Assembly (NCBI RefSeq): GCF_004364345.1 | Contig: NZ_SOCA01000005.1 | Span: forward strand, 1 to 64,000 | Origin: Prosthecobacter fusiformis | Lineage (GTDB): Bacteria > Verrucomicrobiota > Verrucomicrobiia > Verrucomicrobiales > Verrucomicrobiaceae | DNA: 64,000 nucleotides | Direction: 5' to 3' | Part shown: positions 1 to 64,000 of the stretch, in pieces | Numbering within the stretch: position 1 is the stretch's first letter | Layout: every line of letters begins with the position of its first letter | Program-made: the position numbers and the translations under genes | Notes under the pieces: generated by a model | Database searches by the model: none | The model's input: only the letters and a program-made list of their open reading frames with translations | What the model was told of the DNA's origin: nothing

Positions 1-381
1 TTGTGGCTGGCAGCGCCCGTCCACCGCAGCATGCAGCTTCGTGTTGAGTCCGCCCTTGGTGCGGCTCATGGCCTGTTGTTCCTGGCCTCCGGCGGGGTTG
101 GCCCCGTCCCGGTGGACCTTGATGTGGGTGGAGTCAATCATGCCGAGGTTCTTGCCTGCATGCCATTTCATCTGCTGCATGGCCTGATCCCAGAGACCGG
201 CCTTGGCCCAGCGGCGGAAGTGGCCGTAAACAGTTTCCCAGGCAACGCCAGGGACGTCCAAAGCACGCCAGGAGCCGCCTTCTTTGAGCACGTGCAGAAC
301 ACCTGCGATGACCAGCTTCAAATCACTGAGAGGCCGACCTGGTCGGAGCCCAGCCTCCTCTTCCTTCTGGTATTTAGGAAT
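1..381 (-). CDS. IS5-family transposase, partial (middle of the DDE protein)
   Basis: The open minus-strand frame encodes the N-terminal half of an IS5/IS427-type transposase. It includes the segment after PKYQK, the WETVYGHFRRW stretch, and the first part of the catalytic domain with MIDSTHIKVHRDG, where the Asp is the first residue of the DDE triad, followed by KGGLNTKLHA. The gene continues past the window start. Its frame is closed by TAG at 382-384 with no ATG or good start after it. A second short frame begins at ATG 443-445 and ends at TAA 374-376, overlapping the main frame. This arrangement fits the two-frame, frameshift-expressed transposases of the family, or a decayed 5' end. Confidence 0.75.
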   Translation of the reverse strand, partial: MPKYQKEEEAGLRPGRPLSDLKLVIAGVLHVLKEGGSWRALDVPGVAWETVYGHFRRWAKAGLWDQAMQQMKWHAGKNLGMIDSTHIKVHRDGANPAGGQEQQAMSRTKGGLNTKLHAAVDGRCQPQ

Positions 382-494
382 CTATGGATTTTATAACCTC
401 GGCCAGTTTGGGAACGACGGCTTGGTATTTTGGGTGCAGGTGCATCCCTCTTGTTAGGCCATTTTTAGAACTTGTACAGTTTTAAAACACGCCC
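1..494 (-). mobile_element. End of an IS5-type insertion sequence, cut by the window edge
   Basis: The stretch holds part of a transposase gene on the minus strand and, beyond its 5' end, a terminal sequence that reads GGGCGTGTTTTAAAACTGT on the minus strand (about 476-494), the style of terminal inverted repeat seen in IS5-superfamily elements. The bases just outside (TAA, 495-497) could be a 3-bp target duplication, but the other end of the element lies outside the window, so neither the inverted repeat nor the duplication can be confirmed. The element sits directly next to the antitoxin-like gene at 555. The inner boundary is well supported by the transposase; the exact outer base is inferred. 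Confidence 0.6.
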
Positions 495-516
495 TAAGAA
501 GGCATAAGCTAATCGC

Positions 517-553
517 ATCCTGCTTCCCCGTGGCTAACACGGTGAAGCAGGAT
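517..553 (+). promoter_or_regulatory. Strong hairpin directly before a start codon
   Basis: Bases 517-526 (ATCCTGCTTC) pair perfectly with 544-553 (GAAGCAGGAT), and inside them CCGTG (528-532) pairs with CACGG (538-542) around the loop GCTAA, with a single C/T mismatch between the two stems. The right arm contains the only purine-rich ribosome-binding candidate (GCAGGA) and ends one base before the GTG at 555, so in RNA the hairpin would hide the initiation region. As DNA it could equally be an operator palindrome for an autoregulated addiction module. Which of these applies is inference. Confidence 0.5.
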
Positions 554-554
554 C

Positions 555-849
555 GTGAAAATCATAGATTTCTCTTGTCGTCGCGATAGGAGTGCTGTCG
601 TTGAACGCATCAAAAAAGAGATCCGAAATCTGGAACCAACAGACATCGAAGCACTACTTCGTGACCTTCAGAATGAGTATGTAATGCATTCTCCTGATGA
701 CGACGAGATTTCCGTAGAGGCAGAATGGGGGGCTGAGATTGACCGCCGGGTGCAGGAGATTGAGGAAGGAACGGTAGGGAGGATTTCCGGCAAAGACCTG
801 CGCCGCAGCACCGAGGCGCTTTTTTGCCGAACTTGGCCTGCGAAGCTAA
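555..849 (+). pseudogene. Addiction-module component-like (antitoxin) gene, out of frame near its end
   Basis: A small protein starting at GTG 555, with a helical N-terminal part and an acidic linker. Its C-terminal segment AEWGAEIDRRVQEIEEGTV resembles the 'EW..ELDRRV.EIE.G' region of the short addiction-module antitoxin-like proteins (TIGR02574 type). As written, the frame runs through six Ts (820-825) into CRTWPAKLNIL and stops at 858-860. Removing one T restores FAELGLRS and a stop at 847-849, which is the expected ending. The gene therefore looks frameshifted by a one-base homopolymer change, or carries a sequencing error. No toxin partner (RelE/ParE-like) lies next to it; the gene on the right is a membrane protein on the other strand and the IS is on the left. 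The family call is moderate. Confidence 0.45.
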
Positions 850-897
850 ATATCCTTTGAACTACCGCCTGCCAAGCCTCTGGCAATCTTGGATGTG

Positions 898-1596
898 TTA
901 TTCTCCAGCGCCCTCTTTCCTGGCTGCCAGCAGTGTCACGATGAGGACGAAAAAGCACATTACGACGGAGAACAGCGGAAACTGCAAGGCTGCCGGGAGG
1001 CTATAAATCAGCGCAAGTGCAGGGATCCATACAAGCCAGTTAGTCATCATCACAGCAGGGCAGGTTCGCATCCAAAATTCGCGGCCCAAGGAGGCGCGGG
1101 TGCGTTTCCAGTTCGCTCCCAGCTCGATCCAGCGAAGGGCAATAAGGTAAGTAGGCACAAACCAGATGGGGCTGAAAACGAACTGGTCGAGAACCACTTT
1201 TTTGAGCAGGGTGAAAACATCATTGCCATGTCCAAAGACGAAGCCTTGAAAACGGTAAAACAGGTCGATTTCCATGCCGCGATAGCCCCAGAAGAGCATG
1301 CTCAGTAGGAGGCGTTTCCAGCGTCCGCCCTCTGGCAGCATGCCCATCAATGACTGAACACAGAAGGGGAGCACTGCGGCCGCAAAAATTGTGGAGGTCA
1401 GCGAGAAGGCGAAAGACCAACGCAGTTTAAAGTTCCCAATAGCCTCCCAGCCTCCCGCCACTGCGGGGACATGGTAATAGGAGGTCACTAAGGTGATCAC
1501 CAGCACGTTCAGCAGCAGGCATGCAGTTCGATTCTGACGGAAGGCCGCTCCAATCATGCTGAAAATTCCGGGCGATTGGGGAAGGGGAGATGGCAT
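898..1596 (-). CDS. Mpv17/PMP22-like integral membrane protein
   Basis: This 232-residue protein has about four hydrophobic segments. Its C-terminal half follows the Mpv17/PMP22 pattern: LLKKVVLDQFVFSP (the 'DQ..F.P' motif), a W..L...LG.EFW amphipathic stretch, then TNWLVWIPALALIYSLP and a final hydrophobic segment, matching the family's 'T..W..WP..Q..NF..VP' layout. Mpv17 proteins are best known from mitochondrial inner membranes and peroxisomes, where they are thought to act as channels. Bacterial relatives are little described. The gene is transcribed alone and divergently from the ABC transporter at 1699. The start at ATG 1594-1596 gives a hydrophilic N-terminus of normal size. The substrate is unknown. 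Confidence 0.55.
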   Translation of the reverse strand: MPSPLPQSPGIFSMIGAAFRQNRTACLLLNVLVITLVTSYYHVPAVAGGWEAIGNFKLRWSFAFSLTSTIFAAAVLPFCVQSLMGMLPEGGRWKRLLLSMLFWGYRGMEIDLFYRFQGFVFGHGNDVFTLLKKVVLDQFVFSPIWFVPTYLIALRWIELGANWKRTRASLGREFWMRTCPAVMMTNWLVWIPALALIYSLPAALQFPLFSVVMCFFVLIVTLLAARKEGAGE

Positions 1597-1698
1597 GGAT
1601 TGCAGACTTGGGAGAATATAATGATGGCCAGAATGCCATTCCTATGAGTCAGACTGCTGCGCAACTGGAGCTTCATTACACACGTTAATCTACTGCCC

Positions 1699-2376
1699 AT
1701 GCCAAATTTCATCCTTGCCGCCACGGATCTTCATCGCAGTTACGCCTTGGCTGAGTCCGCTGTTCCAGCCTTGCGCGGGGTTTCGCTGCAATTGGAGGCG
1801 GGAGCCTTTGTGGCTGTGATGGGGCCATCTGGGTGTGGAAAATCCACGCTGTTGCAGCTTTGCGGTGCCATGGATAAGGCGGATTCAGGATCGCTGAAAC
1901 TGGACGGACGGGAAGTCACCTCCATGACGGATACGGACCTGACTCGACTGCGCAGAGAACGAATCGGGTTTGTGTTCCAATTCTTCAATCTGTTGCCGAC
2001 GTTGAGTGTGCTGGAAAACATCGCCATGCCGCTTTTACTGGCGAGGGTGAATGAGAAGACCGCTTTTGAGAAGGCCCGGGTTTTGGCAAAAAGGGTGGGC
2101 ATTGATCATCGGTTGGGACACTTTCCCAATCAGATTTCCGGCGGGGAAGCACAACGTGCAGCTCTGGCCCGTGCGGTGATTCACGAGCCGGCATTGCTGA
2201 TTGCGGATGAGCCAACGGGCAGCCTCGATAGCACCAATGGACAACGTGTTTTGGAACTGTTCCAAGAACTGAACCGCGATCTAGGAGTTGCGATTCTGAT
2301 GGCGACACATGACGCCCAGGTCGCTGCCGTAGCTAAACAGGCTGTTCGAATGAAGGACGGGAGGGTGGTGGAATAA
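1699..2376 (+). CDS. ABC transporter ATP-binding protein (LolD/MacB type)
   Basis: This 225-residue nucleotide-binding subunit has a Walker A (GPSGCGKST), a Q-loop region (VFQFFNLLPTL), the signature ISGGEAQRAALARA, Walker B (LLIADEPTGSLD) and an H-loop (MATHD). The FFNLLPTL stretch and the SLD after Walker B are typical of the LolD/MacB/FtsE group that powers FtsX-type permeases working on periplasmic or membrane-extracted substrates rather than classical importers. Its last base is the first base of the next gene, so the two are translationally coupled and form one exporter. Length is normal for the family. Confidence 0.92.
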   Translation: MPNFILAATDLHRSYALAESAVPALRGVSLQLEAGAFVAVMGPSGCGKSTLLQLCGAMDKADSGSLKLDGREVTSMTDTDLTRLRRERIGFVFQFFNLLPTLSVLENIAMPLLLARVNEKTAFEKARVLAKRVGIDHRLGHFPNQISGGEAQRAALARAVIHEPALLIADEPTGSLDSTNGQRVLELFQELNRDLGVAILMATHDAQVAAVAKQAVRMKDGRVVE

Positions 2377-5300
2377 TGGAAGTCTTGAATCAGGAGCCGA
2401 TGTCTGAATCTGGCCGGATGACACGGGCTTCATCCTTGTTTGTACAATTCATTTTGCGGCCCATGCGGAAAGAACCTGCGCGCACAGCACTCACAGCCCT
2501 GGGGGTGATGCTGGGAGTGGCGGTGATGCTGGCGATTCAACTGGCTAACAGCGGCTCTCTGCGCGGGTTCTCAGCAGCGCTGGATGCGGTTTCTGGCAAG
2601 GCAGCTCTTGAGATCACTGCGCCGCCATTGGGAGTGGATGAAACTTTGCTGCCCGGGATGTCTTGGTTGCGAGAATACGGCATCGCCACACCAGTGATCG
2701 AATCCGATGTGATGGCGGTGGTCGGTGAGGGACGCGAGATGCTCCGCATCATCGGGGTAGATGCCATGCGGGATCCTGCGCTGCGAGATTATGCAGTAGC
2801 AGAAGGCAACTCCAGTGGTTCTTCTTCAGCGACTGGCATGGAACTCATGGCATTGCTGGGCAAGCCGGATTCGCTATTGATCACGAGCACTTTTGCGGAA
2901 AGGCACGAATTGCAAGCTGGAGATAAAATCAAACTCCAGATTGGGGATCGTGAGCGGCTTTGTAGCATCACGGCCATTCTGGGCAAAAGCGGACAAAAGG
3001 GGAAAGGCGGCACGCAGTCGGCGTTGGCTGCCCAGTCGCTGGCCATCATGGACATTGCCAATGCTCAAGTCATCCTGGGTAAAGCAGGGCGGGTGGACCG
3101 GGTGGAACTACGGCTGCATGAAGGTATTCCCGTGGAGAATGCCGAACAAGAAGTCAAACAACGAATGTCTAAAGGGCTGTCTGTGCAGAGACCGCAGAGG
3201 CGAAGTGCTGCGGTGGAAAAGATGCTCGCCGCTTTTCATTTCAACCTGACCATGCTGTCGGGCATTGCTCTCGTGGTGGGCGTGTTCTTGATTTACAATA
3301 CGGTCTCTGTGGCGGTGATGACGCGGCGGCGTGAGATCGGGATGCTGCGTACTCTTGGGGTGACACGGGGGCAGGTGCTGCGTTTGTTTTTGGGGGAGGC
3401 GGCACTGCTCGGCCTCATCGGCGCTGTGCTGGGAGTGCCTCTGGCCAAGGTCCTGGCGGAAGCGGCGATCGCACTGACTTCGACAACCGTGGACACCCTT
3501 TATGTGGCGACTGCCGCGCAAGTGCCGGAACTAGCCTGGCAGCATTGGGTCATGGCTTTGGGCATCGCTTTACCGCTGTCTCTATTAGCTGCTGCATTAC
3601 CCGCCCGAGAGGCCTCGCGGGTGACACCTGTGGAGGCGATGCGAAGCGATGCAGGCATGCTTTCTGATGCCCATCGTTCATCGTTATGGAAGGCGGCAGT
3701 GCCGGCAGTTCTTTGTTTGATCGCTGGTTATGTCGCGGCCGGGCAGCCTGCGGTTTCTGGGCTGCCACTGTGGGGGTATTTCGCATGTTTGTGCGCCATT
3801 GCTGGAATGTCTTTGCTGGTTCCGTTCGTTCTACGTGGGACTGCGGAAATTCTGCGGGGTTTTCTTGGGCGTTGTTTCGGCATTGAAGGCAGGCTGGCGG
3901 CATCCCAAATTCGGGCTTCCACACACAGGCTTTCGGTGTCAGTGGCTGCATTGGCGGTGAGCCTAGCTTTAACCGTGGCCATTGCGGTCATGGTCGGCAG
4001 CTTCAGGCAGACCGTGCTTTATTGGGTGGACCAGACTCTGGGGGCGGATCTATACATCCGCCCAGGTACTCCTCCACGCAGTCAGAGCCCGCCCACTTTT
4101 TCTGAACCCACGCTCAAAATTTTGCGCGAACATCCTGCGGTGCTGGCCTTTGACGGGCATCGTTCCATGGACATTCCCTATCAGGACAGGATCATCAAAC
4201 TGGGGGCGGGAGATTTCGATGTTCAAATGCAGCATGGCCGCATCGCCCTAAAGACTCGAGGCAATGCCAAAGCCATCTTGGAACAGGCGAAGGCAAAGGG
4301 GGAGGTGTTCATTTCGGAAAGCTTTGCCTTGCGTTTCAAAGTTAGGGAAGGGGATGCCGTTACCCTTTCCACTCCGAAGGGTGAACATGCTTTCCGGGTT
4401 GCCGCGCAGTTCTACGATTATTCCAATGACAGTGGTACACTCACCATGGATAAAACATTGTTTAATAGTTGGTTTGGCGAAAGCCAGCCTACCCATGTGG
4501 CCATCTATTTGAAGCCTGGTTTTGATGCGGAAGCGGTGAAGACGGAACTGGTGCAGCAACTTGATGGGCGGGGTTTTGTCGCCATCTTTACCAATGCGGG
4601 CCTGCGACAAGAGGTGCTGCGTATTTTCGACAGCACCTTTGCCATCACCTGGGCGTTGGAGATCATTGCCATCCTGGTGGCCATGGCGGGGGTGGCTGCA
4701 ACTATGATGACCCTTGTGCTGGAGCGAAAGGATGAGATTCGACTGCTGCGCATTGCGGGTGCAGAGGCTTCGCAGGTGAGGCGCACCATTGTCATCGAAT
4801 CCGGTCTGCTGGGAGCGGTAAGCCAGGGGCTGGGTTTGGTGGTAGGGATGCTTCTGTCCCTGGTGCTTATCCACGTCATCAATCCTCAGAGCTTTGGCTG
4901 GAGCATCCAGTTTTACACACCATGGCTGTTTTTATTGGGCTCAACTTTGCTCACGGTGATAGGCACCATGATCGCGGGACTTTGGCCTGCCCGCCGCAGT
5001 GTCTCGCGGACGTTCATTGCTTGCGCAGTGCTGGTTCTGCTTTGTCCGGCGGCTGCATCTGCGCAGGAGTGGAAACCATCGCGGCCTGGCTATGAGTATG
5101 TCTTTCCAAGAGATCACGGCCAACATCCTGAGCATAAGATAGAATGGTGGTATTTTACAGGGAATCTGAATTCAAAAGAGGGACGGCGCTTTGGTTATCA
5201 GCTCACCTTTTTCCGCATCGGTGCTGTGGCTAAGCCCGAGGTGGATTCATCCTGGGCCCTGCGAGATGTATGGATGGCCCACTTGGCAGTCACGGATGCA

Positions 5301-6095
5301 GCGGGCAAGGAATACCATCATGCGGACCGCTTGAATCGGGCGGGGCCAGGGCTTGCCGGTGCGACAGAACAACGAGTCTGGAATGAGGACTGGGAGTGTC
5401 TAACCAAGCCGGAGGGGAAGTTCACACTCTCGGCTGGTGATCATGATTTTAGTATCGAACTGGAACTGTACTCGGGAAAACCTGCCGTCATTCACGGAGA
5501 GGCGGGCATCAGTCAAAAAGGTGCTACACCTGGCAACGCCAGCCATTATTATTCGCTGACGCGAATGCCTACAAGTGGAAGCATAAGACTGGGAGCAGAG
5601 ACATTTGAAGTCACGGGGGAAAGCTGGATGGATCACGAATTCGGAACCAGTTTTCTTGAGAAAGGGACGCGCGGATGGGATTGGTTCAGCGCTCAGCTTA
5701 GTGATGGGAGTGAACTGATGCTTTTTCAGTTGCGAGGGGATGCGTCCGTGGATTCCAGTGCAGGAACCTGGATTGGGCCGGATGGTCAGGTGGTGGCCTT
5801 AACAGCCAAAGATTTTAAATTGACTCCGGGCAAGATTTGGAAGTCCCCAGGAGGGGCGGCTTACCCTATTGAATGGCGGATTGAAGTGCCCTCACAGGGT
5901 CTGTCCCTGACAAGCACCGCTGTCCTGCCGAACCAGGAGTTTAGAGCGGATACGACGCCAGGATTGGGGTACTGGGAAGGCGCGGTGGACTATAGTGGGA
6001 AGGCTGGAGAGAAAACTGTCAGCGGCCAGGGATACCTGGAGATGACAGGGTACTCCGGCCGGGCGATGAGTTTGTGGTTTGGCCAGGAGGAATGA
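2376..6095 (+). CDS. FtsX-type ABC permease fused to an AttH/CrtC-like periplasmic domain
   Basis: One 1239-residue frame. Residues about 1-877 are a double FtsX permease: a first TM helix near residue 30, a large extracytoplasmic domain, three TM helices with RRREIGMLRTLGVTRGQVLR (the FtsX coupling motif), then a second unit ending in LERKDEIRLLRIAGAEASQV and TM helices up to GLWPARRS. Immediately after, SVSRTFIACAVLVLLCPAAASA looks exactly like a secretory signal peptide with an AxA site before Gln897. Residues 897-1239 form an AttH/hydroxyneurosporene-hydratase-like (lipocalin-like) domain with PRDHGQHPEHKIEWWYFTG and WMDHEFGTS. In other bacteria (the Agrobacterium att genes are the named precedent) ATPase, permease and AttH are separate neighbouring genes. 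Here stop and start are lost, putting AttH in the periplasm behind a TM anchor. The substrate is probably a lipid-like molecule, by inference. Confidence 0.85.
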   Translation: MEVLNQEPMSESGRMTRASSLFVQFILRPMRKEPARTALTALGVMLGVAVMLAIQLANSGSLRGFSAALDAVSGKAALEITAPPLGVDETLLPGMSWLREYGIATPVIESDVMAVVGEGREMLRIIGVDAMRDPALRDYAVAEGNSSGSSSATGMELMALLGKPDSLLITSTFAERHELQAGDKIKLQIGDRERLCSITAILGKSGQKGKGGTQSALAAQSLAIMDIANAQVILGKAGRVDRVELRLHEGIPVENAEQEVKQRMSKGLSVQRPQRRSAAVEKMLAAFHFNLTMLSGIALVVGVFLIYNTVSVAVMTRRREIGMLRTLGVTRGQVLRLFLGEAALLGLIGAVLGVPLAKVLAEAAIALTSTTVDTLYVATAAQVPELAWQHWVMALGIALPLSLLAAALPAREASRVTPVEAMRSDAGMLSDAHRSSLWKAAVPAVLCLIAGYVAAGQPAVSGLPLWGYFACLCAIAGMSLLVPFVLRGTAEILRGFLGRCFGIEGRLAASQIRASTHRLSVSVAALAVSLALTVAIAVMVGSFRQTVLYWVDQTLGADLYIRPGTPPRSQSPPTFSEPTLKILREHPAVLAFDGHRSMDIPYQDRIIKLGAGDFDVQMQHGRIALKTRGNAKAILEQAKAKGEVFISESFALRFKVREGDAVTLSTPKGEHAFRVAAQFYDYSNDSGTLTMDKTLFNSWFGESQPTHVAIYLKPGFDAEAVKTELVQQLDGRGFVAIFTNAGLRQEVLRIFDSTFAITWALEIIAILVAMAGVAATMMTLVLERKDEIRLLRIAGAEASQVRRTIVIESGLLGAVSQGLGLVVGMLLSLVLIHVINPQSFGWSIQFYTPWLFLLGSTLLTVIGTMIAGLWPARRSVSRTFIACAVLVLLCPAAASAQEWKPSRPGYEYVFPRDHGQHPEHKIEWWYFTGNLNSKEGRRFGYQLTFFRIGAVAKPEVDSSWALRDVWMAHLAVTDAAGKEYHHADRLNRAGPGLAGATEQRVWNEDWECLTKPEGKFTLSAGDHDFSIELELYSGKPAVIHGEAGISQKGATPGNASHYYSLTRMPTSGSIRLGAETFEVTGESWMDHEFGTSFLEKGTRGWDWFSAQLSDGSELMLFQLRGDASVDSSAGTWIGPDGQVVALTAKDFKLTPGKIWKSPGGAAYPIEWRIEVPSQGLSLTSTAVLPNQEFRADTTPGLGYWEGAVDYSGKAGEKTVSGQGYLEMTGYSGRAMSLWFGQEE

Positions 6096-6187
6096 TGTCT
6101 TGAGACAAGTGGCCGCCTCGGGGTATTCTAAAGAAGCAAAAATAACATGAAACAAAGACCTGTTTGCGGGGTCTCATACCACAACTT

Positions 6188-7504
6188 ATGAATTCCTGGT
6201 TTAAAGGCATCCTTATTTTCAGTGTTGTGGTCTGCCTGCTCTCCTTTGGCACGCTGGCCTGGCTGGCCGTGAAGACGACAGATGTGCCGGAACAGTCGGC
6301 TAAAAAATCACAGGCCTGGGATTGGGTATTTCAGCCGACTCAAGTTGGGCAGGATGCCGTCACTGCCGCTTTGGATCAAGCTGCTGCCGAGGCGGCCCGG
6401 TCCGTGGATGAATTGGCTGAGCGTCTTCAAAAGCTCAATTCAGCCCCAGGCGTGAAAGCGAATGAACTGCTGCTCACCTTCAAATCCCCTGAAGCGCTGA
6501 GGGCTTTCAAAGAGCGGGCGGCAGCTTTAGGATTGAAGGTTCTTCATGATGATGAGCGACTGCTTACGGCCAGAGTCGGCTACACTGATCCCGCCGCGAT
6601 GGCGCGGGAACTGCGGCAAAATGCTGCCGATTTGGACAACATCGGCCTCAATTATCTGGCCTGGGTGCCTGGTCTGCCAGATCTCAGCCAAGTAGATACG
6701 GCAAACGCCGGGGGCACTGTTCCTTTTGGCGACAGCGGTCTGAACGCGATCGGGGCCGCCAGAGACCGTCGTGCCTGGGGAACCGGAACAACGGTGGCGG
6801 TGCTTGATACAGGTGTGACTGACCACGCCATGCTGGACAATTCTAAGATCACGCACATTGATCTGGTCAACGATGGTGAGGCACCGAATGGGCATGGAAC
6901 GGCTATGACCTCACTCATTGCAGGGGTGGATGCACAGGAGGGAGGCGTTGCGCCTGCCTCGCAAATTCTCGATATTCGTGTGGCCGATACCAATGGGGAA
7001 AGCAACACGGCCTTGGTGGCCGAAGGCATCATGCGAGCGGTGGATGAAGGGGCGTTGGTGATCAATATCAGCCTTGGTACCACAGGGGATTCTGCGATGC
7101 TGCGCAAAGCGATTGATTATGCCCAGGACCGTGGAGTGATCGTCGTGGCAGCGGCCGGAAACGAACAGCAGACAGCTCTGGCATATCCCGCCGGGTATGA
7201 AGGGGTCATTAGTGTGGCTGCAGTGGATGCTTATGGCAACCAGGCCATCTTTTCCAACTCCGGAGAAAGCCTGACCATTGCCGCACCAGGTGTCGGCATT
7301 GTTTCCGCCTATGCGGATAACCGAATGGTCATCAGCAGTGGTACTTCCCAAGCGACGGCCCTCACCTCAGGGGTTGTTTCAGCGATGCTCGGTTTTGGTT
7401 ATTCGGCAGAGAGTGTTACTGCGGCATTGATCAGCAATGCCAAGACCACCGGTGCTCCTAAGTCGCAGGTTGGCGCTGGTATTGTGCAGATCCCTCAGCG
7501 TTAA
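6188..7504 (+). CDS. Membrane-anchored subtilisin-like serine protease (S8)
   Basis: This protein of about 438 residues has an N-terminal TM helix (roughly 6-28), a propeptide-like region of about 150 residues and a subtilase domain with all three catalytic residues: Asp207 in VAVLDTGV, His236 in NGHGTAMTS and Ser387 in SGTSQATAL, plus the oxyanion Asn in AAAGNE. It is expected to work outside the inner membrane, held by the uncleaved helix. The ATG at 6188 is preferred because it places the basic/aromatic residues just before the helix; a TTG at 6164 would add eight residues. It follows the exporter gene by about 90 bases and its end overlaps the end of lnt by three bases, tail to tail. Confidence 0.88.
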   Translation: MNSWFKGILIFSVVVCLLSFGTLAWLAVKTTDVPEQSAKKSQAWDWVFQPTQVGQDAVTAALDQAAAEAARSVDELAERLQKLNSAPGVKANELLLTFKSPEALRAFKERAAALGLKVLHDDERLLTARVGYTDPAAMARELRQNAADLDNIGLNYLAWVPGLPDLSQVDTANAGGTVPFGDSGLNAIGAARDRRAWGTGTTVAVLDTGVTDHAMLDNSKITHIDLVNDGEAPNGHGTAMTSLIAGVDAQEGGVAPASQILDIRVADTNGESNTALVAEGIMRAVDEGALVINISLGTTGDSAMLRKAIDYAQDRGVIVVAAAGNEQQTALAYPAGYEGVISVAAVDAYGNQAIFSNSGESLTIAAPGVGIVSAYADNRMVISSGTSQATALTSGVVSAMLGFGYSAESVTAALISNAKTTGAPKSQVGAGIVQIPQR

Positions 7505-9180
7505 ACGGGCTGCCGTTTTTTGAGGAGGGACATGGCGATAACAACCCCAGTGATGAGAAGCATCGCTATGGAAAAGACATCTCCCCACTGGGCATAAAAT
7601 GTGAGTTTCCCAGCCTTCGGGACTTGCACCTCCCCTGGCAGGCAGCCTTCGATGAAGGTATTCCCCGTCTCTGGGTCCGAAAGTCGTGAAGTGATCTGAC
7701 CATAGGCATTGATGAAACAAGAGATGCCTGTATTGGCAGCCCGGACCATGGGACGATGCAATTCTATGGCGCGAAACTTGGCGTTAGCCAGATGCACTTC
7801 TGTCTCGGTACTCTCGAGAAACCAGCCGTCATTGGTAATGTTCACCAGCATCTGCGGAGCCGGTCGGACAAATCTCCTGGCCAGACGTCCCACTGTATCT
7901 TCAAAGCAGATCAAGGGGATCAACTGCACCTGCGGCTTCTCCAAAAGAAGGGGCTCGGCCTTGGTGCCTGGCGCAAAATCTCCCGGCAGAACGCCCTTCA
8001 GAAACGAGAAAGGCGGGATATTCCGGTATGGGAGATACTCGCCGAAAGCTACAAGATGGATCTTGTTATACTCCTGGCGGTTTTCATAGTTGTCCCGAAA
8101 TAGAACGGCCGAAACATGGCCTTGACGCCCTTCTTCATGCAACTCAGTTCCTGTTAAAAGGCTGTAATCTCCCAGTGCCAGTAACTCATCAAAATAAGGC
8201 TTATGATCCGGCAAGCCATGAAGATGAACGGGCAGTGCACTCTCTGGCCAGATGACCAAGTCGGTATGGGTGGTCCCATCGCGGGCTTCAGCGTAAAGTC
8301 GGGTAAAGGTACTCAACCGCTGATAGACTTGCGGGCCTAACTCACCTGACCAGGCATCGACTTGGGCCACATTCGGCTGCACCAGAACGGTGCGAACGGT
8401 CATGGTCTCTTCGGTTCGTTTACCCGCCAGTTTTTGCATGCCGTATCCCGCTACCGCGAGAACTACGATCAATGCAAAGGTGAAGTCCAAACGAGACCGA
8501 CAGCGCTCGGCATGGCCGTAGGAGCAGATCATTCGCCCAATCGCATTCCAAGCCGTGCAGGCGACAAAGACCGGCAGGAAGGACAGTCCCATGACCCCCA
8601 CGACGTCGGTGATCTGAATCAGGACATCATTCTGGTGCAATGCTACACCGAGACCGTTCCAGCCGAAGCCGGAGAATAACAAAAAGCTTCGTACCCATTC
8701 CAGTCCTACCCAGGCTGCACCCGCGATAAAGGCGGAACGCAGCGAAACCCAGGTGCTTTCCTGCCAGCGGGACTTGGACAGTCTCTCGAAATCAGGCTTG
8801 GCAAACCGACCGACGATCCACGCCCAAGCACCGAAATAGAGAGCGCAATAAAGAGCCAGTCCAACGACGGCCGCTGCGCCGAGAAGCTCCGATTCCCAGC
8901 CTATCCAGGCATCATCGCGTGCCCCGGCGATAACCCGTGATGAATGCCGTAGCCAAGCCAGATTTGGAATCCAAAAGGCGGCCCCGGCCAGCCAGCCGGA
9001 GAGGAAAAGTGAGGAGGTCTTTGCCCTCTCATTGCTTTTGATGGGCCATAGCAAAAACAGCAGGGGAAAAAGCCACAGCCATGCGGCCAGTTCAAAATTA
9101 GCCCCAGGAAAAGCCAGGGTCAAAATTCCGCCACTGATCAGCGGCAGGAGAAAACGAGGGAGGCGGTTAAGGAAACGCAT
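7501..9180 (-). CDS. lnt: Apolipoprotein N-acyltransferase
   Basis: Lnt transfers the third acyl chain from phospholipid to the N-terminal Cys of lipoproteins in the inner membrane. The 559-residue protein has an N-terminal block of TM helices and a C-terminal nitrilase-like domain with the catalytic triad: Glu in VIWPESALP, Lys in EYNKIHLVAFGEYLP and Cys in IPLICFEDTV, followed by a last TM helix and the RKKR-like tail KKRQPV. The start MRFLNRLPRFL at 9178-9180 is preferred; longer starts upstream add a non-conserved segment. It lies 10 bases downstream of the SDR gene on the same strand, so the two are probably cotranscribed. It implies a Gram-negative lipoprotein pathway. Confidence 0.95.
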   Translation of the reverse strand: MRFLNRLPRFLLPLISGGILTLAFPGANFELAAWLWLFPLLFLLWPIKSNERAKTSSLFLSGWLAGAAFWIPNLAWLRHSSRVIAGARDDAWIGWESELLGAAAVVGLALYCALYFGAWAWIVGRFAKPDFERLSKSRWQESTWVSLRSAFIAGAAWVGLEWVRSFLLFSGFGWNGLGVALHQNDVLIQITDVVGVMGLSFLPVFVACTAWNAIGRMICSYGHAERCRSRLDFTFALIVVLAVAGYGMQKLAGKRTEETMTVRTVLVQPNVAQVDAWSGELGPQVYQRLSTFTRLYAEARDGTTHTDLVIWPESALPVHLHGLPDHKPYFDELLALGDYSLLTGTELHEEGRQGHVSAVLFRDNYENRQEYNKIHLVAFGEYLPYRNIPPFSFLKGVLPGDFAPGTKAEPLLLEKPQVQLIPLICFEDTVGRLARRFVRPAPQMLVNITNDGWFLESTETEVHLANAKFRAIELHRPMVRAANTGISCFINAYGQITSRLSDPETGNTFIEGCLPGEVQVPKAGKLTFYAQWGDVFSIAMLLITGVVIAMSLLKKRQPV

Positions 9181-9190
9181 GTAGCTAAAT

Positions 9191-9979
9191 TTAAAAGACG
9201 CTCCTGACCAGGCCACCATCCACACGCAAAGCAGCACCATTGATGGCCGAAGCCAACGGGCTGCTGACGAAGGTGACAAAGTCCGCAATTTCCTGCGGCT
9301 TAATGAGGCGCTCGATCAATGATGTGGGACGGTTTTCCTGCATGAAGCGGCGTTCCGCATTCTCCTGCGTTTCATCGGGAAAGATGTCCTTCACAAACTT
9401 GGTTACTCCTTCTGTTTTGGTAGAGCCCGGCATGATGGTATTGACGGTGACCGCAGTGCCTTTGGTCAGTTCAGCCAAGCTGCGGGAAATGGAAAGCTGC
9501 ATGGTCTTGGTGGCCGCATAGTGGGCCATTTCGGGCGACGGGCTCACGGCTGATTCGCTGGAGATAAAAATGATGCGCCCAGTGTTCTGGGCGATCATTT
9601 GTTTCAGGTAATGGCGTGCCAGACGCACACCGCTCATGATGTTCACCTCAAACAGTCGCTGCCAGTCTTCATCGGTCTCATCAAAAAAGCCCACGGCTTC
9701 ATAGATGCCGAGGTTGTTCACTAGGATGTCCAGTTTCGGATATTGGAGCACCGTTTGCACCGCAGCTTCAGCCGTCCCGTTGTCTGCAGCCAGAGCCTCC
9801 AATTTTGCATCAGGCACTTGCTTGAGGATGTCCGTCATCGCGGACTCCACGGCCTCAAGGCTGCGGCCATTGATGATCACCGTAGCTCCTTCACGAGCTA
9901 ATGAGGTGGCGATCTCTTTGCCAATGCCACCACTGGAGGCAGTCACGAGAGCGAGTTGATTTTCAAGTTTAAGATTCAT
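9191..9979 (-). CDS. Short-chain dehydrogenase/reductase (FabG-like)
   Basis: This 262-residue classical SDR has the glycine-rich NAD(P) loop TASSGGIGKEIA near residue 14, an NNLGIYE motif matching NNAG, the catalytic Ser in FISSESAVSP and the catalytic pair YAATK, and ends with the usual GAALRVDGGLVRS. The Arg in INGRSLEAVE suggests NADP(H) preference. The substrate cannot be read from the sequence; relatives are annotated as oxidoreductases or 3-oxoacyl-ACP reductases. The start MNLKLENQ at 9977-9979 is chosen over an upstream ATG because the nucleotide-binding strand begins a few residues later in all SDRs. It lies upstream of lnt on the same strand. Confidence 0.85.
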   Translation of the reverse strand: MNLKLENQLALVTASSGGIGKEIATSLAREGATVIINGRSLEAVESAMTDILKQVPDAKLEALAADNGTAEAAVQTVLQYPKLDILVNNLGIYEAVGFFDETDEDWQRLFEVNIMSGVRLARHYLKQMIAQNTGRIIFISSESAVSPSPEMAHYAATKTMQLSISRSLAELTKGTAVTVNTIMPGSTKTEGVTKFVKDIFPDETQENAERRFMQENRPTSLIERLIKPQEIADFVTFVSSPLASAINGAALRVDGGLVRSVF

Positions 9980-10127
9980 GATGAAAGACGGGCTGAATGC
10001 GCATGTCATAGCGCATATCGACGTGTGTATCCAGGAATACGGACAGTCGCATGGATGAAGCGGAAAATGTCAGACGTGCTGGCGTGCTGACAGCCGATAT
10101 TTTTAATGACACCCTTTCTATTAGCAA

Positions 10128-11378
10128 ATGACACCGCATGACCTTTTAGCCCCGCAACAATTGGCCATTTCTCTGGGTTTAGGGTTGTTGCTGGGATTGG
10201 AGCGTGAGCGATCAGAAAGCTCCATTGCTGGCATCCGGACGTTTCCATTTATCTCACTACTGGGAACAGTCTGTGCGCAGGTGGCCGATCTCTCTTCACC
10301 CTGGATCATTGCAGCCGGACTGCTGGCCGTCACGGCGATCGTCATCACCGCCAATTACACCAAAATCAAAAATGGCGAACGTGATGCAGGAACAACCACC
10401 GAATTTGCCGCCGTGCTGTTGTATGGGGTAGGGGCGTTGATCGTCGTGGGCAGTATCGAGGCTTCACTGGTGGTGGGAGGGGTGATGGTCATTTTGCTGC
10501 ATTTAAAGGGGCCGATGCATCGCATGGTCAATGCCATGGGGGATCATGACGTCCGCGCCATCATGCAGTTTGTGCTCATTTCCCTCATCATCCTGCCCGT
10601 GCTGCCGAATGGGGACTTCGGGCCTTACGGGGTGTGGAATCCATTTAAAATCTGGCTCTTGGTCGTGTTCATTGTCGGTATCAGCCTCAGCGGATATGTC
10701 CTGTACAAAATCTTCGGCGCACGTGCTGGGGCTATCCTCGGTGGGGTCATCGGCGGTCTTGTCTCCAGCACGGCCACCACCGTCAGTTTCGCACGCCGTT
10801 GTGCCAGTGATCCCGCCCTGGCACCGTTGGGTGTCCTGGTCATCATGATAGCTTCGTGCATCTCACTGGTGCGTGTTTTGGTGGAGGTCGCCGTGGTGGC
10901 TCCGGGCATCCTTCAGGCAGTTGCGGCTCCTTTGGGCATCCTTCTGGGTTGGTGCCTAGTTATATCAGTGGGCCTGTATTTTTTAAGCCGCAAGAGTGTC
11001 GTTGAGATGTCAGAGCAAAAGAATCCGGCTGAATTTAAATCAGCCATCTTTTTTGGTCTTCTGTTCGCTTTAGTCCTGTGGGGAGTGGCGGAGGCAAAGG
11101 AGCGTTATGGGGAGGCTGGAATGTATGTCATCAGCGTCATTTCCGGGCTCACAGACATGGATGCCATCACGCTTTCCACTGCCGGTATGGCGGCATCAGG
11201 AAACATTAGTACACGGGTGGCATGGCACTCCATCGTCGTGGCAGCCATGGCCAATTTTGCCTTTAAACTGGCTGCTGTCGCCATCCTGGGCTCTGCTGCG
11301 TTGATCTGGCGTACCGCGATCTCCTTTGGTCTGGCGGTGGCCGGGGGCGGTCTGTTACTGCTTTTGTGGCCGTGGTAA
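10128..11378 (+). CDS. MgtC/SapB family membrane protein with DUF4010 domain
   Basis: This 416-residue polytopic membrane protein has an N-terminal MgtC-like region (LGLGLLLGLERERSE and GIRTFPFISLLGTV, about residues 12-45, then three more helices) and a C-terminal DUF4010 half, for example GGVIGGLVSSTATTVSFARR and SVISGLTDMDAITLS. Proteins of this two-domain form are widespread, and their transport activity or substrate is not established. The gene is divergent from the SDR gene and is followed after about 55 bases by the RlmM-like gene. Confidence 0.85.
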   Translation: MTPHDLLAPQQLAISLGLGLLLGLERERSESSIAGIRTFPFISLLGTVCAQVADLSSPWIIAAGLLAVTAIVITANYTKIKNGERDAGTTTEFAAVLLYGVGALIVVGSIEASLVVGGVMVILLHLKGPMHRMVNAMGDHDVRAIMQFVLISLIILPVLPNGDFGPYGVWNPFKIWLLVVFIVGISLSGYVLYKIFGARAGAILGGVIGGLVSSTATTVSFARRCASDPALAPLGVLVIMIASCISLVRVLVEVAVVAPGILQAVAAPLGILLGWCLVISVGLYFLSRKSVVEMSEQKNPAEFKSAIFFGLLFALVLWGVAEAKERYGEAGMYVISVISGLTDMDAITLSTAGMAASGNISTRVAWHSIVVAAMANFAFKLAAVAILGSAALIWRTAISFGLAVAGGGLLLLLWPW

Positions 11379-11432
11379 ATCTCCCTCACATGCACTTGCG
11401 CATGACCGTCGCTCAGGCGAGGTCATCAATTC

Positions 11433-12518
11433 ATGACAAATGCCGAAGTGCCAACCTCCCAACCCCAGTCCCACTCCTGGCTGGTGCGCATTCCTGAGAT
11501 CTTTGAAGGCGTGGCTGGAGAAGTCTTGGAGCGGTTTGGAGCGACATCGACAACACGTCTGGGCCAGGATTACTACCTCATCAAAACGCCCAAGCCTTCG
11601 GCCATCCATGAGTCTGAATCTGCCAAATTTGCGCGGTGGAATCTGCCCCTAGATCACAGTTGGCCCTGCAATCCCCAAAAGATGGAGGGATTCATTGAGA
11701 AAGCTGCGCAGACCCTGCTGAAGAAATTTGGTGACCGGCAGCCCCAGGGACTGTTCATCGGACAGCTCAATCCCACCTCTCCAGACAAGTATTACAAAGG
11801 CCTGGCCTCCAATCTCCGCGGCCGGGCTTTGCAGTTATTCCCCAAACTGGACGCCAACACCGTGGAGGAGCAGGCTCCTGAAAAGCCCACCTTGTTTTGT
11901 CTAGTGGGCAAAGAAGGGCTCTTCTGTGGCATGCAGAGTCCGCGCTTATCCAATGGTCTTTATGCCGGAGGCAGCAAATACATCGACCAGGATTCACCGG
12001 ATATCATCAGTCGTGCCGGGGCTAAAATTGCCGAAGCGCTGCACTATCTGCTGCTGCACCGACCGCCCCTGGTTAAGGGCAGTCATTGGGTGGAGCTTGG
12101 GGCCTGCCCCGGTGGGATGACATCGGAATTGCTAGCAAGAGAGCAGCGCGTCACGGCCATTGATCGGGCACCGCTGGACCGTCGGTTGGACAACCGGCCG
12201 GGATTAAAATTTGTGCATGCCGATGTGGCCACCTTTACCCCACAGGCTGGCACCGTATATGATGCTGTTCTTTCAGATCTCAACGGCCCACCATATGAAT
12301 CCATGGATCATGTCATCCGCCTGTCTAGGTTCCTGAAACCTAGAGGGCTGGTTGTTTTCACCCTTAAAATTCCGCGGATTGAGAGCGTGGACGAGCCCTG
12401 TGAGCTTTTCCGCAAAACGGTGAAGACCGCAACCAAAGCGGGCCTTCGTCTCTTCGCCCAGACCCATCTGACGTATAACCGGCACGAGTTCACCCTGTTT
12501 TTCGAGAAGGTATCTTGA
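11433..12518 (+). CDS. RlmM-like 23S rRNA 2'-O-ribose methyltransferase (FtsJ/RrmJ fold)
   Basis: This 361-residue protein resembles RlmM, which methylates cytidine 2498 of E. coli 23S rRNA using SAM. The N-terminal part looks like a degenerate THUMP/RNA-binding region. The C-terminal FtsJ-type domain has the SAM motif HWVELGACPGGMTSELL (about 220-236), VTAIDRAPL, the Asp of AVLSDLNGPP, the catalytic Lys in VVFTLKIPR, and the Glu of RHEFTLF, consistent with the K-D-K-E tetrad of this family. It stands between the MgtC-type gene and the glycosyltransferase genes on the same strand. The family call is firm; the exact rRNA site is inferred. Confidence 0.8.
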   Translation: MTNAEVPTSQPQSHSWLVRIPEIFEGVAGEVLERFGATSTTRLGQDYYLIKTPKPSAIHESESAKFARWNLPLDHSWPCNPQKMEGFIEKAAQTLLKKFGDRQPQGLFIGQLNPTSPDKYYKGLASNLRGRALQLFPKLDANTVEEQAPEKPTLFCLVGKEGLFCGMQSPRLSNGLYAGGSKYIDQDSPDIISRAGAKIAEALHYLLLHRPPLVKGSHWVELGACPGGMTSELLAREQRVTAIDRAPLDRRLDNRPGLKFVHADVATFTPQAGTVYDAVLSDLNGPPYESMDHVIRLSRFLKPRGLVVFTLKIPRIESVDEPCELFRKTVKTATKAGLRLFAQTHLTYNRHEFTLFFEKVS

Positions 12519-12569
12519 GGAATACACCGTCTTGCAGAACGCTCCGGATTGATCGAAAGAAAGTCGTTC

Positions 12570-13691
12570 ATGCTGCCCCAAGTTGTCTTTGTCCAAAACT
12601 CCGTTCACCTGGCCGGGGCTCAAAAGTCCCTGTCCCGGCTGCTGAGTGCACCCGGGATGAAGCCGCATGATCCGGTGTTGCTGGCGGGTCAGGAGGGCTG
12701 GCTCACCCAGCATTGCAGCGCCCATGCCGTTCGCTGGTTGCGCCTGCCTTTTCCTGCTTCTCGCAGTCTTGCCGGGCGTCTATGGGGAAACTGGCTTTTT
12801 GCGAAACAGGCCGCCAAGTCGCTTCGCACTCTGCTTGAAAAGGACCGCCCACTCATCGTGCACACGAATGACCATCCAGACAGCCTGCTGGGACTGGCCT
12901 TGGCGCGGGAACTGGCTGCTGTGCCGTTGCTGACATTGAGGACGCCAGGGATGAGTCAGCGTGACTTTGAAAAGTATCGCTGTGGGGATCACTCGCACAT
13001 CATCGCTGTTGGCGATGAGCTTTTTCATAAAGTGCATCCTTGGATCTCCGGCCAGCGGCCCCTCACCCTTGTTCATAACGGTGTCACCGCTGAGGAGATT
13101 CTCCCACCTCTTGATTGGCCTGCCGGGGAAAAGCTGGCTCGTGTGCTAGTGCTGGGCTCCATCATTCCCCGAAAAGGCTGGCAGGATCTTGTGGAAGCTC
13201 TTCTGATTCTGGAATCCAACCTGCCTGCCGGGCCGCTTCCCGAGATTCATTTCCTTGGAGATTTGCTGGGCCAGGATGCTGCTGCCACGCTGGATACGGC
13301 CCGGCTGAAACGTTTTGCGGTGTCTTTTCTCGGCGTTGATGAAAATTACCGGGAGCGCCTTCGCCAGTATGCCTTGGCGGTGCATCCTTCGCGGAGTGAA
13401 AGTTTCGGCATGGCGGCTCTGGAATGTGTGGCCGCAGGAGTGCCATTACTGGCCGCGACCAGCGGAGTGATCCCGGAATTCATTCCCAACGAAACCTTTC
13501 TGTTTCCTCCTCAGCAGTCCGCCGTGCTGGCTGAAAAACTGGCTTTGCTTCTCCAACTGGATCCCCCGGTGATCGCCTCCCAGTTTACTTTCTCAGAGGC
13601 TCAACGTACGATCCAAGACCGCTTTGCCACTCCTGGGACGGTCCGCAAACTTCATCAAATCTATACAGGGCTGAAGCCCGCCCATGCATGA
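12570..13691 (+). CDS. Glycosyltransferase, GT4 family (GT-B fold)
   Basis: The protein is about 373 residues long, with an N-terminal acceptor domain beginning PQVVFVQNSVHLAGAQKSLSRLL and a C-terminal nucleotide-sugar domain with RVLVLGSIIPRKGWQDLVEAL, then the EX7E-type motif region HPSRSESFGMAALECVAAGVPLLA that typifies retaining GT4 enzymes. The first step of the surface-glycan locus on this strand. ATG 12570 is preferred over a TTG at 12549. Its stop overlaps the start of the next glycosyltransferase by four bases (ATGA). The sugar donor cannot be deduced. Confidence 0.85.
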   Translation: MLPQVVFVQNSVHLAGAQKSLSRLLSAPGMKPHDPVLLAGQEGWLTQHCSAHAVRWLRLPFPASRSLAGRLWGNWLFAKQAAKSLRTLLEKDRPLIVHTNDHPDSLLGLALARELAAVPLLTLRTPGMSQRDFEKYRCGDHSHIIAVGDELFHKVHPWISGQRPLTLVHNGVTAEEILPPLDWPAGEKLARVLVLGSIIPRKGWQDLVEALLILESNLPAGPLPEIHFLGDLLGQDAAATLDTARLKRFAVSFLGVDENYRERLRQYALAVHPSRSESFGMAALECVAAGVPLLAATSGVIPEFIPNETFLFPPQQSAVLAEKLALLLQLDPPVIASQFTFSEAQRTIQDRFATPGTVRKLHQIYTGLKPAHA

Positions 13692-14632
13692 ATGCCGGAG
13701 CTGCGATTGTCAGTGATAAACAATTGGGAGATGTCTTGCTGCTGCAGCCGTCAGCACAGCATCTGGCCGGAGTGACTGGAAAAGATACCGCCTTGTTTGT
13801 GCGGGATGCGTTTCAGCCATTGGTTGAACTCATGCCCGGATGCACTTGGGGACCCGGAATCAAAGGCAGCTTTTCACAGGTATGGACCACGAATTGGAGC
13901 TCCAGGGCGGTCTGGCAGGCATTTCGACTGCGCTGCAAAAGGCGGATCCTCATCGTCAATAAAACCCGGCATCTGCGCTGGTGGTATCGTTTTGTGTTTC
14001 ATGATGTGAGGATGGAACCAGCCAATGCCGAATACTGGGCACGCTATACCTGGAGGGTCATCAGCGGCCAAAAGGCAGAGGATTTTATAGCGCCGCGTTT
14101 AGAGACACCACCTGCAGAGTGGGGCCACGAAAAGTGTCCTGCAGGAGATTTCATCCTCATCAATCCAACGGCAGCCTGGTCCCGGAAATTTTGGGGAGCA
14201 GACCAATGGGCAGAAACCATGAGAAGACTGCCGCTGAACGGCAATTCCACCTTTGTCATTGCCGGAGGTGGATCCGAGCGTGAGAAGGCCCATTGCGAAG
14301 ACATCGTTAAACATTATGGAATGCCGGTCTTGGATCTTTGCGGCAGAACGTCCATGAAGCAGTACCTTCACCTTCTGTCTAAAGCGCGAATGGTGCTATG
14401 CATCGACGGCGCTGCATCGCACCTAGCCCAGGCTTTTGGAGTGCCGACAATGACGGTCTTTGGCCCCACTCATCATCGGAAATGGCACTGGCCTGCCCCT
14501 CAGCACAGGGTGCTGGCAGCGTGTGATTTCAACCTCACCGCGGCGGGTGTGCCTAACGGGCAGTTATCAGCAACGGAAGTGCCTGTGGATGCCTTTTTGA
14601 AAGAGGCGGAACTCGTTCTCAAAACCCTCTGA
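13688..14632 (+). CDS. Glycosyltransferase family 9 (ADP-heptose:LPS heptosyltransferase-like)
   Basis: This 314-residue GT9 protein has an N-terminal DKQLGDVLLLQPSA, the position of the conserved 'IGDvl...p' loop of heptosyltransferases. The C-terminal domain has ILINPTAAWSRKFWGADQWAE (nucleotide-sugar binding), a GGGSEREKA strand and LLSKARMVLCIDGAASHLAQAFGVPTMTVFGPT, the hallmark 'D.G..HlA.a...P.v.lfGpt' of the family. It probably adds a core sugar to LPS. Translation is coupled to the GT4 gene upstream. The gene ends nine bases before the convergent gene at 14642. Confidence 0.87.
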   Translation: MNAGAAIVSDKQLGDVLLLQPSAQHLAGVTGKDTALFVRDAFQPLVELMPGCTWGPGIKGSFSQVWTTNWSSRAVWQAFRLRCKRRILIVNKTRHLRWWYRFVFHDVRMEPANAEYWARYTWRVISGQKAEDFIAPRLETPPAEWGHEKCPAGDFILINPTAAWSRKFWGADQWAETMRRLPLNGNSTFVIAGGGSEREKAHCEDIVKHYGMPVLDLCGRTSMKQYLHLLSKARMVLCIDGAASHLAQAFGVPTMTVFGPTHHRKWHWPAPQHRVLAACDFNLTAAGVPNGQLSATEVPVDAFLKEAELVLKTL

Positions 14633-14641
14633 GGCTACCTT

Positions 14642-16489
14642 TCAAGGCTGCTCCAATGCTCCCAGAGGTGCCACGTTAGAATTTGGCTGACGGGTCATTT
14701 CAGTAGCGTTTGATTGAACTGGCGAGTTTTTTTTCTGACTTTTCACTAACACTGAGCCGATACCGCTGACCAGACTCTGCCGACCCGTGGGCCAGTAAAA
14801 CACATCCGCATACTGATGCTGGTGGTGGATTTGGTCGGTGCAAAACTGAGCGTCATTCTCCAGCCGGTGAAGCATACTTACCACGCTATCGACATCGGTT
14901 GCCAATAGACAGGCTTGGTACTCGTAGATAAGAGGGAAGCCGCGGTCAATGTTAGGTTCGTGCAGGAAAATCACCGGAACCCCGAGCACAAAGGCTTCCA
15001 TTGCGGCTGTGGAATTGGCATTCAGCATGACCTGTGCCCTCAGAAGGTGCTCCTGCATGCTCTCTTCTGGCGGGATAATGCTCAGATTGGAGGGAGGATT
15101 CAGAGAATGGATAAACTGAGTGCGGACGTATAGCTCATCCTCATCCATGCCAATGAAGCATTGCGCTTTTTTCTTCCTGTCCCGCAGAGGATGAAATTTG
15201 ATGTAAAACTGATGGTTAGGCATGCTCCGGGCCGTTTCTACCAACAGTAGATAGTGGCTGTAGCTGCGTTGCGGCTCCACGGTGGAATAAATGCCCGCGT
15301 AAAAGGTGTCCGCGTACAAGATGACGTTATTTTTTTGAGGCGCTTGCTCATCAGTGCGGGCACGCGGACTGCGATGGGACGCTACTAAAACGACTTTATC
15401 GGGATGGTGTCCGAGTCTTCCTGCGATGTGGTTGCTGCGTCCGCTATCACACAGCAGCCAGTCCGGAGTAAAACTGAAACGTGTTTCGGGAATGTGATCG
15501 TAGGTATAGGCAGCCACGTTGATTCCTAATTCTCCAGCTGCGAGGCACCAGATACGCTCATCCGTGTCCTCCTGTGTATCGCAAAGCAGCAGTTGTGGAC
15601 GGGCCTTTTCCAGAAGCTGCTTGGCGCGCAAATACTTCAGGGCGAAGGCAGGATAAATGTCTCGTGATTGCTGCTCGCCCAGGTCTAAAAGAATAGATTT
15701 CGGATTTCCAGCGTCCTGCTGAAGCGTTTTCCCCAGATGTGTCTTACACTTTTGCCACCAACCTGCATATGCAGCTTTCATCCGTTCTAGCTCTGGTCCC
15801 TTGATACGGCCAAGAGCGGCCACTGAGATGTAAGCCCAGTCCAATTCTGCGGCCTGCGGCTGAGACCTCAGCATTCTGGCGACACGCCCACTGGTGCAGA
15901 GGATCTCAACAGGACGGGAAATGAGGGATTCAGGCGTCGCGGACGCCAAAGTGGCTGGCTTTTTCAGCCAACGGTTGATGAGCCTTTGCATCCGTCGTTT
16001 GATCGACAAGAATCGCTTTTCCTGGTCGAAAAACTCGACGTTCAATCCATACTGCGCCGCTACCTGTGTCCAGGCTCTAAAGCTGATACCAGCGCCAGCA
16101 GCAACGACGATGTGGTCGTAACTTCGCTCCGGCATAAACCTGCTGGCCATCTCTAGATTCACCAAATAAGGATTGATCCATTTGCGACAGATCATCCCCA
16201 GACAAGCGGAACGAAAACGGCGGTTCAGCGGCACTGTTTGATCTTCAGGAAGCTCAGACAGATAATACTCCAATAAATGGCTGCTCCTGATATCTGTCTG
16301 GAGCAGATCTTCCTTTTTCATGAGTTCGGTGCCGTTCACCCATGAAGCCGTCTTCGGACGCTGGTCTTTTGGCAGCAAGGTTTCCACCTCGAGAACATGA
16401 ATTTCCTCCTCCTCCTGTTTTGACGCTGCAAAGTACTTCCTACAGGCGGAAGGTGCCAAAGAGCCATAAATAAACAGAGTCCGCTTCAT
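14642..16489 (-). CDS. Predicted GT-B fold surface-polysaccharide transferase
   Basis: This 615-residue cytoplasmic protein has no confident family match. The second half is GT-B-like: KYLRAKQLLEKARPQLLLCDTQEDTDERI, a repeated Rossmann pattern, VILYADTFYAGIYST, FYIKFHPL (the 'vv..HP' element found in CDP-glycerol transferases, capsule KpsC/S-type and polysialyltransferase-like enzymes) and LLRAQVMLNANSTAAMEAFVLGVPVIFLHEP, the usual donor-site 'S.....eA...g.pvi' segment. The N-terminal 200 residues are unfamiliar, and the last 40 residues are low-complexity. Location between glycosyltransferases and a methyltransferase supports a role in glycan assembly. A 286-base non-coding stretch separates it from the divergent gene at 16776 and probably holds both promoters. 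Confidence 0.6.
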   Translation of the reverse strand: MKRTLFIYGSLAPSACRKYFAASKQEEEEIHVLEVETLLPKDQRPKTASWVNGTELMKKEDLLQTDIRSSHLLEYYLSELPEDQTVPLNRRFRSACLGMICRKWINPYLVNLEMASRFMPERSYDHIVVAAGAGISFRAWTQVAAQYGLNVEFFDQEKRFLSIKRRMQRLINRWLKKPATLASATPESLISRPVEILCTSGRVARMLRSQPQAAELDWAYISVAALGRIKGPELERMKAAYAGWWQKCKTHLGKTLQQDAGNPKSILLDLGEQQSRDIYPAFALKYLRAKQLLEKARPQLLLCDTQEDTDERIWCLAAGELGINVAAYTYDHIPETRFSFTPDWLLCDSGRSNHIAGRLGHHPDKVVLVASHRSPRARTDEQAPQKNNVILYADTFYAGIYSTVEPQRSYSHYLLLVETARSMPNHQFYIKFHPLRDRKKKAQCFIGMDEDELYVRTQFIHSLNPPSNLSIIPPEESMQEHLLRAQVMLNANSTAAMEAFVLGVPVIFLHEPNIDRGFPLIYEYQACLLATDVDSVVSMLHRLENDAQFCTDQIHHQHQYADVFYWPTGRQSLVSGIGSVLVKSQKKNSPVQSNATEMTRQPNSNVAPLGALEQP

Positions 16490-16775
16490 TCGTTGTAGAT
16501 CAGCCTTTCACTATGGAAAGCTGACAGATATGCGACAACTCTTTTTGCGGTGGAGTGCTCGCGGCCTCAAGATTTGCGCACTAGCCGCAGGGCACGAAGA
16601 ACCATGAGCTGAACCACCCAAAATGCGGAACAAAGGCCTTGCCAAGCGCAGCTAGCCAAACCACCAATCCTGGGATCAGCATGGCTTCATTTCATTAAGC
16701 TTGGCCGGAAAACGGGATCCACCACGATCAGCCAACCTGTCCTTAAATCCAAAGAGTCTCCCTGAGAAAAAGACG

Positions 16776-17582
16776 ATGAATAAATACCTTCGCAACTTTC
16801 TATTGAATTCCCGCATCCCGATGTTGGCTGAATGGGGCGCACTTGATTTAAGGAAGAAGCATTTGAAACGCCATGCCGCCCATCAAAAGGAGGTGTTTGC
16901 CCGTCTATACGACAACAATGCAGAGAAGATAACGGTGCTGAACGGGCCTTTTAAAGGCATGCGTTACATCAATGAAGGCGTATGGGGCTCCATCACTCCG
17001 AAGTGGATCGGCTCCTACGAAAATGAGCTTTGGCCTGTGATTCAAGAGATCCTTCAAAAGCCTTATCGGCGTATCATCGATGTGGGATGTGCCGATGGCT
17101 ACTATGCGGTCGGATTCGCTCGTGCTCTTCCTGAAGCAGAAATTACTGCTTATGATCAAGATCCCGTTTCCCGGGACCAGACAGGTCGTCTCTGGGAGCT
17201 CAATGGTCGCCCTGGGTGTTTAAAATTGGGACGCTGGTGTGATCACGCTGCGCTTCAGGAAATAGGCGGTGCAGGCAGTCTTGTCTTTTGTGACATTGAG
17301 GGTGGGGAAATGGATCTGCTAGACCCCGCTCGATGCCCGGCGTTGAAGGAATCAGACATCCTGGTCGAAGTGCATAAGTATAAAAATCGTGGGAATGTCG
17401 AAAATGCGGATGAACTGACCGCGCGCTTTCAAAATAGTCACTCCATCACCCGAATCTTGGATACGGTTACAATTCCTCCGCTCAGTTCCGTAGAGTCTCT
17501 GGCCGGGCCAGCACTGGAGAAGGCCGTCGAAGAAGGCCGTACTAACGGTCAGATCTGGCTATGGATGGTAGCAGGCAAATAG
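16776..17582 (+). CDS. SAM-dependent methyltransferase of the glycan locus
   Basis: This protein of about 268 residues has a Rossmann-type methyltransferase core: RRIIDVGCADGYYAVGFA (motif I, SAM glycine loop), AEITAYDQDP (motif II acidic residue), and SLVFCDIEGGEMDLLDP (motif IV, similar to FkbM-like enzymes), followed by ILVEVHKYKN. FkbM-type proteins O-methylate sugars in surface glycans, and this position in the locus fits that. The ATG at 16776 (MNKYLRNFLL) is chosen; a more distal in-frame start at 16701 would add an unconserved basic tail. It converges with the minus-strand cluster that ends at 17619. Confidence 0.7.
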   Translation: MNKYLRNFLLNSRIPMLAEWGALDLRKKHLKRHAAHQKEVFARLYDNNAEKITVLNGPFKGMRYINEGVWGSITPKWIGSYENELWPVIQEILQKPYRRIIDVGCADGYYAVGFARALPEAEITAYDQDPVSRDQTGRLWELNGRPGCLKLGRWCDHAALQEIGGAGSLVFCDIEGGEMDLLDPARCPALKESDILVEVHKYKNRGNVENADELTARFQNSHSITRILDTVTIPPLSSVESLAGPALEKAVEEGRTNGQIWLWMVAGK

Positions 17583-17618
17583 CAGACCCTAGGGAGGTCG
17601 TCTGACAGAAAATTTACT

Positions 17619-18425
17619 TCAGCGCTGATAAGGACGCTGCACCGGGGGACGGCGCAGCCATGCGTAAATATCTTTTGTCATGCTGTCACGCACGGCCTGC
17701 TCAAAGGTTCGCATGCGATAGGCGTACAGATGATTCATTCCGACTTGCACTTTGCGGACGTGTTCTTGCATTAAAGGATGCTGAAAGAATTTTTCATTAC
17801 GGTCCCGTTCCAGATCAGCTTCCAGGTAAGTCACAAAGAGGTAGAAGGGCTCAATGGATATCTTTCCGTCTCTGACGACCGGATGCAGAAACTCCTTTGT
17901 ATATCGATACGGCACCGCCATGGTCATTTCCATGTGATGGACGATGCTACAGGTAAGTTGCGGGGGCATGGCCACACTGAGACCCCAGGCATCACACGCA
18001 AGCAGGCGTTCATAGGGGGTGTTGGGGCCATATGCATGGCGGCTGGTATTTCCGGTAACGCTCTCCGCTTGTTTTCCCCATGCAGTTAATGAACCAAACG
18101 GGTGAAATTGACGGACAGCTCCGGGCAGCTTGCGCACATAATCCGTAAACGCTCCCCGCTGGCTCGGGGTATTTTCAAGATCGAAAGGGATGTCCGTGTT
18201 GCACAGGGAAAAGGAGTGCGTGGGCACTATCATTGTGCCCGTTTCTCCAATCACTGAAGCGAGTGATTCATGAAAACCCTGTAAAGTGCCCAGTTTAGTC
18301 TTTGATTCGTGAAAGCCTAAATTGCCAAAATCTCCAGTGAGATAAACGGTGTCACTAGAACCTATTCCGAGCTGTGCCAGACCTTCGGAAATGTCCTTGT
18401 TCGTGTAGTGAGTTTTGCTGATCAT
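17619..18425 (-). CDS. AAC(3)-type N-acetyltransferase (Antibiotic_NAT fold)
   Basis: This 268-residue protein follows the aminoglycoside 3-N-acetyltransferase fold: an N-terminal SDTVYLTGDFGNLG, GETGTMIVPTHSFSLCN, then AVRQFHPFGSLTAWGKQAESVT (the 'HP..S..a.G..A' motif) and the HAYGPNTPYERLLACDAWGLSVAM segment. Members in sugar clusters acetylate amino groups of nucleotide-linked sugars with acetyl-CoA, so drug resistance should not be assumed. It is the last gene of the minus-strand cluster and lies four bases after the DUF4910 gene, pointing to cotranslation. The substitution HPFGS for the more usual HPTHS suggests a different substrate from aminoglycosides. Confidence 0.75.
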   Translation of the reverse strand: MISKTHYTNKDISEGLAQLGIGSSDTVYLTGDFGNLGFHESKTKLGTLQGFHESLASVIGETGTMIVPTHSFSLCNTDIPFDLENTPSQRGAFTDYVRKLPGAVRQFHPFGSLTAWGKQAESVTGNTSRHAYGPNTPYERLLACDAWGLSVAMPPQLTCSIVHHMEMTMAVPYRYTKEFLHPVVRDGKISIEPFYLFVTYLEADLERDRNEKFFQHPLMQEHVRKVQVGMNHLYAYRMRTFEQAVRDSMTKDIYAWLRRPPVQRPYQR

Positions 18426-18429
18426 AGCT

Positions 18430-19716
18430 CTATTTTACCGGACGGAGAAGCCCATTGTCGAGCAGCGTTTGGACAGCATCGAACAGCTCCCAAGCGGGCT
18501 TGTTTAGGATGTTGGCAATATCCAGCAAATCATGATTTCCATCACAGTAGGCCATGATGTTCACGAGCAGCCGCGCGGAATAATACCCCGCTGCATTTTT
18601 GACGCTGGTGGTAGGGTATAAATCTCGTTTGCTTAGCTGTGGCTCTCCCAGCGTGGTGGCTTGATAGTAGCGGTTCTTCTCCAGGCAGTTCAGGCATGTG
18701 CGCAACGCATCAAGACCGCCTTGCAGGCCGGATTCAGTGATCAGGCTAAGATCATCGGCAGACGTATGGTATTCAGGAAATGATCCATACCGGGTCCGCA
18801 TGATGGAACACACGGGCAGATCCACCCCTGGCCAGCAGTAATTTCGCTCATCACTACCACGTTGAAGATAAGTATAACGCACGTGGCCGGGATGCTTGTG
18901 AGTCAACGTGTGCAGGGCTACCTTATCAGCTAAGGTGTCGCCCAGTCTCGATGGCATGTAGGAGTAAGCTCGGTCATCGCCTAGACAGGTTAGGACAAAC
19001 CCAGCTTTGACATTCTTTTTTAGATGATCGAGATGCTTCGATAAATAAATCAGGCTGCCAATGGTCTCCGGAATAAAAACGAAACGGTAAGTATAGCGGC
19101 GTGAAGTCAGCCCCTGGAGGTATTTCGCCAGCCAGGTCGCAACTACGGGGCCGGACAATTCATTGTTTGCCATTGAGGGATGGCAAATGTAGGCCGAAAG
19201 CAGAATTTCATCCGTTGTTTCACCAGGGATGATAAGTTCTCCATAAGTGAGATTTCCCGCCTTTAGAGTCGAATCAATCACCGCTCGGTATTTACCCGGC
19301 TTTAATTGCTGGTGCTGCTGATGTGGAATACAAAATCCCCAGGTACGCTTATAATAGCTGGTGATGTATGGGATGACGGTCGGATGATCGGCAAGGGAAT
19401 GAAGATGCGGTTGCAGTTCCTCCAAGCTCAACTCCAAATCCACGGGTGTTGAATAGCCAAGTACGTGCAGGTTGCTGTCCTTGAAATCAGCGATCACCTC
19501 ACCATCGGGACCCGTGAGCCGGGCTCCTTTAATATTCCACTCTTCAGGCACCACCCAGTCAAAAGCTGGTGTGCCACTGGGAACTTCATGAATGTTCAAG
19601 CCTGGCAGGTGCTCCTGCAGGATCTGAAGAGTTTGACGCACTCCATCCCCGGTCAAGCTGCGGCAGATGGGGAAAAGCCGCGTTGCCAGCGCGTGCATGG
19701 AACCATTTTCGATCAT
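18430..19716 (-). CDS. DUF4910/DUF2172 metallopeptidase-like protein with C-terminal winged helix
   Basis: This 428-residue protein matches the architecture of polysaccharide-cluster proteins with an aminopeptidase-like core. Seen in order: an N-terminal LFPICRSLTGDGVRQTL; a beta-rich insert; ILLSAYICHPSMANNELSGPVVATWLA, whose His and nearby acidic residues match the zinc-site region of M28-like enzymes; FIPETIGSLIYLS; and RYGSFPEYHTSADDL, a second metal-binding stretch. The last 70 residues form a small winged-helix domain. The enzymatic role is unproven; neighbours in nonulosonate loci suggest removal of an amide-linked group or processing of the sugar. Start at 19716 assumed. Confidence 0.7.
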   Translation of the reverse strand: MIENGSMHALATRLFPICRSLTGDGVRQTLQILQEHLPGLNIHEVPSGTPAFDWVVPEEWNIKGARLTGPDGEVIADFKDSNLHVLGYSTPVDLELSLEELQPHLHSLADHPTVIPYITSYYKRTWGFCIPHQQHQQLKPGKYRAVIDSTLKAGNLTYGELIIPGETTDEILLSAYICHPSMANNELSGPVVATWLAKYLQGLTSRRYTYRFVFIPETIGSLIYLSKHLDHLKKNVKAGFVLTCLGDDRAYSYMPSRLGDTLADKVALHTLTHKHPGHVRYTYLQRGSDERNYCWPGVDLPVCSIMRTRYGSFPEYHTSADDLSLITESGLQGGLDALRTCLNCLEKNRYYQATTLGEPQLSKRDLYPTTSVKNAAGYYSARLLVNIMAYCDGNHDLLDIANILNKPAWELFDAVQTLLDNGLLRPVK

Positions 19717-19748
19717 TATATCTTAGGGGGGGAATGCAGCTTCAGTCT

Positions 19749-19774
19749 GTGAGGGCCTATGGGAAGCCCCTCAC
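19749..19774 (-). other. Hairpin between acyl carrier protein and DUF4910 genes
   Basis: GTGAGGG (19749-19755) and CCCTCAC (19768-19774) form a seven-base stem in the 124-base gap between the two minus-strand genes. There is no T-run on either side, so it is not a convincing intrinsic terminator. It may be a processing or attenuation element or simply chance. Confidence 0.3.
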
Positions 19775-19840
19775 TGTATTAATGGGCTGCTTTCGCAGAA
19801 ACTTCGGCTGACTAAAAGGGGGCGTAGGCAACCGGCAGCG

Positions 19841-20068
19841 TTAGCTAACCTTGCGGTAGATGTCGTTGATCGTGTTCAGATTTGAAATTTCCTCCTCATT
19901 GAATTCCAGATTCCACTTCTCCTGGACGCCCAGCAGGAGGGACATCTTGTCGAGCGAATCAAGACCCAGGTCTTTGAACGTGCGGTCGCTGTCCTTGGCA
20001 GGGTCGATCTCCAGGCCAGGAACGGCTTCACGGATGATTTCCACAATTGAGTTTAGAGTTTCGTTCAT
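19841..20068 (-). CDS. Acyl carrier protein (copy 1 of the locus)
   Basis: This 75-residue ACP carries Ser38 in the phosphopantetheine motif LGLDSLDKMSLLL. It is acidic and helical, of normal length. Its sequence is closely parallel to the second ACP at 23577 (both have E-I-D-P-A, D-R, and WNL.F.EE.I at equivalent places), so the two arose by duplication within the locus. The gene follows the FabH-type gene by 33 bases on the same strand. A dedicated ACP next to a ketosynthase and away from fab genes suggests a special acyl chain destined for the glycan rather than membrane lipid. Confidence 0.93.
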   Translation of the reverse strand: MNETLNSIVEIIREAVPGLEIDPAKDSDRTFKDLGLDSLDKMSLLLGVQEKWNLEFNEEEISNLNTINDIYRKVS

Positions 20069-20101
20069 TAATATAAAATATTATAATTTGATGTAAGAGA
20101 G

Positions 20102-21037
20102 TCAGCAACTTTGCCAATCTAACAATCCCGTTGCATAAGAGAGCCCAACGCCAAATCCTGAGATTAGGATTCGTTTGGGTGAGCCTATTTGTAGAGTTGC
20201 TTCCAAGGTCAGCGGAATCGCGGAGGATACGGTGTTGCCGAGATCTGTGAGATGAAGTGGCACTTTGTCCTCTGGCAGGCGCATACGCTCGCGCAGTTTG
20301 TCCACGATGTACCGGCTCCCCTGGTGTAAAACCACGCGGTCCACTTCTTCCAGGGTCAGTTCTTGCCTAGTCAGCAGTGACTGGATTTGCTTGGGTACAG
20401 TGGTCAGGGCAAAGTTAAAAACATCACGGCCATTCATGGCCAGTTTGCCTCCACGATTGTTGATCGCGGCCCCGTTTTTACCCTGAGTTCCAAAAATAAC
20501 ATCCGTGAGTTGCCAGCCAGGAGCACCAGCCTCTAACAAACTGACGGTGGCAGCATCTCCAAATAGTAGGCAGGTGGCTTGGTCCGTTGGATCGATAATC
20601 GCCGAGTATGGGTCGCTGGTGAAGAACAAACCCTTCTGGATCTTGTTGGCCTGCATGAAGGAGATGATGACAGAAAGGCCATACACATACCCGGAGCAGC
20701 CCAAAGAAATGTCAAAACAAGCGCAGGCGTCTGCCAGACCTAGCTTCGCATGGACCACGGCCGAAGTATGGGGAATACCGTGACCATCGGGAGTCTGGGT
20801 GCAAACGACGACTGCACCTATATCATCGAGTGTGATGCCTTGCTTCTCCAGTTCACGCGCGGCTTTCACGCACAGGTCGGATGCCTGATCATCTGGTTCT
20901 TTGATCGCCAGGCTAGTGGTGCCAAGTTTACCTGCCAGAAAGTCATCTTCATACCCGAATATCCGTCCACGTTCACGCGTATCCACTCTTCCCGAAGGAA
21001 TATGACCGACGATCCTATTTAGACGAACGGGGGACAT
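20102..21037 (-). CDS. FabH-type 3-oxoacyl-ACP synthase III
   Basis: This 311-residue ketosynthase III has the catalytic triad: Cys114 in SLGCSGYVYGL, His in VVLHQGSRYI and Asn in DLGNTVSSAIPL. KAS III enzymes condense an acyl-CoA starter with malonyl-ACP; some relatives instead transfer acyl groups. The start overlaps the stop of the preceding gene by one base (TAATG), a tight translational coupling. With an ACP directly downstream and PseF/PseG in the same run, it probably makes a short beta-keto acyl-ACP that, after reduction, could decorate an amino sugar. A reductase is not present in this run, so the housekeeping FabG would have to serve. Confidence 0.9.
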   Translation of the reverse strand: MSPVRLNRIVGHIPSGRVDTRERGRIFGYEDDFLAGKLGTTSLAIKEPDDQASDLCVKAARELEKQGITLDDIGAVVVCTQTPDGHGIPHTSAVVHAKLGLADACACFDISLGCSGYVYGLSVIISFMQANKIQKGLFFTSDPYSAIIDPTDQATCLLFGDAATVSLLEAGAPGWQLTDVIFGTQGKNGAAINNRGGKLAMNGRDVFNFALTTVPKQIQSLLTRQELTLEEVDRVVLHQGSRYIVDKLRERMRLPEDKVPLHLTDLGNTVSSAIPLTLEATLQIGSPKRILISGFGVGLSYATGLLDWQSC

Positions 21038-21648
21038 TAGTGGGGGGTTGAAAAGGAAATGAAGCCGACCCGTTCGTTGTCGATCAAGATTTCGCTTCGG
21101 GTAAAACGGTTGGCGAGCACCTGTTTGAGTACTAGGACAAGGCTATTTACCGGCGCTGGGGGTAGAGGACGGCCAAGCTCCAGCTTGGCAAAGATCCATT
21201 TTGGACTCAGCTCCGGCAGTAGTTGTAAATGCAGACGCTTGTTGAGGAAAACGACCTGCTCAATGAGGCTGCCAACCGAAGAGTTTTTCAGTGAGGCGCT
21301 TTTGCCTGCCGTGTCCACGATTGCTGCGCTAATCACGTCCTTTTCATTGCAAGCTTCACGCACCACGACAGGGCGTGAACTTTCCAAAAGCGCAGCGTGC
21401 AACAGGGTGTCACCAGTTCCAAACCGCATTTCCGCCCGGAAACAAGGATCCTCGCGCAAATGACGCAAACTTTCTGTCCCGATTACGAGGTCGGGTTGCT
21501 TGGTTAGTAAGGAGTGAAAAATAATAGAGATGGTGCCCTCTGGAAGCCTGTCCCCGATCGCAGCTATGGCTCCCTCATAAAGTGCGGTGCCCTGCAAATA
21601 CGGGCGTTGGCCCCGAAACGAAAGCTCGAGAGGGATAATTTCAGACAT
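21037..21648 (-). CDS. Uncharacterised protein of the acyl-sugar locus, possible hot-dog fold
   Basis: This 203-residue protein has no signal or TM helix. It begins RPYLQGTALYEGAIAAIGDRL, which resembles the opening helix/strand of thioester-handling hot-dog proteins. The end, TRSEILIDNERVGFISFS, resembles the closing strands of that fold ('R.e...dg..v....f'). Between them is a variable middle. If it is a hot-dog enzyme it might dehydrate, hydrolyse or transfer the acyl-ACP made by the coupled FabH homologue. The proposal rests on pattern only and on the one-base overlap with the ketosynthase gene, and is weak. Confidence 0.4.
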   Translation of the reverse strand: MSEIIPLELSFRGQRPYLQGTALYEGAIAAIGDRLPEGTISIIFHSLLTKQPDLVIGTESLRHLREDPCFRAEMRFGTGDTLLHAALLESSRPVVVREACNEKDVISAAIVDTAGKSASLKNSSVGSLIEQVVFLNKRLHLQLLPELSPKWIFAKLELGRPLPPAPVNSLVLVLKQVLANRFTRSEILIDNERVGFISFSTPH

Positions 21649-21935
21649 ATCACTTATTTTTTGGCGGTGGGGGATTTAAATAGGCTAAAACTAATTGAAC
21701 TTCTTCAGTGACGTATCCACACTTTGTGGTACGGGTCGAATCAATAAGTCTTTAAAGGACATATTTTGCACGACTGTAGAGACAGGCCCGAATTTGAAAT
21801 GAATTACCCTACACATTCAAGAGGCAGATTTGGAAGGTAATTCGTGATTAGCGTCGGTATTTCAACGATTCAATAAGTGTTTACTTTGCGTTTTTTCTGT
21901 GAGGTAAGAAGATGTCGTAACTAAATAAAAGACTG
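21649..21935 (-). other. AT-rich gap in the glycan run; probable promoter and possible leader peptide
   Basis: This 287-base gap splits the minus-strand run into two sets (PseG-ACP-LpxD-PseF and hot-dog-FabH-ACP). It is markedly richer in A and T than its surroundings and probably holds a promoter for the second set; no clear -35/-10 pair could be assigned. A 23-codon minus-strand frame, 21691-21762, would encode MSFKDLLIRPVPQSVDTSLK plus three residues and ends 42 bases before the next gene. It may be a leader or chance. Confidence 0.35.
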
Positions 21936-22649
21936 TTAAACAGGAATAATCTCTGGATGTTCCGCAAGAAACTGATGCTTCAATTCGGCTAGCCGCCAGT
22001 CTTCAATAGTGTTGATGTCCTGTGTTTCAAGCTCTGAAAGCAACAAAGGCAGGCGTTTGAGCGATGCCATCGTCTTTAATTCACGCGCCAGAAAAGGGGC
22101 AGTGCGCACCCAGTACATCTGGGCAGCATCGAAGTACGTTTCCTCCAGATCCTGTGATCGCGAATATTGCATGGACTCACTTTGAAATACGACTCGGCTA
22201 TCCCGGATAACCATGCACCGCGTGGCAGGTTGTGGGGTGCGCACGACGGTGATGATTCCTTCCGTCCCAGAGTTGGAGTCCAGCATTCTTTGGGCTTCCT
22301 GCAGTCGCTCTTTCCGGACGAGGGCCGCCGTCGCAAAAAGGCAGCAAGCGGTTTCAAAATGACGACCGCTTTTCGCATAAGTTTGCAAAACCTCTCTGAT
22401 AACGCAGGCAATGCCAGTGTTGTCATCAGATGTGGACACACTCCTCAGAAAGGGCACACTTGCACCCCATTGCAGGGCTGTTTCTGCGATCTTAGGACAG
22501 TCTGTGGAGACCATGACCTCGCTGAAGCAGCCACAGGAAAGCGCCGCATCTATCGCATAACCAATGATGGGTTTGCCGTGAAAAAGACGGATGTTTTTTC
22601 CCGGCAGCCTTTTGCTCCCGCCCCGGGCTGGTATGATGGCTAGGCTCAT
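21936..22649 (-). CDS. pseF: Pseudaminic acid cytidylyltransferase-like (acylneuraminate family)
   Basis: This 237-residue protein of the CMP-nonulosonate synthetase family has AIIPARGGSKRLPGKNIR at the N-terminus (nucleotide-binding P-loop-like signature), FHGKPIIGYAIDAAL, VMVSTDCPKIAE, and YFDAAQMYWVRTAPFL near the end, which is the PseF rather than NeuA/KdsB pattern. It couples CTP and a nonulosonic acid to give CMP-sugar. The start overlaps the stop of the LpxD-like gene by four bases (ATGA). With pseG two genes upstream it argues for a pseudaminic-acid-like product. The exact sugar isomer is not provable from sequence. Confidence 0.82.
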   Translation of the reverse strand: MSLAIIPARGGSKRLPGKNIRLFHGKPIIGYAIDAALSCGCFSEVMVSTDCPKIAETALQWGASVPFLRSVSTSDDNTGIACVIREVLQTYAKSGRHFETACCLFATAALVRKERLQEAQRMLDSNSGTEGIITVVRTPQPATRCMVIRDSRVVFQSESMQYSRSQDLEETYFDAAQMYWVRTAPFLARELKTMASLKRLPLLLSELETQDINTIEDWRLAELKHQFLAEHPEIIPV

Positions 22650-23563
22650 GCGTTTAGGCCATCCGATGGCGTGCGGGCATCTCGCAGCTTTTTGGCAAAA
22701 TGGAGCATCCGTGGCTGGTGCTCTGTGGTGAAGTTGCCAGACACAGACGCATGATCTGCCACGTTGGTGATCACAATGGAGCCCGCCATCACTTGGGCAT
22801 GTTCACCGATTTTCACATGCTCACGGACAAAGCTCCCTGTACCGATGAAGGCCCCCTTGCCGATCACACATCGGCGGGCCAGCACACATTGATTGGAAAC
22901 TACCACATGATCCCCTACCTTGGCCTCGTGACCCACCACACTATTCAGGCCAATGATGGAGGCGTGGCCCACTCTTGTAACGTCGGTATCATGGATGGAT
23001 CTCACCACCGTGCTGCCGCTCATCAGGACAGCATGGTCTTCAATTTCCACATAACCCCCATGAGGAATCATGCGCGGCCCGTCCGGTGTCCGGTGGTAAA
23101 GGATTCCTTCCATCGCAATCCGGGCTCCAGGCTCCATGATAACATGGCTGCCAATGCGCGCCTGCTGCCGGATGACAACATTTTCACCAATGACGACATG
23201 GTCACCTATCCAGCAGCCATCCGCCACAATCGCGCTGGGATGAATGCGGCAGTTCACTCCGCGATGAGGTGTGATGGGAAGTTGGTAGCGCTTTTCTGCC
23301 ACCCACCTTTCATGCAGCTTGTAAAAAGCTTCGCGAGGGTCTTTGCAGATGGCCACACCTGCGATGCCTTCGGTAAAGCTGGCGAGCTCCTGTGTGGTAA
23401 TGATGCAGCTTATAGCAGGATTTTGGCAGGCCTGCCGCACATATTTGATCCCATCACTGAAGGCCAGTGTCCCAAGGGGCCTGGCATCCGCATATCCCAA
23501 GGTCGCAAACTCAGCGTTACGGAGGATGCTGCCAGCTTCAAAAAATTGGTCCAGTTTCTGCAT
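22646..23563 (-). CDS. LpxD-like left-handed beta-helix acyltransferase
   Basis: This 305-residue protein has an N-terminal alpha/beta domain (about 1-100) and a hexapeptide-repeat region with many I-G-x-x-V-x-I style turns, for example CWIGDHVVIGENVVI, VGDHVVVSNQCVLA and IGKGAFIGTGSFV. The layout, a sugar-nucleotide-binding head before a left-handed beta-helix, resembles LpxD, which transfers an acyl chain from ACP to the amino group of a UDP-sugar; WbbJ/PglD-like acetyltransferases are alternatives. The helix is interrupted at residues about 150-175 by a non-repeat loop. In this locus it is the natural candidate to replace the GNAT enzyme PseH, using acyl-ACP made by its neighbours. Confidence 0.65.
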   Translation of the reverse strand: MQKLDQFFEAGSILRNAEFATLGYADARPLGTLAFSDGIKYVRQACQNPAISCIITTQELASFTEGIAGVAICKDPREAFYKLHERWVAEKRYQLPITPHRGVNCRIHPSAIVADGCWIGDHVVIGENVVIRQQARIGSHVIMEPGARIAMEGILYHRTPDGPRMIPHGGYVEIEDHAVLMSGSTVVRSIHDTDVTRVGHASIIGLNSVVGHEAKVGDHVVVSNQCVLARRCVIGKGAFIGTGSFVREHVKIGEHAQVMAGSIVITNVADHASVSGNFTTEHQPRMLHFAKKLRDARTPSDGLNA

Positions 23564-23576
23564 AAATTAGAAATGT

Positions 23577-23807
23577 TTAAGCGGTGATCTGCTCGCAGAT
23601 GCTTTTGATCGTGCTCATTTGACCGATCTGTTCTTCTGTAAAAGTCAGGTTCCATCGGTCCTGCACTGCTAGCAGCACTGACATCTTGTCTAGCGAGTCT
23701 ATCCCCAGCTCTTTGAGTGACCTGTCTCCATCCGTGGCTGGGTCGATTTCGATGTCGGGTAGGGATTCGCGGAGAATGGCCACAACACTGGTCAGGGTAT
23801 CGTTCAT
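23577..23807 (-). CDS. Acyl carrier protein (copy 2 of the locus)
   Basis: This 76-residue ACP carries Ser38 in LGIDSLDKMSVLL. It sits between pseG (upstream) and the LpxD-like gene (13 bases downstream). The ATG at 23805-23807 is chosen because it gives the same N-terminal length as copy 1 (MNDTLTS versus MNETLNS); longer in-frame starts up to 23897 add an unrelated extension. Two ACPs in one glycan locus is unusual and is the strongest sign that acyl-ACP chemistry is part of the pathway. Confidence 0.92.
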   Translation of the reverse strand: MNDTLTSVVAILRESLPDIEIDPATDGDRSLKELGIDSLDKMSVLLAVQDRWNLTFTEEQIGQMSTIKSICEQITA

Positions 23808-23960
23808 GCTAAAGATAGGTCGGGGATCAAATAGGGTCATTGGTTGAAGGAAGGCCTTCGCCAGATCCCGCCCACCGATGATTTCGCAGAATAACAAAAT
23901 GTGGTTTTGTGTGTGTCAGAATGCGCACGTGACGCGGTTGCTGCTGGCTTATACACTTTC

Positions 23961-25025
23961 TCATCTTGACGTTTTTGAAATGGCTCGTGGCAGGTCCAAA
24001 AGTGCCGAGGCACAGCGCTTGGCCCCAAGGCCATCCTGAGCCTCCCAGCAGCGGCGGGCCATGTTTAGGCGAACGGTCGGATGGCTGAGCAAATAACTCA
24101 GTTGCTCCACAGCCGTTGCTTCCTGGATGTCCTGGATCGCTCCCAGGTTCAGGGCCATGCCCGCTGCCTGCCAGGACTTGGCTGGGAAGAACTGGTTATC
24201 GGCAATGCAGACAATGACGGGTGGCACACCGAGGCAGGCCAGTTCATGCAGGGAAGTGCCTCCAGCGCACAGGGCCAATTGGCAGCGTGCCATGAAAGGG
24301 GCCGGATGCCAGTTGTCCACATGGAGCTCAATGCGGGATGACTGTCGCGCCTTTTCTTTGATCGCTGGCAAGTGGGGATTCATGCTGCTGCCCATCACAA
24401 TCCGCGTCCCTGTAAACTCCGTTGCATCTAGCCATTCGAGGGCTTTCAAAATCCCGCCCTGGTCATCTCCACCTCCGAATGTCAGCATGATGGAGCTGAT
24501 TTCTTTGGAGGTGGGCGGCATCAGCTTGGATCGCATTTGGCGAAAATCCTCACCGACAAGCGCATAGCCCGGTCCGGTCAGAAACTGGGTATCATCAGCC
24601 GGTTTGCGCGTTGTGTATTCTTCCACTCCTGCGTCTGGCCTGGCGTCGTGCACAAGCGCTCCGAGAAGAGGATGCGTGTGCAGCGGATTGCCAAATTGCA
24701 TCCACCGCAGACCCGCATCACGGAGAGGTGTTTGATAGCTTTTGTCCAGGCGGTAATGATCCACTACCCCTGCCTCCACCTTGTTTTTCTCACAGAACTT
24801 CACAGTCAGTTCTGCGTCCTTCTCCGGGCTGCAATCCCAGGGGATTTCATGCAGCACGGCATTGGCTGGAAAGTCCTGACCATTAAAATCCACCTTTTCA
24901 TGCCGTATAAAAAAATGTGGGCGGGCACCTAGCGCACTGCATTCTCTGGCCAGTACACAGCAGCGTCGCAGATGCCCCAGACCTCTCTGTGGAGAAGCAT
25001 CAAGGCGAAAGAATAGAGAGCGCAT
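23961..25025 (-). CDS. pseG: UDP-2,4-diacetamido-2,4,6-trideoxy-beta-L-altropyranose hydrolase-like
   Basis: This 354-residue GT-B-like hydrolase begins SLFFRLDASPQRGLGHLRRC, matching the PseG start 'R.D.s..iG.GH..R...La'. Later come VVDHYRLD, MLTFGGGDDQGG (the 'v..GG.D' strand) and LALCAGGTSLHELACLGVP, the MurG-like donor motif. PseG removes UDP from the 2,4-diacylamino hexose before condensation with PEP by PseI. First gene of the minus-strand cluster; the next 460 bases upstream are the likely promoter region. The enzymes PseB, PseC, PseH and PseI were not found in this window and may be elsewhere or replaced. Confidence 0.85.
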   Translation of the reverse strand: MRSLFFRLDASPQRGLGHLRRCCVLARECSALGARPHFFIRHEKVDFNGQDFPANAVLHEIPWDCSPEKDAELTVKFCEKNKVEAGVVDHYRLDKSYQTPLRDAGLRWMQFGNPLHTHPLLGALVHDARPDAGVEEYTTRKPADDTQFLTGPGYALVGEDFRQMRSKLMPPTSKEISSIMLTFGGGDDQGGILKALEWLDATEFTGTRIVMGSSMNPHLPAIKEKARQSSRIELHVDNWHPAPFMARCQLALCAGGTSLHELACLGVPPVIVCIADNQFFPAKSWQAAGMALNLGAIQDIQEATAVEQLSYLLSHPTVRLNMARRCWEAQDGLGAKRCASALLDLPRAISKTSR

Positions 25026-25384
25026 AGTTAGGAATTACTGCTCTCTGAAGGCCCTGGAACCGTCGCTGGACGTCCATAATAGGAGCGACCTTCGACTGTC
25101 ATCCGGCATGCCGTGACAGAGAACAGATGGGGGTGGGGAATTAGTGGGGGGGAAGCAGATGAGGTGTTCTCTCATAAGGCTGACTCATGCTTATGTGGCA
25201 GCTATGAACCCTCAACTTCGTTATGGTTTAACGTTTTATAAGGGTATCTCACTTGCTTGCTAAAGATATCAAAAAACATTTTTTAATAGTGTCAAAACCG
25301 TTGCAAAAATTTGCTTGAAGCATTGTCTGGGACCGGTCAAAAAAGAGATTCCAAAAATCCGAAAGACTAGTCGTGGCCGATGAG
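25026..25384. promoter_or_regulatory. AT-rich divergent intergenic region
   Basis: The non-coding stretch between the PseG-first cluster on the minus strand and the squalene/phytoene synthase on the plus strand. It is AT-rich, with several A and T runs (for example around 25267-25290), and is the likely site of both promoters. No -35/-10 pair, riboswitch or RNA gene could be assigned with confidence. Confidence 0.35.
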
Positions 25385-25546
25385 ATGACGAATGTCACTT
25401 ACCCTTTCGCTGGACCTTCGGATGCGGTGGAGAGTTCGGATGTGAATTTTTTTTCGTATTCCCAAGTTGGATATCTGGGCTGTAAATGGAGAGCCACCAA
25501 TTTCACCCGCAATATTGCTGGAGCCGCACCTTCGCTGGCCCTATGA
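25385..25546 (+). CDS. Possible small protein coupled to the squalene/phytoene synthase
   Basis: A 53-codon frame starting at ATG 25385 (MTNVTYPFAGPSDAVESSDV...) and ending in a TGA that overlaps the ATG at 25543 by four bases (ATGA). The overlap is the normal signature of translational coupling and would fix the start of the next gene. Against it: no recognisable family, no clear ribosome-binding site, and composition close to the surrounding intergenic DNA. Kept as a candidate only. Confidence 0.2.
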   Translation: MTNVTYPFAGPSDAVESSDVNFFSYSQVGYLGCKWRATNFTRNIAGAAPSLAL

Positions 25547-26541
25547 AAGCGCTTATGTCGGATGAATCTCATCATGAACGCGAACTCGGGGGCCAGCTAC
25601 TGGCCTCTGTCTCTCGCTCCTTTTATCTTACCCTGAAAGCTCTCCCTCGAGAGTTGCGGGAGCCTCTATCTCTGGCCTACCTGCTGGCGCGCACCGCCGA
25701 TACTATTGCTGATACAGCCGCCGTCCCGGAGGATGTTCGCCTGGAATGTCTTCACGACTATGAGGCGCTGGTGCAAGGAAATGAGATGGACCATGACCGG
25801 CTGGCGCTGACCATACGTACGCGCTTTGTTTCCTTGCAGGGGGATGAGGCCGAGCGTCGGCTCATGGAACGTTTTCCGGATGGCATTGCCTGGCTCCGCA
25901 CCATGCAGGGCGGCTCGTTAAATTCGATTCGAAATGTCCTGCATCACATCATCCGGGGGCAGATTCTCGATATCGAACGTTTTCCTGGGGATGGCCAGGT
26001 GCGTGCACTTAGCACAGCCAGGGAACTGGATGAATACACCTGGCTGGTGGCTGGCTGCGTGGGAGAGTTTTGGACGGAAATGTGCATCACTGAACTGCCG
26101 ACCTCCCTGGACTCAACCGTTTCACTGGGCCAAATGAAAACCTGGGGAGCCCGCTTGGGCAAAGGCCTTCAGCTCATCAATATCCTCCGTGACATTGGTG
26201 AAGACATTCAGGATGGCCGCTGTTACCTGCCCAATGGTTTGAACGGCCCCGCTGAGCTAGAGGCGGAGTGGTCACAGTGGATGCTTGTCTGTCAGGAGCA
26301 TCTTCGCTCCGGCCTGCTCTATGTCCAGCATGTGGCTGATGCCAAACTGCGTTACGCCACCTCGTTGCCTTTGCTGCTAGGCCTGAAAACGGTTGCGCGA
26401 ATGAAATCTGCCACCTGGGCACAGGTGCAGAAAGGCATCAAAATCACCCGTCTGGACGTAGCTATGATTCTCGCGGAGGCCGCTCTGGCATGCCGCAGTC
26501 CTGAAGCTTTGGAAAAGCTCTACCGTAAAATGGAGGGTTGA
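25543..26541 (+). CDS. Squalene/phytoene synthase family enzyme
   Basis: This protein of about 332 residues condenses two prenyl diphosphates head to head. The substrate-Mg motifs are both visible: DTIAD at 53-57 within YLLARTADTIADT, and DIGED at 217-221 within LINILRDIGEDIQDGRCYLP; SRSFYLTLKALP near the start is also typical. The RCYLP after the second motif is shared with squalene synthases, so squalene (leading to hopanoids or sterols) is more likely than phytoene, but this is not certain. The start is unclear: ATG 25543 is used; ATG 25486 in frame would add 19 residues. No other terpenoid gene lies near it. Confidence 0.85.
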   Translation: MKALMSDESHHERELGGQLLASVSRSFYLTLKALPRELREPLSLAYLLARTADTIADTAAVPEDVRLECLHDYEALVQGNEMDHDRLALTIRTRFVSLQGDEAERRLMERFPDGIAWLRTMQGGSLNSIRNVLHHIIRGQILDIERFPGDGQVRALSTARELDEYTWLVAGCVGEFWTEMCITELPTSLDSTVSLGQMKTWGARLGKGLQLINILRDIGEDIQDGRCYLPNGLNGPAELEAEWSQWMLVCQEHLRSGLLYVQHVADAKLRYATSLPLLLGLKTVARMKSATWAQVQKGIKITRLDVAMILAEAALACRSPEALEKLYRKMEG

Positions 26542-26654
26542 AAAGGGGGTGATTCTATCATTGCCAGCCCATCATACAGGATACACACCCGAACTCTGAG
26601 AAGGTACCTGAGTGTCAAGGTTGCATTCCTGTCTTCCTGTATGTAGCTCTGTGG

Positions 26655-27971
26655 ATGCGTTACTTCACGCTTTCTCTTTCTATCCTTCTCCTGGCCGGGC
26701 TGCCTGCCTGCAAGCGTATTGAATCCAAGCTCGACCGCCTGGCACGGGCCGCGGGCATTACCCCGGAGCTTCCTCCGGAGCAAAAAACTGCACTGGTTGA
26801 AGCTCCATTAACGCCGGAACAGGAGGCTATGGAAAAACGGCTCCAGGAAAGTGCTGTTTTTGAAGCCGCCAAAGAGGAGGATCTGCAGGCTCCGAAGGCG
26901 GAAGCTTTCGAACTCAACAAATCTGCCGTTGTTTCAATCCTGGGTTATCACGATTTCCGCGAGCGTGGCGGCAGTCCCATGATCATCGCTGCCAGCAAAT
27001 TTAAGGAGCAGATGAAAGCCATCAAGGAATCCGGTATTCCGGTAATTCCTCTGAGTGATGTCATTGCTTGGCGAAAAGGTCTGAAAAACATCCCTGAAGA
27101 ATCTCTGGTCATCACCATGGATGACGGGTGGGCAGGAGTTTACACCTATGCATACCCCATTTTAAAAGAATATGACTTCCCCTTCACAGTCTATGTTTAC
27201 AAGAAATATGTCAACATTGGCGGTCGCAGTCTTAGCTGGGCGCAAATCAAAGAAATGACGCAGCATGGCTGTGAGATCGGGAGCCATAGCGTCTCCCATG
27301 AAAGCCTGCGTGCCAAAAAGGGCCGCACAGACGCAGAGCATCTCCAGTGGGTGCTGGGAGAACTCAAAGATTCCAAAGAATTCATCGAAAAGAATCTTGG
27401 CGTGCCATGCACCACCTTTGCTTACCCCTTCGGCGTCTTCGACGAGGTGATGGCGGAAACTGGCCTGCAAGTGGGATACGAAAGTCTAGTCACTGTTAAC
27501 AGTCAAAAGGTGAATTGGGATACTCATTTGGGCAAGATAGGCCGCTTTATCATCCATGGGGAAAGTGATGCAAACTTCAGACTGGCCACCAGCTTTCGGG
27601 GCCGGGGAGATGTGACTTCCAATCACTTTTTGAAGACCGATGCCAAAGATGCTGATGGCAAAAAGCTTGTAGAAATGAGTCCTGGACCTGATGAAGTTAT
27701 CAAGGACCGACGCCCTGTCATACGTGTTAATTTACAGCGTGTAGGCTCAGTCGTTCCTGGCACTGTTCGTCTTCGCATTGCGGGTCTTGGCACTGTTCCT
27801 GCACAGTATGATCCTGTGACCATGATGGTGGTCTATCCTTTGCCTTATCGCCTCCGTCGTCAGGACTGTGCCGTCACTCTCAGTTTCAAGCGTGCCGAGG
27901 GACAGCCGGATGAAGTGGTGACATGGCGTTTTAAAGTGGATCTGGAGGCCAGTTATCTTCCTCAATCTTGA
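26655..27971 (+). CDS. Polysaccharide deacetylase (NodB/CE4) lipoprotein
   Basis: This 438-residue protein has a lipoprotein signal ending in LLLAGLPAC (lipobox Cys about residue 19), then a charged coiled linker, and a NodB homology domain from VVSILGYHDF through ITMDDGWAGVY (the metal-binding and catalytic Asp pair) and EIGSHSVSHESL (the His-x3-His metal site) to TFAYPFGVFDE. A C-terminal domain of about 120 residues is beta-rich and unfamiliar. It is expected to remove acetyl groups from peptidoglycan or an exported glycan in the periplasm or at the outer membrane. The signal directly before the Cys depends on the Lnt pathway encoded at 7501. Confidence 0.88.
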   Translation: MRYFTLSLSILLLAGLPACKRIESKLDRLARAAGITPELPPEQKTALVEAPLTPEQEAMEKRLQESAVFEAAKEEDLQAPKAEAFELNKSAVVSILGYHDFRERGGSPMIIAASKFKEQMKAIKESGIPVIPLSDVIAWRKGLKNIPEESLVITMDDGWAGVYTYAYPILKEYDFPFTVYVYKKYVNIGGRSLSWAQIKEMTQHGCEIGSHSVSHESLRAKKGRTDAEHLQWVLGELKDSKEFIEKNLGVPCTTFAYPFGVFDEVMAETGLQVGYESLVTVNSQKVNWDTHLGKIGRFIIHGESDANFRLATSFRGRGDVTSNHFLKTDAKDADGKKLVEMSPGPDEVIKDRRPVIRVNLQRVGSVVPGTVRLRIAGLGTVPAQYDPVTMMVVYPLPYRLRRQDCAVTLSFKRAEGQPDEVVTWRFKVDLEASYLPQS

Positions 27972-28023
27972 CTGGTATAGATAGGGCAATGAATAAGAAA
28001 AGTTAGCTAATATGCAAAAAGCA

Positions 28024-28063
28024 CTAACCTTTGATTGACATTGGTTAGGAATACTCAGATTAT
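28024..28063 (+). promoter_or_regulatory. Sigma-70-like promoter with an overlapping inverted repeat
   Basis: TTGACA at 28035-28040 exactly matches the -35 consensus and is followed, after 17 bases, by GATTAT at 28058-28063 as a weak -10. CTAACC (28024-28029) and GGTTAG (28043-28048) form a six-base inverted repeat flanking the -35, which could be an operator. It would drive the small basic protein gene at 28095. A computational guess, not proven. Confidence 0.45.
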
Positions 28064-28094
28064 AGCGTTCTAAATTAATCCAATATTACTATTC

Positions 28095-28358
28095 ATGGCA
28101 AACTCATCCTTACCTTCCGTCGATCAACTAACCCGCGCTCTGGAAATCACCCGGCAGATTGAAAAGCTTCAGTCTGAACTTGAGGCTGTTCTTGGTGGTG
28201 ATCTCAAAGCCGTAAAGAAGCTCGCAAAGGCTGAGAAGACCACGCCTACCGGTCGCAAAAAACGTACCATGTCCCCTGAAGCCAAAGAAAAGATCGCCGC
28301 TGCTCAGCGTCTTCGCTGGTCCAAGCAGAAGAAGGCTGATAAGAAAGCCGCTGTCTAA
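28095..28358 (+). CDS. Small basic, coiled-coil protein (possible nucleoid-associated)
   Basis: This 87-residue protein is short and strongly basic at its end. Residues about 10-38 form a leucine-rich amphipathic helix (LTRALEITRQIEKLQSELEA), suited to dimerisation. The tail carries TGRKKRTMSPEAKEKIAAAQ, then RLRWSKQKKADKKAAV; the 'MSPEA..KIAAAQ..RW.K.KK' motif recurs in many small bacterial DNA- or RNA-binding proteins. It stands alone behind its own promoter, consistent with an abundant structural protein. Function inferred only. Confidence 0.55.
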   Translation: MANSSLPSVDQLTRALEITRQIEKLQSELEAVLGGDLKAVKKLAKAEKTTPTGRKKRTMSPEAKEKIAAAQRLRWSKQKKADKKAAV

Positions 28359-28419
28359 TCTTCCACGCTTGCTCAGTATTTGAGCCGCCATTTTCTTGCC
28401 TCTGGCAAGCTCCAAGCGT

Positions 28420-28448
28420 AATGCCGCAGATCATGGATCTGCGGCATT
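28420..28448 (+). promoter_or_regulatory. Perfect 13-bp inverted repeat whose loop is the start codon
   Basis: AATGCCGCAGATC (28420-28432) is the exact reverse complement of GATCTGCGGCATT (28436-28448), and the three bases between them are ATG, the start codon of the LysR gene. The right arm also encodes Asp-Leu-Arg-His, the conserved start of LysR proteins. In RNA this is a stable hairpin that hides the start codon. In DNA it is a symmetric site at which a dimeric regulator could repress its own gene. Confidence 0.7.
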
Positions 28449-29338
28449 TGCGTTATTTTCAAGCAGTGGCAGAAGCGTTGAGCTTCTCCCAGGCCTCGCG
28501 ACGCCTTCACATCGCACAGCCAGCGCTCTCGCGTGCCGTTCAGGAATTGGAGCATGAGTTAGGCACTCGCCTTATTGAACGGGATCGCCGGACGGTGGCG
28601 CTGACTCCTGCGGGTGCTGTTCTTCTTCACGAAGCCGGTCTCCTGCTGGATAGATTTGAGGAATCCATGCGCCGTGTCCGCCGCACTGCTGCGGGTGAGG
28701 AGGGGGAGCTAAGATTGGGCTACATCGGCCCGCCGACCCAATGTTTTCTAGGCAGGTTGTTGCATGACTATCGCCAGCGTTACCCCCTGGTTTCGGTTCA
28801 TCTGGAAGAGCGTACCCCGGAACGTGTTTGGGAAATGGTCGCCAAAGGCCGCCTCTCAGTCGCCCTGACTCGACCTTTACCAGGGCAGGGGGAGCGCTCT
28901 CTGGAGACCCTGCTTTTGCGCAAAGAACCCTTGGGCATTGTGGTCCCGCTGGACCATCCCTTTGCGGAACGTGAATCGGTCACCTGGAAAATGCTGGCTA
29001 AAGAGCCCTTGATCGTCCTGGCGCGGCGCGAGGGGGTCGGCCTGCACGATGAGATCCTCGCTGCGTGCCGCGCGGCGGGCTTCACCCCACGCATCGCGTA
29101 CAGCCCCAGCCTCATGGGTACAGTGCTCAGTTATGCCGAGGCCGGTGCCGGAGTGGGCATCGCCACGGACAGTGTCGCCGCAGCCTCAATGTCATCGACT
29201 TTGCGTTACCTCAGTGTCACCCCTGAGCGCACCGTCCCCCTCGTACTCGTTTGGAATCCTGAAGAAGACCCGCCGCCCGTCAAAGCCTTTCGGGATCTGG
29301 TGACTGAGTGGCAGGGATCAGGACGCCTCTGGGAATAA
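28433..29338 (+). CDS. LysR-family transcriptional regulator
   Basis: This protein of about 301 residues has the N-terminal winged helix-turn-helix DLRHLRYFQAVAEALSFSQA...LHIAQPALSRAVQELEHELGTRLIERD and a C-terminal periplasmic-binding-like effector domain with GELRLGYIGPP, VALTRPLPGQ and GAGVGIATDS. The start at ATG 28433 is preferred over ATG 28421 (which would add MPQI) because family members begin MDLRHL. The neighbouring genes are a small basic protein and a rhomboid homologue, and no divergently transcribed metabolic target lies beside it, so the regulon is unknown. Possibly autoregulated through the inverted repeat over its own start. Confidence 0.92.
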   Translation: MDLRHLRYFQAVAEALSFSQASRRLHIAQPALSRAVQELEHELGTRLIERDRRTVALTPAGAVLLHEAGLLLDRFEESMRRVRRTAAGEEGELRLGYIGPPTQCFLGRLLHDYRQRYPLVSVHLEERTPERVWEMVAKGRLSVALTRPLPGQGERSLETLLLRKEPLGIVVPLDHPFAERESVTWKMLAKEPLIVLARREGVGLHDEILAACRAAGFTPRIAYSPSLMGTVLSYAEAGAGVGIATDSVAAASMSSTLRYLSVTPERTVPLVLVWNPEEDPPPVKAFRDLVTEWQGSGRLWE

Positions 29339-29509
29339 ACGAGCCCTAATGGCCGGGACAACGCGCCCTATAGTAGCTGGATAATGAGTACATCAGCAGG
29401 ATGGACGCAGGGCCGCATTTGAGATAATGTGGGAGTTGTCAGATCCTGAGTTTGAGTCACGTATCTCATCTGTTCCAGATTTTAACTCCAAATCGATTCT
29501 TCCGTTTCC

Positions 29510-30454
29510 ATGTCTTATCATGACCGCGACTATATGCGCACGGGACCTCCGTCCTTTGGAGAATGGCTCCGGGGCTGGACGGCCTTTCGCGTGGTGTTTG
29601 CGCTGAATGTAGCCGTCTTTATTGTTCAGTGGGTCTTTCAGGAAGCCTGGCTTCGAGATGTATTGACAGGTGAGCAAGTGCGCCCACTTGGAGGTGTCAG
29701 TGTGGATGAACTGACCAATGGTCATTTTTGGACACCTTTCACCTTCATGTTTGTGCATGATGGCTGGGGCGCATTTTTGGGAAACATGCTGCTTCTCTGG
29801 TTCGCCGGGCGGCGTGTTCAGGATGTCTATGGAGGCCGGAATTTCGTCTGGATTTATCTTGTCTCAGGCTTGGTAGGTGCGGCCGTGGAGATGGCCATTT
29901 CAGCCTATCTCCTGCATACGACCTCGACGGTTCTTATCGGTGCCGCAGCTCCAGTTCTGGGTCTATTATTGGCTTACGCCGTGGCCATGCCTGAAGAAGA
30001 AGTACCCTTGTTCACCTTCAATCTCTGGACTTTCACCAAAGGTTTGATGCTTGTGAATCTGCTCCTGGCAGGCCTTACCCTTTGGGGGAATTTGCCAGAG
30101 TGGCTTCCTGTTGGGGATGTTGCCTACTTTGCTCATTTGGGTGGCGGGCTTGCAGGCTGGTACTTTGCCCGCTCGTTAGGTTATGGTGGCGTCCACGCCC
30201 ATCGGGTGCGCAATATTCAAGCCGCCGGCTCCACACTTCGCCGCCGTCCTGAAATGGCCCGTGTCCGGCGGCCTGCCGTGGAGGTTGATATGGAAGCCGT
30301 TAGGCGGGAGAATCCTCACAACGATCCTCTGGTCAATCTCATGAAGGATGAGATCGACCCCATTCTCGACAAGATCAATGATCACGGTATGGGGAGTCTA
30401 ACCGACGATGAACGCCGTGCGCTAGATCGAGCCAGTCGGCGTCTGTCTAAATAA
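29510..30454 (+). CDS. Rhomboid-family membrane protein lacking the catalytic serine
   Basis: This 314-residue protein has six or so TM helices and the rhomboid fold signatures: an N-terminal TM, then FTFMFVHDGWGAFLGNMLLLW (the His and Asn of the 'H.......N' helix), a GxxxG-type YLVSGLVGAAVEM, and the late AHLGGGLAGW containing His209. The catalytic GxSx motif, normally GASG, reads GAAA here (144-147, codons GGT GCC GCA GCT), so the serine is an alanine and proteolysis is not expected. Inactive rhomboids elsewhere bind and route membrane clients. About 90 hydrophilic residues follow the last helix. It has its own promoter region. Confidence 0.8.
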   Translation: MSYHDRDYMRTGPPSFGEWLRGWTAFRVVFALNVAVFIVQWVFQEAWLRDVLTGEQVRPLGGVSVDELTNGHFWTPFTFMFVHDGWGAFLGNMLLLWFAGRRVQDVYGGRNFVWIYLVSGLVGAAVEMAISAYLLHTTSTVLIGAAAPVLGLLLAYAVAMPEEEVPLFTFNLWTFTKGLMLVNLLLAGLTLWGNLPEWLPVGDVAYFAHLGGGLAGWYFARSLGYGGVHAHRVRNIQAAGSTLRRRPEMARVRRPAVEVDMEAVRRENPHNDPLVNLMKDEIDPILDKINDHGMGSLTDDERRALDRASRRLSK

Positions 30455-30479
30455 CCTCTCTTTGCAGGGCTGTGATGTA

Positions 30480-30932
30480 TCAGCTAAACGCCTTCTCTGC
30501 CGCCTCCAGACGCAGCACTTCGACCTGATGAATCTGCCGGTGCGCCGCTGATTGTAGGTGCGGCAGATCCAGGCCAGTATCCAGTCCCTGGAGTGAGCGC
30601 CAGAGCCGGAGTTTACCTTCGATGCCCAGGACAAGCACCTCCAGGGAAATCAGGAGGCCGAGATCGCCTTCACTGGATTTCACCTTAATTTGCAGGCCCT
30701 TTTCAGCAATCCACGCCCCTGCTTTTTTGAGCAAATTTTCATGGGTCTCATATCGGTCTAACAAACTCTTTAATAATTCCTGATCACCCGCGACCTCAGA
30801 TTTAAGCCCTTTCATTTGGTCTGCTTCTGGACGTCCGGCATAAAGGGTGATCAGATGGTCCAGCAGCTCGATAGCCGCGACTGATCCTGCGAGGTGGTCC
30901 TTGAGGTAGGTGGTGAGGTTGTTGGTATTCAC
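30480..30932 (-). CDS. Uncharacterised helical protein (ferritin-like bundle by pattern)
   Basis: The protein is about 150 residues, all helical, starting at GTG 30930-30932 (MNTNNLTTYLKDHLAGSVAAIELLDHLI...). The 'YLKDHLAGS..A.ELLDHL' start and the KSLLDR.ET.....K.GAWIAEK middle occur in a group of uncharacterised proteins that often lie near stress genes; they resemble four-helix ferritin-like or DUF892-like proteins, but no metal ligand set is clear. The frame stays open upstream to about 31640, but that part overlaps the NagB-like gene on the other strand and looks non-coding. It is convergent with the rhomboid gene. Confidence 0.6.
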   Translation of the reverse strand: MNTNNLTTYLKDHLAGSVAAIELLDHLITLYAGRPEADQMKGLKSEVAGDQELLKSLLDRYETHENLLKKAGAWIAEKGLQIKVKSSEGDLGLLISLEVLVLGIEGKLRLWRSLQGLDTGLDLPHLQSAAHRQIHQVEVLRLEAAEKAFS

Positions 30933-31142
30933 AATGATGTATCGTGTGATGCGATGTTGCTGCGTGTGAGCGGAAGAATACTGAGTCTGTAGATGTTCAC
31001 TTTTGCCCTTCATCATCACAATAAGACTGCCCTTGCGCATGAACGCGGAAGTTTTCGAGCTTGGCAAAGAGGGCGTTGGGCGGCAAACTGCGCTTCTGTC
31101 CGCGTTTGTTCCTTTTTGCAATCCCATATCCTGACCTGACCT

Positions 31143-32081
31143 ATGCCTCGCAAACTCAGCCATATAGCCCCCGACTGGTGGGATTACACCACGCTCGACA
31201 ATGACCTGATCAATGACGCGGCCCGTCTGACAGAGCGTGATCTCCGCCAGCTCTCCCGTCCTGGCTTCAAAGTGGTGATGTACGATACTCTGGAGGACTT
31301 CTACCTGGCTGAAGCGCTGGAATACATTCATGCCTGGAAGCAGGCCACGGCTGACAATCCGGCGGGTATCTGCGGTCCCGTGGGGCCGACGGAGCAACTG
31401 CCACTGGTAGCACGGCTCATTAATGACCTGGGTATTTCCATCAAGGATGGACACTTCTGGGGCATGGATGAGTGGTATGACCCGGAAACGAAGAAGGAAG
31501 TCTCCATGGAGCATCCCTTGTCCTTTGAGAAGGCTGACCGTGAGCTTTGCTTTGACCGCATCCAGAAGAAACTGGTCATGCCGGATGCTCATATGCACTT
31601 CCCTAAAGCGGATGTGACTGAATACGTTAAAAGCTGGCATTCAGGCGTGCGCTGCATTGTGATGCAGGGTGGTCAGGGAGACATCAAACATTGGGCCTTC
31701 AATGATCCATTGAAGCGCAGTGGTAAATGGAAGACTGAGCCACCACCACCGGCTGAATACCGGAAGCTAGGTACCCGGATTGTGGATCTGCATCCGGTCA
31801 CGCTTTCCCAAAATGCCCGTACTTCTGGCGGTGGTAACATCACGATGGTACCCCAGATGGCCATCACGGTGGGGCCGAAGGAAACCTGGATGGCGGAGAA
31901 GGTGAGCATCTGGCAGGCGGGGATGCATGACAATCCGCTAGGCCAGCGCCTGACGGCTCTGATGATCTCCAAGCGGCTGGCGGATGCGGCGGTGCCGATG
32001 TCCCTGCTGGCGGATCACCCGAATGTGCAATTCAACTACTTCCGTGGCGGCCTTGGAAGCTGCGCGGTGGAGATGCACTGA
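31143..32081 (+). CDS. Glucosamine-6-phosphate deaminase/6-phosphogluconolactonase-like protein
   Basis: This 312-residue sugar-phosphate isomerase fold protein has [10 protein letters not shown] at the position of the NagB 'MDEY' catalytic Asp, and [17 protein letters not shown] in place of NagB's 'G.G.DGHIAFNEP'. The Asp that in NagB lies two residues before the His lies three before it here, and the Glu of FNEP is Asp, so the active site differs from true NagB. Likely substrate is an amino-sugar phosphate or a lactone, but this is inference. The gene is followed by a strong terminator shared with pyrG. Confidence 0.72.
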
Positions 32082-32109
32082 TGGGGGGCTCTTAACGAGC
32101 CATATAAAA

Positions 32110-32147
32110 AACCCGCCTGGCCGATTAAGCCGGGCGGGTTTTGTTTT
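32110..32147 (+). terminator. Rho-independent terminator between convergent genes
   Basis: AACCCGCCTGGC (32110-32121) pairs with GCCGGGCGGGTT (32129-32140), eleven Watson-Crick pairs and one G-T pair around the loop CGATTAA, followed by TTGTTTT on the plus strand. Upstream there is an A-run (32106-32112), so the same hairpin can end transcription of pyrG coming from the other side. Confidence 0.88.
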
Positions 32148-32176
32148 GAAGAGTTAGTTAGGCTTGAATCGCCTGA

Positions 32177-33796
32177 TTAGCAGAGAGGCTCGGGTGCACT
32201 GTGATGCTGAAGTGCGGCTTTAACGAAGCCGTTGAAGATGGGATGCGGATCGTTAGGCTTGCTGCTGAACTCAGGATGGAACTGGCAGGCGACGAAGAAG
32301 GGATGGTCGGGCAGCTCGATGGTTTCAGCCAGCTCACCTTTTTGGGAGATGCCGCTGATGACGAGGCCGTGGGATTCGAGCTGGTCCTTATACTCTTCGT
32401 TGACCTCATAACGATGGCGGTGACGCTCGTTGATGATGGTATCCTGATAAAGCTCATGGACCTTGGTGCCAGGGGTCAGCTGGGTGACCCAGTTGCCCAG
32501 ACGCATGGTGCCGCCGAGTTGTTTCACCTTTTTCTGCTCTTCCATCATGCTGATGACTGGGGCAGGGGTGGCCTTATCGAACTCAGTACTGTTCGCAGCT
32601 GGAAGGTCGCAGACGTTGCGGGCGTATTCGATGACGGCGATTTGCATCCCGAGGCAGATGCCGAAGAATGGAATGCCGACGCGGCGGGCATAGCCTGTGG
32701 CGAGGATCTTTCCTTCCGTACCACGGTCCCCGAAACCGCCGGGAATGAGAATACCTTGCAGTCCGCTGAGGTAGATATCAGGACCGCCTTTTTCGATGGC
32801 CTCGGCATCCACGCGGACGATGTCCACCTTGCAGTCATTGGCGGCACCGGCATGGGTGAGGGCTTCGTAGATGCTTTTGTAGGCATCCTGAAGTTCAATG
32901 TATTTGCCAACGACGCCGATGCGCACGTGATGGGTCGGGTGAATGACGCGCTGGACGAAATGGCGCCATTTACTGAGATCTGGCTGATGGGTGGTAAGAT
33001 TGAGCTGCTTGCAGACGACGTCATCCAGGCGTTCTTCGTGGAGTTTAAGCGGGACCTCGTAGATGCTGTGCTTGACGTCGCGGACCTCAATGACATCCTC
33101 AATAGGCACGTTGCCGAACAGGGAGATTTTTTCGCGCACGTCCTGATCCAGAGGATGCTCGGTGCGGCAGAGGATGATGTGTGGGGCAATACCGATTTCG
33201 CGCAGCTTGGCGATGGACTGCTGGGTCGGCTTGGTCTTCAGCTCCTGAGCGGCTTTGATGTAAGGCACCAGGGTGGCGTGGATGAAGAGCACGTTGCCCT
33301 GGCCAATTTCATGGCCAAATTGACGGATGGCTTCCAGGAAAGGCAGGCCTTCGATGTCACCGACAGTGCCGCCGATTTCGGTGATGATGACATCGGCCGT
33401 CATCTTGGTGGCGACTTCCTTGATCCGGTCTTTGATCTCGTTGGTGACGTGAGGGATGACCTGGACGGTGCGGCCTTGATACTTGCCGGCGCGTTCCTTG
33501 TTCAGCACGCTTTGATAGACCTGACCGCTGGTGAGGTTGTTTAGGCGGGAAAGGTTGGTATGCGTGAAACGCTCGTAGTGACCCAGGTCGAGGTCGGTTT
33601 CGGCGCCATCATCCAGCACGTACACTTCACCGTGCTCATAGGGGTTCATGGTCCCGGGGTCAATGTTCAGATACGGGTCGAACTTCTGCATGATGACCTT
33701 GAGGCCACGAAGTTCAAGCAGGGTGCCGAGGGCAGATGCGGCAAGCCCTTTGCCCAATGAACTGACAACACCTCCAGTGACGAAGATGTATTTCAT
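32177..33796 (-). CDS. pyrG: CTP synthase
   Basis: This 539-residue enzyme makes CTP from UTP, glutamine and ATP. The N-terminal synthetase domain starts [17 protein letters not shown], with [17 protein letters not shown]-type Mg/UTP residues (here [20 protein letters not shown]) and IGGTVGDIE. The C-terminal glutaminase domain (from about residue 280) has [11 protein letters not shown], the nucleophile Cys in FFGICLGMQ, and HPEF for the His/Glu pair. Length and order are normal. The start at ATG 33794-33796 is chosen because homologues begin MKY. It lies 30 bases after kdsB on the same strand; CTP from PyrG serves KdsB's CMP-Kdo synthesis. Confidence 0.98.
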
Positions 33797-33826
33797 AGGC
33801 TGATGCTGCTGGGAGGTTGGCATGGG

Positions 33827-34582
33827 TCAGGAGGGTTGGGAAAGAAGCTGTTTTTCGATGGCGTCGGCCTGTTCAGGGGTGTCAACGCCGGGGGAAAGAT
33901 CGTCGGTCAGGACGATGCGGAGAGGAACGCCGTTTTCGACGGCGCGGAGCTGCTCCAGGGATTCCGTCTGCTCAAGCCGCGAAGGTGGCCAAGCAACAAA
34001 CTGGAACAGGAAGCTACGCTGGAAGCCATAAATCCCGAGATGGCGATAATGACGTACGCCAGCACTGGCATTGCGTACGTAGGGTAGGGGAGAACGGGAG
34101 AAATAGAGGGAATCACCCTTCACATCGAAGACCACTTTGACGACGTTGGGATCTGTGACCTGGGCCTCCTCATGGATGGGGGCTGCGGCTGTGATCATCC
34201 GCACCTGAGGTTCCCGGCGGAGGACGACGGCCAGCTCATCAATCAGAGCTGGGGAAATGAGAGGCTCATCCCCTTGGACATTGATGATGGTGCGGTGGTC
34301 TGGGAAAGAGCGTGCGGCTTCGGCGATGCGATCTGTTCCGCTGGGATGATCCGGTGATGTGAGGACCGCGCGTGCGCCAAAAGCGGCGGCGGCTTCGGCT
34401 ATACGCTCGTCATCGGTAGCGATGATGATGTCATCGACTTCACGGCAGTCCTGGCAGCGTTCCCAAACATGCTGGACGAGCGGTTTGCCAGCGATGAGGT
34501 GGAGCGGCTTGCCTGGGAATCGGGTAGATCCCCAGCGGGCTGGTATGGCAACAAGGGTGAGTTGGTTTTCTGGGTCAGACAA
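33827..34582 (-). CDS. kdsB: 3-deoxy-manno-octulosonate cytidylyltransferase
   Basis: This 251-residue CMP-Kdo synthetase has TLVAIPARWGSTRFPGKPLHLIAGKPLVQHVWERC at the N-terminus, IIATDDERI, and PSGTDRIAEAA, then INVQGDEPLI (Mg/CTP site), all characteristic of KdsB. It activates Kdo with CTP for attachment to lipid A, showing the organism makes LPS of the usual kind. Start MSDPENQ at 34580-34582. The kdsB-pyrG order is common in Gram-negative bacteria. Confidence 0.95.
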   Translation of the reverse strand: MSDPENQLTLVAIPARWGSTRFPGKPLHLIAGKPLVQHVWERCQDCREVDDIIIATDDERIAEAAAAFGARAVLTSPDHPSGTDRIAEAARSFPDHRTIINVQGDEPLISPALIDELAVVLRREPQVRMITAAAPIHEEAQVTDPNVVKVVFDVKGDSLYFSRSPLPYVRNASAGVRHYRHLGIYGFQRSFLFQFVAWPPSRLEQTESLEQLRAVENGVPLRIVLTDDLSPGVDTPEQADAIEKQLLSQPS

Positions 34583-35087
34583 GGGTGGTAACGGTACGGT
34601 TCAGTTGAGATGGCGCGGAGGCGTGGAAGGTGCAAGAGAAAGGATTTATGAGCGGCGATTTACGTCGTGTCATTTTACAGGTGAAAAGAATGAAAAACCG
34701 AGAGTATGGGGAGGATGGGGGTGAAAATCAAATTTCTCCCCATTTGGGGAGTGTTCAGCCTAAATAGTTGAAAATAAACGATTTGTGATGGGGATTTCCA
34801 TCCCCATGTGGGGATTCTTGGGGGAAATGTGGCTGATGAATCCCCGAGCGCGACAAGCTGAAATATAAGCAAATGTGGCGGAAAATAGGCTGGTTGCAAA
34901 GATCCTGCTGGAAGATCTAAAGGTGGATAGTTTGCTCGGGTTCTGATCTGGCAGAATTGGCATCTGGAGAATGTCTGCGGCCTGGAGAATCTGGGCAAGT
35001 GAGTCTATACCCAACTTGGGCTAACTGGCGGAAAAAGTTTGTATTCCCGGGGGAGGTCTGTCTGACTTGTTTATCACGGGCTTACTC
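34583..35087. other. Intergenic region with GGGGAT/ATCCCC hairpins
   Basis: No gene is supported here. Notable are CTCCCCATTTGGGGAG (34736-34751) and ATCCCCATGTGGGGAT (34800-34815), both near-perfect palindromes; in addition GGGGAT at 34790-34795 can pair with 34800-34805, so the latter arm has two mutually exclusive partners. The region is the likely promoter area of kdsB (minus) and of the hydrolase at 35088 (plus). Confidence 0.4.
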
Positions 35088-35978
35088 ATGAGAATTCATC
35101 TTAACTTCGCGATCTTGCTTCTGCTGACCGCTTTCGTTCCTGGCAGCTCGGGAGAGGAAAAACCGAGAGAAGTTTTTTCTGTCACGGTATCCGGGACTGG
35201 GCGGCCGATGATCTTGATACCGGGTCTGAGTTGCTCGGGTAATGTGTGGGATGGGACAGTCGCACGATTCAAGGATCGCTATGAATGCCATGTGATGACT
35301 TTGGCTGGGTTCGCGGGCCAGCCTGCGATTGGAGAGCCGATGTTGGAGCAGATCCGTGATGGCTTGAGCCGGTATATCCGCGATCAGAAACTGGAGCGAC
35401 CCGTCATTGTCGGACATAGTTTGGGTGCGTTTATGGCCTTTTGGCTCGGTGCGACTATTCCTGACCAAATTGGGCAGATTGTCGCCGTGGACGGGGTGCC
35501 TTATTTTCCGGGTTTGCTCGATAGAAAAGCGACTCCTGAATCTGTCAACGCGATGGCCAAAGGGATACGATCCATGTATGGCGGGCAAAAGAGGGAGCAG
35601 TTTGAAATGGCCATGCGAATCAGCCTGAGGGGCATGGTGACTGATGAAAAGGATTTTGAAAGGGTCTTAGCGGACAGCTTGAAATCAGCACCCAAGGCAG
35701 TGGCGCAAGCATTGTATGAGCTGATGACGATTGATCTGCGTCAGAAAGTCTCTGCTATCCAGGTGCCAGTGCTCATTGTCGGTGCCAGCGCCATGGCAAC
35801 GACTCCCGAACAGAAAAAATCGCTGGAAGACAATTATCGGGCGCAGGTAGCGACGATCCCGCAGCATGAGGTGATCTTTGCTCCAAAAGCACGGCATTTC
35901 ATCCAACTCGATGAACCGGCGTTTTTGTTTGGGGAGATGGAGCGGTTTTTGAAAACCAATAATGGGAAAAGGAACTGA
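35088..35978 (+). CDS. Secreted alpha/beta-hydrolase
   Basis: This protein of about 296 residues has a signal peptide (LNFAILLLLTAFVPGSSG, cleavage near residue 22) and an alpha/beta-hydrolase core: MILIPGLSCSG (oxyanion region), VIVGHSLGAFMAF (nucleophile Ser in GHSLG), VPVLIVGAS with an acidic residue in the following loop, and ARHFIQLDEP with the catalytic His. The substrate is unknown; a periplasmic esterase or lactonase would fit. ATG 35088 is chosen because it starts the signal peptide; a TTG at 35067 is possible. Monocistronic. Confidence 0.82.
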   Translation: MRIHLNFAILLLLTAFVPGSSGEEKPREVFSVTVSGTGRPMILIPGLSCSGNVWDGTVARFKDRYECHVMTLAGFAGQPAIGEPMLEQIRDGLSRYIRDQKLERPVIVGHSLGAFMAFWLGATIPDQIGQIVAVDGVPYFPGLLDRKATPESVNAMAKGIRSMYGGQKREQFEMAMRISLRGMVTDEKDFERVLADSLKSAPKAVAQALYELMTIDLRQKVSAIQVPVLIVGASAMATTPEQKKSLEDNYRAQVATIPQHEVIFAPKARHFIQLDEPAFLFGEMERFLKTNNGKRN

Positions 35979-36118
35979 GGCAGAGGGTGAACCGCCTTCG
36001 AGATATTCCCACAGACATGAGTGGATTATATCATGTGCTTTGACTTTGTGTGGGGCGGTCCAACTCAGACGGGGGATTCCAGTCTAGTTTAGGCGTAAAG
36101 AGGACTGCCATTTCGGCT

Positions 36119-36892
36119 TTATCGTTGGGGGATGTTTGATGGCGTATGGCCGAACTTTCTGAGCAATCTGACCGAATAAATAGAAGCACCTCCAGGACTG
36201 ATGATCTTCCTCACTTCAAAGAGATCAATGGCACGGAATAGATCACTCAGTTTTTTGAAACCATGATTGCGTGGGTCAAAGGACCCCTGATTAAAGATGT
36301 GCTGGCCTACAACACCCAGGGAAGCCCAACCCTCTTCGCCCTCATTGGCAGCCACTGCGCTGCGCAGCATACTCATGAGTTTGGTATCCTGCTTCAGGTT
36401 GATTCCTTCATCCTTTGCATCCGATTTAGCGGTTGGCGCAGGCCTTTCGACAGGGCTTTCATCCAGATAAAGGAAGCGGGTGCAACTGTTTACAAAAGGA
36501 GTAGCAGCCCTCTTCCCACCAAAGCCGATCACCTGCTTGCCATCGGCACGCAGTCGCAGCACCAGAGGGGTGAAATCGCAATCCGAGGAGACGAGGCAAA
36601 AAGTCCCTACATTCTTGGTATATAGAATGTCCATCGCCTCAATCAACAGGGCCATGTCTGAGGCATTTTTCCCTTTCACCAGATCATAGTGCTGCATCGG
36701 TTGGATGGCATACTCATGCAGTATCTTCTCCCATGGCCCCAATTCGGGCTTCTTCCAGTTCCCATAAGCCCGCCGGATGTTGACGGCTCCATATGATGCT
36801 AGTTCCGCGATGATGAAGTCGATCTTTGCTGCGGGGGAATTGTCAGCATCAATGAGCAGCGCGATGTTATCGAGGGGTGAGGCCGGTTTCAT
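36119..36892 (-). CDS. NYN-domain protein with C-terminal OST-HTH/LOTUS domain
   Basis: This 257-residue protein begins NIALLIDADNSPAAKIDFII, with the Asp residues of the NYN/PIN-like nuclease site (LabA/DUF88 type), later SDMALLIEAMDIL and TFCLVSSDCDFTPLVLRLRADGKQVIGFG, another acidic pair. Residues about 175-250 form an OST-HTH-type winged domain (LMSMLRSAV...GWASLGVVGQHIF...DPRNHGFKKLSDLFRAI). Such proteins are thought to bind and cut RNA. The gene follows ybeY by 13 bases, so it belongs to the PhoH-HDIG-YbeY run of RNA and signalling functions. Confidence 0.85.
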   Translation of the reverse strand: MKPASPLDNIALLIDADNSPAAKIDFIIAELASYGAVNIRRAYGNWKKPELGPWEKILHEYAIQPMQHYDLVKGKNASDMALLIEAMDILYTKNVGTFCLVSSDCDFTPLVLRLRADGKQVIGFGGKRAATPFVNSCTRFLYLDESPVERPAPTAKSDAKDEGINLKQDTKLMSMLRSAVAANEGEEGWASLGVVGQHIFNQGSFDPRNHGFKKLSDLFRAIDLFEVRKIISPGGASIYSVRLLRKFGHTPSNIPQR

Positions 36893-36905
36893 GATGGGGA
36901 TTCGA

Positions 36906-37364
36906 TCACCCCTGTACTATGCGAGGTGGATACAGTGCGAGGCAAGTTTGCCAGATGGCTTCTTGAAGGCGGGTCATTTCGGCGGCTTCTTCGGGCTCGT
37001 GGTCGTCCCAGCCACCTAAATGCATGAGGCCGTGGATCATGTAGAGGGCGAGTTCGGCGTTGAGAGGCTGGTGATGTTCGGCACCCTGGCGGATGGCAGT
37101 ATCGGCACTGACGAGGATTTCACCATGGTGGAAGGTGATGACGTCGGTGGGAGTGGGGTCGTCGAGGAATTCGGCGTGTACGGCTGCGATTTCTTCATCG
37201 GAGACGATGGTAAATTCGATCTCCTCCAGATCGTGAAGAGGAGCATCAGGGGTCTTGGTCGCCGCCAAGCAATGCGGTAGGGCGGCTTTGATGATGCGGC
37301 GCAGCCAGGGCAGGTCTGGGCGGTGAGTCTTTTGGCGGTTGTAGAGGGACAGCTTGGCCATCAT
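36906..37364 (-). CDS. ybeY: Endoribonuclease YbeY (rRNA maturation)
   Basis: This protein of about 152 residues ends the family's zinc motif HGLMHLGGWDDHEPEEA, matching H-x3-H-x5-H, with FTIVSDEEIAAVHAEFLDDPTPTDVITFHHGEI upstream, the conserved 'D..PTDVLSFP' region. YbeY matures 16S rRNA 3' ends and takes part in ribosome quality control. Start taken at ATG 37362-37364, after a GAAGAG ribosome-binding site; a second ATG follows at once. It starts five bases after the HDIG gene's stop, in a tight run. Confidence 0.93.
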   Translation of the reverse strand: MMAKLSLYNRQKTHRPDLPWLRRIIKAALPHCLAATKTPDAPLHDLEEIEFTIVSDEEIAAVHAEFLDDPTPTDVITFHHGEILVSADTAIRQGAEHHQPLNAELALYMIHGLMHLGGWDDHEPEEAAEMTRLQEAIWQTCLALYPPRIVQG

Positions 37365-37368
37365 CTCT

Positions 37369-39057
37369 TCAAGCGGCGGATGGGGGCTTGCGCACAGGGC
37401 GTTTTTTGTCTCCGCTGGCACCTGTCGCATATGGGTTATCCATGGCGGCACTCATTCCATCATTGGTCAGCTGAGCGGTGCCGGGATCCCGTGTGATGAC
37501 GGTGGTGGAAGGGCTTTCGGCGACCTTCTGATATTTGATGCGGCTGTGCATCATGCTCAGGAGGGTCTTCACGAAGCTGGCTTTAACCTTGGCGAGATCG
37601 GCAATGGTGAGGTCGCATTCGTCAAGCTGGCCGTCTTTCATGCGGTCGAGTACGAGTTCGTCCACCAGGGCTTCGATACGAGAGGCATTGGGCTTTTCAA
37701 GGGCGCGTGAAGCGCTCTCGACGGCATCCGCCAAAGAGATGATGGCGGATTCTTTAAACTGGGGTGTGGGACCAGGATAACGGAAGACTCCTTCGCTGAC
37801 TTGAGGGATATCGTCCTCTTTGGATTTCCCCTGCTCGACGAGGCGGATCATTTCTGCTTTTTGGTCGAGGGCGCGTTTATAGAAAAACCAGGCGAGAGAA
37901 GTACCATGATGCTGCTCAATGACATCAATAATGCTGACATTGAGCTTATGCTTGATGGCCAGATCCACGCCGTCTTTGACATGAGCGATGAGGATAAGGG
38001 CGCTCATGCGAGCGGTGAGGTCATCGTGCGGATTATCCGCCGGGTCCATGTTTTCGATGAAATACTCCGGCTTGGTGAGCTTGCCGATATCATGGAAATA
38101 AGCGCAGACACGAGTCATCGCGGCATTGGCACCGATGGATTCTGCTGCGGCCTCAGAGAGATTGGCAACGACCAGACTGTGATGGTAGGTTCCGGGTGCC
38201 TCAATGCTGAGGCGTTTCATAAGTGGGTGATTCAGGTCAGCCAGTTCCAGCCAGGAAACTTCCGTGGTGACGCCGAACATGCTTTCGATGACTGGCAGAA
38301 GGCCCCCAACAAGGAGACCTGTAATGATGCCGATGGCGAAGGGGACACCGAGAACGCGGCCAATGGATACACTGCCAGTGCCGGTGCCGGAGGCCTCATA
38401 CAGCAGGAGGGAAAAAAGTGCAGCAACACCGCCGATATAAAGGCCGGCCATGAACAGGCGATTCCTCCGACGGACACGCTTGGTGAAGAGAACAACGAGG
38501 AAGCCGATGAGGGAGGAACTGGCGAGGAAGGTGATGGGATTCACCGCGACACAGACCATGGAGCCAAGCAAGGTGGAATAAATGGCGGCAAAGAGCCCCA
38601 TTCTGCGTCCAAGAATGACCGAGAGTACCAGCGGGGCAAAGGCGTGAGGCATGGCCACCACAAGAAGAGCACCTGTCCAGCTCTGCTGATTGCCATAATC
38701 AAGCATGGCGACATTGGCCGCCATTTGTAATAGCAAGGTGCCAAGGACAAGAGCAAGCTCGGCATTGTCCTCCACGTCTTCTTTCAAGGCTACACGGAGA
38801 TGTACGACCATGGCCGAGGCAATGGCGGCCATGCAAATGTAAGCGATAGGCTGGGGAGTGACCGTGCCTGGAATGACGGCGGCACCCATTTTCATCAAGA
38901 TACCGAGGGCGATGAAAAAGGCGGCGTAAACAATCACCGTGGCCGCCGGGTGGGTGCGGATCTCATCAAGCAGATCACCTTCCTGATGTTTGAGACGCTT
39001 CTTCCCACAAGACAACCCAGCTCTTTGCAGCTTAGCACGGCGAATAGAGTCAAACAT
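37369..39057 (-). CDS. Membrane HDIG-domain phosphohydrolase (PgpH-like), without the 7TMR-HDED domain
   Basis: The protein is about 562 residues. A short N-terminal cytoplasmic segment is followed by about seven TM helices (from TVIVYAAFFIALGILM to VGGLLPVIESMFGV) and a cytoplasmic HD domain with PGTYHHSLVVANLSEAAAESIGANAAMTRVCAYFHDIGK, HVKDGVDLA and IDVIEQHHGTS. HD proteins with this membrane block, for example PgpH, degrade cyclic di-AMP; that substrate is inferred. In PgpH a large extracytoplasmic 7TMR-HDED domain sits between the first helix and the rest; it is missing here. The ATG at 39055-39057 (MFDSIRR) is preferred to a TTG at 39114. It lies between phoH and ybeY, a conserved order. 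Confidence 0.85.
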   Translation of the reverse strand: MFDSIRRAKLQRAGLSCGKKRLKHQEGDLLDEIRTHPAATVIVYAAFFIALGILMKMGAAVIPGTVTPQPIAYICMAAIASAMVVHLRVALKEDVEDNAELALVLGTLLLQMAANVAMLDYGNQQSWTGALLVVAMPHAFAPLVLSVILGRRMGLFAAIYSTLLGSMVCVAVNPITFLASSSLIGFLVVLFTKRVRRRNRLFMAGLYIGGVAALFSLLLYEASGTGTGSVSIGRVLGVPFAIGIITGLLVGGLLPVIESMFGVTTEVSWLELADLNHPLMKRLSIEAPGTYHHSLVVANLSEAAAESIGANAAMTRVCAYFHDIGKLTKPEYFIENMDPADNPHDDLTARMSALILIAHVKDGVDLAIKHKLNVSIIDVIEQHHGTSLAWFFYKRALDQKAEMIRLVEQGKSKEDDIPQVSEGVFRYPGPTPQFKESAIISLADAVESASRALEKPNASRIEALVDELVLDRMKDGQLDECDLTIADLAKVKASFVKTLLSMMHSRIKYQKVAESPSTTVITRDPGTAQLTNDGMSAAMDNPYATGASGDKKRPVRKPPSAA

Positions 39058-39166
39058 GAGTGGATTTTTCGGGAGGAATTGCCATAAAAATAGCACACTC
39101 CACGTCAGCAACAAGGAACGTTTTTGAGTATAATGTGTTCATGAGAACACTTTAAATTGAACGAAT

Positions 39167-40123
39167 TCAGACCTGACGATGTTTGTCATAGGCCTCAATG
39201 ATGCGCTGGACGACAGGCAGCCTCACGATATCCTTGGAGAGGAAACTGACGAATTTTACCCCTTCGACCCCTTGCAGGACTTCGACCGCCTCACGCAATC
39301 CAGAGCGAACGTGGCGGCGGAGGTCCACCTGGGAGGGATCGCCCGTGATGACACAGCGCGCACCTTCTCCGAGGCGGGTGAGGAACATCAGCATCTGCTC
39401 TGTGGTGGTATTCTGGGCTTCATCGAGGATGATGAAGGCATTTTTCAAGGTGCGACCCCGCATGTAGGCGAGGGGAGCGATTTCGATGGCTCCACGTTCG
39501 ATCATGCGCTCGGCCTCATCTGGATCCAGCATGTCGTAGAGAGCATCATAGAGCGGACGCAGGTAAGGGAAGATTTTTTCCTTGAGGTCACCTGGCAAAA
39601 ACCCGAGGGCTTCCCCAGCCTCTACGGCGGGTCGGGTGAGGACAAGGCGTTGAACCATCTTTTCCCTGAGGAAATGAAGTCCCTGTGCCATGGCGAGATA
39701 CGTTTTGCCAGTGCCTGCGGGACCGATGCCAAAGACGACTTCATGCTCTCGCATGGCCTGGACATAGGCGATCTGGCCACGAGTCTTGACGAGCACCGGG
39801 GGCTTTTTGGAAGAACCTTGCAGGCGCAGGTTCATGATTGCATCCGCAGGCGCGTCACCGTGCTCCGTAAGCACGCTTTCGGTAATGAGGCGCAGGAGGG
39901 TAGGGGTGACATCGCCACCTTGACGGCGGACGCGCTCCAGCTGACCAAAGACTTCTTTGGTGGCAGCGATGGCTGACTCGTCGGCTTCAATGCGTACCCA
40001 GCCATCCCGGCTGGTGATTTGCACCTGGAGCAGTTCGGCAATGATGCGCAGGCCGGAAAGGTCGTGGCCGATCAGCTTCTGAAGAAACTGGGGCGACTCA
40101 TAAGTAAGGGTTTCGACGGACAT
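39167..40123 (-). CDS. phoH: PhoH-family ATPase
   Basis: This protein of about 318 residues has an N-terminal KH-like part and the PhoH ATPase domain with GIGPAGTGKTYLAMA (Walker A), VLTRPAVEAGEALGFLPGDLKEK, and AFIILDEAQNTTTEQM (Walker B, DEAQ), then RCVITGDPSQVDL, the typical order. PhoH is often linked with RNA processing through YbeY, which is encoded three genes downstream. Start MSVETLTYE at 40121-40123 is used; an upstream start at 40201 would add a non-conserved segment. Confidence 0.93.
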   Translation of the reverse strand: MSVETLTYESPQFLQKLIGHDLSGLRIIAELLQVQITSRDGWVRIEADESAIAATKEVFGQLERVRRQGGDVTPTLLRLITESVLTEHGDAPADAIMNLRLQGSSKKPPVLVKTRGQIAYVQAMREHEVVFGIGPAGTGKTYLAMAQGLHFLREKMVQRLVLTRPAVEAGEALGFLPGDLKEKIFPYLRPLYDALYDMLDPDEAERMIERGAIEIAPLAYMRGRTLKNAFIILDEAQNTTTEQMLMFLTRLGEGARCVITGDPSQVDLRRHVRSGLREAVEVLQGVEGVKFVSFLSKDIVRLPVVQRIIEAYDKHRQV

Positions 40124-40379
40124 TAAACAGGTTGGGAAAGAGTGTCGAAGTGCTAGGCCACGGCGCGTCAACACGCACCTATGGTAGCCGCAAGGATTCA
40201 AGATTTAGCCTGCTCATCCAAGTTCTTTTGCCACCAAGCGCAAGACTAAGATAAGGATGATGGCAGATAGCCATGCATCACAAGGGAGCATACGGGTATC
40301 GACTCCAACAGGGTGACGTTTCATCGTCTGCTGAAGTCGATTTCAATGCTAGTGGTCGCGAATTATCGCGATGTTTAGC

Positions 40380-40835
40380 TTAACGGTAACCGTAGGCGAG
40401 TGCCCAATAGACACCCTTTTCCTTTTTGGATGTGAGGGAAAAAACGACGCTGTAGGTACCGGTCTTCGGAGGGTTCACCCGGACGGTGGCGAACATGCCT
40501 TGGGATTTGAAGTCGAGTTCGATTTCCTTGCCTGTTTCATCCAGGACCTGGAGTTCAAAAGTGACATCATCCTGGGCAGTGCCGAGCCAAAAGGCATATT
40601 CATTGCCTTTGAACATCTGATGCCGGACCATGAGTTTTTGGCCGCTTTTGACTTCTCCGTTCCAGTAGTCTTCCCGGACAATGAAGCCCTGTTCGACAAA
40701 AGGTACAGCGGCTTCCATGGCGAAGCTGTGCGCATCGTCAATGGTGGCATGGCTGAGCGGGGCGCTGAGGAGAAGCATGAGGCCCGTGAGGAGGGCAGTC
40801 ATGCGATGAAGGAAAGAAGTGGGGGAAAGGGGCAT
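40380..40835 (-). CDS. Small secreted protein, unknown function
   Basis: This 151-residue protein has a signal peptide (LTGLMLLLSAPLSHA, cleavage near residue 30). The mature part is beta-rich: SGQKLMVRHQMFKGNEYAFWLG, DDVTFELQVLDETGKEIELDF and RVNPPKTGTYSVVFSLTS, which together resemble a pre-peptidase C-terminal or beta-sandwich domain used in extracellular adhesion or stability. The gene lies downstream of the other secreted gene and the kinase, all on the minus strand, so these three may form a unit. Start at ATG 40835; a second ATG lies 33 bases on. Confidence 0.6.
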   Translation of the reverse strand: MPLSPTSFLHRMTALLTGLMLLLSAPLSHATIDDAHSFAMEAAVPFVEQGFIVREDYWNGEVKSGQKLMVRHQMFKGNEYAFWLGTAQDDVTFELQVLDETGKEIELDFKSQGMFATVRVNPPKTGTYSVVFSLTSKKEKGVYWALAYGYR

Positions 40836-40874
40836 GAGGTTTCCAGGGTTAGGGTTGGAGACTGGAGGCCTAAG

Positions 40875-41699
40875 TTACCGTGCTGCCTGGATATCTGTCA
40901 GGAGGCTATCGCAGGTTTTACCGATCTCGCGGACGCCGTCTTTCGTGAAGCCGTCCACAGCGCCTTCCATTTTGGCGAGGATCAGTTTGAGACCTTTAGA
41001 GATGTCAGAGACATTCGGATGTTCTTTTTTGTCCTTGGACATCTTGCCGATTGAGGAGATGAAATGCTCCACCAGCATCGGCTGGTTCAGCAGCTCAGCC
41101 CGGTCTGCGGAAAAGCTTTTGGTGATGACCGACGTCACGGAGGAAGTGCCGCGCAGCCAGCCACCCATGCTGACGCATTGGGAAAGGTCGGCATCCTTCA
41201 TCTGCTCCATGGAATCACGGACGGTTTTTTGCGTTTGGTCGAATTCCTTGCGGATGCTGGCCCAGTCGGACTTGTCTGCGGCGTCCAGGATGGCCTGGGC
41301 ATGAGGGCGGACGGATTTGATGAGGCCCAGGGCGGTGGCGAGGTCGATGACTTCACGACCGATGTCCTTGACGGCTTCTTTGTCCTCAGCTTGGACGGCG
41401 ACGAAGCCTTCAGCCACGACGAGACCAAACATCAGAGAAAGCTTGGTGCGATCACCCGTCTTCGGCAGGTCCACGGTGCGGATTTCCTGGCGCCAGTTAG
41501 GCTCACCGAGTTTATCGAGGACGGAGAAAACTTCACTGGGAACGGGGACGACGACATCATCCACCACCTGGCCTGGGAAGGCTTGCGGATCGAATTCCTG
41601 GACACCCGAGTTGGCGGCCTGGCCAGCAACTGGGCTGACGGAGACAAGTGCCGCGAATGAGGTGGCAACAAAAAAGCAATGAAGAGGGGATCGGTTCAT
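40875..41699 (-). CDS. Secreted or periplasmic helical protein, unknown function
   Basis: This 274-residue protein has a signal peptide (FFVATSFAALVSVSPVAG, cleavage near residue 27). The mature part is largely helical: VDLPKTGDRTKLSLMFGLVVAEGFVAVQAEDKEAVKDIGREVIDLATALGL, then two further helices. No family recognised; no metal or catalytic motif visible. It is followed 40 bases later by the second small secreted gene and preceded by the kinase on the same strand, so a joint role in an envelope-signalling unit is possible but not shown. Confidence 0.55.
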   Translation of the reverse strand: MNRSPLHCFFVATSFAALVSVSPVAGQAANSGVQEFDPQAFPGQVVDDVVVPVPSEVFSVLDKLGEPNWRQEIRTVDLPKTGDRTKLSLMFGLVVAEGFVAVQAEDKEAVKDIGREVIDLATALGLIKSVRPHAQAILDAADKSDWASIRKEFDQTQKTVRDSMEQMKDADLSQCVSMGGWLRGTSSVTSVITKSFSADRAELLNQPMLVEHFISSIGKMSKDKKEHPNVSDISKGLKLILAKMEGAVDGFTKDGVREIGKTCDSLLTDIQAAR

Positions 41700-41787
41700 G
41701 AGCAGTGAGACGGCAGAATCAGGTGAGAAAATTCAAGTGTAAGAAAGCCGCGAATGGACGCAGCCGCAACCGCTTTGACAGACGCTG

Positions 41788-43974
41788 TTACTTCTTCGTA
41801 GAAGAGGGCTTGGTCGGCGGTCCCTGAATATAATAATCACGCAGAGTTTTGGTTTCCAGCAACTGAACCTGGTCCACCTTTATCAACGAAGAGTACATAA
41901 TAGCCTCCGCCAAAAAGCCTGAAAATTGTTCGTATGTCGGGGCATTGTCCTGCTTGGAGCCGACGACTTTGCCAAACTGGAGCTTGGAGAGGGGCGCAGT
42001 GGGAGCCTTTATTTTGGCGGTGGCGCGGTATAGTTTCCCTGGGGCGTCCCGGGCGCGTAGCTCGGCAATGCCATCGCTGGACCAAGTAAGGATGGCGGTG
42101 CAGGGGAGGGTGCAATCCACATCACGGCTAGTAATGGAAACAGTGGAGCCACCACTGCGGAACTCGGCGACCAGCTTTTTGGTCTTGTCCAGTTTGAGGA
42201 TGACTGCGGCTCCTCCATCTCCGGTCAGGGTCAGGAGGCGCATGGGGAGGCGGGTGCCATCCGCCTGGAAAACTACACCCAGGGTCATGCCGGGCATGCC
42301 ACGGGGAGCTGGTGAACCGAAGGGGAATTTCTCTTTTTCACTGGCGGCATCGCTAAGAGACATGGCGATAGGGCGACCTTCCCGAGGGCGGAAATCCAGC
42401 ACGGTGCGGTTCGGCTTGGCCCCAATGATGCCGTCTTTAGGCGTGGGCCAGAAGGTGCGTTTGGGGGCGTGGGAACTGCTTTTATTGTAGGCCCGCATGA
42501 GGTTGTCATTGGCCAAAGGCGAGATGTCATGCCATTCCAGGACATCGGAATCCGGGGTGGCGAGGCGTCCGTCTTTTCCCGTGCCGCCAACTCCGGCCAC
42601 CAGATGAAGACAAATATCTGTATCCGCTGGTGGGAAAAGGCGGTCCTGGGGGAGCTGGTACGTGACCTCGGCAGGGCCACTGGAGCCGAGGAGACCCGAG
42701 GAGGCTGCACCTCCGCTTTCGGGATCGTTTTTGCCACTGAATAGAAACCAAACACCGGCAAGAAGCAAAACCGCAGCGACGCCTATGGCGGCGATGAGCT
42801 TGACGTTTGGCCCCTTTTTTTCCTCCTCGTGAACGGAAGCCGATGAATGCAGGCGCACTGAAGGCGTCTTGGTGACGCTGCCAGTGCGTCTGCTAGCCGT
42901 GGTGCGACTGGCTGGTGGGCTGGTGCGAGCCATCGGCGTGGTCTGAGCGGCCATCTCAATAATGGGCTCGGCATCCGGGATGACTTCGAGAACCGGCTGA
43001 GCATACGCTTCGGCTGGTTGCTGATAATACCCTGGCTGAATGGGAATGGTGCTGGTGGTGGCGCTGCCGGGATACAGAGACTGAGTGTAGCTGCCTGGCT
43101 GCTGGCCATAACCTGGAGGCATCCAGGGCATCATCGGGGGAGCCGCAGACATTTTTTCCCAGGCGCGAAATTCTTCGATGGCTTGCTGCGCGCCCGTGGG
43201 GCGGTCTTCAGGATTCAGCGCCATCAGACGCAACACCCAGGCTCCCAGCCACGGCGGGACGTGGGGAGCGACAAGATTCAGAGGAATGATGTCGTGGTTG
43301 ATGTGTTTATCGATGACCTCATTGAGAGTCTCGCCATCAAAGGCTTTGCGGCCGGAGAGAGCTTCGTAAAAAACGCAACCGAGGGAGTAAAGATCAGTCC
43401 GCACGTCCACCGGAGCACGGGTGAGCTGCTCCGGTGCCATGTAGAAAATGGACCCCATGACGGTGCCCTCTTGGTCCTCGGTCTGTTTGCGCGCTCGCAT
43501 GCCAGCACGGGCGAGACCGAAATCGATGATTTTAGACTGCATGCGCCCACCAGGGAGGCGCTCGACCTTGATGTTCTCCGGCTTGATGTCGCGATGGAGA
43601 ATATGGCGCTGATGCGCGGCCAGGAGGCCTTCGAGACTCTGGGATGCAAGTTCCTTGAAATCGTCATAATGAAGAGGACCGCGGCCGACGACATCGGCGA
43701 GGTCTTCTCCCTCAAGAAGCTCCATGACCATGAAAAGACCTTCCGCATCGCTAGCCACGTCAAAAATGGTGACGATATTAGGATTGCGGAGGGAGGCGAG
43801 GGCATCGGCTTCACGGCGCAACTCTGTTGCCAGGTTTTGATCTCCGGTGGCATCGTTGGCTGACATGAGGCGCTTGATGGCGACCCAGCGCTTTAACTCA
43901 TTGTCGTAGGCACGAAAAACTGCCCCCACGCCGCCAGAGCCGAGTTTGTCATAAATCTTGTATCGTTCCGCCAT
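41788..43974 (-). CDS. Transmembrane Ser/Thr protein kinase with ConA-like extracytoplasmic domain
   Basis: This 728-residue Hanks-type kinase has KLGSGGVGAVFRAYD (glycine loop), AIKRL (catalytic Lys), HILHRDIKPENIKV (HRD loop), IIDFGLARAG (DFG) and GSIFYMAPEQLT (APE). A linker rich in Pro and Gln follows (about 270-390), then a TM helix (LIAAIGVAAVLLLAGVWFLF, about 405). The last 300 residues are extracytoplasmic and contain a concanavalin/LamG-like beta sandwich (DVLEWHDISPLANDN, FSGFLAEAIMY). The layout suggests a glycan- or surface-sensing receptor kinase. The start at ATG 43972-43974 is firm. Divergent from the giant secreted-protein gene at 44348. Confidence 0.92.
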   Translation of the reverse strand: MAERYKIYDKLGSGGVGAVFRAYDNELKRWVAIKRLMSANDATGDQNLATELRREADALASLRNPNIVTIFDVASDAEGLFMVMELLEGEDLADVVGRGPLHYDDFKELASQSLEGLLAAHQRHILHRDIKPENIKVERLPGGRMQSKIIDFGLARAGMRARKQTEDQEGTVMGSIFYMAPEQLTRAPVDVRTDLYSLGCVFYEALSGRKAFDGETLNEVIDKHINHDIIPLNLVAPHVPPWLGAWVLRLMALNPEDRPTGAQQAIEEFRAWEKMSAAPPMMPWMPPGYGQQPGSYTQSLYPGSATTSTIPIQPGYYQQPAEAYAQPVLEVIPDAEPIIEMAAQTTPMARTSPPASRTTASRRTGSVTKTPSVRLHSSASVHEEEKKGPNVKLIAAIGVAAVLLLAGVWFLFSGKNDPESGGAASSGLLGSSGPAEVTYQLPQDRLFPPADTDICLHLVAGVGGTGKDGRLATPDSDVLEWHDISPLANDNLMRAYNKSSSHAPKRTFWPTPKDGIIGAKPNRTVLDFRPREGRPIAMSLSDAASEKEKFPFGSPAPRGMPGMTLGVVFQADGTRLPMRLLTLTGDGGAAVILKLDKTKKLVAEFRSGGSTVSITSRDVDCTLPCTAILTWSSDGIAELRARDAPGKLYRATAKIKAPTAPLSKLQFGKVVGSKQDNAPTYEQFSGFLAEAIMYSSLIKVDQVQLLETKTLRDYYIQGPPTKPSSTKK

Positions 43975-44347
43975 CCAGGTATTGGGGGTATACTAAAAGT
44001 AAGCGTAGGAGAATCCAAGGCTCCGGGGTTTGGCAAGAGCGATGTTTGTTAAAATACGGCTGAAAGTCAGAAAATGAGCGTGTTAAGCCCTGCTTTGGTC
44101 AGTATGACCGCTCCTGCAAGATGAAAAGGGCGGGTTTTGCACTTCTGTCCTCATGGTTTGACAATTGTTTCGTTGCGCCTCAAGGCATTATTTGCGTCTC
44201 TCTTGGGAAATTGGGGTGGCTTAAGACTGGGTAATCTTGGGCGACTTTTGTCCGTGCGTTAGCAAATTTTGGGTACGTATTGACAGCTTGCCGCTATTGA
44301 GTATCTGTCGCATTGCATTGCAAACGAATCTCAATAGCGTATATTTG
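43975..44347. promoter_or_regulatory. Divergent region with a leader inverted repeat before the giant secreted-protein gene
   Basis: A 373-base non-coding region between the kinase and the giant gene. CGCTATTGAG (44292-44301) and CTCAATAGCG (44330-44339) form a perfect ten-base inverted repeat, the right arm ending nine bases before the start codon, with a 28-base loop. Two TTGACA hexamers occur (44158-44163 and 44280-44285); the second is followed 16 bases later by TATCTG, a weak -10. A regulated promoter or structured leader is likely. Confidence 0.4.
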
Positions 44348-47300
44348 ATGAAGTTACATTTATCTTGGCCTCGCCGCTCTCCATGGATGCTGTTCCTGCT
44401 GACTAGCTGGCTATGCGCGAATATTCAGGCTGAAACCAACTCATTTGAGTCATCCGATGATCTCGCGGGTTATACCCTTCTGACAACAAATGCCAATGTG
44501 ACAATGGTCCAGCAAGCGGGGGTGGGGACTGGAAACCCTGCCACTGGCGGATTGAAGCGTTTGTCCACGACCTCCAGTGACACCACCGCTTTGGCCCATC
44601 AAGTGGCTAGCAATACGGCAGGTGCCGTGACGCAGTGGAAGCAATCCATTCTTTTAAATTTTAAAGATGTGGAAGAGATCACCACTGGAGAAAAGAAAGC
44701 GGAGTGCAGGATCGGCTTCATCTCCACGACGACAAACTCGGGCAACCTCAAGGAATTCCTCCACAAGACGCACAAAAGCATCCATTTGAAAATCAAGGCT
44801 GAGCAGAAGCCTGGGGATAACAAGAGCCGTAACCTGGAGTTTGAGGGCAGCAATTTTGCGACAGATAAAGAGGTGAAGTTTGGAGGTCAGACTTTTAACG
44901 ACAGCAGTTATTTTGACGACTGGCTGCGCGTGACGTTGACGGTGAATCGGACATCTGCTTCTACCTTCAGTGCGACGATCACCTTGGAATCCCTGGGGCT
45001 GGATGGGACCCAGACCCCTGTGCTGCTGCGTACAGCGACACAAGCAGGCCTGGAGAATGCGACGATGAGCGCGGCCAGCACTGTCTATGCTGCCTTTTTG
45101 ATCAATACGGACAAGTCCGCGAACATGCCGGTTTATGTGGATGATCATGAGGTGGAGATGACGGCCGTGACTCCAGAGCCACCTGTCGCTCTTGCGGCAT
45201 CCGACGTGACGTCGAACGCTCTGCGGGCTAACTGGCAGGCCAGCAGCGGGGCAGGCAGTTACATCGTGGAACTGACAACCGCAGCCAATGCGTTTGCTCC
45301 AGGGACCTTCATTTCTGCCACAGGCACGGGCGGGCAGGCGAGTGGATTCGAAGTCAGCGGTAGTGATTCGTCCAGCACTGTCATCACGGGCCTGGGGGCG
45401 AATACCGCTTACGTTTACCGAGTCCGTGCCGTGAATGCTGCCGGTAACAGTGGTGAGTCAAATCCCATCAACGTGAGCACGCTGGCCATGAATGCCAATG
45501 TTCCTCCGACGCTGGATGCCATCCCCGATTACCCGGTTTTGACGCCGACTGCCCCTGAGCAGGATATTGAACTGAGCGGCATTACTGCGGGGTTTGGCGA
45601 GTCCCAGACCCTGATCGTCACGGCTGTTTCATCTGCCCCATCCATCATCCCTCATCCACGGGTTCTATACACCAGTGACAACACAGTCGGAACTCTTCTG
45701 ATGAAGCCTGCGGGCGCTCTGGGGACGGCAACCATCACAGTGACGGTCAATGATACCCAGCCTAACAACAACACCATCACGCGGTCATTCACCGTGGAAG
45801 TGAGGCAGCCACCGGTGGAACTGAGTTTTGATGAGGCGCCCGACCTGGACAATCTGACGGTCACGAATCAAAACGCTACTTTGACCCATTCGGCTACTGC
45901 CGGGATAGGTTCGCCTGCTGGAGGCGGTGCCATTTTCCAGGGCAATGCGACTGGGTCCGACCAAGCCATGCTGGCTTTGCGGGATCAGGCCTATCCAGGT
46001 CCGGCTCCGACTTTGATGCGGCAGTCCATTTGGGTGAATTTCAAGGAAGTGGACGATGACGAAACCAAGAAGCGCAAGAGTGAAGTCCGCATGGGCTTTG
46101 CCGATAGCCCAAACATACCGAGTGAACTGAAGAAGTATTTTGAGGAGGGCAAGCGCGCATTGCATTTAAAGGTGATGGCAGAGAATGATCCACAGGACAG
46201 CAGCAAGGATCATGTGATCAAAGCCCGAGTGACCAGCTACAATGGCAGTCAGAAACAAGAATCAGCAGAGCTGGTGGTTTCCGATGAGACGGTGATGAAC
46301 CATTGGCTGAAAGCCACCTTCGAGGTGATGGCTGTGGGCACCGTGCAGTTTCAGATGACCTATAAGGTGGAGGACTATGGTCCGGATGGCACCACACTCT
46401 TGGGTACGGTTTTAGAAGGCGCACCCTTCACGGTCACCAACGGTACTTTGGTCTCAGCACCGTGGATCTACGCTGGATTTTACGTGGATACGGAAAAAGG
46501 CACGGACATGAAGACCTACCTGGATAATCACTTGGTGGAGATCCAGAACTTGCCCCCTGAAACCCCAGTGGCCATGGCTGCTCATCAAATCACCAGTTCT
46601 TCGTTTACCTCGAATTGGGAAGTGCCTGTCGGCCCCTATCCGAACGGATTTATTGTGGAGGTGGTACGCGCTACGGATACTTTCACCGCTGGCAAGTTTA
46701 TCTCGGCCACTGGCAGCACCGGGCAGACGACAGGTATCCAGGTGATCTTTGCCGATCAGCGCAGCCTGCGCGTACTCAATCTCGCTTCCAACACTTCTTA
46801 TAAATACCGGGTGCGTGCGCTCAACATTGCCGGAGAGAGCGATAATTCAGATGCGATCAATGTCACGACACTGACCACGGGCTCAAATTCGGCACCGACT
46901 TTAAACCCTATTTCGAATCAAGAAGATATCGCAGCCAATGGAGGTCTGTTTACCGTTCTTCTCAGCGGCATCAGTGATGGTGGCGAGTTCACCCAGGGAG
47001 TCACAGTGACGGCTTCATCAAGCAACACGGCGTTGATTCCATCAATCCAGGTGAATTACTACGATCCGGAAGATGTCGGCTCGATCACCTTTACTCCTGT
47101 TCTAGGGCAGACGGGTACGACCATCATCACTGTGACAGTGAATGACGGGGAGTCCGTGAATAACACTCTGGTACGCACGTTTACAGTCAATGTAGTCAGC
47201 CCAGTATCGGCGCTCGCATTTGAATCGGAAGCGGATGAGGGTGAATATCTGATCGTTTCAGAACAGTCTTCACTGGCTCAGACTGCGGATGAAGGGACTG

Positions 47301-48673
47301 GGACACCGGCTGGTGGAGCGTTCAAGTTTGAGCGCACGGCACTGCCCACTGAGCATGTTTCCCTGGCCTATCGTCGGGTGCGTTTTGATGCTCGCAGCAT
47401 TCCTCATGCGCGCACCAGTCTGATGATGAATTTGAGCAACGTGCTCAACATCACTTCCGGCAATAAAGACAAAGCTGAAATTACCTTGGGCTTCATCGGT
47501 AGCACGACGCCGAACTCCAAGATCAAGGACACGTTCAACAAGACTCACCCTTCTATGTTCGCCAAGCTGAAGTTTGAACATGGCGATGGGAGTGACAGCC
47601 AATTGGAAATCGAAGTCGGCAGCTACAATGGCAGCAACGACAGCAATAGCGGCAAGAACTCGCTAGATAATTTTAACGCTGCCGAAAACTGGCTGAGGCT
47701 GGACTATCATTTTGTGCGCTCGGGATATGACCAGTATCTGTGTGCGTATGAGCTTTTCGACTGTGGACCGGATGGCACTTCTACTCCCGTGCTGCTTCTC
47801 TCCAGTGATGCGGTGACGGTGACGAATACGGCTTTCTTTAATGACAGCAGCATCTACGCAGGTTTCCAGGCAACAGGTGAGAAGCAGGGGCACACGGCCT
47901 TCTGGTTCGATAACCACGTCGTGGATGTGAATACGACGGCTGCGGATGCCCCTGTGAACCAGGCGGCGAATGACTATACTGATACCGGTTTCACCATGGC
48001 CTGGGCAGGCGGCATTGTGGGGCGTGAACCGACAGGTTATGTGATTGAGCTTTGCGACGCTGACGATGCCTTTGCTCCAGGCACTCTGATTTCTGCCGCT
48101 GGCGTCGGTGGGCAGGCCGAAGGAATTCTGGTGGAAGATGGTTGGGCTTCTGAATACCCCATTTCCGGCCTGCCAGTCGGGCAGACGTATCTCTACCGGG
48201 TACGGGCTTTGCGTGGCACTGAACTGAGCGCGGTCCAGCCTCCTGTTCAGGTGACGATTGCCCCGCAGACCCCGGCACAGTCATTGGAAGACTGGCGTCT
48301 TGCTTGGTTCGCGAGTGAATTGCAAGATCCTGCAACTCTGCCTGAAAATGATTATGACCAGGACGGTGTGACAAACATCGCTGAGTATGCCATGGGGCTG
48401 AATCCGCGCGAGCCTGATGCCTGGCTTTCGCAGCCGCGCTGCACCCTACAGTCAGGCTATCTTTGCCTCACTTATCGCCGCCGGGCCAACATGGAAAATG
48501 TACAGATCGTCCCTCTGGCCAGTGGTGATCTTGCAGCTTGGAACAGCCAGGGACTGGTGACTCTGTCCATTTCCAGTCCTGATGAGGAAGGAATCGAAAC
48601 GGTCATTGTGCGAGATGCAGTTCTCCAGTCTTCCCGTAGCCGTCGGTTTATGCGCCTGGGTCTTGATTTTTAA
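44348..48673 (+). CDS. Giant secreted protein: three ConA-like and three FN3 modules
   Basis: The protein is about 1441 residues. A signal peptide (WMLFLLTSWLCANIQA) is followed by three similar modules. Each has a ConA/LamG-like beta sandwich of about 240 residues (about 30-275, 490-730 and 950-1195), beginning with a short FESS/FDEA/FESE start and containing a YVDDHEVE-type or YLDNHLVE-type closing strand. Each is followed by a fibronectin type III domain (275-375, 735-845 and 1200-1307; YVYRVRAVNAAG, YKYRVRALNIAG and YLYRVRALRG). After the first two come cadherin-like beta domains with TITVTVND. The end has a DQDGVTNIAEYAMGLNP calcium-loop motif. It is an adhesin or glycan-binding protein by architecture. 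ATG 44348 is preferred because it starts the signal. The ECF sigma gene begins five bases after its stop. Confidence 0.85.
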   Translation: MKLHLSWPRRSPWMLFLLTSWLCANIQAETNSFESSDDLAGYTLLTTNANVTMVQQAGVGTGNPATGGLKRLSTTSSDTTALAHQVASNTAGAVTQWKQSILLNFKDVEEITTGEKKAECRIGFISTTTNSGNLKEFLHKTHKSIHLKIKAEQKPGDNKSRNLEFEGSNFATDKEVKFGGQTFNDSSYFDDWLRVTLTVNRTSASTFSATITLESLGLDGTQTPVLLRTATQAGLENATMSAASTVYAAFLINTDKSANMPVYVDDHEVEMTAVTPEPPVALAASDVTSNALRANWQASSGAGSYIVELTTAANAFAPGTFISATGTGGQASGFEVSGSDSSSTVITGLGANTAYVYRVRAVNAAGNSGESNPINVSTLAMNANVPPTLDAIPDYPVLTPTAPEQDIELSGITAGFGESQTLIVTAVSSAPSIIPHPRVLYTSDNTVGTLLMKPAGALGTATITVTVNDTQPNNNTITRSFTVEVRQPPVELSFDEAPDLDNLTVTNQNATLTHSATAGIGSPAGGGAIFQGNATGSDQAMLALRDQAYPGPAPTLMRQSIWVNFKEVDDDETKKRKSEVRMGFADSPNIPSELKKYFEEGKRALHLKVMAENDPQDSSKDHVIKARVTSYNGSQKQESAELVVSDETVMNHWLKATFEVMAVGTVQFQMTYKVEDYGPDGTTLLGTVLEGAPFTVTNGTLVSAPWIYAGFYVDTEKGTDMKTYLDNHLVEIQNLPPETPVAMAAHQITSSSFTSNWEVPVGPYPNGFIVEVVRATDTFTAGKFISATGSTGQTTGIQVIFADQRSLRVLNLASNTSYKYRVRALNIAGESDNSDAINVTTLTTGSNSAPTLNPISNQEDIAANGGLFTVLLSGISDGGEFTQGVTVTASSSNTALIPSIQVNYYDPEDVGSITFTPVLGQTGTTIITVTVNDGESVNNTLVRTFTVNVVSPVSALAFESEADEGEYLIVSEQSSLAQTADEGTGTPAGGAFKFERTALPTEHVSLAYRRVRFDARSIPHARTSLMMNLSNVLNITSGNKDKAEITLGFIGSTTPNSKIKDTFNKTHPSMFAKLKFEHGDGSDSQLEIEVGSYNGSNDSNSGKNSLDNFNAAENWLRLDYHFVRSGYDQYLCAYELFDCGPDGTSTPVLLLSSDAVTVTNTAFFNDSSIYAGFQATGEKQGHTAFWFDNHVVDVNTTAADAPVNQAANDYTDTGFTMAWAGGIVGREPTGYVIELCDADDAFAPGTLISAAGVGGQAEGILVEDGWASEYPISGLPVGQTYLYRVRALRGTELSAVQPPVQVTIAPQTPAQSLEDWRLAWFASELQDPATLPENDYDQDGVTNIAEYAMGLNPREPDAWLSQPRCTLQSGYLCLTYRRRANMENVQIVPLASGDLAAWNSQGLVTLSISSPDEEGIETVIVRDAVLQSSRSRRFMRLGLDF

Positions 48674-48678
48674 TCCCA

Positions 48679-49251
48679 ATGTTTGCTGATTCTAACAATG
48701 CCATTTCTGCTTGGCTGGTTCATCGCGACCAGTCTGCTGCCAGATGGCTTGTGCACACGCACAGCCCTCAGGTGCTGAGCCTCGCCCGTCGTTGGGGCGC
48801 TCCTGCTGAGATGGAACAGGATGTGTTGCAGGAGGTTTTCATGCGTGTTTTCAAAGCCTTGCCCAGACTGGATCTGACGCAGCCGTTTGCTCCTTGGCTG
48901 ACAGTGCTCGCCCGCAATACGTGTTCGAAATTGCGTCGCCGCTGGTGCCATAGGCATCGTCTGAGTGCCTGTTTTGAGAACGCAGCTCTGGACGTTGATA
49001 CCTGTGAATTGGCAGATGAGCGGGACGCGCATCAGATCATCGCCTCACAAGAGCGGCAGGACCTGTTGGATGAAGCCATGCGGCAACTGCCGGAGCGTGA
49101 TCGCAGCCTGTTGAACCTTCAATACGGTGAGGGCCGCAGCGGGTCAGAAATAGCCACTGCGATGGGCGTCTCTGCAGGCACTGTCAGAGTATCCATTCAT
49201 CGCATCCGTCACCGCCTCACCCAGGAAATTTCCCGTTTATCGAACCTTTGA
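48679..49251 (+). CDS. ECF-type RNA polymerase sigma factor
   Basis: This 190-residue sigma-70 family protein has a region 2 (SLARRWGAPAEMEQDVLQEVFMRVFKAL) and a region 4 helix-turn-helix (MRQLPERDRSLLNLQYGEGRSGSEIATAMGVSAGTVRVSIHRIRHRL). It lacks region 3 and is short, as expected for ECF factors. Its start lies five bases after the giant secreted-protein gene, and it is followed after ten bases by a membrane-protein gene, so the sigma factor sits inside the run that includes the pseudopilin cassette. An anti-sigma factor is not evident beside it. Confidence 0.85.
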   Translation: MFADSNNAISAWLVHRDQSAARWLVHTHSPQVLSLARRWGAPAEMEQDVLQEVFMRVFKALPRLDLTQPFAPWLTVLARNTCSKLRRRWCHRHRLSACFENAALDVDTCELADERDAHQIIASQERQDLLDEAMRQLPERDRSLLNLQYGEGRSGSEIATAMGVSAGTVRVSIHRIRHRLTQEISRLSNL

Positions 49252-49261
49252 TTTTTATACT

Positions 49262-49843
49262 ATGAGCACACCCAAAACACCTCCCGCTCCACCTTCCTGG
49301 TGGTCACCTAAAGCAGGCATCTGGCTTGCCGTCCTCTTCGTCGGCGCTGCTGGATTTCCATACATCGCTTCCACCACCAAACTCCTGGCTGAAGGCAAGC
49401 CTGTGACGCTGGATGCAGTTAAAGATGTGGCGGAAAAGGACATGATGAAAAAAGAAAAAGAGCACGCCAAAGACGACGCCAAAAAGTATCGTGAAATCAA
49501 GAGCCTTGCTGTGGGTGCCGATGGCACCGTCTGGTCTGGTGGCAAGGCTGGCATCTTCCGCATGAAGGATGGTGCTTGGCAGGCTGTGCCGGGGTATGCA
49601 GATATCGAGGCCAAACAGATCTCCGTGGTCGGGAACGGTTCCGTCCTGGTGACTGGCAAGCAGGGCGTCTATCGTCATCAGGGCGATGCCTGGACCCAGG
49701 TTTATGAAGGCGAAGCGCATACGGCTGCTGAATCCGCTGACGGGACGCTCTACGTCACCACCAAAGAGGGGTTAAAGAAAAAAAGCCCTGGCGCTGAGTG
49801 GACGATGATGAGCGATGGATTTCCTGTGACGGAAGACAAGTGA
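49262..49843 (+). CDS. Membrane-anchored protein with beta-propeller-like repeats
   Basis: This 193-residue protein has a TM helix near the N-terminus (GIWLAVLFVGAAGFPYIA, about 16-34), then a charged helical linker rich in Lys, and three short repeats of the pattern IKSLAVGADGTVWSGGKAGIFR, ISVVGNGSVLVTGKQGVYR and ESADGTLYVTTKEGLKKK, the blade style of two-component-like 'ligand-binding' propellers. Too short for a full propeller, so it may assemble with others. It lies between the ECF sigma factor and cassette protein D and is probably a partner in the same system. Function not known. Confidence 0.6.
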   Translation: MSTPKTPPAPPSWWSPKAGIWLAVLFVGAAGFPYIASTTKLLAEGKPVTLDAVKDVAEKDMMKKEKEHAKDDAKKYREIKSLAVGADGTVWSGGKAGIFRMKDGAWQAVPGYADIEAKQISVVGNGSVLVTGKQGVYRHQGDAWTQVYEGEAHTAAESADGTLYVTTKEGLKKKSPGAEWTMMSDGFPVTEDK

Positions 49844-49869
49844 GTTGATTTTTATCCCCCGTTACCCCC

Positions 49870-51516
49870 ATGGCCTCAAACTGGAAACTCACCAATCGTG
49901 TCTGGCATGCCAATCTCGGTATGCTGGCCGCGATCACGCTGGGCATCATTGCCCTGTCGTGCCCGTTCATTGCTCATAAGTGGGAAGCTGGGAAGTTTCT
50001 AATGGAGATCCATTACGGCAAATTTCTGCCAGCGCAGACCCGGTGGATCTGGATTGATTCACAGGGACTCCTGCTAGGTTTTCTGGTGGTCTCGGGCGTG
50101 CTCATGCATCGGAAATCGGTCAAAAAAGCAGCCAGCACCGCCGCGGATGATCCGGCGGTGGCAGGGTCCTCTGTAACCATTCTCAGCCTGGGGGATGATG
50201 CCCCCGCTCTTGCCTTTGCCAATGGTGCTGAGCAGATCGGCCTGCGTGCTTTTCGGGGGCAGCCTGAAGCCTTGAAAAATCTGGACCTGACGCTGGAGCG
50301 GTGGTTAGTGCTCACGCATGGAGGAAGAACTGAGCCTGCCCATATCGCCTCGCTAACCGAAAGTGTTTCAGCGTTAAAAAAAGGCAGTTTAAAACGTCTG
50401 GAATTCGCGATTGAATCCGGCGCAGAAGCTCCCCTGGCAGATCTCATTGCCGCACTCACCGCCGCTGGTGCAAAAGCAATGAAACTGGATAAAAGCCCGG
50501 CGGCCTGGCAGCCTACCGTCATTGAGCATCTGCGCACTCAGTCGCCCACCCTAAAGGCTCGGCCCGCAGCTAAAGTCAGACCTGTGGTAAAACCTGCATC
50601 TGGTTTTACCGTGTTGGAAATCCTGATCACCATGGTGATCATCACGGTCCTCATTAGCGTGACGGCGAGCTCCTTCCAGTCTCTCAAACGCAAAGACGGT
50701 GTTCACGACGCGGCCTTGGAATTTGCCCAGATCCTGCGTGAGGCACGTCAGATGGCCAAGCGTCAAAATACACTGGTGAGAGTTGCACTGACAGCACCGG
50801 TGATGACGGGTGTGCTCAATGACTTTGGCCTTACTGAAGATGATCTCCGGCCGGGTTGTGGGGTCTATGCTTTCCGTGTTCCCGCGGATCAACTTGAGCC
50901 TGTTGCATTTACCCAGCCGACAACCGCCTTTGAAAAAAATGCCAGCTTGAGGGAGACCTCTCCGCTTACCCGCGTGCCACTGCCGCGCAGTCTCATTGGT
51001 GGATGGACGCAAGCACCTGGGCATGCAGGTTGGCACCGCTGGAATGAGCACGTATGGATTGGTGGACCTGTGATGGAGCAGTATCTGAAAGGGGACTTTG
51101 AAAGCTATTCGTCCCTGATGCTATACCAACCTTCCACCACGTGGGCTGCCGAGCGTAATGAGGATGACCGCAGCATCAGCCCTTTTTCCACGTATCCCCC
51201 TGAGATGCAGCGGACGCCCTATCGCCATCCCCCCCGTCCCACCGCACTGGCTCTGGCTGAAAGCGAAGAAGTAACACTGGACGATGGTACTCAGATTCCC
51301 GCCCAAGAGATCTGGGGCACGGCTCCTGTTGTCCAGTGGAGTGAGGTCAATTCAGAGAATGACCTGCCCATGGCAGCCGTTGACTTTACGCCCGAAGGAC
51401 GCCTTGCCGGTACAGTGTTAACTGAGGTGGAGTTTCATTTCCGTCCGGGTCCTGAGCGCGAGCCGCTCTATAAAGTCATTATCCGCAGTCACGATGGGGA
51501 GGTTCACATCGAATGA
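49870..51516 (+). CDS. Verru_Chthon cassette protein D with an N-terminal membrane extension (GspH-like pseudopilin)
   Basis: This 548-residue protein has two parts. Residues 1-85 form a two-helix membrane segment (ANLGMLAAITLGIIALSCPF and IDSQGLLLGFLVVSGVLMHR) of PepSY-associated TM type; 86-240 are soluble. At residue 245 a complete prepilin motif appears, ASG/FTVLEILITMVIITVLISV, with Gly245, Phe246 and Glu250 (Glu at +5), followed by an amphipathic helix (EFAQILREARQMAKRQNTLVRVAL) and a beta-rich GspH/FimT-like end. This is cassette protein D. Peptidase cleavage at 245 would free the N-terminal part. An internal GTG at 50584 could start a shorter pilin. Its stop overlaps the next start by four bases. 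Confidence 0.8.
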   Translation: MASNWKLTNRVWHANLGMLAAITLGIIALSCPFIAHKWEAGKFLMEIHYGKFLPAQTRWIWIDSQGLLLGFLVVSGVLMHRKSVKKAASTAADDPAVAGSSVTILSLGDDAPALAFANGAEQIGLRAFRGQPEALKNLDLTLERWLVLTHGGRTEPAHIASLTESVSALKKGSLKRLEFAIESGAEAPLADLIAALTAAGAKAMKLDKSPAAWQPTVIEHLRTQSPTLKARPAAKVRPVVKPASGFTVLEILITMVIITVLISVTASSFQSLKRKDGVHDAALEFAQILREARQMAKRQNTLVRVALTAPVMTGVLNDFGLTEDDLRPGCGVYAFRVPADQLEPVAFTQPTTAFEKNASLRETSPLTRVPLPRSLIGGWTQAPGHAGWHRWNEHVWIGGPVMEQYLKGDFESYSSLMLYQPSTTWAAERNEDDRSISPFSTYPPEMQRTPYRHPPRPTALALAESEEVTLDDGTQIPAQEIWGTAPVVQWSEVNSENDLPMAAVDFTPEGRLAGTVLTEVEFHFRPGPEREPLYKVIIRSHDGEVHIE

Positions 51517-51974
51517 ATTTCTCCCGGACAGCTCTCGCGAAGATTGCCTCCACACGCCGCGCAGGTTTCAGTCTGACTGAAATCATGTTTGCCCTGGCTT
51601 TGGTGGCAGGCTCCGCGCTGCCTGTTTTGGGACTGCTGAGTGTGGGGCTGCTGGATGCCAAGGAGGCCGGGGACCACCGCCTGACGGCAAATCTTCGCAA
51701 TACAGTCCACCAGCTTTTATGTGATCCCGCCTGGCCAGCAGAGGCTGTTGCCACGGGGGAATGGGATGCCATACGTTATTTTGACGATCAGGGCCGCATG
51801 ATCGAGAACGCCCGCAAGGAGGAAGCCGCAGTGATCATGCGCATGAAGTCCCTGCCAGGCATGGGTTATCAAAGTGACTGGCTGGAAACCGTGCAAGTGA
51901 CCTTCCAGTCAGGGGACCGTGAGGACATCGTCACCCGCACCCTGGTGCAGCGGCGCAAGAAGCCTCAGGGATGA
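51513..51974 (+). CDS. Verru_Chthon cassette protein B (GspI/PilV-like pseudopilin)
   Basis: This 153-residue protein has a prepilin start: RRAG/FSLTEIMFALALVAGSALPVLGLLSVGLL, with Gly18, Phe19 and Glu23 at +5. The following residues resemble PilV/GspI, whose role is a minor pseudopilin near the tip of the filament. Its ATG overlaps the stop of cassette D (ATGA). The cassette B family (TIGR02598) is defined for Verrucomicrobia and Chthoniobacter. Confidence 0.85.
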   Translation: MNFSRTALAKIASTRRAGFSLTEIMFALALVAGSALPVLGLLSVGLLDAKEAGDHRLTANLRNTVHQLLCDPAWPAEAVATGEWDAIRYFDDQGRMIENARKEEAAVIMRMKSLPGMGYQSDWLETVQVTFQSGDREDIVTRTLVQRRKKPQG

Positions 51975-51986
51975 GTTGAATCTGGC

Positions 51987-52655
51987 ATGACCCACCACCT
52001 GCTATCCACGCAACGCCGTCATTCAACGGCGACTGCCGCAGCTGGATTCTCCCTGGTGGAGATGCTAGTGTCCACTGTGCTGACGGTTTTGATCTGTGTC
52101 TTGGTGGCAGAAATGTCCACGAACATGCTGGGCAGTGTAAGCTCAGCCAGCGGGAGGCTGACAGCGGCACAAAAGCTCGATCAACTGCGCCACATCCTGG
52201 GGGATGATCTGGCCCGGCTCCCACGCCTTGAGGACGGAGAAAAGAGGCTGCAAACCACCTCCGATGACCAGAAATGGACCATCGAGATCAACCTGCCTGC
52301 GCGGGCGGAGGTGCTGCGGCGTGAAGGCCGTGCCTGGCAGCAGGTGATTTATCATTGGGACCGCGAAAAGGCTCTGATTAGCCGTGTGATTCTGGATGCC
52401 GAAGGCGAGCTGTCCCAGCCAGAGATCATCCTCACTGGCGTCATTTCTTTCACGCCGGAATGGCTTGAAAACAGTGCTGTGGAAGAGGATGGCGAGAAGG
52501 ACTGGACTCGCGCAGCGTTGCCAGCCATTTTACGCCTCAATGTGCGCCTGACCGATGTGTGGGAAGAGGGCAAGGCGGAGGAGCAGACAGCCCAGGCCAA
52601 CCGGGTGCGTGACTTTGAATTGCTATTACCCGTGGGAGGCGGAGTCAGCCTGTGA
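51987..52655 (+). CDS. Verru_Chthon cassette protein C (GspJ/PilW-like pseudopilin)
   Basis: This 222-residue protein has the prepilin start AAAG/FSLVEMLVSTVLTVLICVLVAEM (Gly20, Phe21, Glu25 at +5), then LTAAQKLDQLRHILGDDLARL and a beta-rich end, like PilW/GspJ. Cassette C family TIGR02599. It lies 12 bases after protein B and its stop overlaps the start of protein A (GTGA), so D-B-C-A are translationally linked. Confidence 0.85.
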   Translation: MTHHLLSTQRRHSTATAAAGFSLVEMLVSTVLTVLICVLVAEMSTNMLGSVSSASGRLTAAQKLDQLRHILGDDLARLPRLEDGEKRLQTTSDDQKWTIEINLPARAEVLRREGRAWQQVIYHWDREKALISRVILDAEGELSQPEIILTGVISFTPEWLENSAVEEDGEKDWTRAALPAILRLNVRLTDVWEEGKAEEQTAQANRVRDFELLLPVGGGVSL

Positions 52656-55600
52656 AACGACTCCAATCTAAGCTTCCATTACGCAAAGGAGCCGCCTTAT
52701 TATGGGTGCTCTTACTCTGTGGCTTCATGGCGGCTGTGGCTGTGGCTTTTTTAAGCAGCAGCAGCATTCAGAATAATGCCGCACGCCTGGATCAAGCGGA
52801 CGTCCTAACTGATGAACTACTGCAAGCGGCCCAACAAGAAGTGTTGGCAAAATTGCACGAGGGTTTTTCGGTGGAGGTTTCCGGTGCTTACAAGGGACAC
52901 GTGGCGGCAGCCCCAGGGCTGCTTGAGGTGAGGCGCTATTATACTCCGTGGAATCGTGGCACCCAGGTTGGGGCCGCAGCCTTCTTGGGCACGCCGGCCT
53001 CGCCCGCCCCGTTTTCGCAGCCATTCAGTTCCAAGTATGGCAAAAATCTGGCGAACCCTCGCTACATTCCTTTGTTCTCCTGGAAAACCTTTGCCCCGAG
53101 ACTGAAAAATATCACAGTCAGAAACGGCAGTCCTGCGCGGACGAATCCTGATTACAATCCGTCTCTTTCCTTTAATCTCAATACTCCGCGCAACCCATTT
53201 ACACCCGGGGCATGCCTGCTTTCAGGCGTCCCCGAAGAGTCCGAAGCCCTCATTCGTGAACGGATAGGAAAAGACTGGAGCGGTGACGGTTTTCGTATCG
53301 GCACGGGTCAAACCAGTGCTGAGCGCCCGGTCTGGGTGCAATGGATTCCCATCCTGAAAGATCCGGCCTTACCGGCAAGTGTGACCAATCCCATTATTGG
53401 TCGTTATGCATACTGGGTGGATCTCGAAAACACCAAACTGCATGTGGGTGAACCCATGCAGGATCTGCGGGAAACACGCCAGTATGCACGGCTCATCGGT
53501 GAGCCTGATGCAGTGGAAAAGGGTGGCTCGTGGTATGATCAAGGGGCCAGTTCTTCCATGCGTGCCCTGCGTCTGGCCCTGGAAGGCGGGCTGCCTGCGG
53601 TCGAGAAGGGGAGTGCAGGTTTCACTGCTCGCAACGGCAGTTCGGGCATTGGTTTTGCACCCGGTGCCGCTCAGGAGGCCCGGAACTCCTGGCTGGGATG
53701 GGTGGATGGGAGGCCTCCCATGGCTGCTGGTACGCGAGTGGTGGATTGGAGCTTTTTTTGCGCTCCCTGGCCACGTGGCTTTCAAGATTTCACCATTGGC
53801 ACAATTTTGCAGAAGCGTTATCGCGAATGGGAAAACAGCCCGGCTGAAAAACCAGTTCACCCATGGCTTCTACGACTTCCGCAGACGAATGATGAATCAG
53901 ACGAAACACAGGCTAAAGCTGCCCTCTTGACTCAAGTGGCCACGGCTGGGCTAACCAACTTTGGTCATGAAGAGGAGCTGGATCCTCTCGGCAGGCCTAA
54001 GCTGAGCCTGATGGAATTTCAGCTTGCAGCTACCGCCAACCGCAGCACCACCGTCTCCCTCACGTCCATCGAAGGCAGCACACTGTGGAAGCGTGTGACG
54101 GATGATGCCTATGCGGCTTGTTATTTCCCCGGTCTGCTGCCCATGAAAGGTGTCAAAAAATCATTGGCAGATAGCTTTAACCAGTTCGCCGGCACGGGCA
54201 ATGCAGGCGGCAAATCCAATGGCAAGGCCGCGATGCTGCAAATGCTGGTGAATGTGGCGGAGGCGGCACAACCAGACACTGTGGCACCGGTCATTGATGC
54301 GGACAAGGGCATCGTCGGTGCGCGCTCCATGCCTTATGTGGCAGAGGTCAGCACACGCGCTCGCAGTGCCCTGTGGCTGTTGCCGGAGGATATCCGCTCT
54401 GATAAGGACGTGCTTCTCAAGCTGAATGCCCAAGGCGGATATGAGTTTAAACACCCCTATGAAAATGTTGAGCGTAACCTGCGCTTTTATGCCACGCACG
54501 TCACTGTGGACTTGTGTCTGGGGTTGGTGAATCCGAATCCGTTTGAGACTGAAATGTTCACCGGGGAGATTGAGGTGGACGTGGATTGGGGGCCGCTGCC
54601 CTCCACCGCTATCGTGAAAAAAGGCTGGCTGAAAGCGACTCTGGAAGGACAGTATGCGCTCACCCCCGAGGCAGGAAAAGACCCCAAGGCCGGGCGTGTA
54701 ACCGGCCACGCAGTCAACATCCATCTGGGGGTGGTACCAGCTTCCATTCTCAATGACAACGCCCGTGCCAGTGCGCTACGTATCAAGGGATGGCGCATCC
54801 TGCGCAATGGGCAGGTCTGGCACCAAGTGCCCATCCGCCATCCTGGCGGCAGTGCCCCCCGCGAGTGGTGGCAGATGGCGGCCAGCGGTAACAATGCTGG
54901 CAGTCCCTCCAGTGCCAGTGATGATGAAAGCCTGCAATCATTGCATGCCTATACTGAAGGTGGATACCGTGCTGTTGGCTGGTTCACCAAGCGGACGATG
55001 GACAGCCTGATTCCCCAGACTCTATTTGTGACTGGATGGACAGGAGATGGGCAAAAAGATGCCCAGCTAAAGGAACGCGTGGAGTTTTGGGAAAACTTCA
55101 CGCGCCGCACGGCAGTGCTTGAGCGTGTGGTCAGTTTGGATCCCGTGGTCGGTCATCGCACTGGCACGGCATCCCCTGCGGGCTTTTTCGGCAGCGGCCA
55201 TTTTTATGGCATGCTAGGGCATACGTGGCGGCATGCCCCGGTGATGCCTCAGGTCGCCGACCTTCCCGCCGTCGCTCCTGCGAGTGGCCAGAAATTCCCG
55301 CCGTTGAAAGTCAAAAGCAGTACGGCTCAGCTATGGACTGTGCTGGCGGGAGGCTCGACAAGTCATAACGTACAGGTGCGCCAGCCTGGCGAAGACCGGC
55401 TGCGCAAAGGCAGTGTGAGCTGGGATATTCCCACCTGGACCACGCAGGCTGATGCGACCCTCTATGGAGGTGAATATCTGACTCAGGAATACGAGCAGGG
55501 CACGGCGAGCGAGGAGGAGGATGAGGAAGATGAAGACTTGGGCGAGCCTGGGCTTCCGGCTTCACTCACCGCCATTTATCTTTGTCCCGCCGTGGAAGGA

Positions 55601-57127
55601 CCTGCGCCGCAGGGAAAGCTGCCCTTTTATGAACAAAAGGATGACGACGGTTTCACGATTAACTACAGTAAAGACGGCACAGCGGCCACTGCCTCTTTCA
55701 GAAGCATGGATGTGGAACTGGATGATGCTGGTAAAATCCCTGCAATTGATAAGGACTACATAAAACGTGGAGACAACAAAAAGGGACCACGTTCCTTCTT
55801 CTGCTCTGCGCCTCCCAAACGTCCATTCGTCTCCGTCGGTGAGATCGGCTTCTGTCACTCAGGCTTCCCGCAGACACCAATCCTGGTGGGGCCAGAAGAG
55901 GGCCGCACGGAATATCAGCTCAACAGTCCCCGCAATGGTCCGCCTATGCGCATGCTGCTGGATCTGCTGGCCGCCCCCCGGTTTACCAATGCTCTGGGCG
56001 GGACAGTTTCCGAAACTGAGTGGATGGGGGGGCAAGCTTCGACATCCTCTCACCGGCATGCCTGGAACGTTAATACCCTGATCGCCCATGATGACTACAT
56101 GGCTCTGCGCCAGGGCGGAAGCACCCTGCTGGAACTGAAAAAAGAACAGAACCCCTCGACCCTGCCTGTGCATGCAGTTTGGTCGCCAAATGCCCAGGGC
56201 TTCGCCCGACGTGAAACGGGGGCAGACGGCTATCTGGGAAAAAATGCGGAGGATCTCGTCAAAAAAGATCCGGGGCATATTCAGGACCGTCATCTTCGTC
56301 CCGGCATCAACCTCAGTCGGCCATGGAACATGTGGTTAGGCGTCATAGCCGGAGACTTTACTCCCTCACGCTCTGGGGACAGCCTCTCCTGGGGGGCTGG
56401 CAATTCAGCGGGCCTTTTCTATGGGCCTGCTCTCATGACCTGGAGACCAGGCAAAGGCTCTGGCTCCGGTAGCAATGCGTGGGTGGACTTTAAAAGTCAG
56501 CTTCCTGGGCATGGACGTCTCCTGGCGCTGGGAGAAGATGGCCGCAAAGATGACAAGAACGAAAACGCAGATTACCTTAAAGGTCGCTTTGCCGCTGATC
56601 AAAACCTCGCGGCCCTGGACCCCAATTTGTCCTTTTATATGCCTGCTCATTTTGCTACCCGGATGAGCCTGGTGCCTATGCGCCACTTCATCAGTGATCT
56701 GGCTCTGGATTATCATCAAAACAATCATGAAAGCGATTGGCTGCGCCTGAAGACCGCCCTCAATCCAGGCATCGGTGGCCAGACTCCACCCGCGCCAGAC
56801 GGCGAGCAGGACGCGGCAAAAAAATTAGCCGGTGCAGGTTTCCCCGGCGGGTATCATTCCACAGGTGTTTACTACCAGGCTCCCATGGCCCTCCTGACGA
56901 ATCAAGCCGGTGTCAGTGCCAATGCTTTCACTGCTTACATCGTCGTTCAGTCATTGCGTGATCGGGGCAAAGCGCGATCTGGCGTTGCCAATTCCGGCAT
57001 CGGACACTGCGACCCGGATGACGAAATCCTGGCAGAACGATGGGCCCGCGTCATCCTGGTCAAGAAACTGGTCGCCAACGCACCTCCTACTTTTGAAATC
57101 GTTTTTCGGGATATTGCCGGAAGATGA
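52652..57127 (+). CDS. Verru_Chthon cassette protein A (giant GspK/PilX-like protein)
   Basis: This 1491-residue protein has a short N-terminal LRKG/AALLWVLLLCGFMAAVAVAFLSSSS, with Gly13 before the helix but Trp18 where other pilins have Glu at +5; GspK is known to lack this Glu because it caps the filament. The long rest is beta-rich with no TM and only vague repeats, plus an acidic run (SEEEDEEDEDLGEPG, about 950-965). GspK proteins are about 300 residues; the size here is exceptional. Family TIGR02600. Start GTG overlaps the previous stop. By inference it is the large tip protein of a pseudopilus, displayed outside. Confidence 0.85.
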   Translation: MKRLQSKLPLRKGAALLWVLLLCGFMAAVAVAFLSSSSIQNNAARLDQADVLTDELLQAAQQEVLAKLHEGFSVEVSGAYKGHVAAAPGLLEVRRYYTPWNRGTQVGAAAFLGTPASPAPFSQPFSSKYGKNLANPRYIPLFSWKTFAPRLKNITVRNGSPARTNPDYNPSLSFNLNTPRNPFTPGACLLSGVPEESEALIRERIGKDWSGDGFRIGTGQTSAERPVWVQWIPILKDPALPASVTNPIIGRYAYWVDLENTKLHVGEPMQDLRETRQYARLIGEPDAVEKGGSWYDQGASSSMRALRLALEGGLPAVEKGSAGFTARNGSSGIGFAPGAAQEARNSWLGWVDGRPPMAAGTRVVDWSFFCAPWPRGFQDFTIGTILQKRYREWENSPAEKPVHPWLLRLPQTNDESDETQAKAALLTQVATAGLTNFGHEEELDPLGRPKLSLMEFQLAATANRSTTVSLTSIEGSTLWKRVTDDAYAACYFPGLLPMKGVKKSLADSFNQFAGTGNAGGKSNGKAAMLQMLVNVAEAAQPDTVAPVIDADKGIVGARSMPYVAEVSTRARSALWLLPEDIRSDKDVLLKLNAQGGYEFKHPYENVERNLRFYATHVTVDLCLGLVNPNPFETEMFTGEIEVDVDWGPLPSTAIVKKGWLKATLEGQYALTPEAGKDPKAGRVTGHAVNIHLGVVPASILNDNARASALRIKGWRILRNGQVWHQVPIRHPGGSAPREWWQMAASGNNAGSPSSASDDESLQSLHAYTEGGYRAVGWFTKRTMDSLIPQTLFVTGWTGDGQKDAQLKERVEFWENFTRRTAVLERVVSLDPVVGHRTGTASPAGFFGSGHFYGMLGHTWRHAPVMPQVADLPAVAPASGQKFPPLKVKSSTAQLWTVLAGGSTSHNVQVRQPGEDRLRKGSVSWDIPTWTTQADATLYGGEYLTQEYEQGTASEEEDEEDEDLGEPGLPASLTAIYLCPAVEGPAPQGKLPFYEQKDDDGFTINYSKDGTAATASFRSMDVELDDAGKIPAIDKDYIKRGDNKKGPRSFFCSAPPKRPFVSVGEIGFCHSGFPQTPILVGPEEGRTEYQLNSPRNGPPMRMLLDLLAAPRFTNALGGTVSETEWMGGQASTSSHRHAWNVNTLIAHDDYMALRQGGSTLLELKKEQNPSTLPVHAVWSPNAQGFARRETGADGYLGKNAEDLVKKDPGHIQDRHLRPGINLSRPWNMWLGVIAGDFTPSRSGDSLSWGAGNSAGLFYGPALMTWRPGKGSGSGSNAWVDFKSQLPGHGRLLALGEDGRKDDKNENADYLKGRFAADQNLAALDPNLSFYMPAHFATRMSLVPMRHFISDLALDYHQNNHESDWLRLKTALNPGIGGQTPPAPDGEQDAAKKLAGAGFPGGYHSTGVYYQAPMALLTNQAGVSANAFTAYIVVQSLRDRGKARSGVANSGIGHCDPDDEILAERWARVILVKKLVANAPPTFEIVFRDIAGR

Positions 57128-57208
57128 TTGGCAACTTCACAACCTCTGGCGTGTAGCCTTGTCTTTTCTTGCTTGACGAGCGCCACAGGTCTCCGACCAT
57201 CCGCGCAC

Positions 57209-58468
57209 ATGTTTTTCCTCACCCCTCGCTACCTGAAGCATGCAAAAATGCTGCACAAAGGCGTCACTCGTTTCATTGATTACAAGCGTGATCTGCTGCC
57301 GCCAGCCAAGCTGGAAGAAATCTGCGATCTGAGGCGCAGCCTGGAGGGGGCAATGAAGGCACGGGACAGGACGAGGCTGGCGGAACTCAATGAACAGATC
57401 AATAAAGTCTGTGAAAGGGCACTGCCGGAGGCGGCTCCTAGCGAAATTGGGGATAATGTCGAGGTGTTCTTTGTTGCGATCGTGATTGCGCTGGGCATCC
57501 GGGGATACATTGCACAGCCGTTTCAGATTCCAACAGGCTCCATGCAGCCGACTTTAAACGGCATCACCGCGCAAGCCACGGCGGAAGATCCTCGCCCAGG
57601 CTGGCTAGGCTACTTGGGGTCTTTTCTCACTAGCACCCGGCATATTCATGTGGTGTCCGATCATACAGGGTATCTGCGGGATCAGGACCCGGTGACGGAG
57701 CATAAGTTCCTGATCTTTCTGCCCTACAGCAAGCTCCACTTCAGGGACGGTCATGAGATCAAGATCATGGCTCCGAAAAGCCAGCTAACCAATCAACTGC
57801 ATCTGGGCCGCAATATTCAATCCACATTAAAAGCGGGGGCCACGGATACACCGGACCGTCAGACCGATTATGACATCGCAGGCGGTGAATACATCAAGGA
57901 AGGGCAGCTTCTGGCCAGTGGCATTGTCAACAATGGAGACCATGTGCTGGTGGATAAATTTTCCTATCACTTCCGCACTCCTACGCGGGGGGAGGTTTTT
58001 GTATTCACGACCAAACACATCAATTCCATCGCCGTGCCTGCTGAACAAGGCTCACAGCATTACATCAAGCGCCTGGCCGGGGTGCCTGGAGATTACCTCG
58101 AAACCCGGCTGCCAGCGGGAGAAGAACTCTGGGAAGAACGCCCAGAATTTTGGAAACGGGAGAAATACCAATATCCGCAAAGGCTGTACGGTGAGCTCTG
58201 GCACAACGGAGTGAAGGCTCAGGAGCCTGGGTTTCAGAAGGTCATGTCGGGCAAGGATGGCTACAACGGATACACCCTGATCAATGGCCGGACGATGAAA
58301 GTGAAGTTGGAAGACCGAAACGGTGAGGGCACCTATTACGCGATGGGCGATAACAGCGCCAACAGCTCAGATTCCCGCTATTGGGGGCCAGTGCCAGAGC
58401 GCAATCTTGTGGGACCTGCACTCTTTTGTTATTGGCCGCTGACGAAGCATTGGGGACGGATTAAGTAA
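57209..58468 (+). CDS. lepB: Signal peptidase I
   Basis: The protein is about 419 residues, longer than most. The N-terminal part is helical and basic, then a TM helix (VFFVAIVIALGIRGYIA) leads to QPFQIPTGSMQPTLNG with the catalytic Ser. An insertion of about 130 residues follows before GDHVLVDKFSYHFRTPTRGEVFVF (box C), HYIKRLAGVPGD with the catalytic Lys, and YAMGDNSANSSDSRYWGPV (box E). It cleaves secretory signal peptides outside the inner membrane. ATG 57209 is preferred over an upstream in-frame start at 57128. It directly follows the cassette and may be the peptidase for its secreted partners, by inference. Confidence 0.92.
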   Translation: MFFLTPRYLKHAKMLHKGVTRFIDYKRDLLPPAKLEEICDLRRSLEGAMKARDRTRLAELNEQINKVCERALPEAAPSEIGDNVEVFFVAIVIALGIRGYIAQPFQIPTGSMQPTLNGITAQATAEDPRPGWLGYLGSFLTSTRHIHVVSDHTGYLRDQDPVTEHKFLIFLPYSKLHFRDGHEIKIMAPKSQLTNQLHLGRNIQSTLKAGATDTPDRQTDYDIAGGEYIKEGQLLASGIVNNGDHVLVDKFSYHFRTPTRGEVFVFTTKHINSIAVPAEQGSQHYIKRLAGVPGDYLETRLPAGEELWEERPEFWKREKYQYPQRLYGELWHNGVKAQEPGFQKVMSGKDGYNGYTLINGRTMKVKLEDRNGEGTYYAMGDNSANSSDSRYWGPVPERNLVGPALFCYWPLTKHWGRIK

Positions 58469-58483
58469 GAGAGTCAGCCTCTA

Positions 58484-60175
58484 TCACTCCTCCAGTTTCA
58501 CGTCGCCCTTTGTTGGCTCCACAAGTTGGGTGCGAATGAGGTCGTAGGAACCGCCTTGCGTGTATGCATGCATGTATAGGCGCTGTTTTCTGCGTTCCAA
58601 ATTTTCGCGGACGATGACAAGCTGTTTGAAATCCACACGATCCTGGAAGTCGGAGAACCAGTAAAGGCCATCGGCGTTGCGGACTTTGTCGTTCAGCAGG
58701 GCCAGCCAGGTATAACCAAGGCCGGTGTTGTGGATGAAGTAGGTCTGAGGCCGTTTCGAGAGCAGCCGGAAGATGGATTCGCTCTGGATACTTTGGCTGG
58801 GATCAATACGATACTTGCGCGTTTCCGATAGGGTGGCCCCGCCAAGACGCCAGAATTTTTCAAACTCCACGCTGGAGGTTGAATAGACCTCATCTCCATC
58901 CAGGCCACCGGGCGGAGGGGACTCAATGCCACAGCCGAAGTAGAGGATGACGATGCTGCCTTTAGACATGCGGTCCACCTCCGCGATGACGCGTGGCAGA
59001 TGAGGGGCCATGGAGGTGGAAACATCCAGGATGAGAGCCAGGCGCTTGGCCTTGATCTCCATGCCAAACATGGAAAAGGGCTGAAAAACCATGCCGCTCT
59101 GGCTGCCGAGTCCCATGCTTTTTCCAAAGCCACCTCCTGCTCCCCCCAATCCCATGCCCGCAGTGAGCTTGCCTCCAGAGAGGTCACGAGACTGTGGTAA
59201 ATCCATGAGGTCCGGCACTTCATCCGGTAGAACGATGTCCGAGATGGAACCCACCGCGGCGAGCTTTCGGGCTGGCATTGCCTTCTTGAGCCAGGGGCTT
59301 TTTTTCTGCTGGATCTTGTGCTCCAGCGCTTGTGAAGCGGCGGCACCTTGTTGGCTACCCCCTGGAATGAAATCCACCTGCGGCTCCCGAATTTGATTAA
59401 CGACAAAGGTCGCACCTCCAATCAAGAGCAAAGCGTGGATGCCAACGCTAAGACTGAGGGCCTGCCCTCCCCAGCGCTGCCATTTTTCCATCCAGGGGCC
59501 AGGAGGCACGGAGGGAGGCGATGCCTCTTTCGCTGCTGAGGATGTAGTATCTGTGGGAGGGGTTTCCTTCTTTGAGGATTCTGGGGTGGGAGAGCTTGTT
59601 TCATCTGGGGATGATTTATCAGATGAAGAGGGTGTTGGCTCTGGCTTGGCAGCGGGTTCAGATGCTGCTTCGGCGGGTGGGTTTTCTTGCGCTATTTCCT
59701 CTGGTATGTCGGGTGGCGAAGGAGGCACCTCTTCGGGCTGGATTGATTCGCTGCCTTCCTCAGAGGTCGGTGGAGGCGTTTCCTCAGCCTGGGGCGCACG
59801 TCTGCCGACGACCGTTCGACGTGGGGCAGGGCGGGGGACTGGCGCGGGGGCTTCGGATTGGGGGGGCCAGTGTTTCCAGTCATTGGCCAAAGATTCTGCG
59901 ATTTCTGGACTCTGGATCAGTTCATGCCAATCATCTGAAAGTGAAGGAGGCTCATCCGGTTGATGATGATCTTGTTCGTTCGTTCGGTTTTCTGCGGGAG
60001 CTTCAGAGGGCTGTTCCGCAGGAGCTGGCTGGGCTGTCGTGCGGGGGCCGATGCGTGTCTGTTGTCGGCGGGGAGGTGGCTGCCGGGAAAAATCATGCGG
60101 TGAATGGCCTTCTTCGATGACCCCATCGGCGGTCGGCAGCTGGCTGAAGTCATCGGATGAATCGTGAAGAGACAT
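58484..60175 (-). CDS. Pro-rich single-TM protein with a von Willebrand A-like domain
   Basis: This 563-residue protein has a long N-terminal cytoplasmic region rich in Pro, Glu and Ser (1-235), a TM helix (SLSVGIHALLLIGGATFVVN, about 240-260), a Gly-rich linker (about 340-365), then a vWA-like domain starting KRLALILDVSTSMAPHLPRVI, where DVSTS matches the DxSxS MIDAS metal motif (about 380). The proline-rich start resembles TonB-like spacers, but no TonB motif is seen. It is convergent with lepB and divergent from the ECF sigma gene. It may bind surface ligands or partners via the metal site. Confidence 0.75.
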   Translation of the reverse strand: MSLHDSSDDFSQLPTADGVIEEGHSPHDFSRQPPPRRQQTRIGPRTTAQPAPAEQPSEAPAENRTNEQDHHQPDEPPSLSDDWHELIQSPEIAESLANDWKHWPPQSEAPAPVPRPAPRRTVVGRRAPQAEETPPPTSEEGSESIQPEEVPPSPPDIPEEIAQENPPAEAASEPAAKPEPTPSSSDKSSPDETSSPTPESSKKETPPTDTTSSAAKEASPPSVPPGPWMEKWQRWGGQALSLSVGIHALLLIGGATFVVNQIREPQVDFIPGGSQQGAAASQALEHKIQQKKSPWLKKAMPARKLAAVGSISDIVLPDEVPDLMDLPQSRDLSGGKLTAGMGLGGAGGGFGKSMGLGSQSGMVFQPFSMFGMEIKAKRLALILDVSTSMAPHLPRVIAEVDRMSKGSIVILYFGCGIESPPPGGLDGDEVYSTSSVEFEKFWRLGGATLSETRKYRIDPSQSIQSESIFRLLSKRPQTYFIHNTGLGYTWLALLNDKVRNADGLYWFSDFQDRVDFKQLVIVRENLERRKQRLYMHAYTQGGSYDLIRTQLVEPTKGDVKLEE

Positions 60176-60336
60176 GGGGCACTATGAAAATTAAATAAAC
60201 CAGCAGCTCAAGAAATGACGGATCGGCCCCCTGCCCGCAAGCTTTTCATCAATCACTTGGCGCGTTTGAGGATGGAACGGATGACGGTGTAATTTCTTGT
60301 CCGGTTTTGGACCTACGTGTGAGATACTCTGGAACC

Positions 60337-60870
60337 ATGAATACGCATGAGACACGAGCCGCGCAGCTTTTCCTCACCCATCACGACTTTGTGAAGGGGG
60401 TGGCGCTGAAGTATGCTCCGTGGCCAGGGTTGATGGAGGACATAGCCCAGCAGGTATTTTTAGAATTCATGGCCAAGGAAGAGCGTTGGGATCTGGAAAA
60501 TGACCTCTGCCCCCTGTTGGCCACCATGACCCGCCATGTGGCGATGCGTTTGTGGCGCGACCGCACCAAGTCGCGTCCAGAAGTTGTGCAGAAGCTGGCA
60601 GACCACATCCGCCTCCTGGCCGAGGAAAGTGAATTGCCGCCCAGGTATGAGGAGGAGGTGGCACTGCTGCGAGGCTGCCTGCAAAAGCTTCCGGAAAAAA
60701 GCCGGGAACTCATCCAACTCTATTATTACAGCGATATTGGCACACCACAGATCGCCGAACAGATGGAAATGAAAGCAGATACGGTCTGCCGTGCCCTGTC
60801 CCGCGTAAGGGATAAACTTCGCGAATGCATCCAGCGTCAGATTCAGCAAGGAGGTGTGGCCCATGTCTGA
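60337..60870 (+). CDS. ECF-type RNA polymerase sigma factor (Planctomycetes-Verrucomicrobia type)
   Basis: This protein of about 177 residues has region 2 (VKGVALKYAPWPGLMEDIAQQVFLEFM) and region 4 (LPEKSRELIQLYYYSDIGTPQIAEQMEMKADTVCRALSRVRDKLREC). The PGLMEDIAQQVFLEF segment is typical of the ECF groups paired with FecR-type membrane proteins. Its end overlaps the start of the FecR/LamG gene by eight bases, so the two are coupled. Start at ATG 60337 is preferred over an upstream in-frame start at 60307. Confidence 0.85.
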   Translation: MNTHETRAAQLFLTHHDFVKGVALKYAPWPGLMEDIAQQVFLEFMAKEERWDLENDLCPLLATMTRHVAMRLWRDRTKSRPEVVQKLADHIRLLAEESELPPRYEEEVALLRGCLQKLPEKSRELIQLYYYSDIGTPQIAEQMEMKADTVCRALSRVRDKLRECIQRQIQQGGVAHV

Positions 60871-62434
60871 GTTATCTCATGATCCTGAGGTGCTGATTCA
60901 GCACTACCTTGAAGACCGGCTGACGGAGGATGAAGCGGCCCTTCTGCTGGAGCTTTTACAAAAGCCAGCTCTAGGAGAAGCCGATCCGCTGCATGAAAAG
61001 CTGCTGCATCAGCTCTCAATGGATGCCATGCTGCGGGAGGTAAAAGCCGCTGCATCCACTTCCACTGGACCGGTGATTTTACCGGCGGCACCGAGTGCAA
61101 AAACGAAAGCCCGCTTTAGCTTCACCACACTCACCTCAGTGGCAGCAGTGGCTGCGTGCATCACTCTGGCGTTAACGTGGCTCTTTGTTTTTACCCGCCA
61201 GCTTCCTTCCATGGCGGATGCGGAGGATACGACAGCAGCCGTGGCCGTACTATCACGAGGGGTAAATCTGGAGTGGCAAGGGGAGTCGCATACGCCGGGC
61301 AGTCCACTAAGTCCAGGCTGGCTCAGGCTCGAGTCAGGCCTGGCACAGATTGAATTTTATCAGGGAGCACGTGTCACCCTGGAGGGCCCGGCGGCATTTC
61401 GACTGGTCTCTTCCAGCCAGGCGTATTGTACCGCAGGCAAACTGAGCGTGCATGTGCCACCGCAGGCCAAAGGCTTTCGCATTGATACTCCGAAGGGAAC
61501 CATCGTCGATCTGGGCACAGACTTTGGTCTGGACCTCAACGTGCCGACTGCCGAACTGCATGTCTTTAAGGGGGAAGTGGAACTGCATGCCACAGGCGCA
61601 GCCATGAAACCGCTGTATGAAGGGCAGGGGATGACCTTGGGAGATGAAAACCAAGCCTTCACGGCCAATCAGGCTGCTTTTGCATCCCTCAATACCGTCG
61701 ATGAACGTACTGCGGAATCCCAACGACTGGCCTTTGAAAGCTGGCTGTCCAGCAGACCTGAGTGGAATAATGAGGCCTCATTGCAAATGCGGTTAGACTT
61801 TCAAGATCCCGTCGGCACCCGCTCCCTGCGGAATCACGCAGTAAAGGCGCCGCAGGTGCCTGCTGGAAGCATCGTCGGCTGTGACTGGACAGAGGGGCGC
61901 TGGCCTGGCAAACGAGCTCTGGAGTTCCGCAATGTGAGTGACCGGGTGCGGCTCAGCATTCCAGGGGAACACGAGGCCATAACCCTCTGCGCATGGGTGC
62001 GGGTGCATGGTCTGGACCGTCCTTTCAATTCACTGTTCATGGCCGAAGGTTATGCGGATGGGGCTATCCACTGGCAGATTACGCGGGATGGGAAGCTGCG
62101 GCTAGGCATTGCAGGCAGGGATGGGCATCCTTCGCGTGACCATGATACGCCCGCCCTTTTTAAACCGGAGCGGTTTGGCCAATGGATGCACTTGGCCACA
62201 GTCATAGATCCCGTAGCCAAGGAAATCCGTCATTATCTAAACGGCGAAGAGGTCGCACGTGTACCCTGGCTTCATGTCTTTCCAGTACGGCCTGGCTTAG
62301 CGGACCTGGGCAACTGGAATGACGGGGGCCGCAGTGACCGTGTGGCCATCCGGAATTTCAGCGGAACGATGGATGAATTCATGCTCTTTTCCCGTGTGTT
62401 GACAGAGCAGGAAATTGCAAAGCTGGCCCGGTGA
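60863..62434 (+). CDS. FecR/LamG-domain transmembrane protein, likely anti-sigma partner
   Basis: This protein of about 523 residues has an N-terminal ZAS-like helical region (HDPEVLIQHYLEDRLTEDEAALLLELL), a TM helix (VAAVAACITLALTWLFVF, about 97), a FecR domain (LSRGVNLEW through LGTDFGLDLN, with the DTPKGTIVDLGT signature) and a C-terminal LamG/ConA domain (LCAWVRVHGLDRPFNSL, HYLNGEEVA, FSGTMDEFMLFSRVL). The strong ribosome-binding site AAGGAGG (60848-60854) lies in the end of the sigma gene, nine bases before ATG 60863. The unit is expected to sense a surface ligand, probably a glycan, and control the sigma factor. Usual in this phylum. Confidence 0.88.
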   Translation: MSELSHDPEVLIQHYLEDRLTEDEAALLLELLQKPALGEADPLHEKLLHQLSMDAMLREVKAAASTSTGPVILPAAPSAKTKARFSFTTLTSVAAVAACITLALTWLFVFTRQLPSMADAEDTTAAVAVLSRGVNLEWQGESHTPGSPLSPGWLRLESGLAQIEFYQGARVTLEGPAAFRLVSSSQAYCTAGKLSVHVPPQAKGFRIDTPKGTIVDLGTDFGLDLNVPTAELHVFKGEVELHATGAAMKPLYEGQGMTLGDENQAFTANQAAFASLNTVDERTAESQRLAFESWLSSRPEWNNEASLQMRLDFQDPVGTRSLRNHAVKAPQVPAGSIVGCDWTEGRWPGKRALEFRNVSDRVRLSIPGEHEAITLCAWVRVHGLDRPFNSLFMAEGYADGAIHWQITRDGKLRLGIAGRDGHPSRDHDTPALFKPERFGQWMHLATVIDPVAKEIRHYLNGEEVARVPWLHVFPVRPGLADLGNWNDGGRSDRVAIRNFSGTMDEFMLFSRVLTEQEIAKLAR

Positions 62435-62477
62435 TTAGACACAAGCCGGGGCACTGATTTATCAATCCTTTGTTAGG

Positions 62478-63317
62478 TTAATCTGCCAGCATCTCACGAA
62501 TGTCTTCGGCTCTCAATCCTTCCTCCCTTAACGTGCGCAGTGATCGGGCATCGTCACGCTTGGCCAGGCGTCTGCCGTTTCCATCCAGGATTAGACGATG
62601 ATGATGCCAGCGGGGGACAGGCAGATGCAAGAGTTCCTGGAGCAATCGATGCAGGTGAGAGGCGGCAAAAAGATCCTCCCCGCGTGTCACCAGTGTGATG
62701 CCTTGCAGCGCATCATCCACAACCACGGCCAGATGATAGCTGGCAGGTGTGTCTTTGCGTGCCAGTACCACATCTCCAAAGATGGACGGAGTCGCCAGTT
62801 GCACCCCACAGGCTGCATCCTCCCAAAACAGCTCCTTATGAACGAAGGAGGCTGCTTTTTCAACATTCAGACGCATTGCGTAGGGGATACCTTTCGCGAT
62901 CATGTCCTGCTGCTGGCTCATTGGGCGGCTACGGCAGGTGCCAGGATAAAGCGCACCATCAGGCCCATGCGGAGCCTGCCCAGCGCGGGCGATTTCCTCC
63001 TGAATTTCCTTCCTGGTGCAAAAGCAGGGATACAGCAGCCCGAGCGCTTTCAACTGCTGTAGTGCAGCCTGATAATCTTCGGCATGGTCAGACTGCCGTC
63101 GCACAGGTTGCTCCCAGTGCAGGCCAAGCCAGGATAGATCTTCAAATAAGGCCTTTTCGTATTCAGGCCGTGAGCGGGTGGCATCAATGTCCTCCAGGCG
63201 GATCAAAAAGCGGCCATCCTGTTGACTGGCCTGCTCGGCAGCAAACAGGGCTGCGTAGGCATGTCCGAGGTGTAGCCATCCGGTGGGGCTGGGGGCAAAA
63301 CGCGTGACTACAGGCAT
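62478..63317 (-). CDS. gluQ: Glutamyl-Q tRNA(Asp) synthetase
   Basis: This 279-residue protein is a truncated glutamyl-tRNA synthetase: TRFAPSPTGWLHLGHAYAAL (HIGH-type motif), CFCTRKEIQEEIARA and YPGTCRS (zinc-site cysteines), and LAKRDDARSL in place of KMSKS. It lacks the anticodon-binding domain, as in YadB/GluQRS, which attaches Glu to the queuosine of tRNA(Asp). That the organism makes queuosine is implied, not shown. It is convergent with the FecR/LamG gene. Confidence 0.93.
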   Translation of the reverse strand: MPVVTRFAPSPTGWLHLGHAYAALFAAEQASQQDGRFLIRLEDIDATRSRPEYEKALFEDLSWLGLHWEQPVRRQSDHAEDYQAALQQLKALGLLYPCFCTRKEIQEEIARAGQAPHGPDGALYPGTCRSRPMSQQQDMIAKGIPYAMRLNVEKAASFVHKELFWEDAACGVQLATPSIFGDVVLARKDTPASYHLAVVVDDALQGITLVTRGEDLFAASHLHRLLQELLHLPVPRWHHHRLILDGNGRRLAKRDDARSLRTLREEGLRAEDIREMLAD

Positions 63318-63410
63318 GGCTGGAGAGGCATCATGCAGGAAAGTATTGCGGCTTCAATCGCTATCCCTTCCAGCCGGTTCGTTTGAACCGTGTGCTACAC
63401 CGATGCCAGG

Positions 63411-63908
63411 TCAAGAAACCTCGGCGGGTACCGGTGGCAGCAGTTCCTCACGCTTCATGAGATCGCGCACACGCAGCAGCAGAAGTTCACCTTTAGGCGT
63501 GTTGCAAATCTCACCCAGGAAAGGCGTCACACGGTCCATTTCAGCAATGGTGCTGTGCACGAGGCTGGCCAGGATGCGTTCATCGTAACGATGAGGCGGA
63601 AAGATGTTGGAGATGCGGAACATGACCTCTCCACTATCCCAATCGAGCTCAAAATTGCCGAGGTTCAGCTCCTTGTTCGTTCGCATCAGCAGCTCGGCCA
63701 CTTGCAGTCGATGCGAAGGTGGGACCTTCATTGAAGCCGTGGCGACCACGCTGGCGATATGGGCTGTGCCATAGACCTGCACGTGCAGAGGAACCTTGGT
63801 ATGATGAGCCTCGAAATCAGACTCGATGACCTCCATGCCAGGAACTTCGCGATAATGCCAACCTTGCGATTTGAAGGTGGTGAGTGTGGCTGCGTAAAGG
63901 GCGGACAT
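63411..63908 (-). CDS. YbjN-domain protein
   Basis: The protein is about 165 residues with the YbjN/type III chaperone-like fold: GWHYREVPGMEVIESDFEAHHTKVPLHVQVY, then SHRLQVAELLMRTNKELNLGNFELDWDSGEVMFRISNIF, the typical long helix followed by strands. YbjN-like proteins are small stress- or chaperone-type factors of uncertain role. ATG 63906-63908 (MSALYAATL) is preferred, since the longer start at 63944 would begin only seven bases from the tRNA. It may be read through from the tRNA-Pro promoter. Confidence 0.75.
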   Translation of the reverse strand: MSALYAATLTTFKSQGWHYREVPGMEVIESDFEAHHTKVPLHVQVYGTAHIASVVATASMKVPPSHRLQVAELLMRTNKELNLGNFELDWDSGEVMFRISNIFPPHRYDERILASLVHSTIAEMDRVTPFLGEICNTPKGELLLLRVRDLMKREELLPPVPAEVS

Positions 63909-63950
63909 CCGTGTACCTGAAACTTCAAATTCAGAACCATTCACTTGGAA

Positions 63951-64000
63951 TGGTCGGGGCGGCCAGATTCGAACTGACGACTTCTTGCTCCCAAAGCAAG
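63951..64000 (-). tRNA. tRNA-Pro (UGG anticodon), partial
   Basis: Minus-strand sequence at the window end contains the anticodon arm CTTGC-TTTGGGA-GCAAG (anticodon TGG, decoding CCA/CCG prolines), a T-loop arm TTCGAATC, the acceptor 3' side GCCCCG and an encoded CCA end (63951-63953). The 5' half of the gene is beyond the window. The presence of encoded CCA is directly seen. Confidence 0.9.

Follow-up and report, generated by a model that had tools for sequence, protein, structure and literature searches.

A minor pseudopilin-like cassette with a giant, predicted GspK-like subunit in Prosthecobacter fusiformis, a candidate exchangeable tip complex

The window analysed here comprises positions 1 to 64,000 of Prosthecobacter fusiformis contig NZ_SOCA01000005.1 and carries, between positions 49870 and 57127, four forward-strand genes in the order D-B-C-A (Table 1). 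As originally claimed, all four open reading frames are present and closely linked: D and B overlap by 4 bases, B and C are separated by 12 bases, and C and A again overlap by 4 bases. Each product has a prepilin motif (a slash marks the predicted cleavage site): G245/FTVLE in D, G18/FSLTE in B, G20/FSLVE in C and G13/AALLW in A. The +5 residue is Glu in D, B and C, and Trp in A, in keeping with the earlier statement that A lacks this glutamate. A genome-wide scan for pilin motifs detected in the window only the N_methyl matches of the cassette itself.

Three genes precede the cassette. The first encodes a protein with FN3 repeats (PF00041, E 4e-24) and, as judged by eye, a signal-peptide-like N-terminus; the second, which begins 5 bases further on, encodes an ECF sigma factor, and the third a single-TM protein with propeller-like repeats. 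No gap from the FN3 gene to A exceeds 26 bases, so that transcription of the unit probably begins with the FN3 gene (44348). These genes, along with the fusion in D described below, had been overlooked in the original prediction.

Table 1. Features of the cassette and of the genes upstream (positions in the window)
Feature	Position	Strand	Size	Description and basis
FN3-repeat exported protein	44348..48673	+	~1441 aa from likely start	ORF opens 44237; candidate partner/substrate
ECF sigma factor	48679..49251	+	190 aa	TIGR02937, E 2.6e-27
Single-TM protein, propeller-like repeats	49262..49843	+	193 aa	One TM helix; weak Tectonin match, E 8e-4, below cut-off
D	49870..51516	+	548 aa	PepSY-like two-TM module, flavodoxin-fold domain and GspH/FimU-type minor pilin
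D residues 1-93	49870..50148	+		Two TM helices, PepSY_TM-like; PF03929, E 0.017
D residues 100-231	50167..50562	+		Flavodoxin-fold domain, predicted cytosolic; structural alignment of model
D Gly245/Phe246	50602..50607	+		Predicted prepilin peptidase site; sequence, N_methyl match 50596-50661
D residues 246-548	50605..51513	+		Mature pilin part; TIGR01708 (GspH), E 4e-7, below cut-off
B	51513..51974	+	153 aa	Minor pseudopilin, GspI-like by position; TIGR02598, E 1.6e-6, below cut-off
C	51987..52655	+	222 aa	Minor pseudopilin, GspJ-like by position; N_methyl, E 0.02; weak TIGR02599
A	52652..57127	+	1491 aa	GTG start; GspK-like, without Glu at +5; fold inferred from model of related A
A residues 14-273	52691..53470	+		N-terminal helix and first part of GspK frame; hhalign to classical A
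A residues ~321-1162	53612..56137	+		Middle segment, unrelated to classical A middle
A residues ~1419-1491	56906..57124	+		C-terminal strands expected to complete GspK frame; weak collinear match

The label Verru_Chthon, under which the cassette had been placed, stands as that of a distant match: four adjacent A-D genes are indeed present and A, B and D show homology at the profile level (C only weakly), but all four proteins score far below the curated NCBIfam cut-offs (26.2 bits against 70 for D, 28.4 against 51.4 for B, 15.2 against 256.5 for C and 16.5 against 332.3 for A). The cassette has in common with the Verru_Chthon families (TIGR02600, TIGR02598, TIGR02599, TIGR02596) the four-gene set, the prepilin motifs, a giant A without Glu5, and the profile-level homology of B, D and the N-terminus of A; it differs in the middle of A, which is unrelated, in the 245-residue N-terminal module of D and in the presence of the ECF sigma factor and propeller genes upstream. 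The P. fusiformis genome contains four genuine Verru_Chthon A genes outside the window cassette. D-B-C-A is not a general order, most genuine (classical) cassettes reading A-B-C-D. The literature searched contained no paper using the name Verru_Chthon, and the cassette is not mentioned in the PEP-CTERM paper based on the V. spinosum genome, as judged from a text search.

The window cassette is kept as an operon in genome G009 (UBA2429), where A is 68-69% identical, and also in G280 and G462; its arrangement is therefore not due to chance. The propeller-like gene directly precedes D in all four genomes. The gene further upstream is an FN3 gene in the same position in G009 and varies within this subfamily: two genomes have FN3, G280 has a TonB-receptor-like protein and G462 has other proteins. 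Relatives of the FN3 protein were not found on plasmids, nor were relatives of A on viral contigs. A signal peptidase I gene located downstream was considered as a member of the system and rejected, as it is not adjacent in G009.

Protein A had been proposed to be a giant GspK-like cap. Comparison of the window A family with classical A by hhalign gave a probability of 98.2% (E 6e-14) over window family columns 15-273, no detectable relation between the two middle segments (below 1%), and a collinear but weak match of the C-termini (E 0.008, probability 5%), where N1424, Q1433, D1457 and E1462 are invariant. The fold was assessed on a related, genuine A of 1178 aa modelled with AlphaFold2, from which that of window A is inferred. 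This model aligned with four GspK/XcpX entries with Z 10.2-10.5, across both termini, the next row being at 5.1. The relation emerged only on structural re-alignment, Foldseek alone returning no significant PDB match for the same model. At the sequence level, classical A matched GspK profiles at 58%, in the N-terminal helix region only, window A did not match them, and a PDB sequence search with the A profile yielded nothing meaningful. Because the model of the related A matches GspK/XcpX across both termini, the A family resembles a GspK that carries a giant insertion. The proposal of a GspK-like cap is thus a good reading, with a GspK fold predicted for the related A and a window protein strongly homologous to it at the N-terminus and weakly at the C-terminus. 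The extra mass of A, suggested to be a large exported domain at the tip, is large as stated but appears to lie inside the GspK frame instead of being appended to it.

B is related to classical B (hhalign 97.9%), and C matches classical C at 88.8%, in the N-terminal helix region only. Their equation with GspI and GspJ, respectively, is based on order, motif and size only, and is not supported by the profiles, which fail to separate I, J and H.

D is a fusion, in which 245 residues forming an unrelated membrane and flavodoxin-fold module stand ahead of the prepilin site. Its description as GspH-like consequently applies to residues 246-548 and not to the first 245 residues. The pilin part matches the GspH proteins of the same genome (hhalign 96.1%) and classical D (96%), and its model superimposes on FimU with Z 10.2 (93 residues at 2.6 A), which supports a GspH/FimU-like character; the curated GspH profile gave 30.1 bits, short of its cut-off of 80. 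In the module, the model places TM helices at residues 3-35 and 55-93. PF03929 matches weakly in all four members (15.4 bits, below the gathering score of 28.8), and His13, His36, His48 and His80 are invariant in the alignment of the four; a search of the PDB with the N-terminal profile recovered neither FoxB nor any PepSY structure. Residues 100-231, modelled with pLDDT mostly of 72-92, are predicted to have a flavodoxin fold, as judged from VIA-align comparisons with 4h2d (Z 12.5), the flavodoxin-like domain of sulfite reductase (11.3) and many flavodoxins (9-11). By eye, the FMN phosphate loop T/S-x-T-G-x-T is absent from the four members, which have SLGDDAP, GLGADAP, DFGSRG and DLDEKG instead. 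D resembles PepSY-like membrane electron-transfer proteins of the FoxB type (PF03929) in its TM motif with conserved His, in its flavin-type domain fold and, in G280, in its TonB-receptor-like neighbour; it differs from them in having only two TM helices, a PF03929 score below the cut-off, no conserved FMN loop and a fused minor pilin.

The fusion is common to three genomes (the window, G009 and G280), whereas module and pilin are separate genes in G462. The cassette could encode an inner-membrane-anchored periplasmic complex outside any filament, with an uncleaved D tethered by its PepSY-like module, as the two extra TM helices ahead of the pilin helix and the lack of linkage to any filament core might suggest. 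We consider this quite improbable: in the window and in G280, D retains both the Gly/Phe site and Glu+5, the predicted topology puts the site on the cytosolic side, and in G462 module and pilin are encoded separately. The Ala found at position -1 in D of G009 also occurs in several other pilins of the P. fusiformis genome. Alternatively, the fusion could be only apparent, with pilin D translated additionally or mostly from a GTG within the gene, and with a separate activity for the PepSY/flavodoxin-like protein. In the three genomes with the fusion, GTG codons do lie 7, 6 and 14 codons ahead of the cleavage site, from which ordinary leaders would result, and the gene split in G462 agrees with such an arrangement; yet no Shine-Dalgarno-like sequence is evident by eye before these codons, and although the linker changes fast, three genomes from two genera have retained the reading frame, which makes an internal start improbable.

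The cassette was said to have no major pilin, ATPase or secretin beside it, and genome-wide profile scans for T2SSF, T2SSE and secretins indeed gave no match in the window. Several T2SS/T4P cores are found elsewhere in the genome, with eight secretin matches and several ATPases and platform proteins, and the one complete prepilin peptidase, with its GxGD motif, disposes of the objection that the enzyme might be missing.

We propose, with a probability of about one half, that the four genes supply a full H-, I-, J- and K-like set of minor pseudopilins, which acts as an exchangeable alternative tip on a type IV filament or on a T2SS pseudopilus, and that this set serves a giant surface protein by means of machinery encoded elsewhere. 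Motor, platform, secretin and prepilin peptidase would be supplied from other loci, and the peptidase would cleave all four proteins before the hydrophobic helix. From D, a two-TM 'leader' of 245 residues would remain behind in the inner membrane, its flavodoxin-fold domain lying in the cytosol. D, B and C would then join A, which should be the topmost subunit because it lacks Glu5, like GspK, whose fold is predicted for the related A; tip complexes capped by a subunit without Glu5 have been described (PMC10191384). Placed at the tip, the giant insertion of A would bind or guide a large exported product of a neighbouring gene, in the window probably the one with FN3 repeats. A role in tuning assembly or expression is more speculative and might fall to the module of D, the ECF sigma factor and the propeller protein.

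The link to an exported protein is suggested by recurrent linkage: giant exported genes lie directly upstream of 7 of the 16 genuine cassettes, compared with 0 of 221 control genes. This direct adjacency is a stronger signal than the weak enrichment of PEP-CTERM genes within 20 kb of cassettes (8/16, against 3/16 control regions). It would be left unexplained if the insertion of A were itself the functional module of an adhesive display tip on a type IV pilus, the neighbouring exported proteins being merely co-regulated. Pilins of modular design, carrying grafted domains, are widespread (PMC8179133), the middle of A varies from subfamily to subfamily in the manner of effector modules, and the pilB-pilC-pilin locus of the genome has no minor pilins nearby, all of which would fit a display role; domain profile searches, on the other hand, found no known adhesion domain in A, and we regard an adhesive tip as rather unlikely.

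Compared with GspH-I-J-K of the T2SS (XcpUVWX), the proposed exchangeable tip has the same H-I-J-K gene order by motif, Glu5 in the first three subunits and none in the last, a GspH/FimU-like D and, for the related A, a predicted GspK fold; it differs in lacking adjacent T2SS core genes, in the extra membrane module of D and in the size of A (about fivefold that of GspK, 1491 aa against about 300). With modular pilins (S. sanguinis PilB/PilC, CofB) and PilY1-capped tips it shares a large extra mass on the tip pilin (PMC8179133, PMC10191384), but in the A family this mass appears to lie within the pilin frame, and none of the known effector domains was recognised in it. At 1178-1771 aa, the A proteins would exceed the 860-residue extreme of the modular-pilin survey (PMC8179133).

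If the proposal is correct, Verrucomicrobiaceae put several interchangeable minor-pseudopilin tips on shared machinery, and many of these tips have a giant GspK, with a gene for a giant exported protein close by. Such tips would explain in simple genetic terms how a single secretion or pilus machine can serve different large substrates, and would give a testable role to named families without a described function in the literature searched. The D fusion would then constitute an unusually large prepilin leader. One may go further and imagine that minor pilin D is synthesised as the C-terminal portion of a polytopic membrane protein, and that the prepilin peptidase frees it from a 245-residue, two-TM, flavodoxin-fold leader that possibly binds haem through its four invariant histidines. 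A redox or metal signal at the inner membrane would thereby be coupled to the assembly of a tip with a giant GspK, reserved for a single exported surface protein; we hold this extension to be unlikely.

The four open reading frames lie where the original prediction had placed them and are tightly coupled, with junctions of -4 (D/B), +12 (B/C) and -4 (C/A) bases. D, B and C each have a prepilin motif in which position +5 is Glu (G245↓FTVLE, G18↓FSLTE and G20↓FSLVE, respectively), while the prepilin-type motif of A, G13↓AALLW, lacks it. The transcription unit probably starts upstream of D, at the gene encoding an exported FN3 protein, as the successive gaps (FN3-ECF, ECF-propeller and propeller-D) are of 5, 10 and 26 bases. 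By eye, the segments between the fn3 domains appear to resemble repeated lectin-type domains. A signal peptidase I gene lies directly 3' of A; because it is not adjacent to A in the homologous operon of G009, it is probably unrelated to the system. A protein kinase gene adjoins the operon on the opposite strand, and the ECF and FecR/laminin-G-like genes at the far end of the table's window entries are likely a regulatory pair.

Features of the window and of related loci
Feature	Locus	Coordinates	Strand	Remarks
Ser/Thr protein kinase	window	41788-43974	-	728 aa
FN3 protein	window	44348-48673		1441 aa, exported; Pfam fn3 domains; upstream of D
ECF sigma factor	window	48679-49251		between FN3 and propeller-like genes
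Propeller-like protein	window	49262-49843		single TM; directly before D
D	window	49870-51516	+	ORF call
B	window	51513-51974	+	ORF call
C	window	51987-52655	+	ORF call
A	window	52652-57127	+	ORF call
ECF sigma factor, then FecR/laminin-G-like protein	window	60307-62434
Genuine cassette (A, C, D) apparently lacking B	L061 (window's genome G000, C3)	9833-9855
T4P-like locus	L067 (G000, C11)	7621-13915
In-frame stops in D and A	L077 (G462)	9759 and 12345
ECF-sigma-like gene and cassette	L118 (G264)	15861-18022
A-type gene	L126 (G245, C3)	7917-18614

The Verru_Chthon label given to this cassette proved loose. In profile searches, A, B, C and D all match the Verru_Chthon families, but weakly and far under the curated cut-offs. 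Profile comparison with genuine members of these families nevertheless relates A (98.2%, E 6e-14, window columns 15-273), B (97.9%) and D (96.0%) to their counterparts, the match of C (88.8%) being confined to the N-terminal helix region. The C-termini of the two A types are collinear but match weakly (4.9%, E 0.008), and the same comparison detects no relation between their middles. Weak family scores and partial homology, taken together, therefore identify the window cassette, at the sequence level, as a divergent sister subfamily outside Verru_Chthon by its curated definition. The same genome also carries four genuine A genes, in cassettes ordered A-B-C-D or D-B-C-A; in the one on C3, A is directly followed by C and D, and B is apparently missing.

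That A is a giant GspK was not evident from sequence alone, either in profile comparisons or in a PDB sequence search; the claim gained its support from a structural model. The modelled protein, a related, genuine A from G127 (1178 aa; alignment of 18 rows, the window subfamily among them), stands in for window A. The model is of moderate confidence (mean pLDDT 62, pTM 0.67), with a 61-residue N-terminal helix and C-terminal strands mostly at pLDDT 70-90. Foldseek alone returned no significant match for it. Upon re-alignment against PDB chains, four GspK/XcpX entries ranked top: 5vtm_X (Z 10.5, 235 residues, 4.0 Å), 3ci0_K (Z 10.4, 256/280 residues, 4.2 Å), 9a1f_T (Z 10.3, 268/295 residues, 3.8 Å) and 6utu_I (Z 10.2, 221 residues, 4.0 Å), the next row having Z 5.1. 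Since these alignments run from residue 14 to residue 1178, this genuine A is predicted to form a GspK frame from both chain ends, with several hundred residues inserted between them. In GspK itself, the sheet is interrupted by an inserted alpha-domain (PMC8179133).

D was rightly likened to GspH as regards its pilin part, which is GspH/FimU-like by profile and by model (residues 274-548 align with FimU, a minor pilin, over 93 residues at 2.6 Å, Z 10.2), but its N-terminal fusion had been overlooked, as had the neighbourhood pattern described below; the structural intuition of the original prediction was otherwise good and is partly supported. Residues 1-93 comprise two helices with a weak, sub-cut-off PepSY_TM match in 4/4 members (PF03929, E 0.017), and His13, 36, 48 and 80 are invariant. 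Residues 100-231 are modelled as a flavodoxin fold, with Z 12.5 to 4h2d and Z 11.3 to the flavodoxin-like domain of sulfite reductase, but the members do not share a conserved FMN phosphate loop, as judged by eye from their alignment. D is thus a fusion of a PepSY-like/flavodoxin-fold module with a minor pilin. The fusion could be only apparent if the pilin were produced by internal initiation, and a GTG does lie 6-14 codons upstream of the cleavage site in all three fused genomes; however, no ribosome-binding sequence was seen by eye before it in these genomes, and the linker retains its reading frame while its sequence diverges. Purifying selection acts on both halves (PepSY part: dN 0.086, dS 1.2). 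In the fused protein, a topology with a cytosolic N-terminus, followed by two TM helices and a domain in the cytosol, would leave the Gly↓Phe site facing the cytosol, the side of the membrane on which prepilin peptidase cleaves.

The complete operon, from FN3 protein to A, recurs in G009 (UBA2429), whose A is 68-69% identical to window A. In G280, from another genus of Verrucomicrobiaceae, the genes for propeller, D, B, C and A follow one another in this order, preceded by a gene whose product looks, by eye, TonB-dependent-receptor-like. PepSY proteins are associated with haem-based electron transfer and TonB receptors (PMC8238504, PMC11334425), which fits this neighbour but proves nothing. 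In G462, the propeller gene is followed by the module as a separate gene, then by pilin D, B, C and A; its in-frame stops in D and A may reflect decay or sequencing error. With the D module detected in 4/68 family genomes and 2/388 phylum genomes, the window's own included, the window-type cassette belongs to the accessory genome of Verrucomicrobiaceae, where it is sparse.

PATR repeat and PEP-CTERM proteins occur near genuine cassettes. Among the 16 best-scoring cassette loci, read manually, 8 have a gene of at least 1100 aa directly upstream on the same strand, as against 0/221 control genes, which were counted by script; genes were called by a simple longest-ORF procedure. One of the eight giants is a histidine kinase; the other seven are apparently exported, judging by their repeat content and sequence ends. 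Exported giants (7/16) differ from controls with Fisher p = 1.5e-9, or 3.5e-7 when two orthologous pairs are collapsed (5/14). This linkage is a strong lead, not a census. The window cassette conforms to it loosely, since two small genes separate the FN3 gene from D. In L118, two genes, one of them ECF-sigma-like (by eye) and echoing the ECF factor of the window operon, lie ahead of a PATR/PEP-CTERM protein gene and a genuine cassette. In L126, an A-type gene without recognisable B, C or D adjoining follows the genes for two exported proteins (1207 and 1043 aa).

T2SS/T4P machinery is encoded in the genome: one complete prepilin peptidase, eight secretin matches, several T2SSE-type ATPases and seven T2SSF-type proteins. 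A cassette without its own motor is therefore plausible, provided that it acts in trans. The T2SS-like loci L063, L065 and L066 each have their own minor pseudopilins; none is found in the vicinity of the pilB-pilC-pilin locus L064. The tip complexes known so far are built from H-, I-, J- and K-type subunits, the cap subunit lacking Glu5 (PMC10191384); by this rule A, which lacks Glu5, should be the top subunit. The peptidase would process the cassette proteins, and A-D would assemble in trans, providing a shared filament machine with an alternative tip, the insertion of A possibly engaging a large exported partner. The rival readings are an adhesive modular tip, an anchored complex outside any filament and, for D, the merely apparent fusion with internal initiation considered above. 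On the alternative-tip reading, the D module, the propeller protein and the ECF factor might, speculatively, also have roles. A separate T4P-like locus, L067, contains an ATPase fragment and inner-membrane proteins, and encodes a 530-aa pseudopilin-like protein without Glu5.
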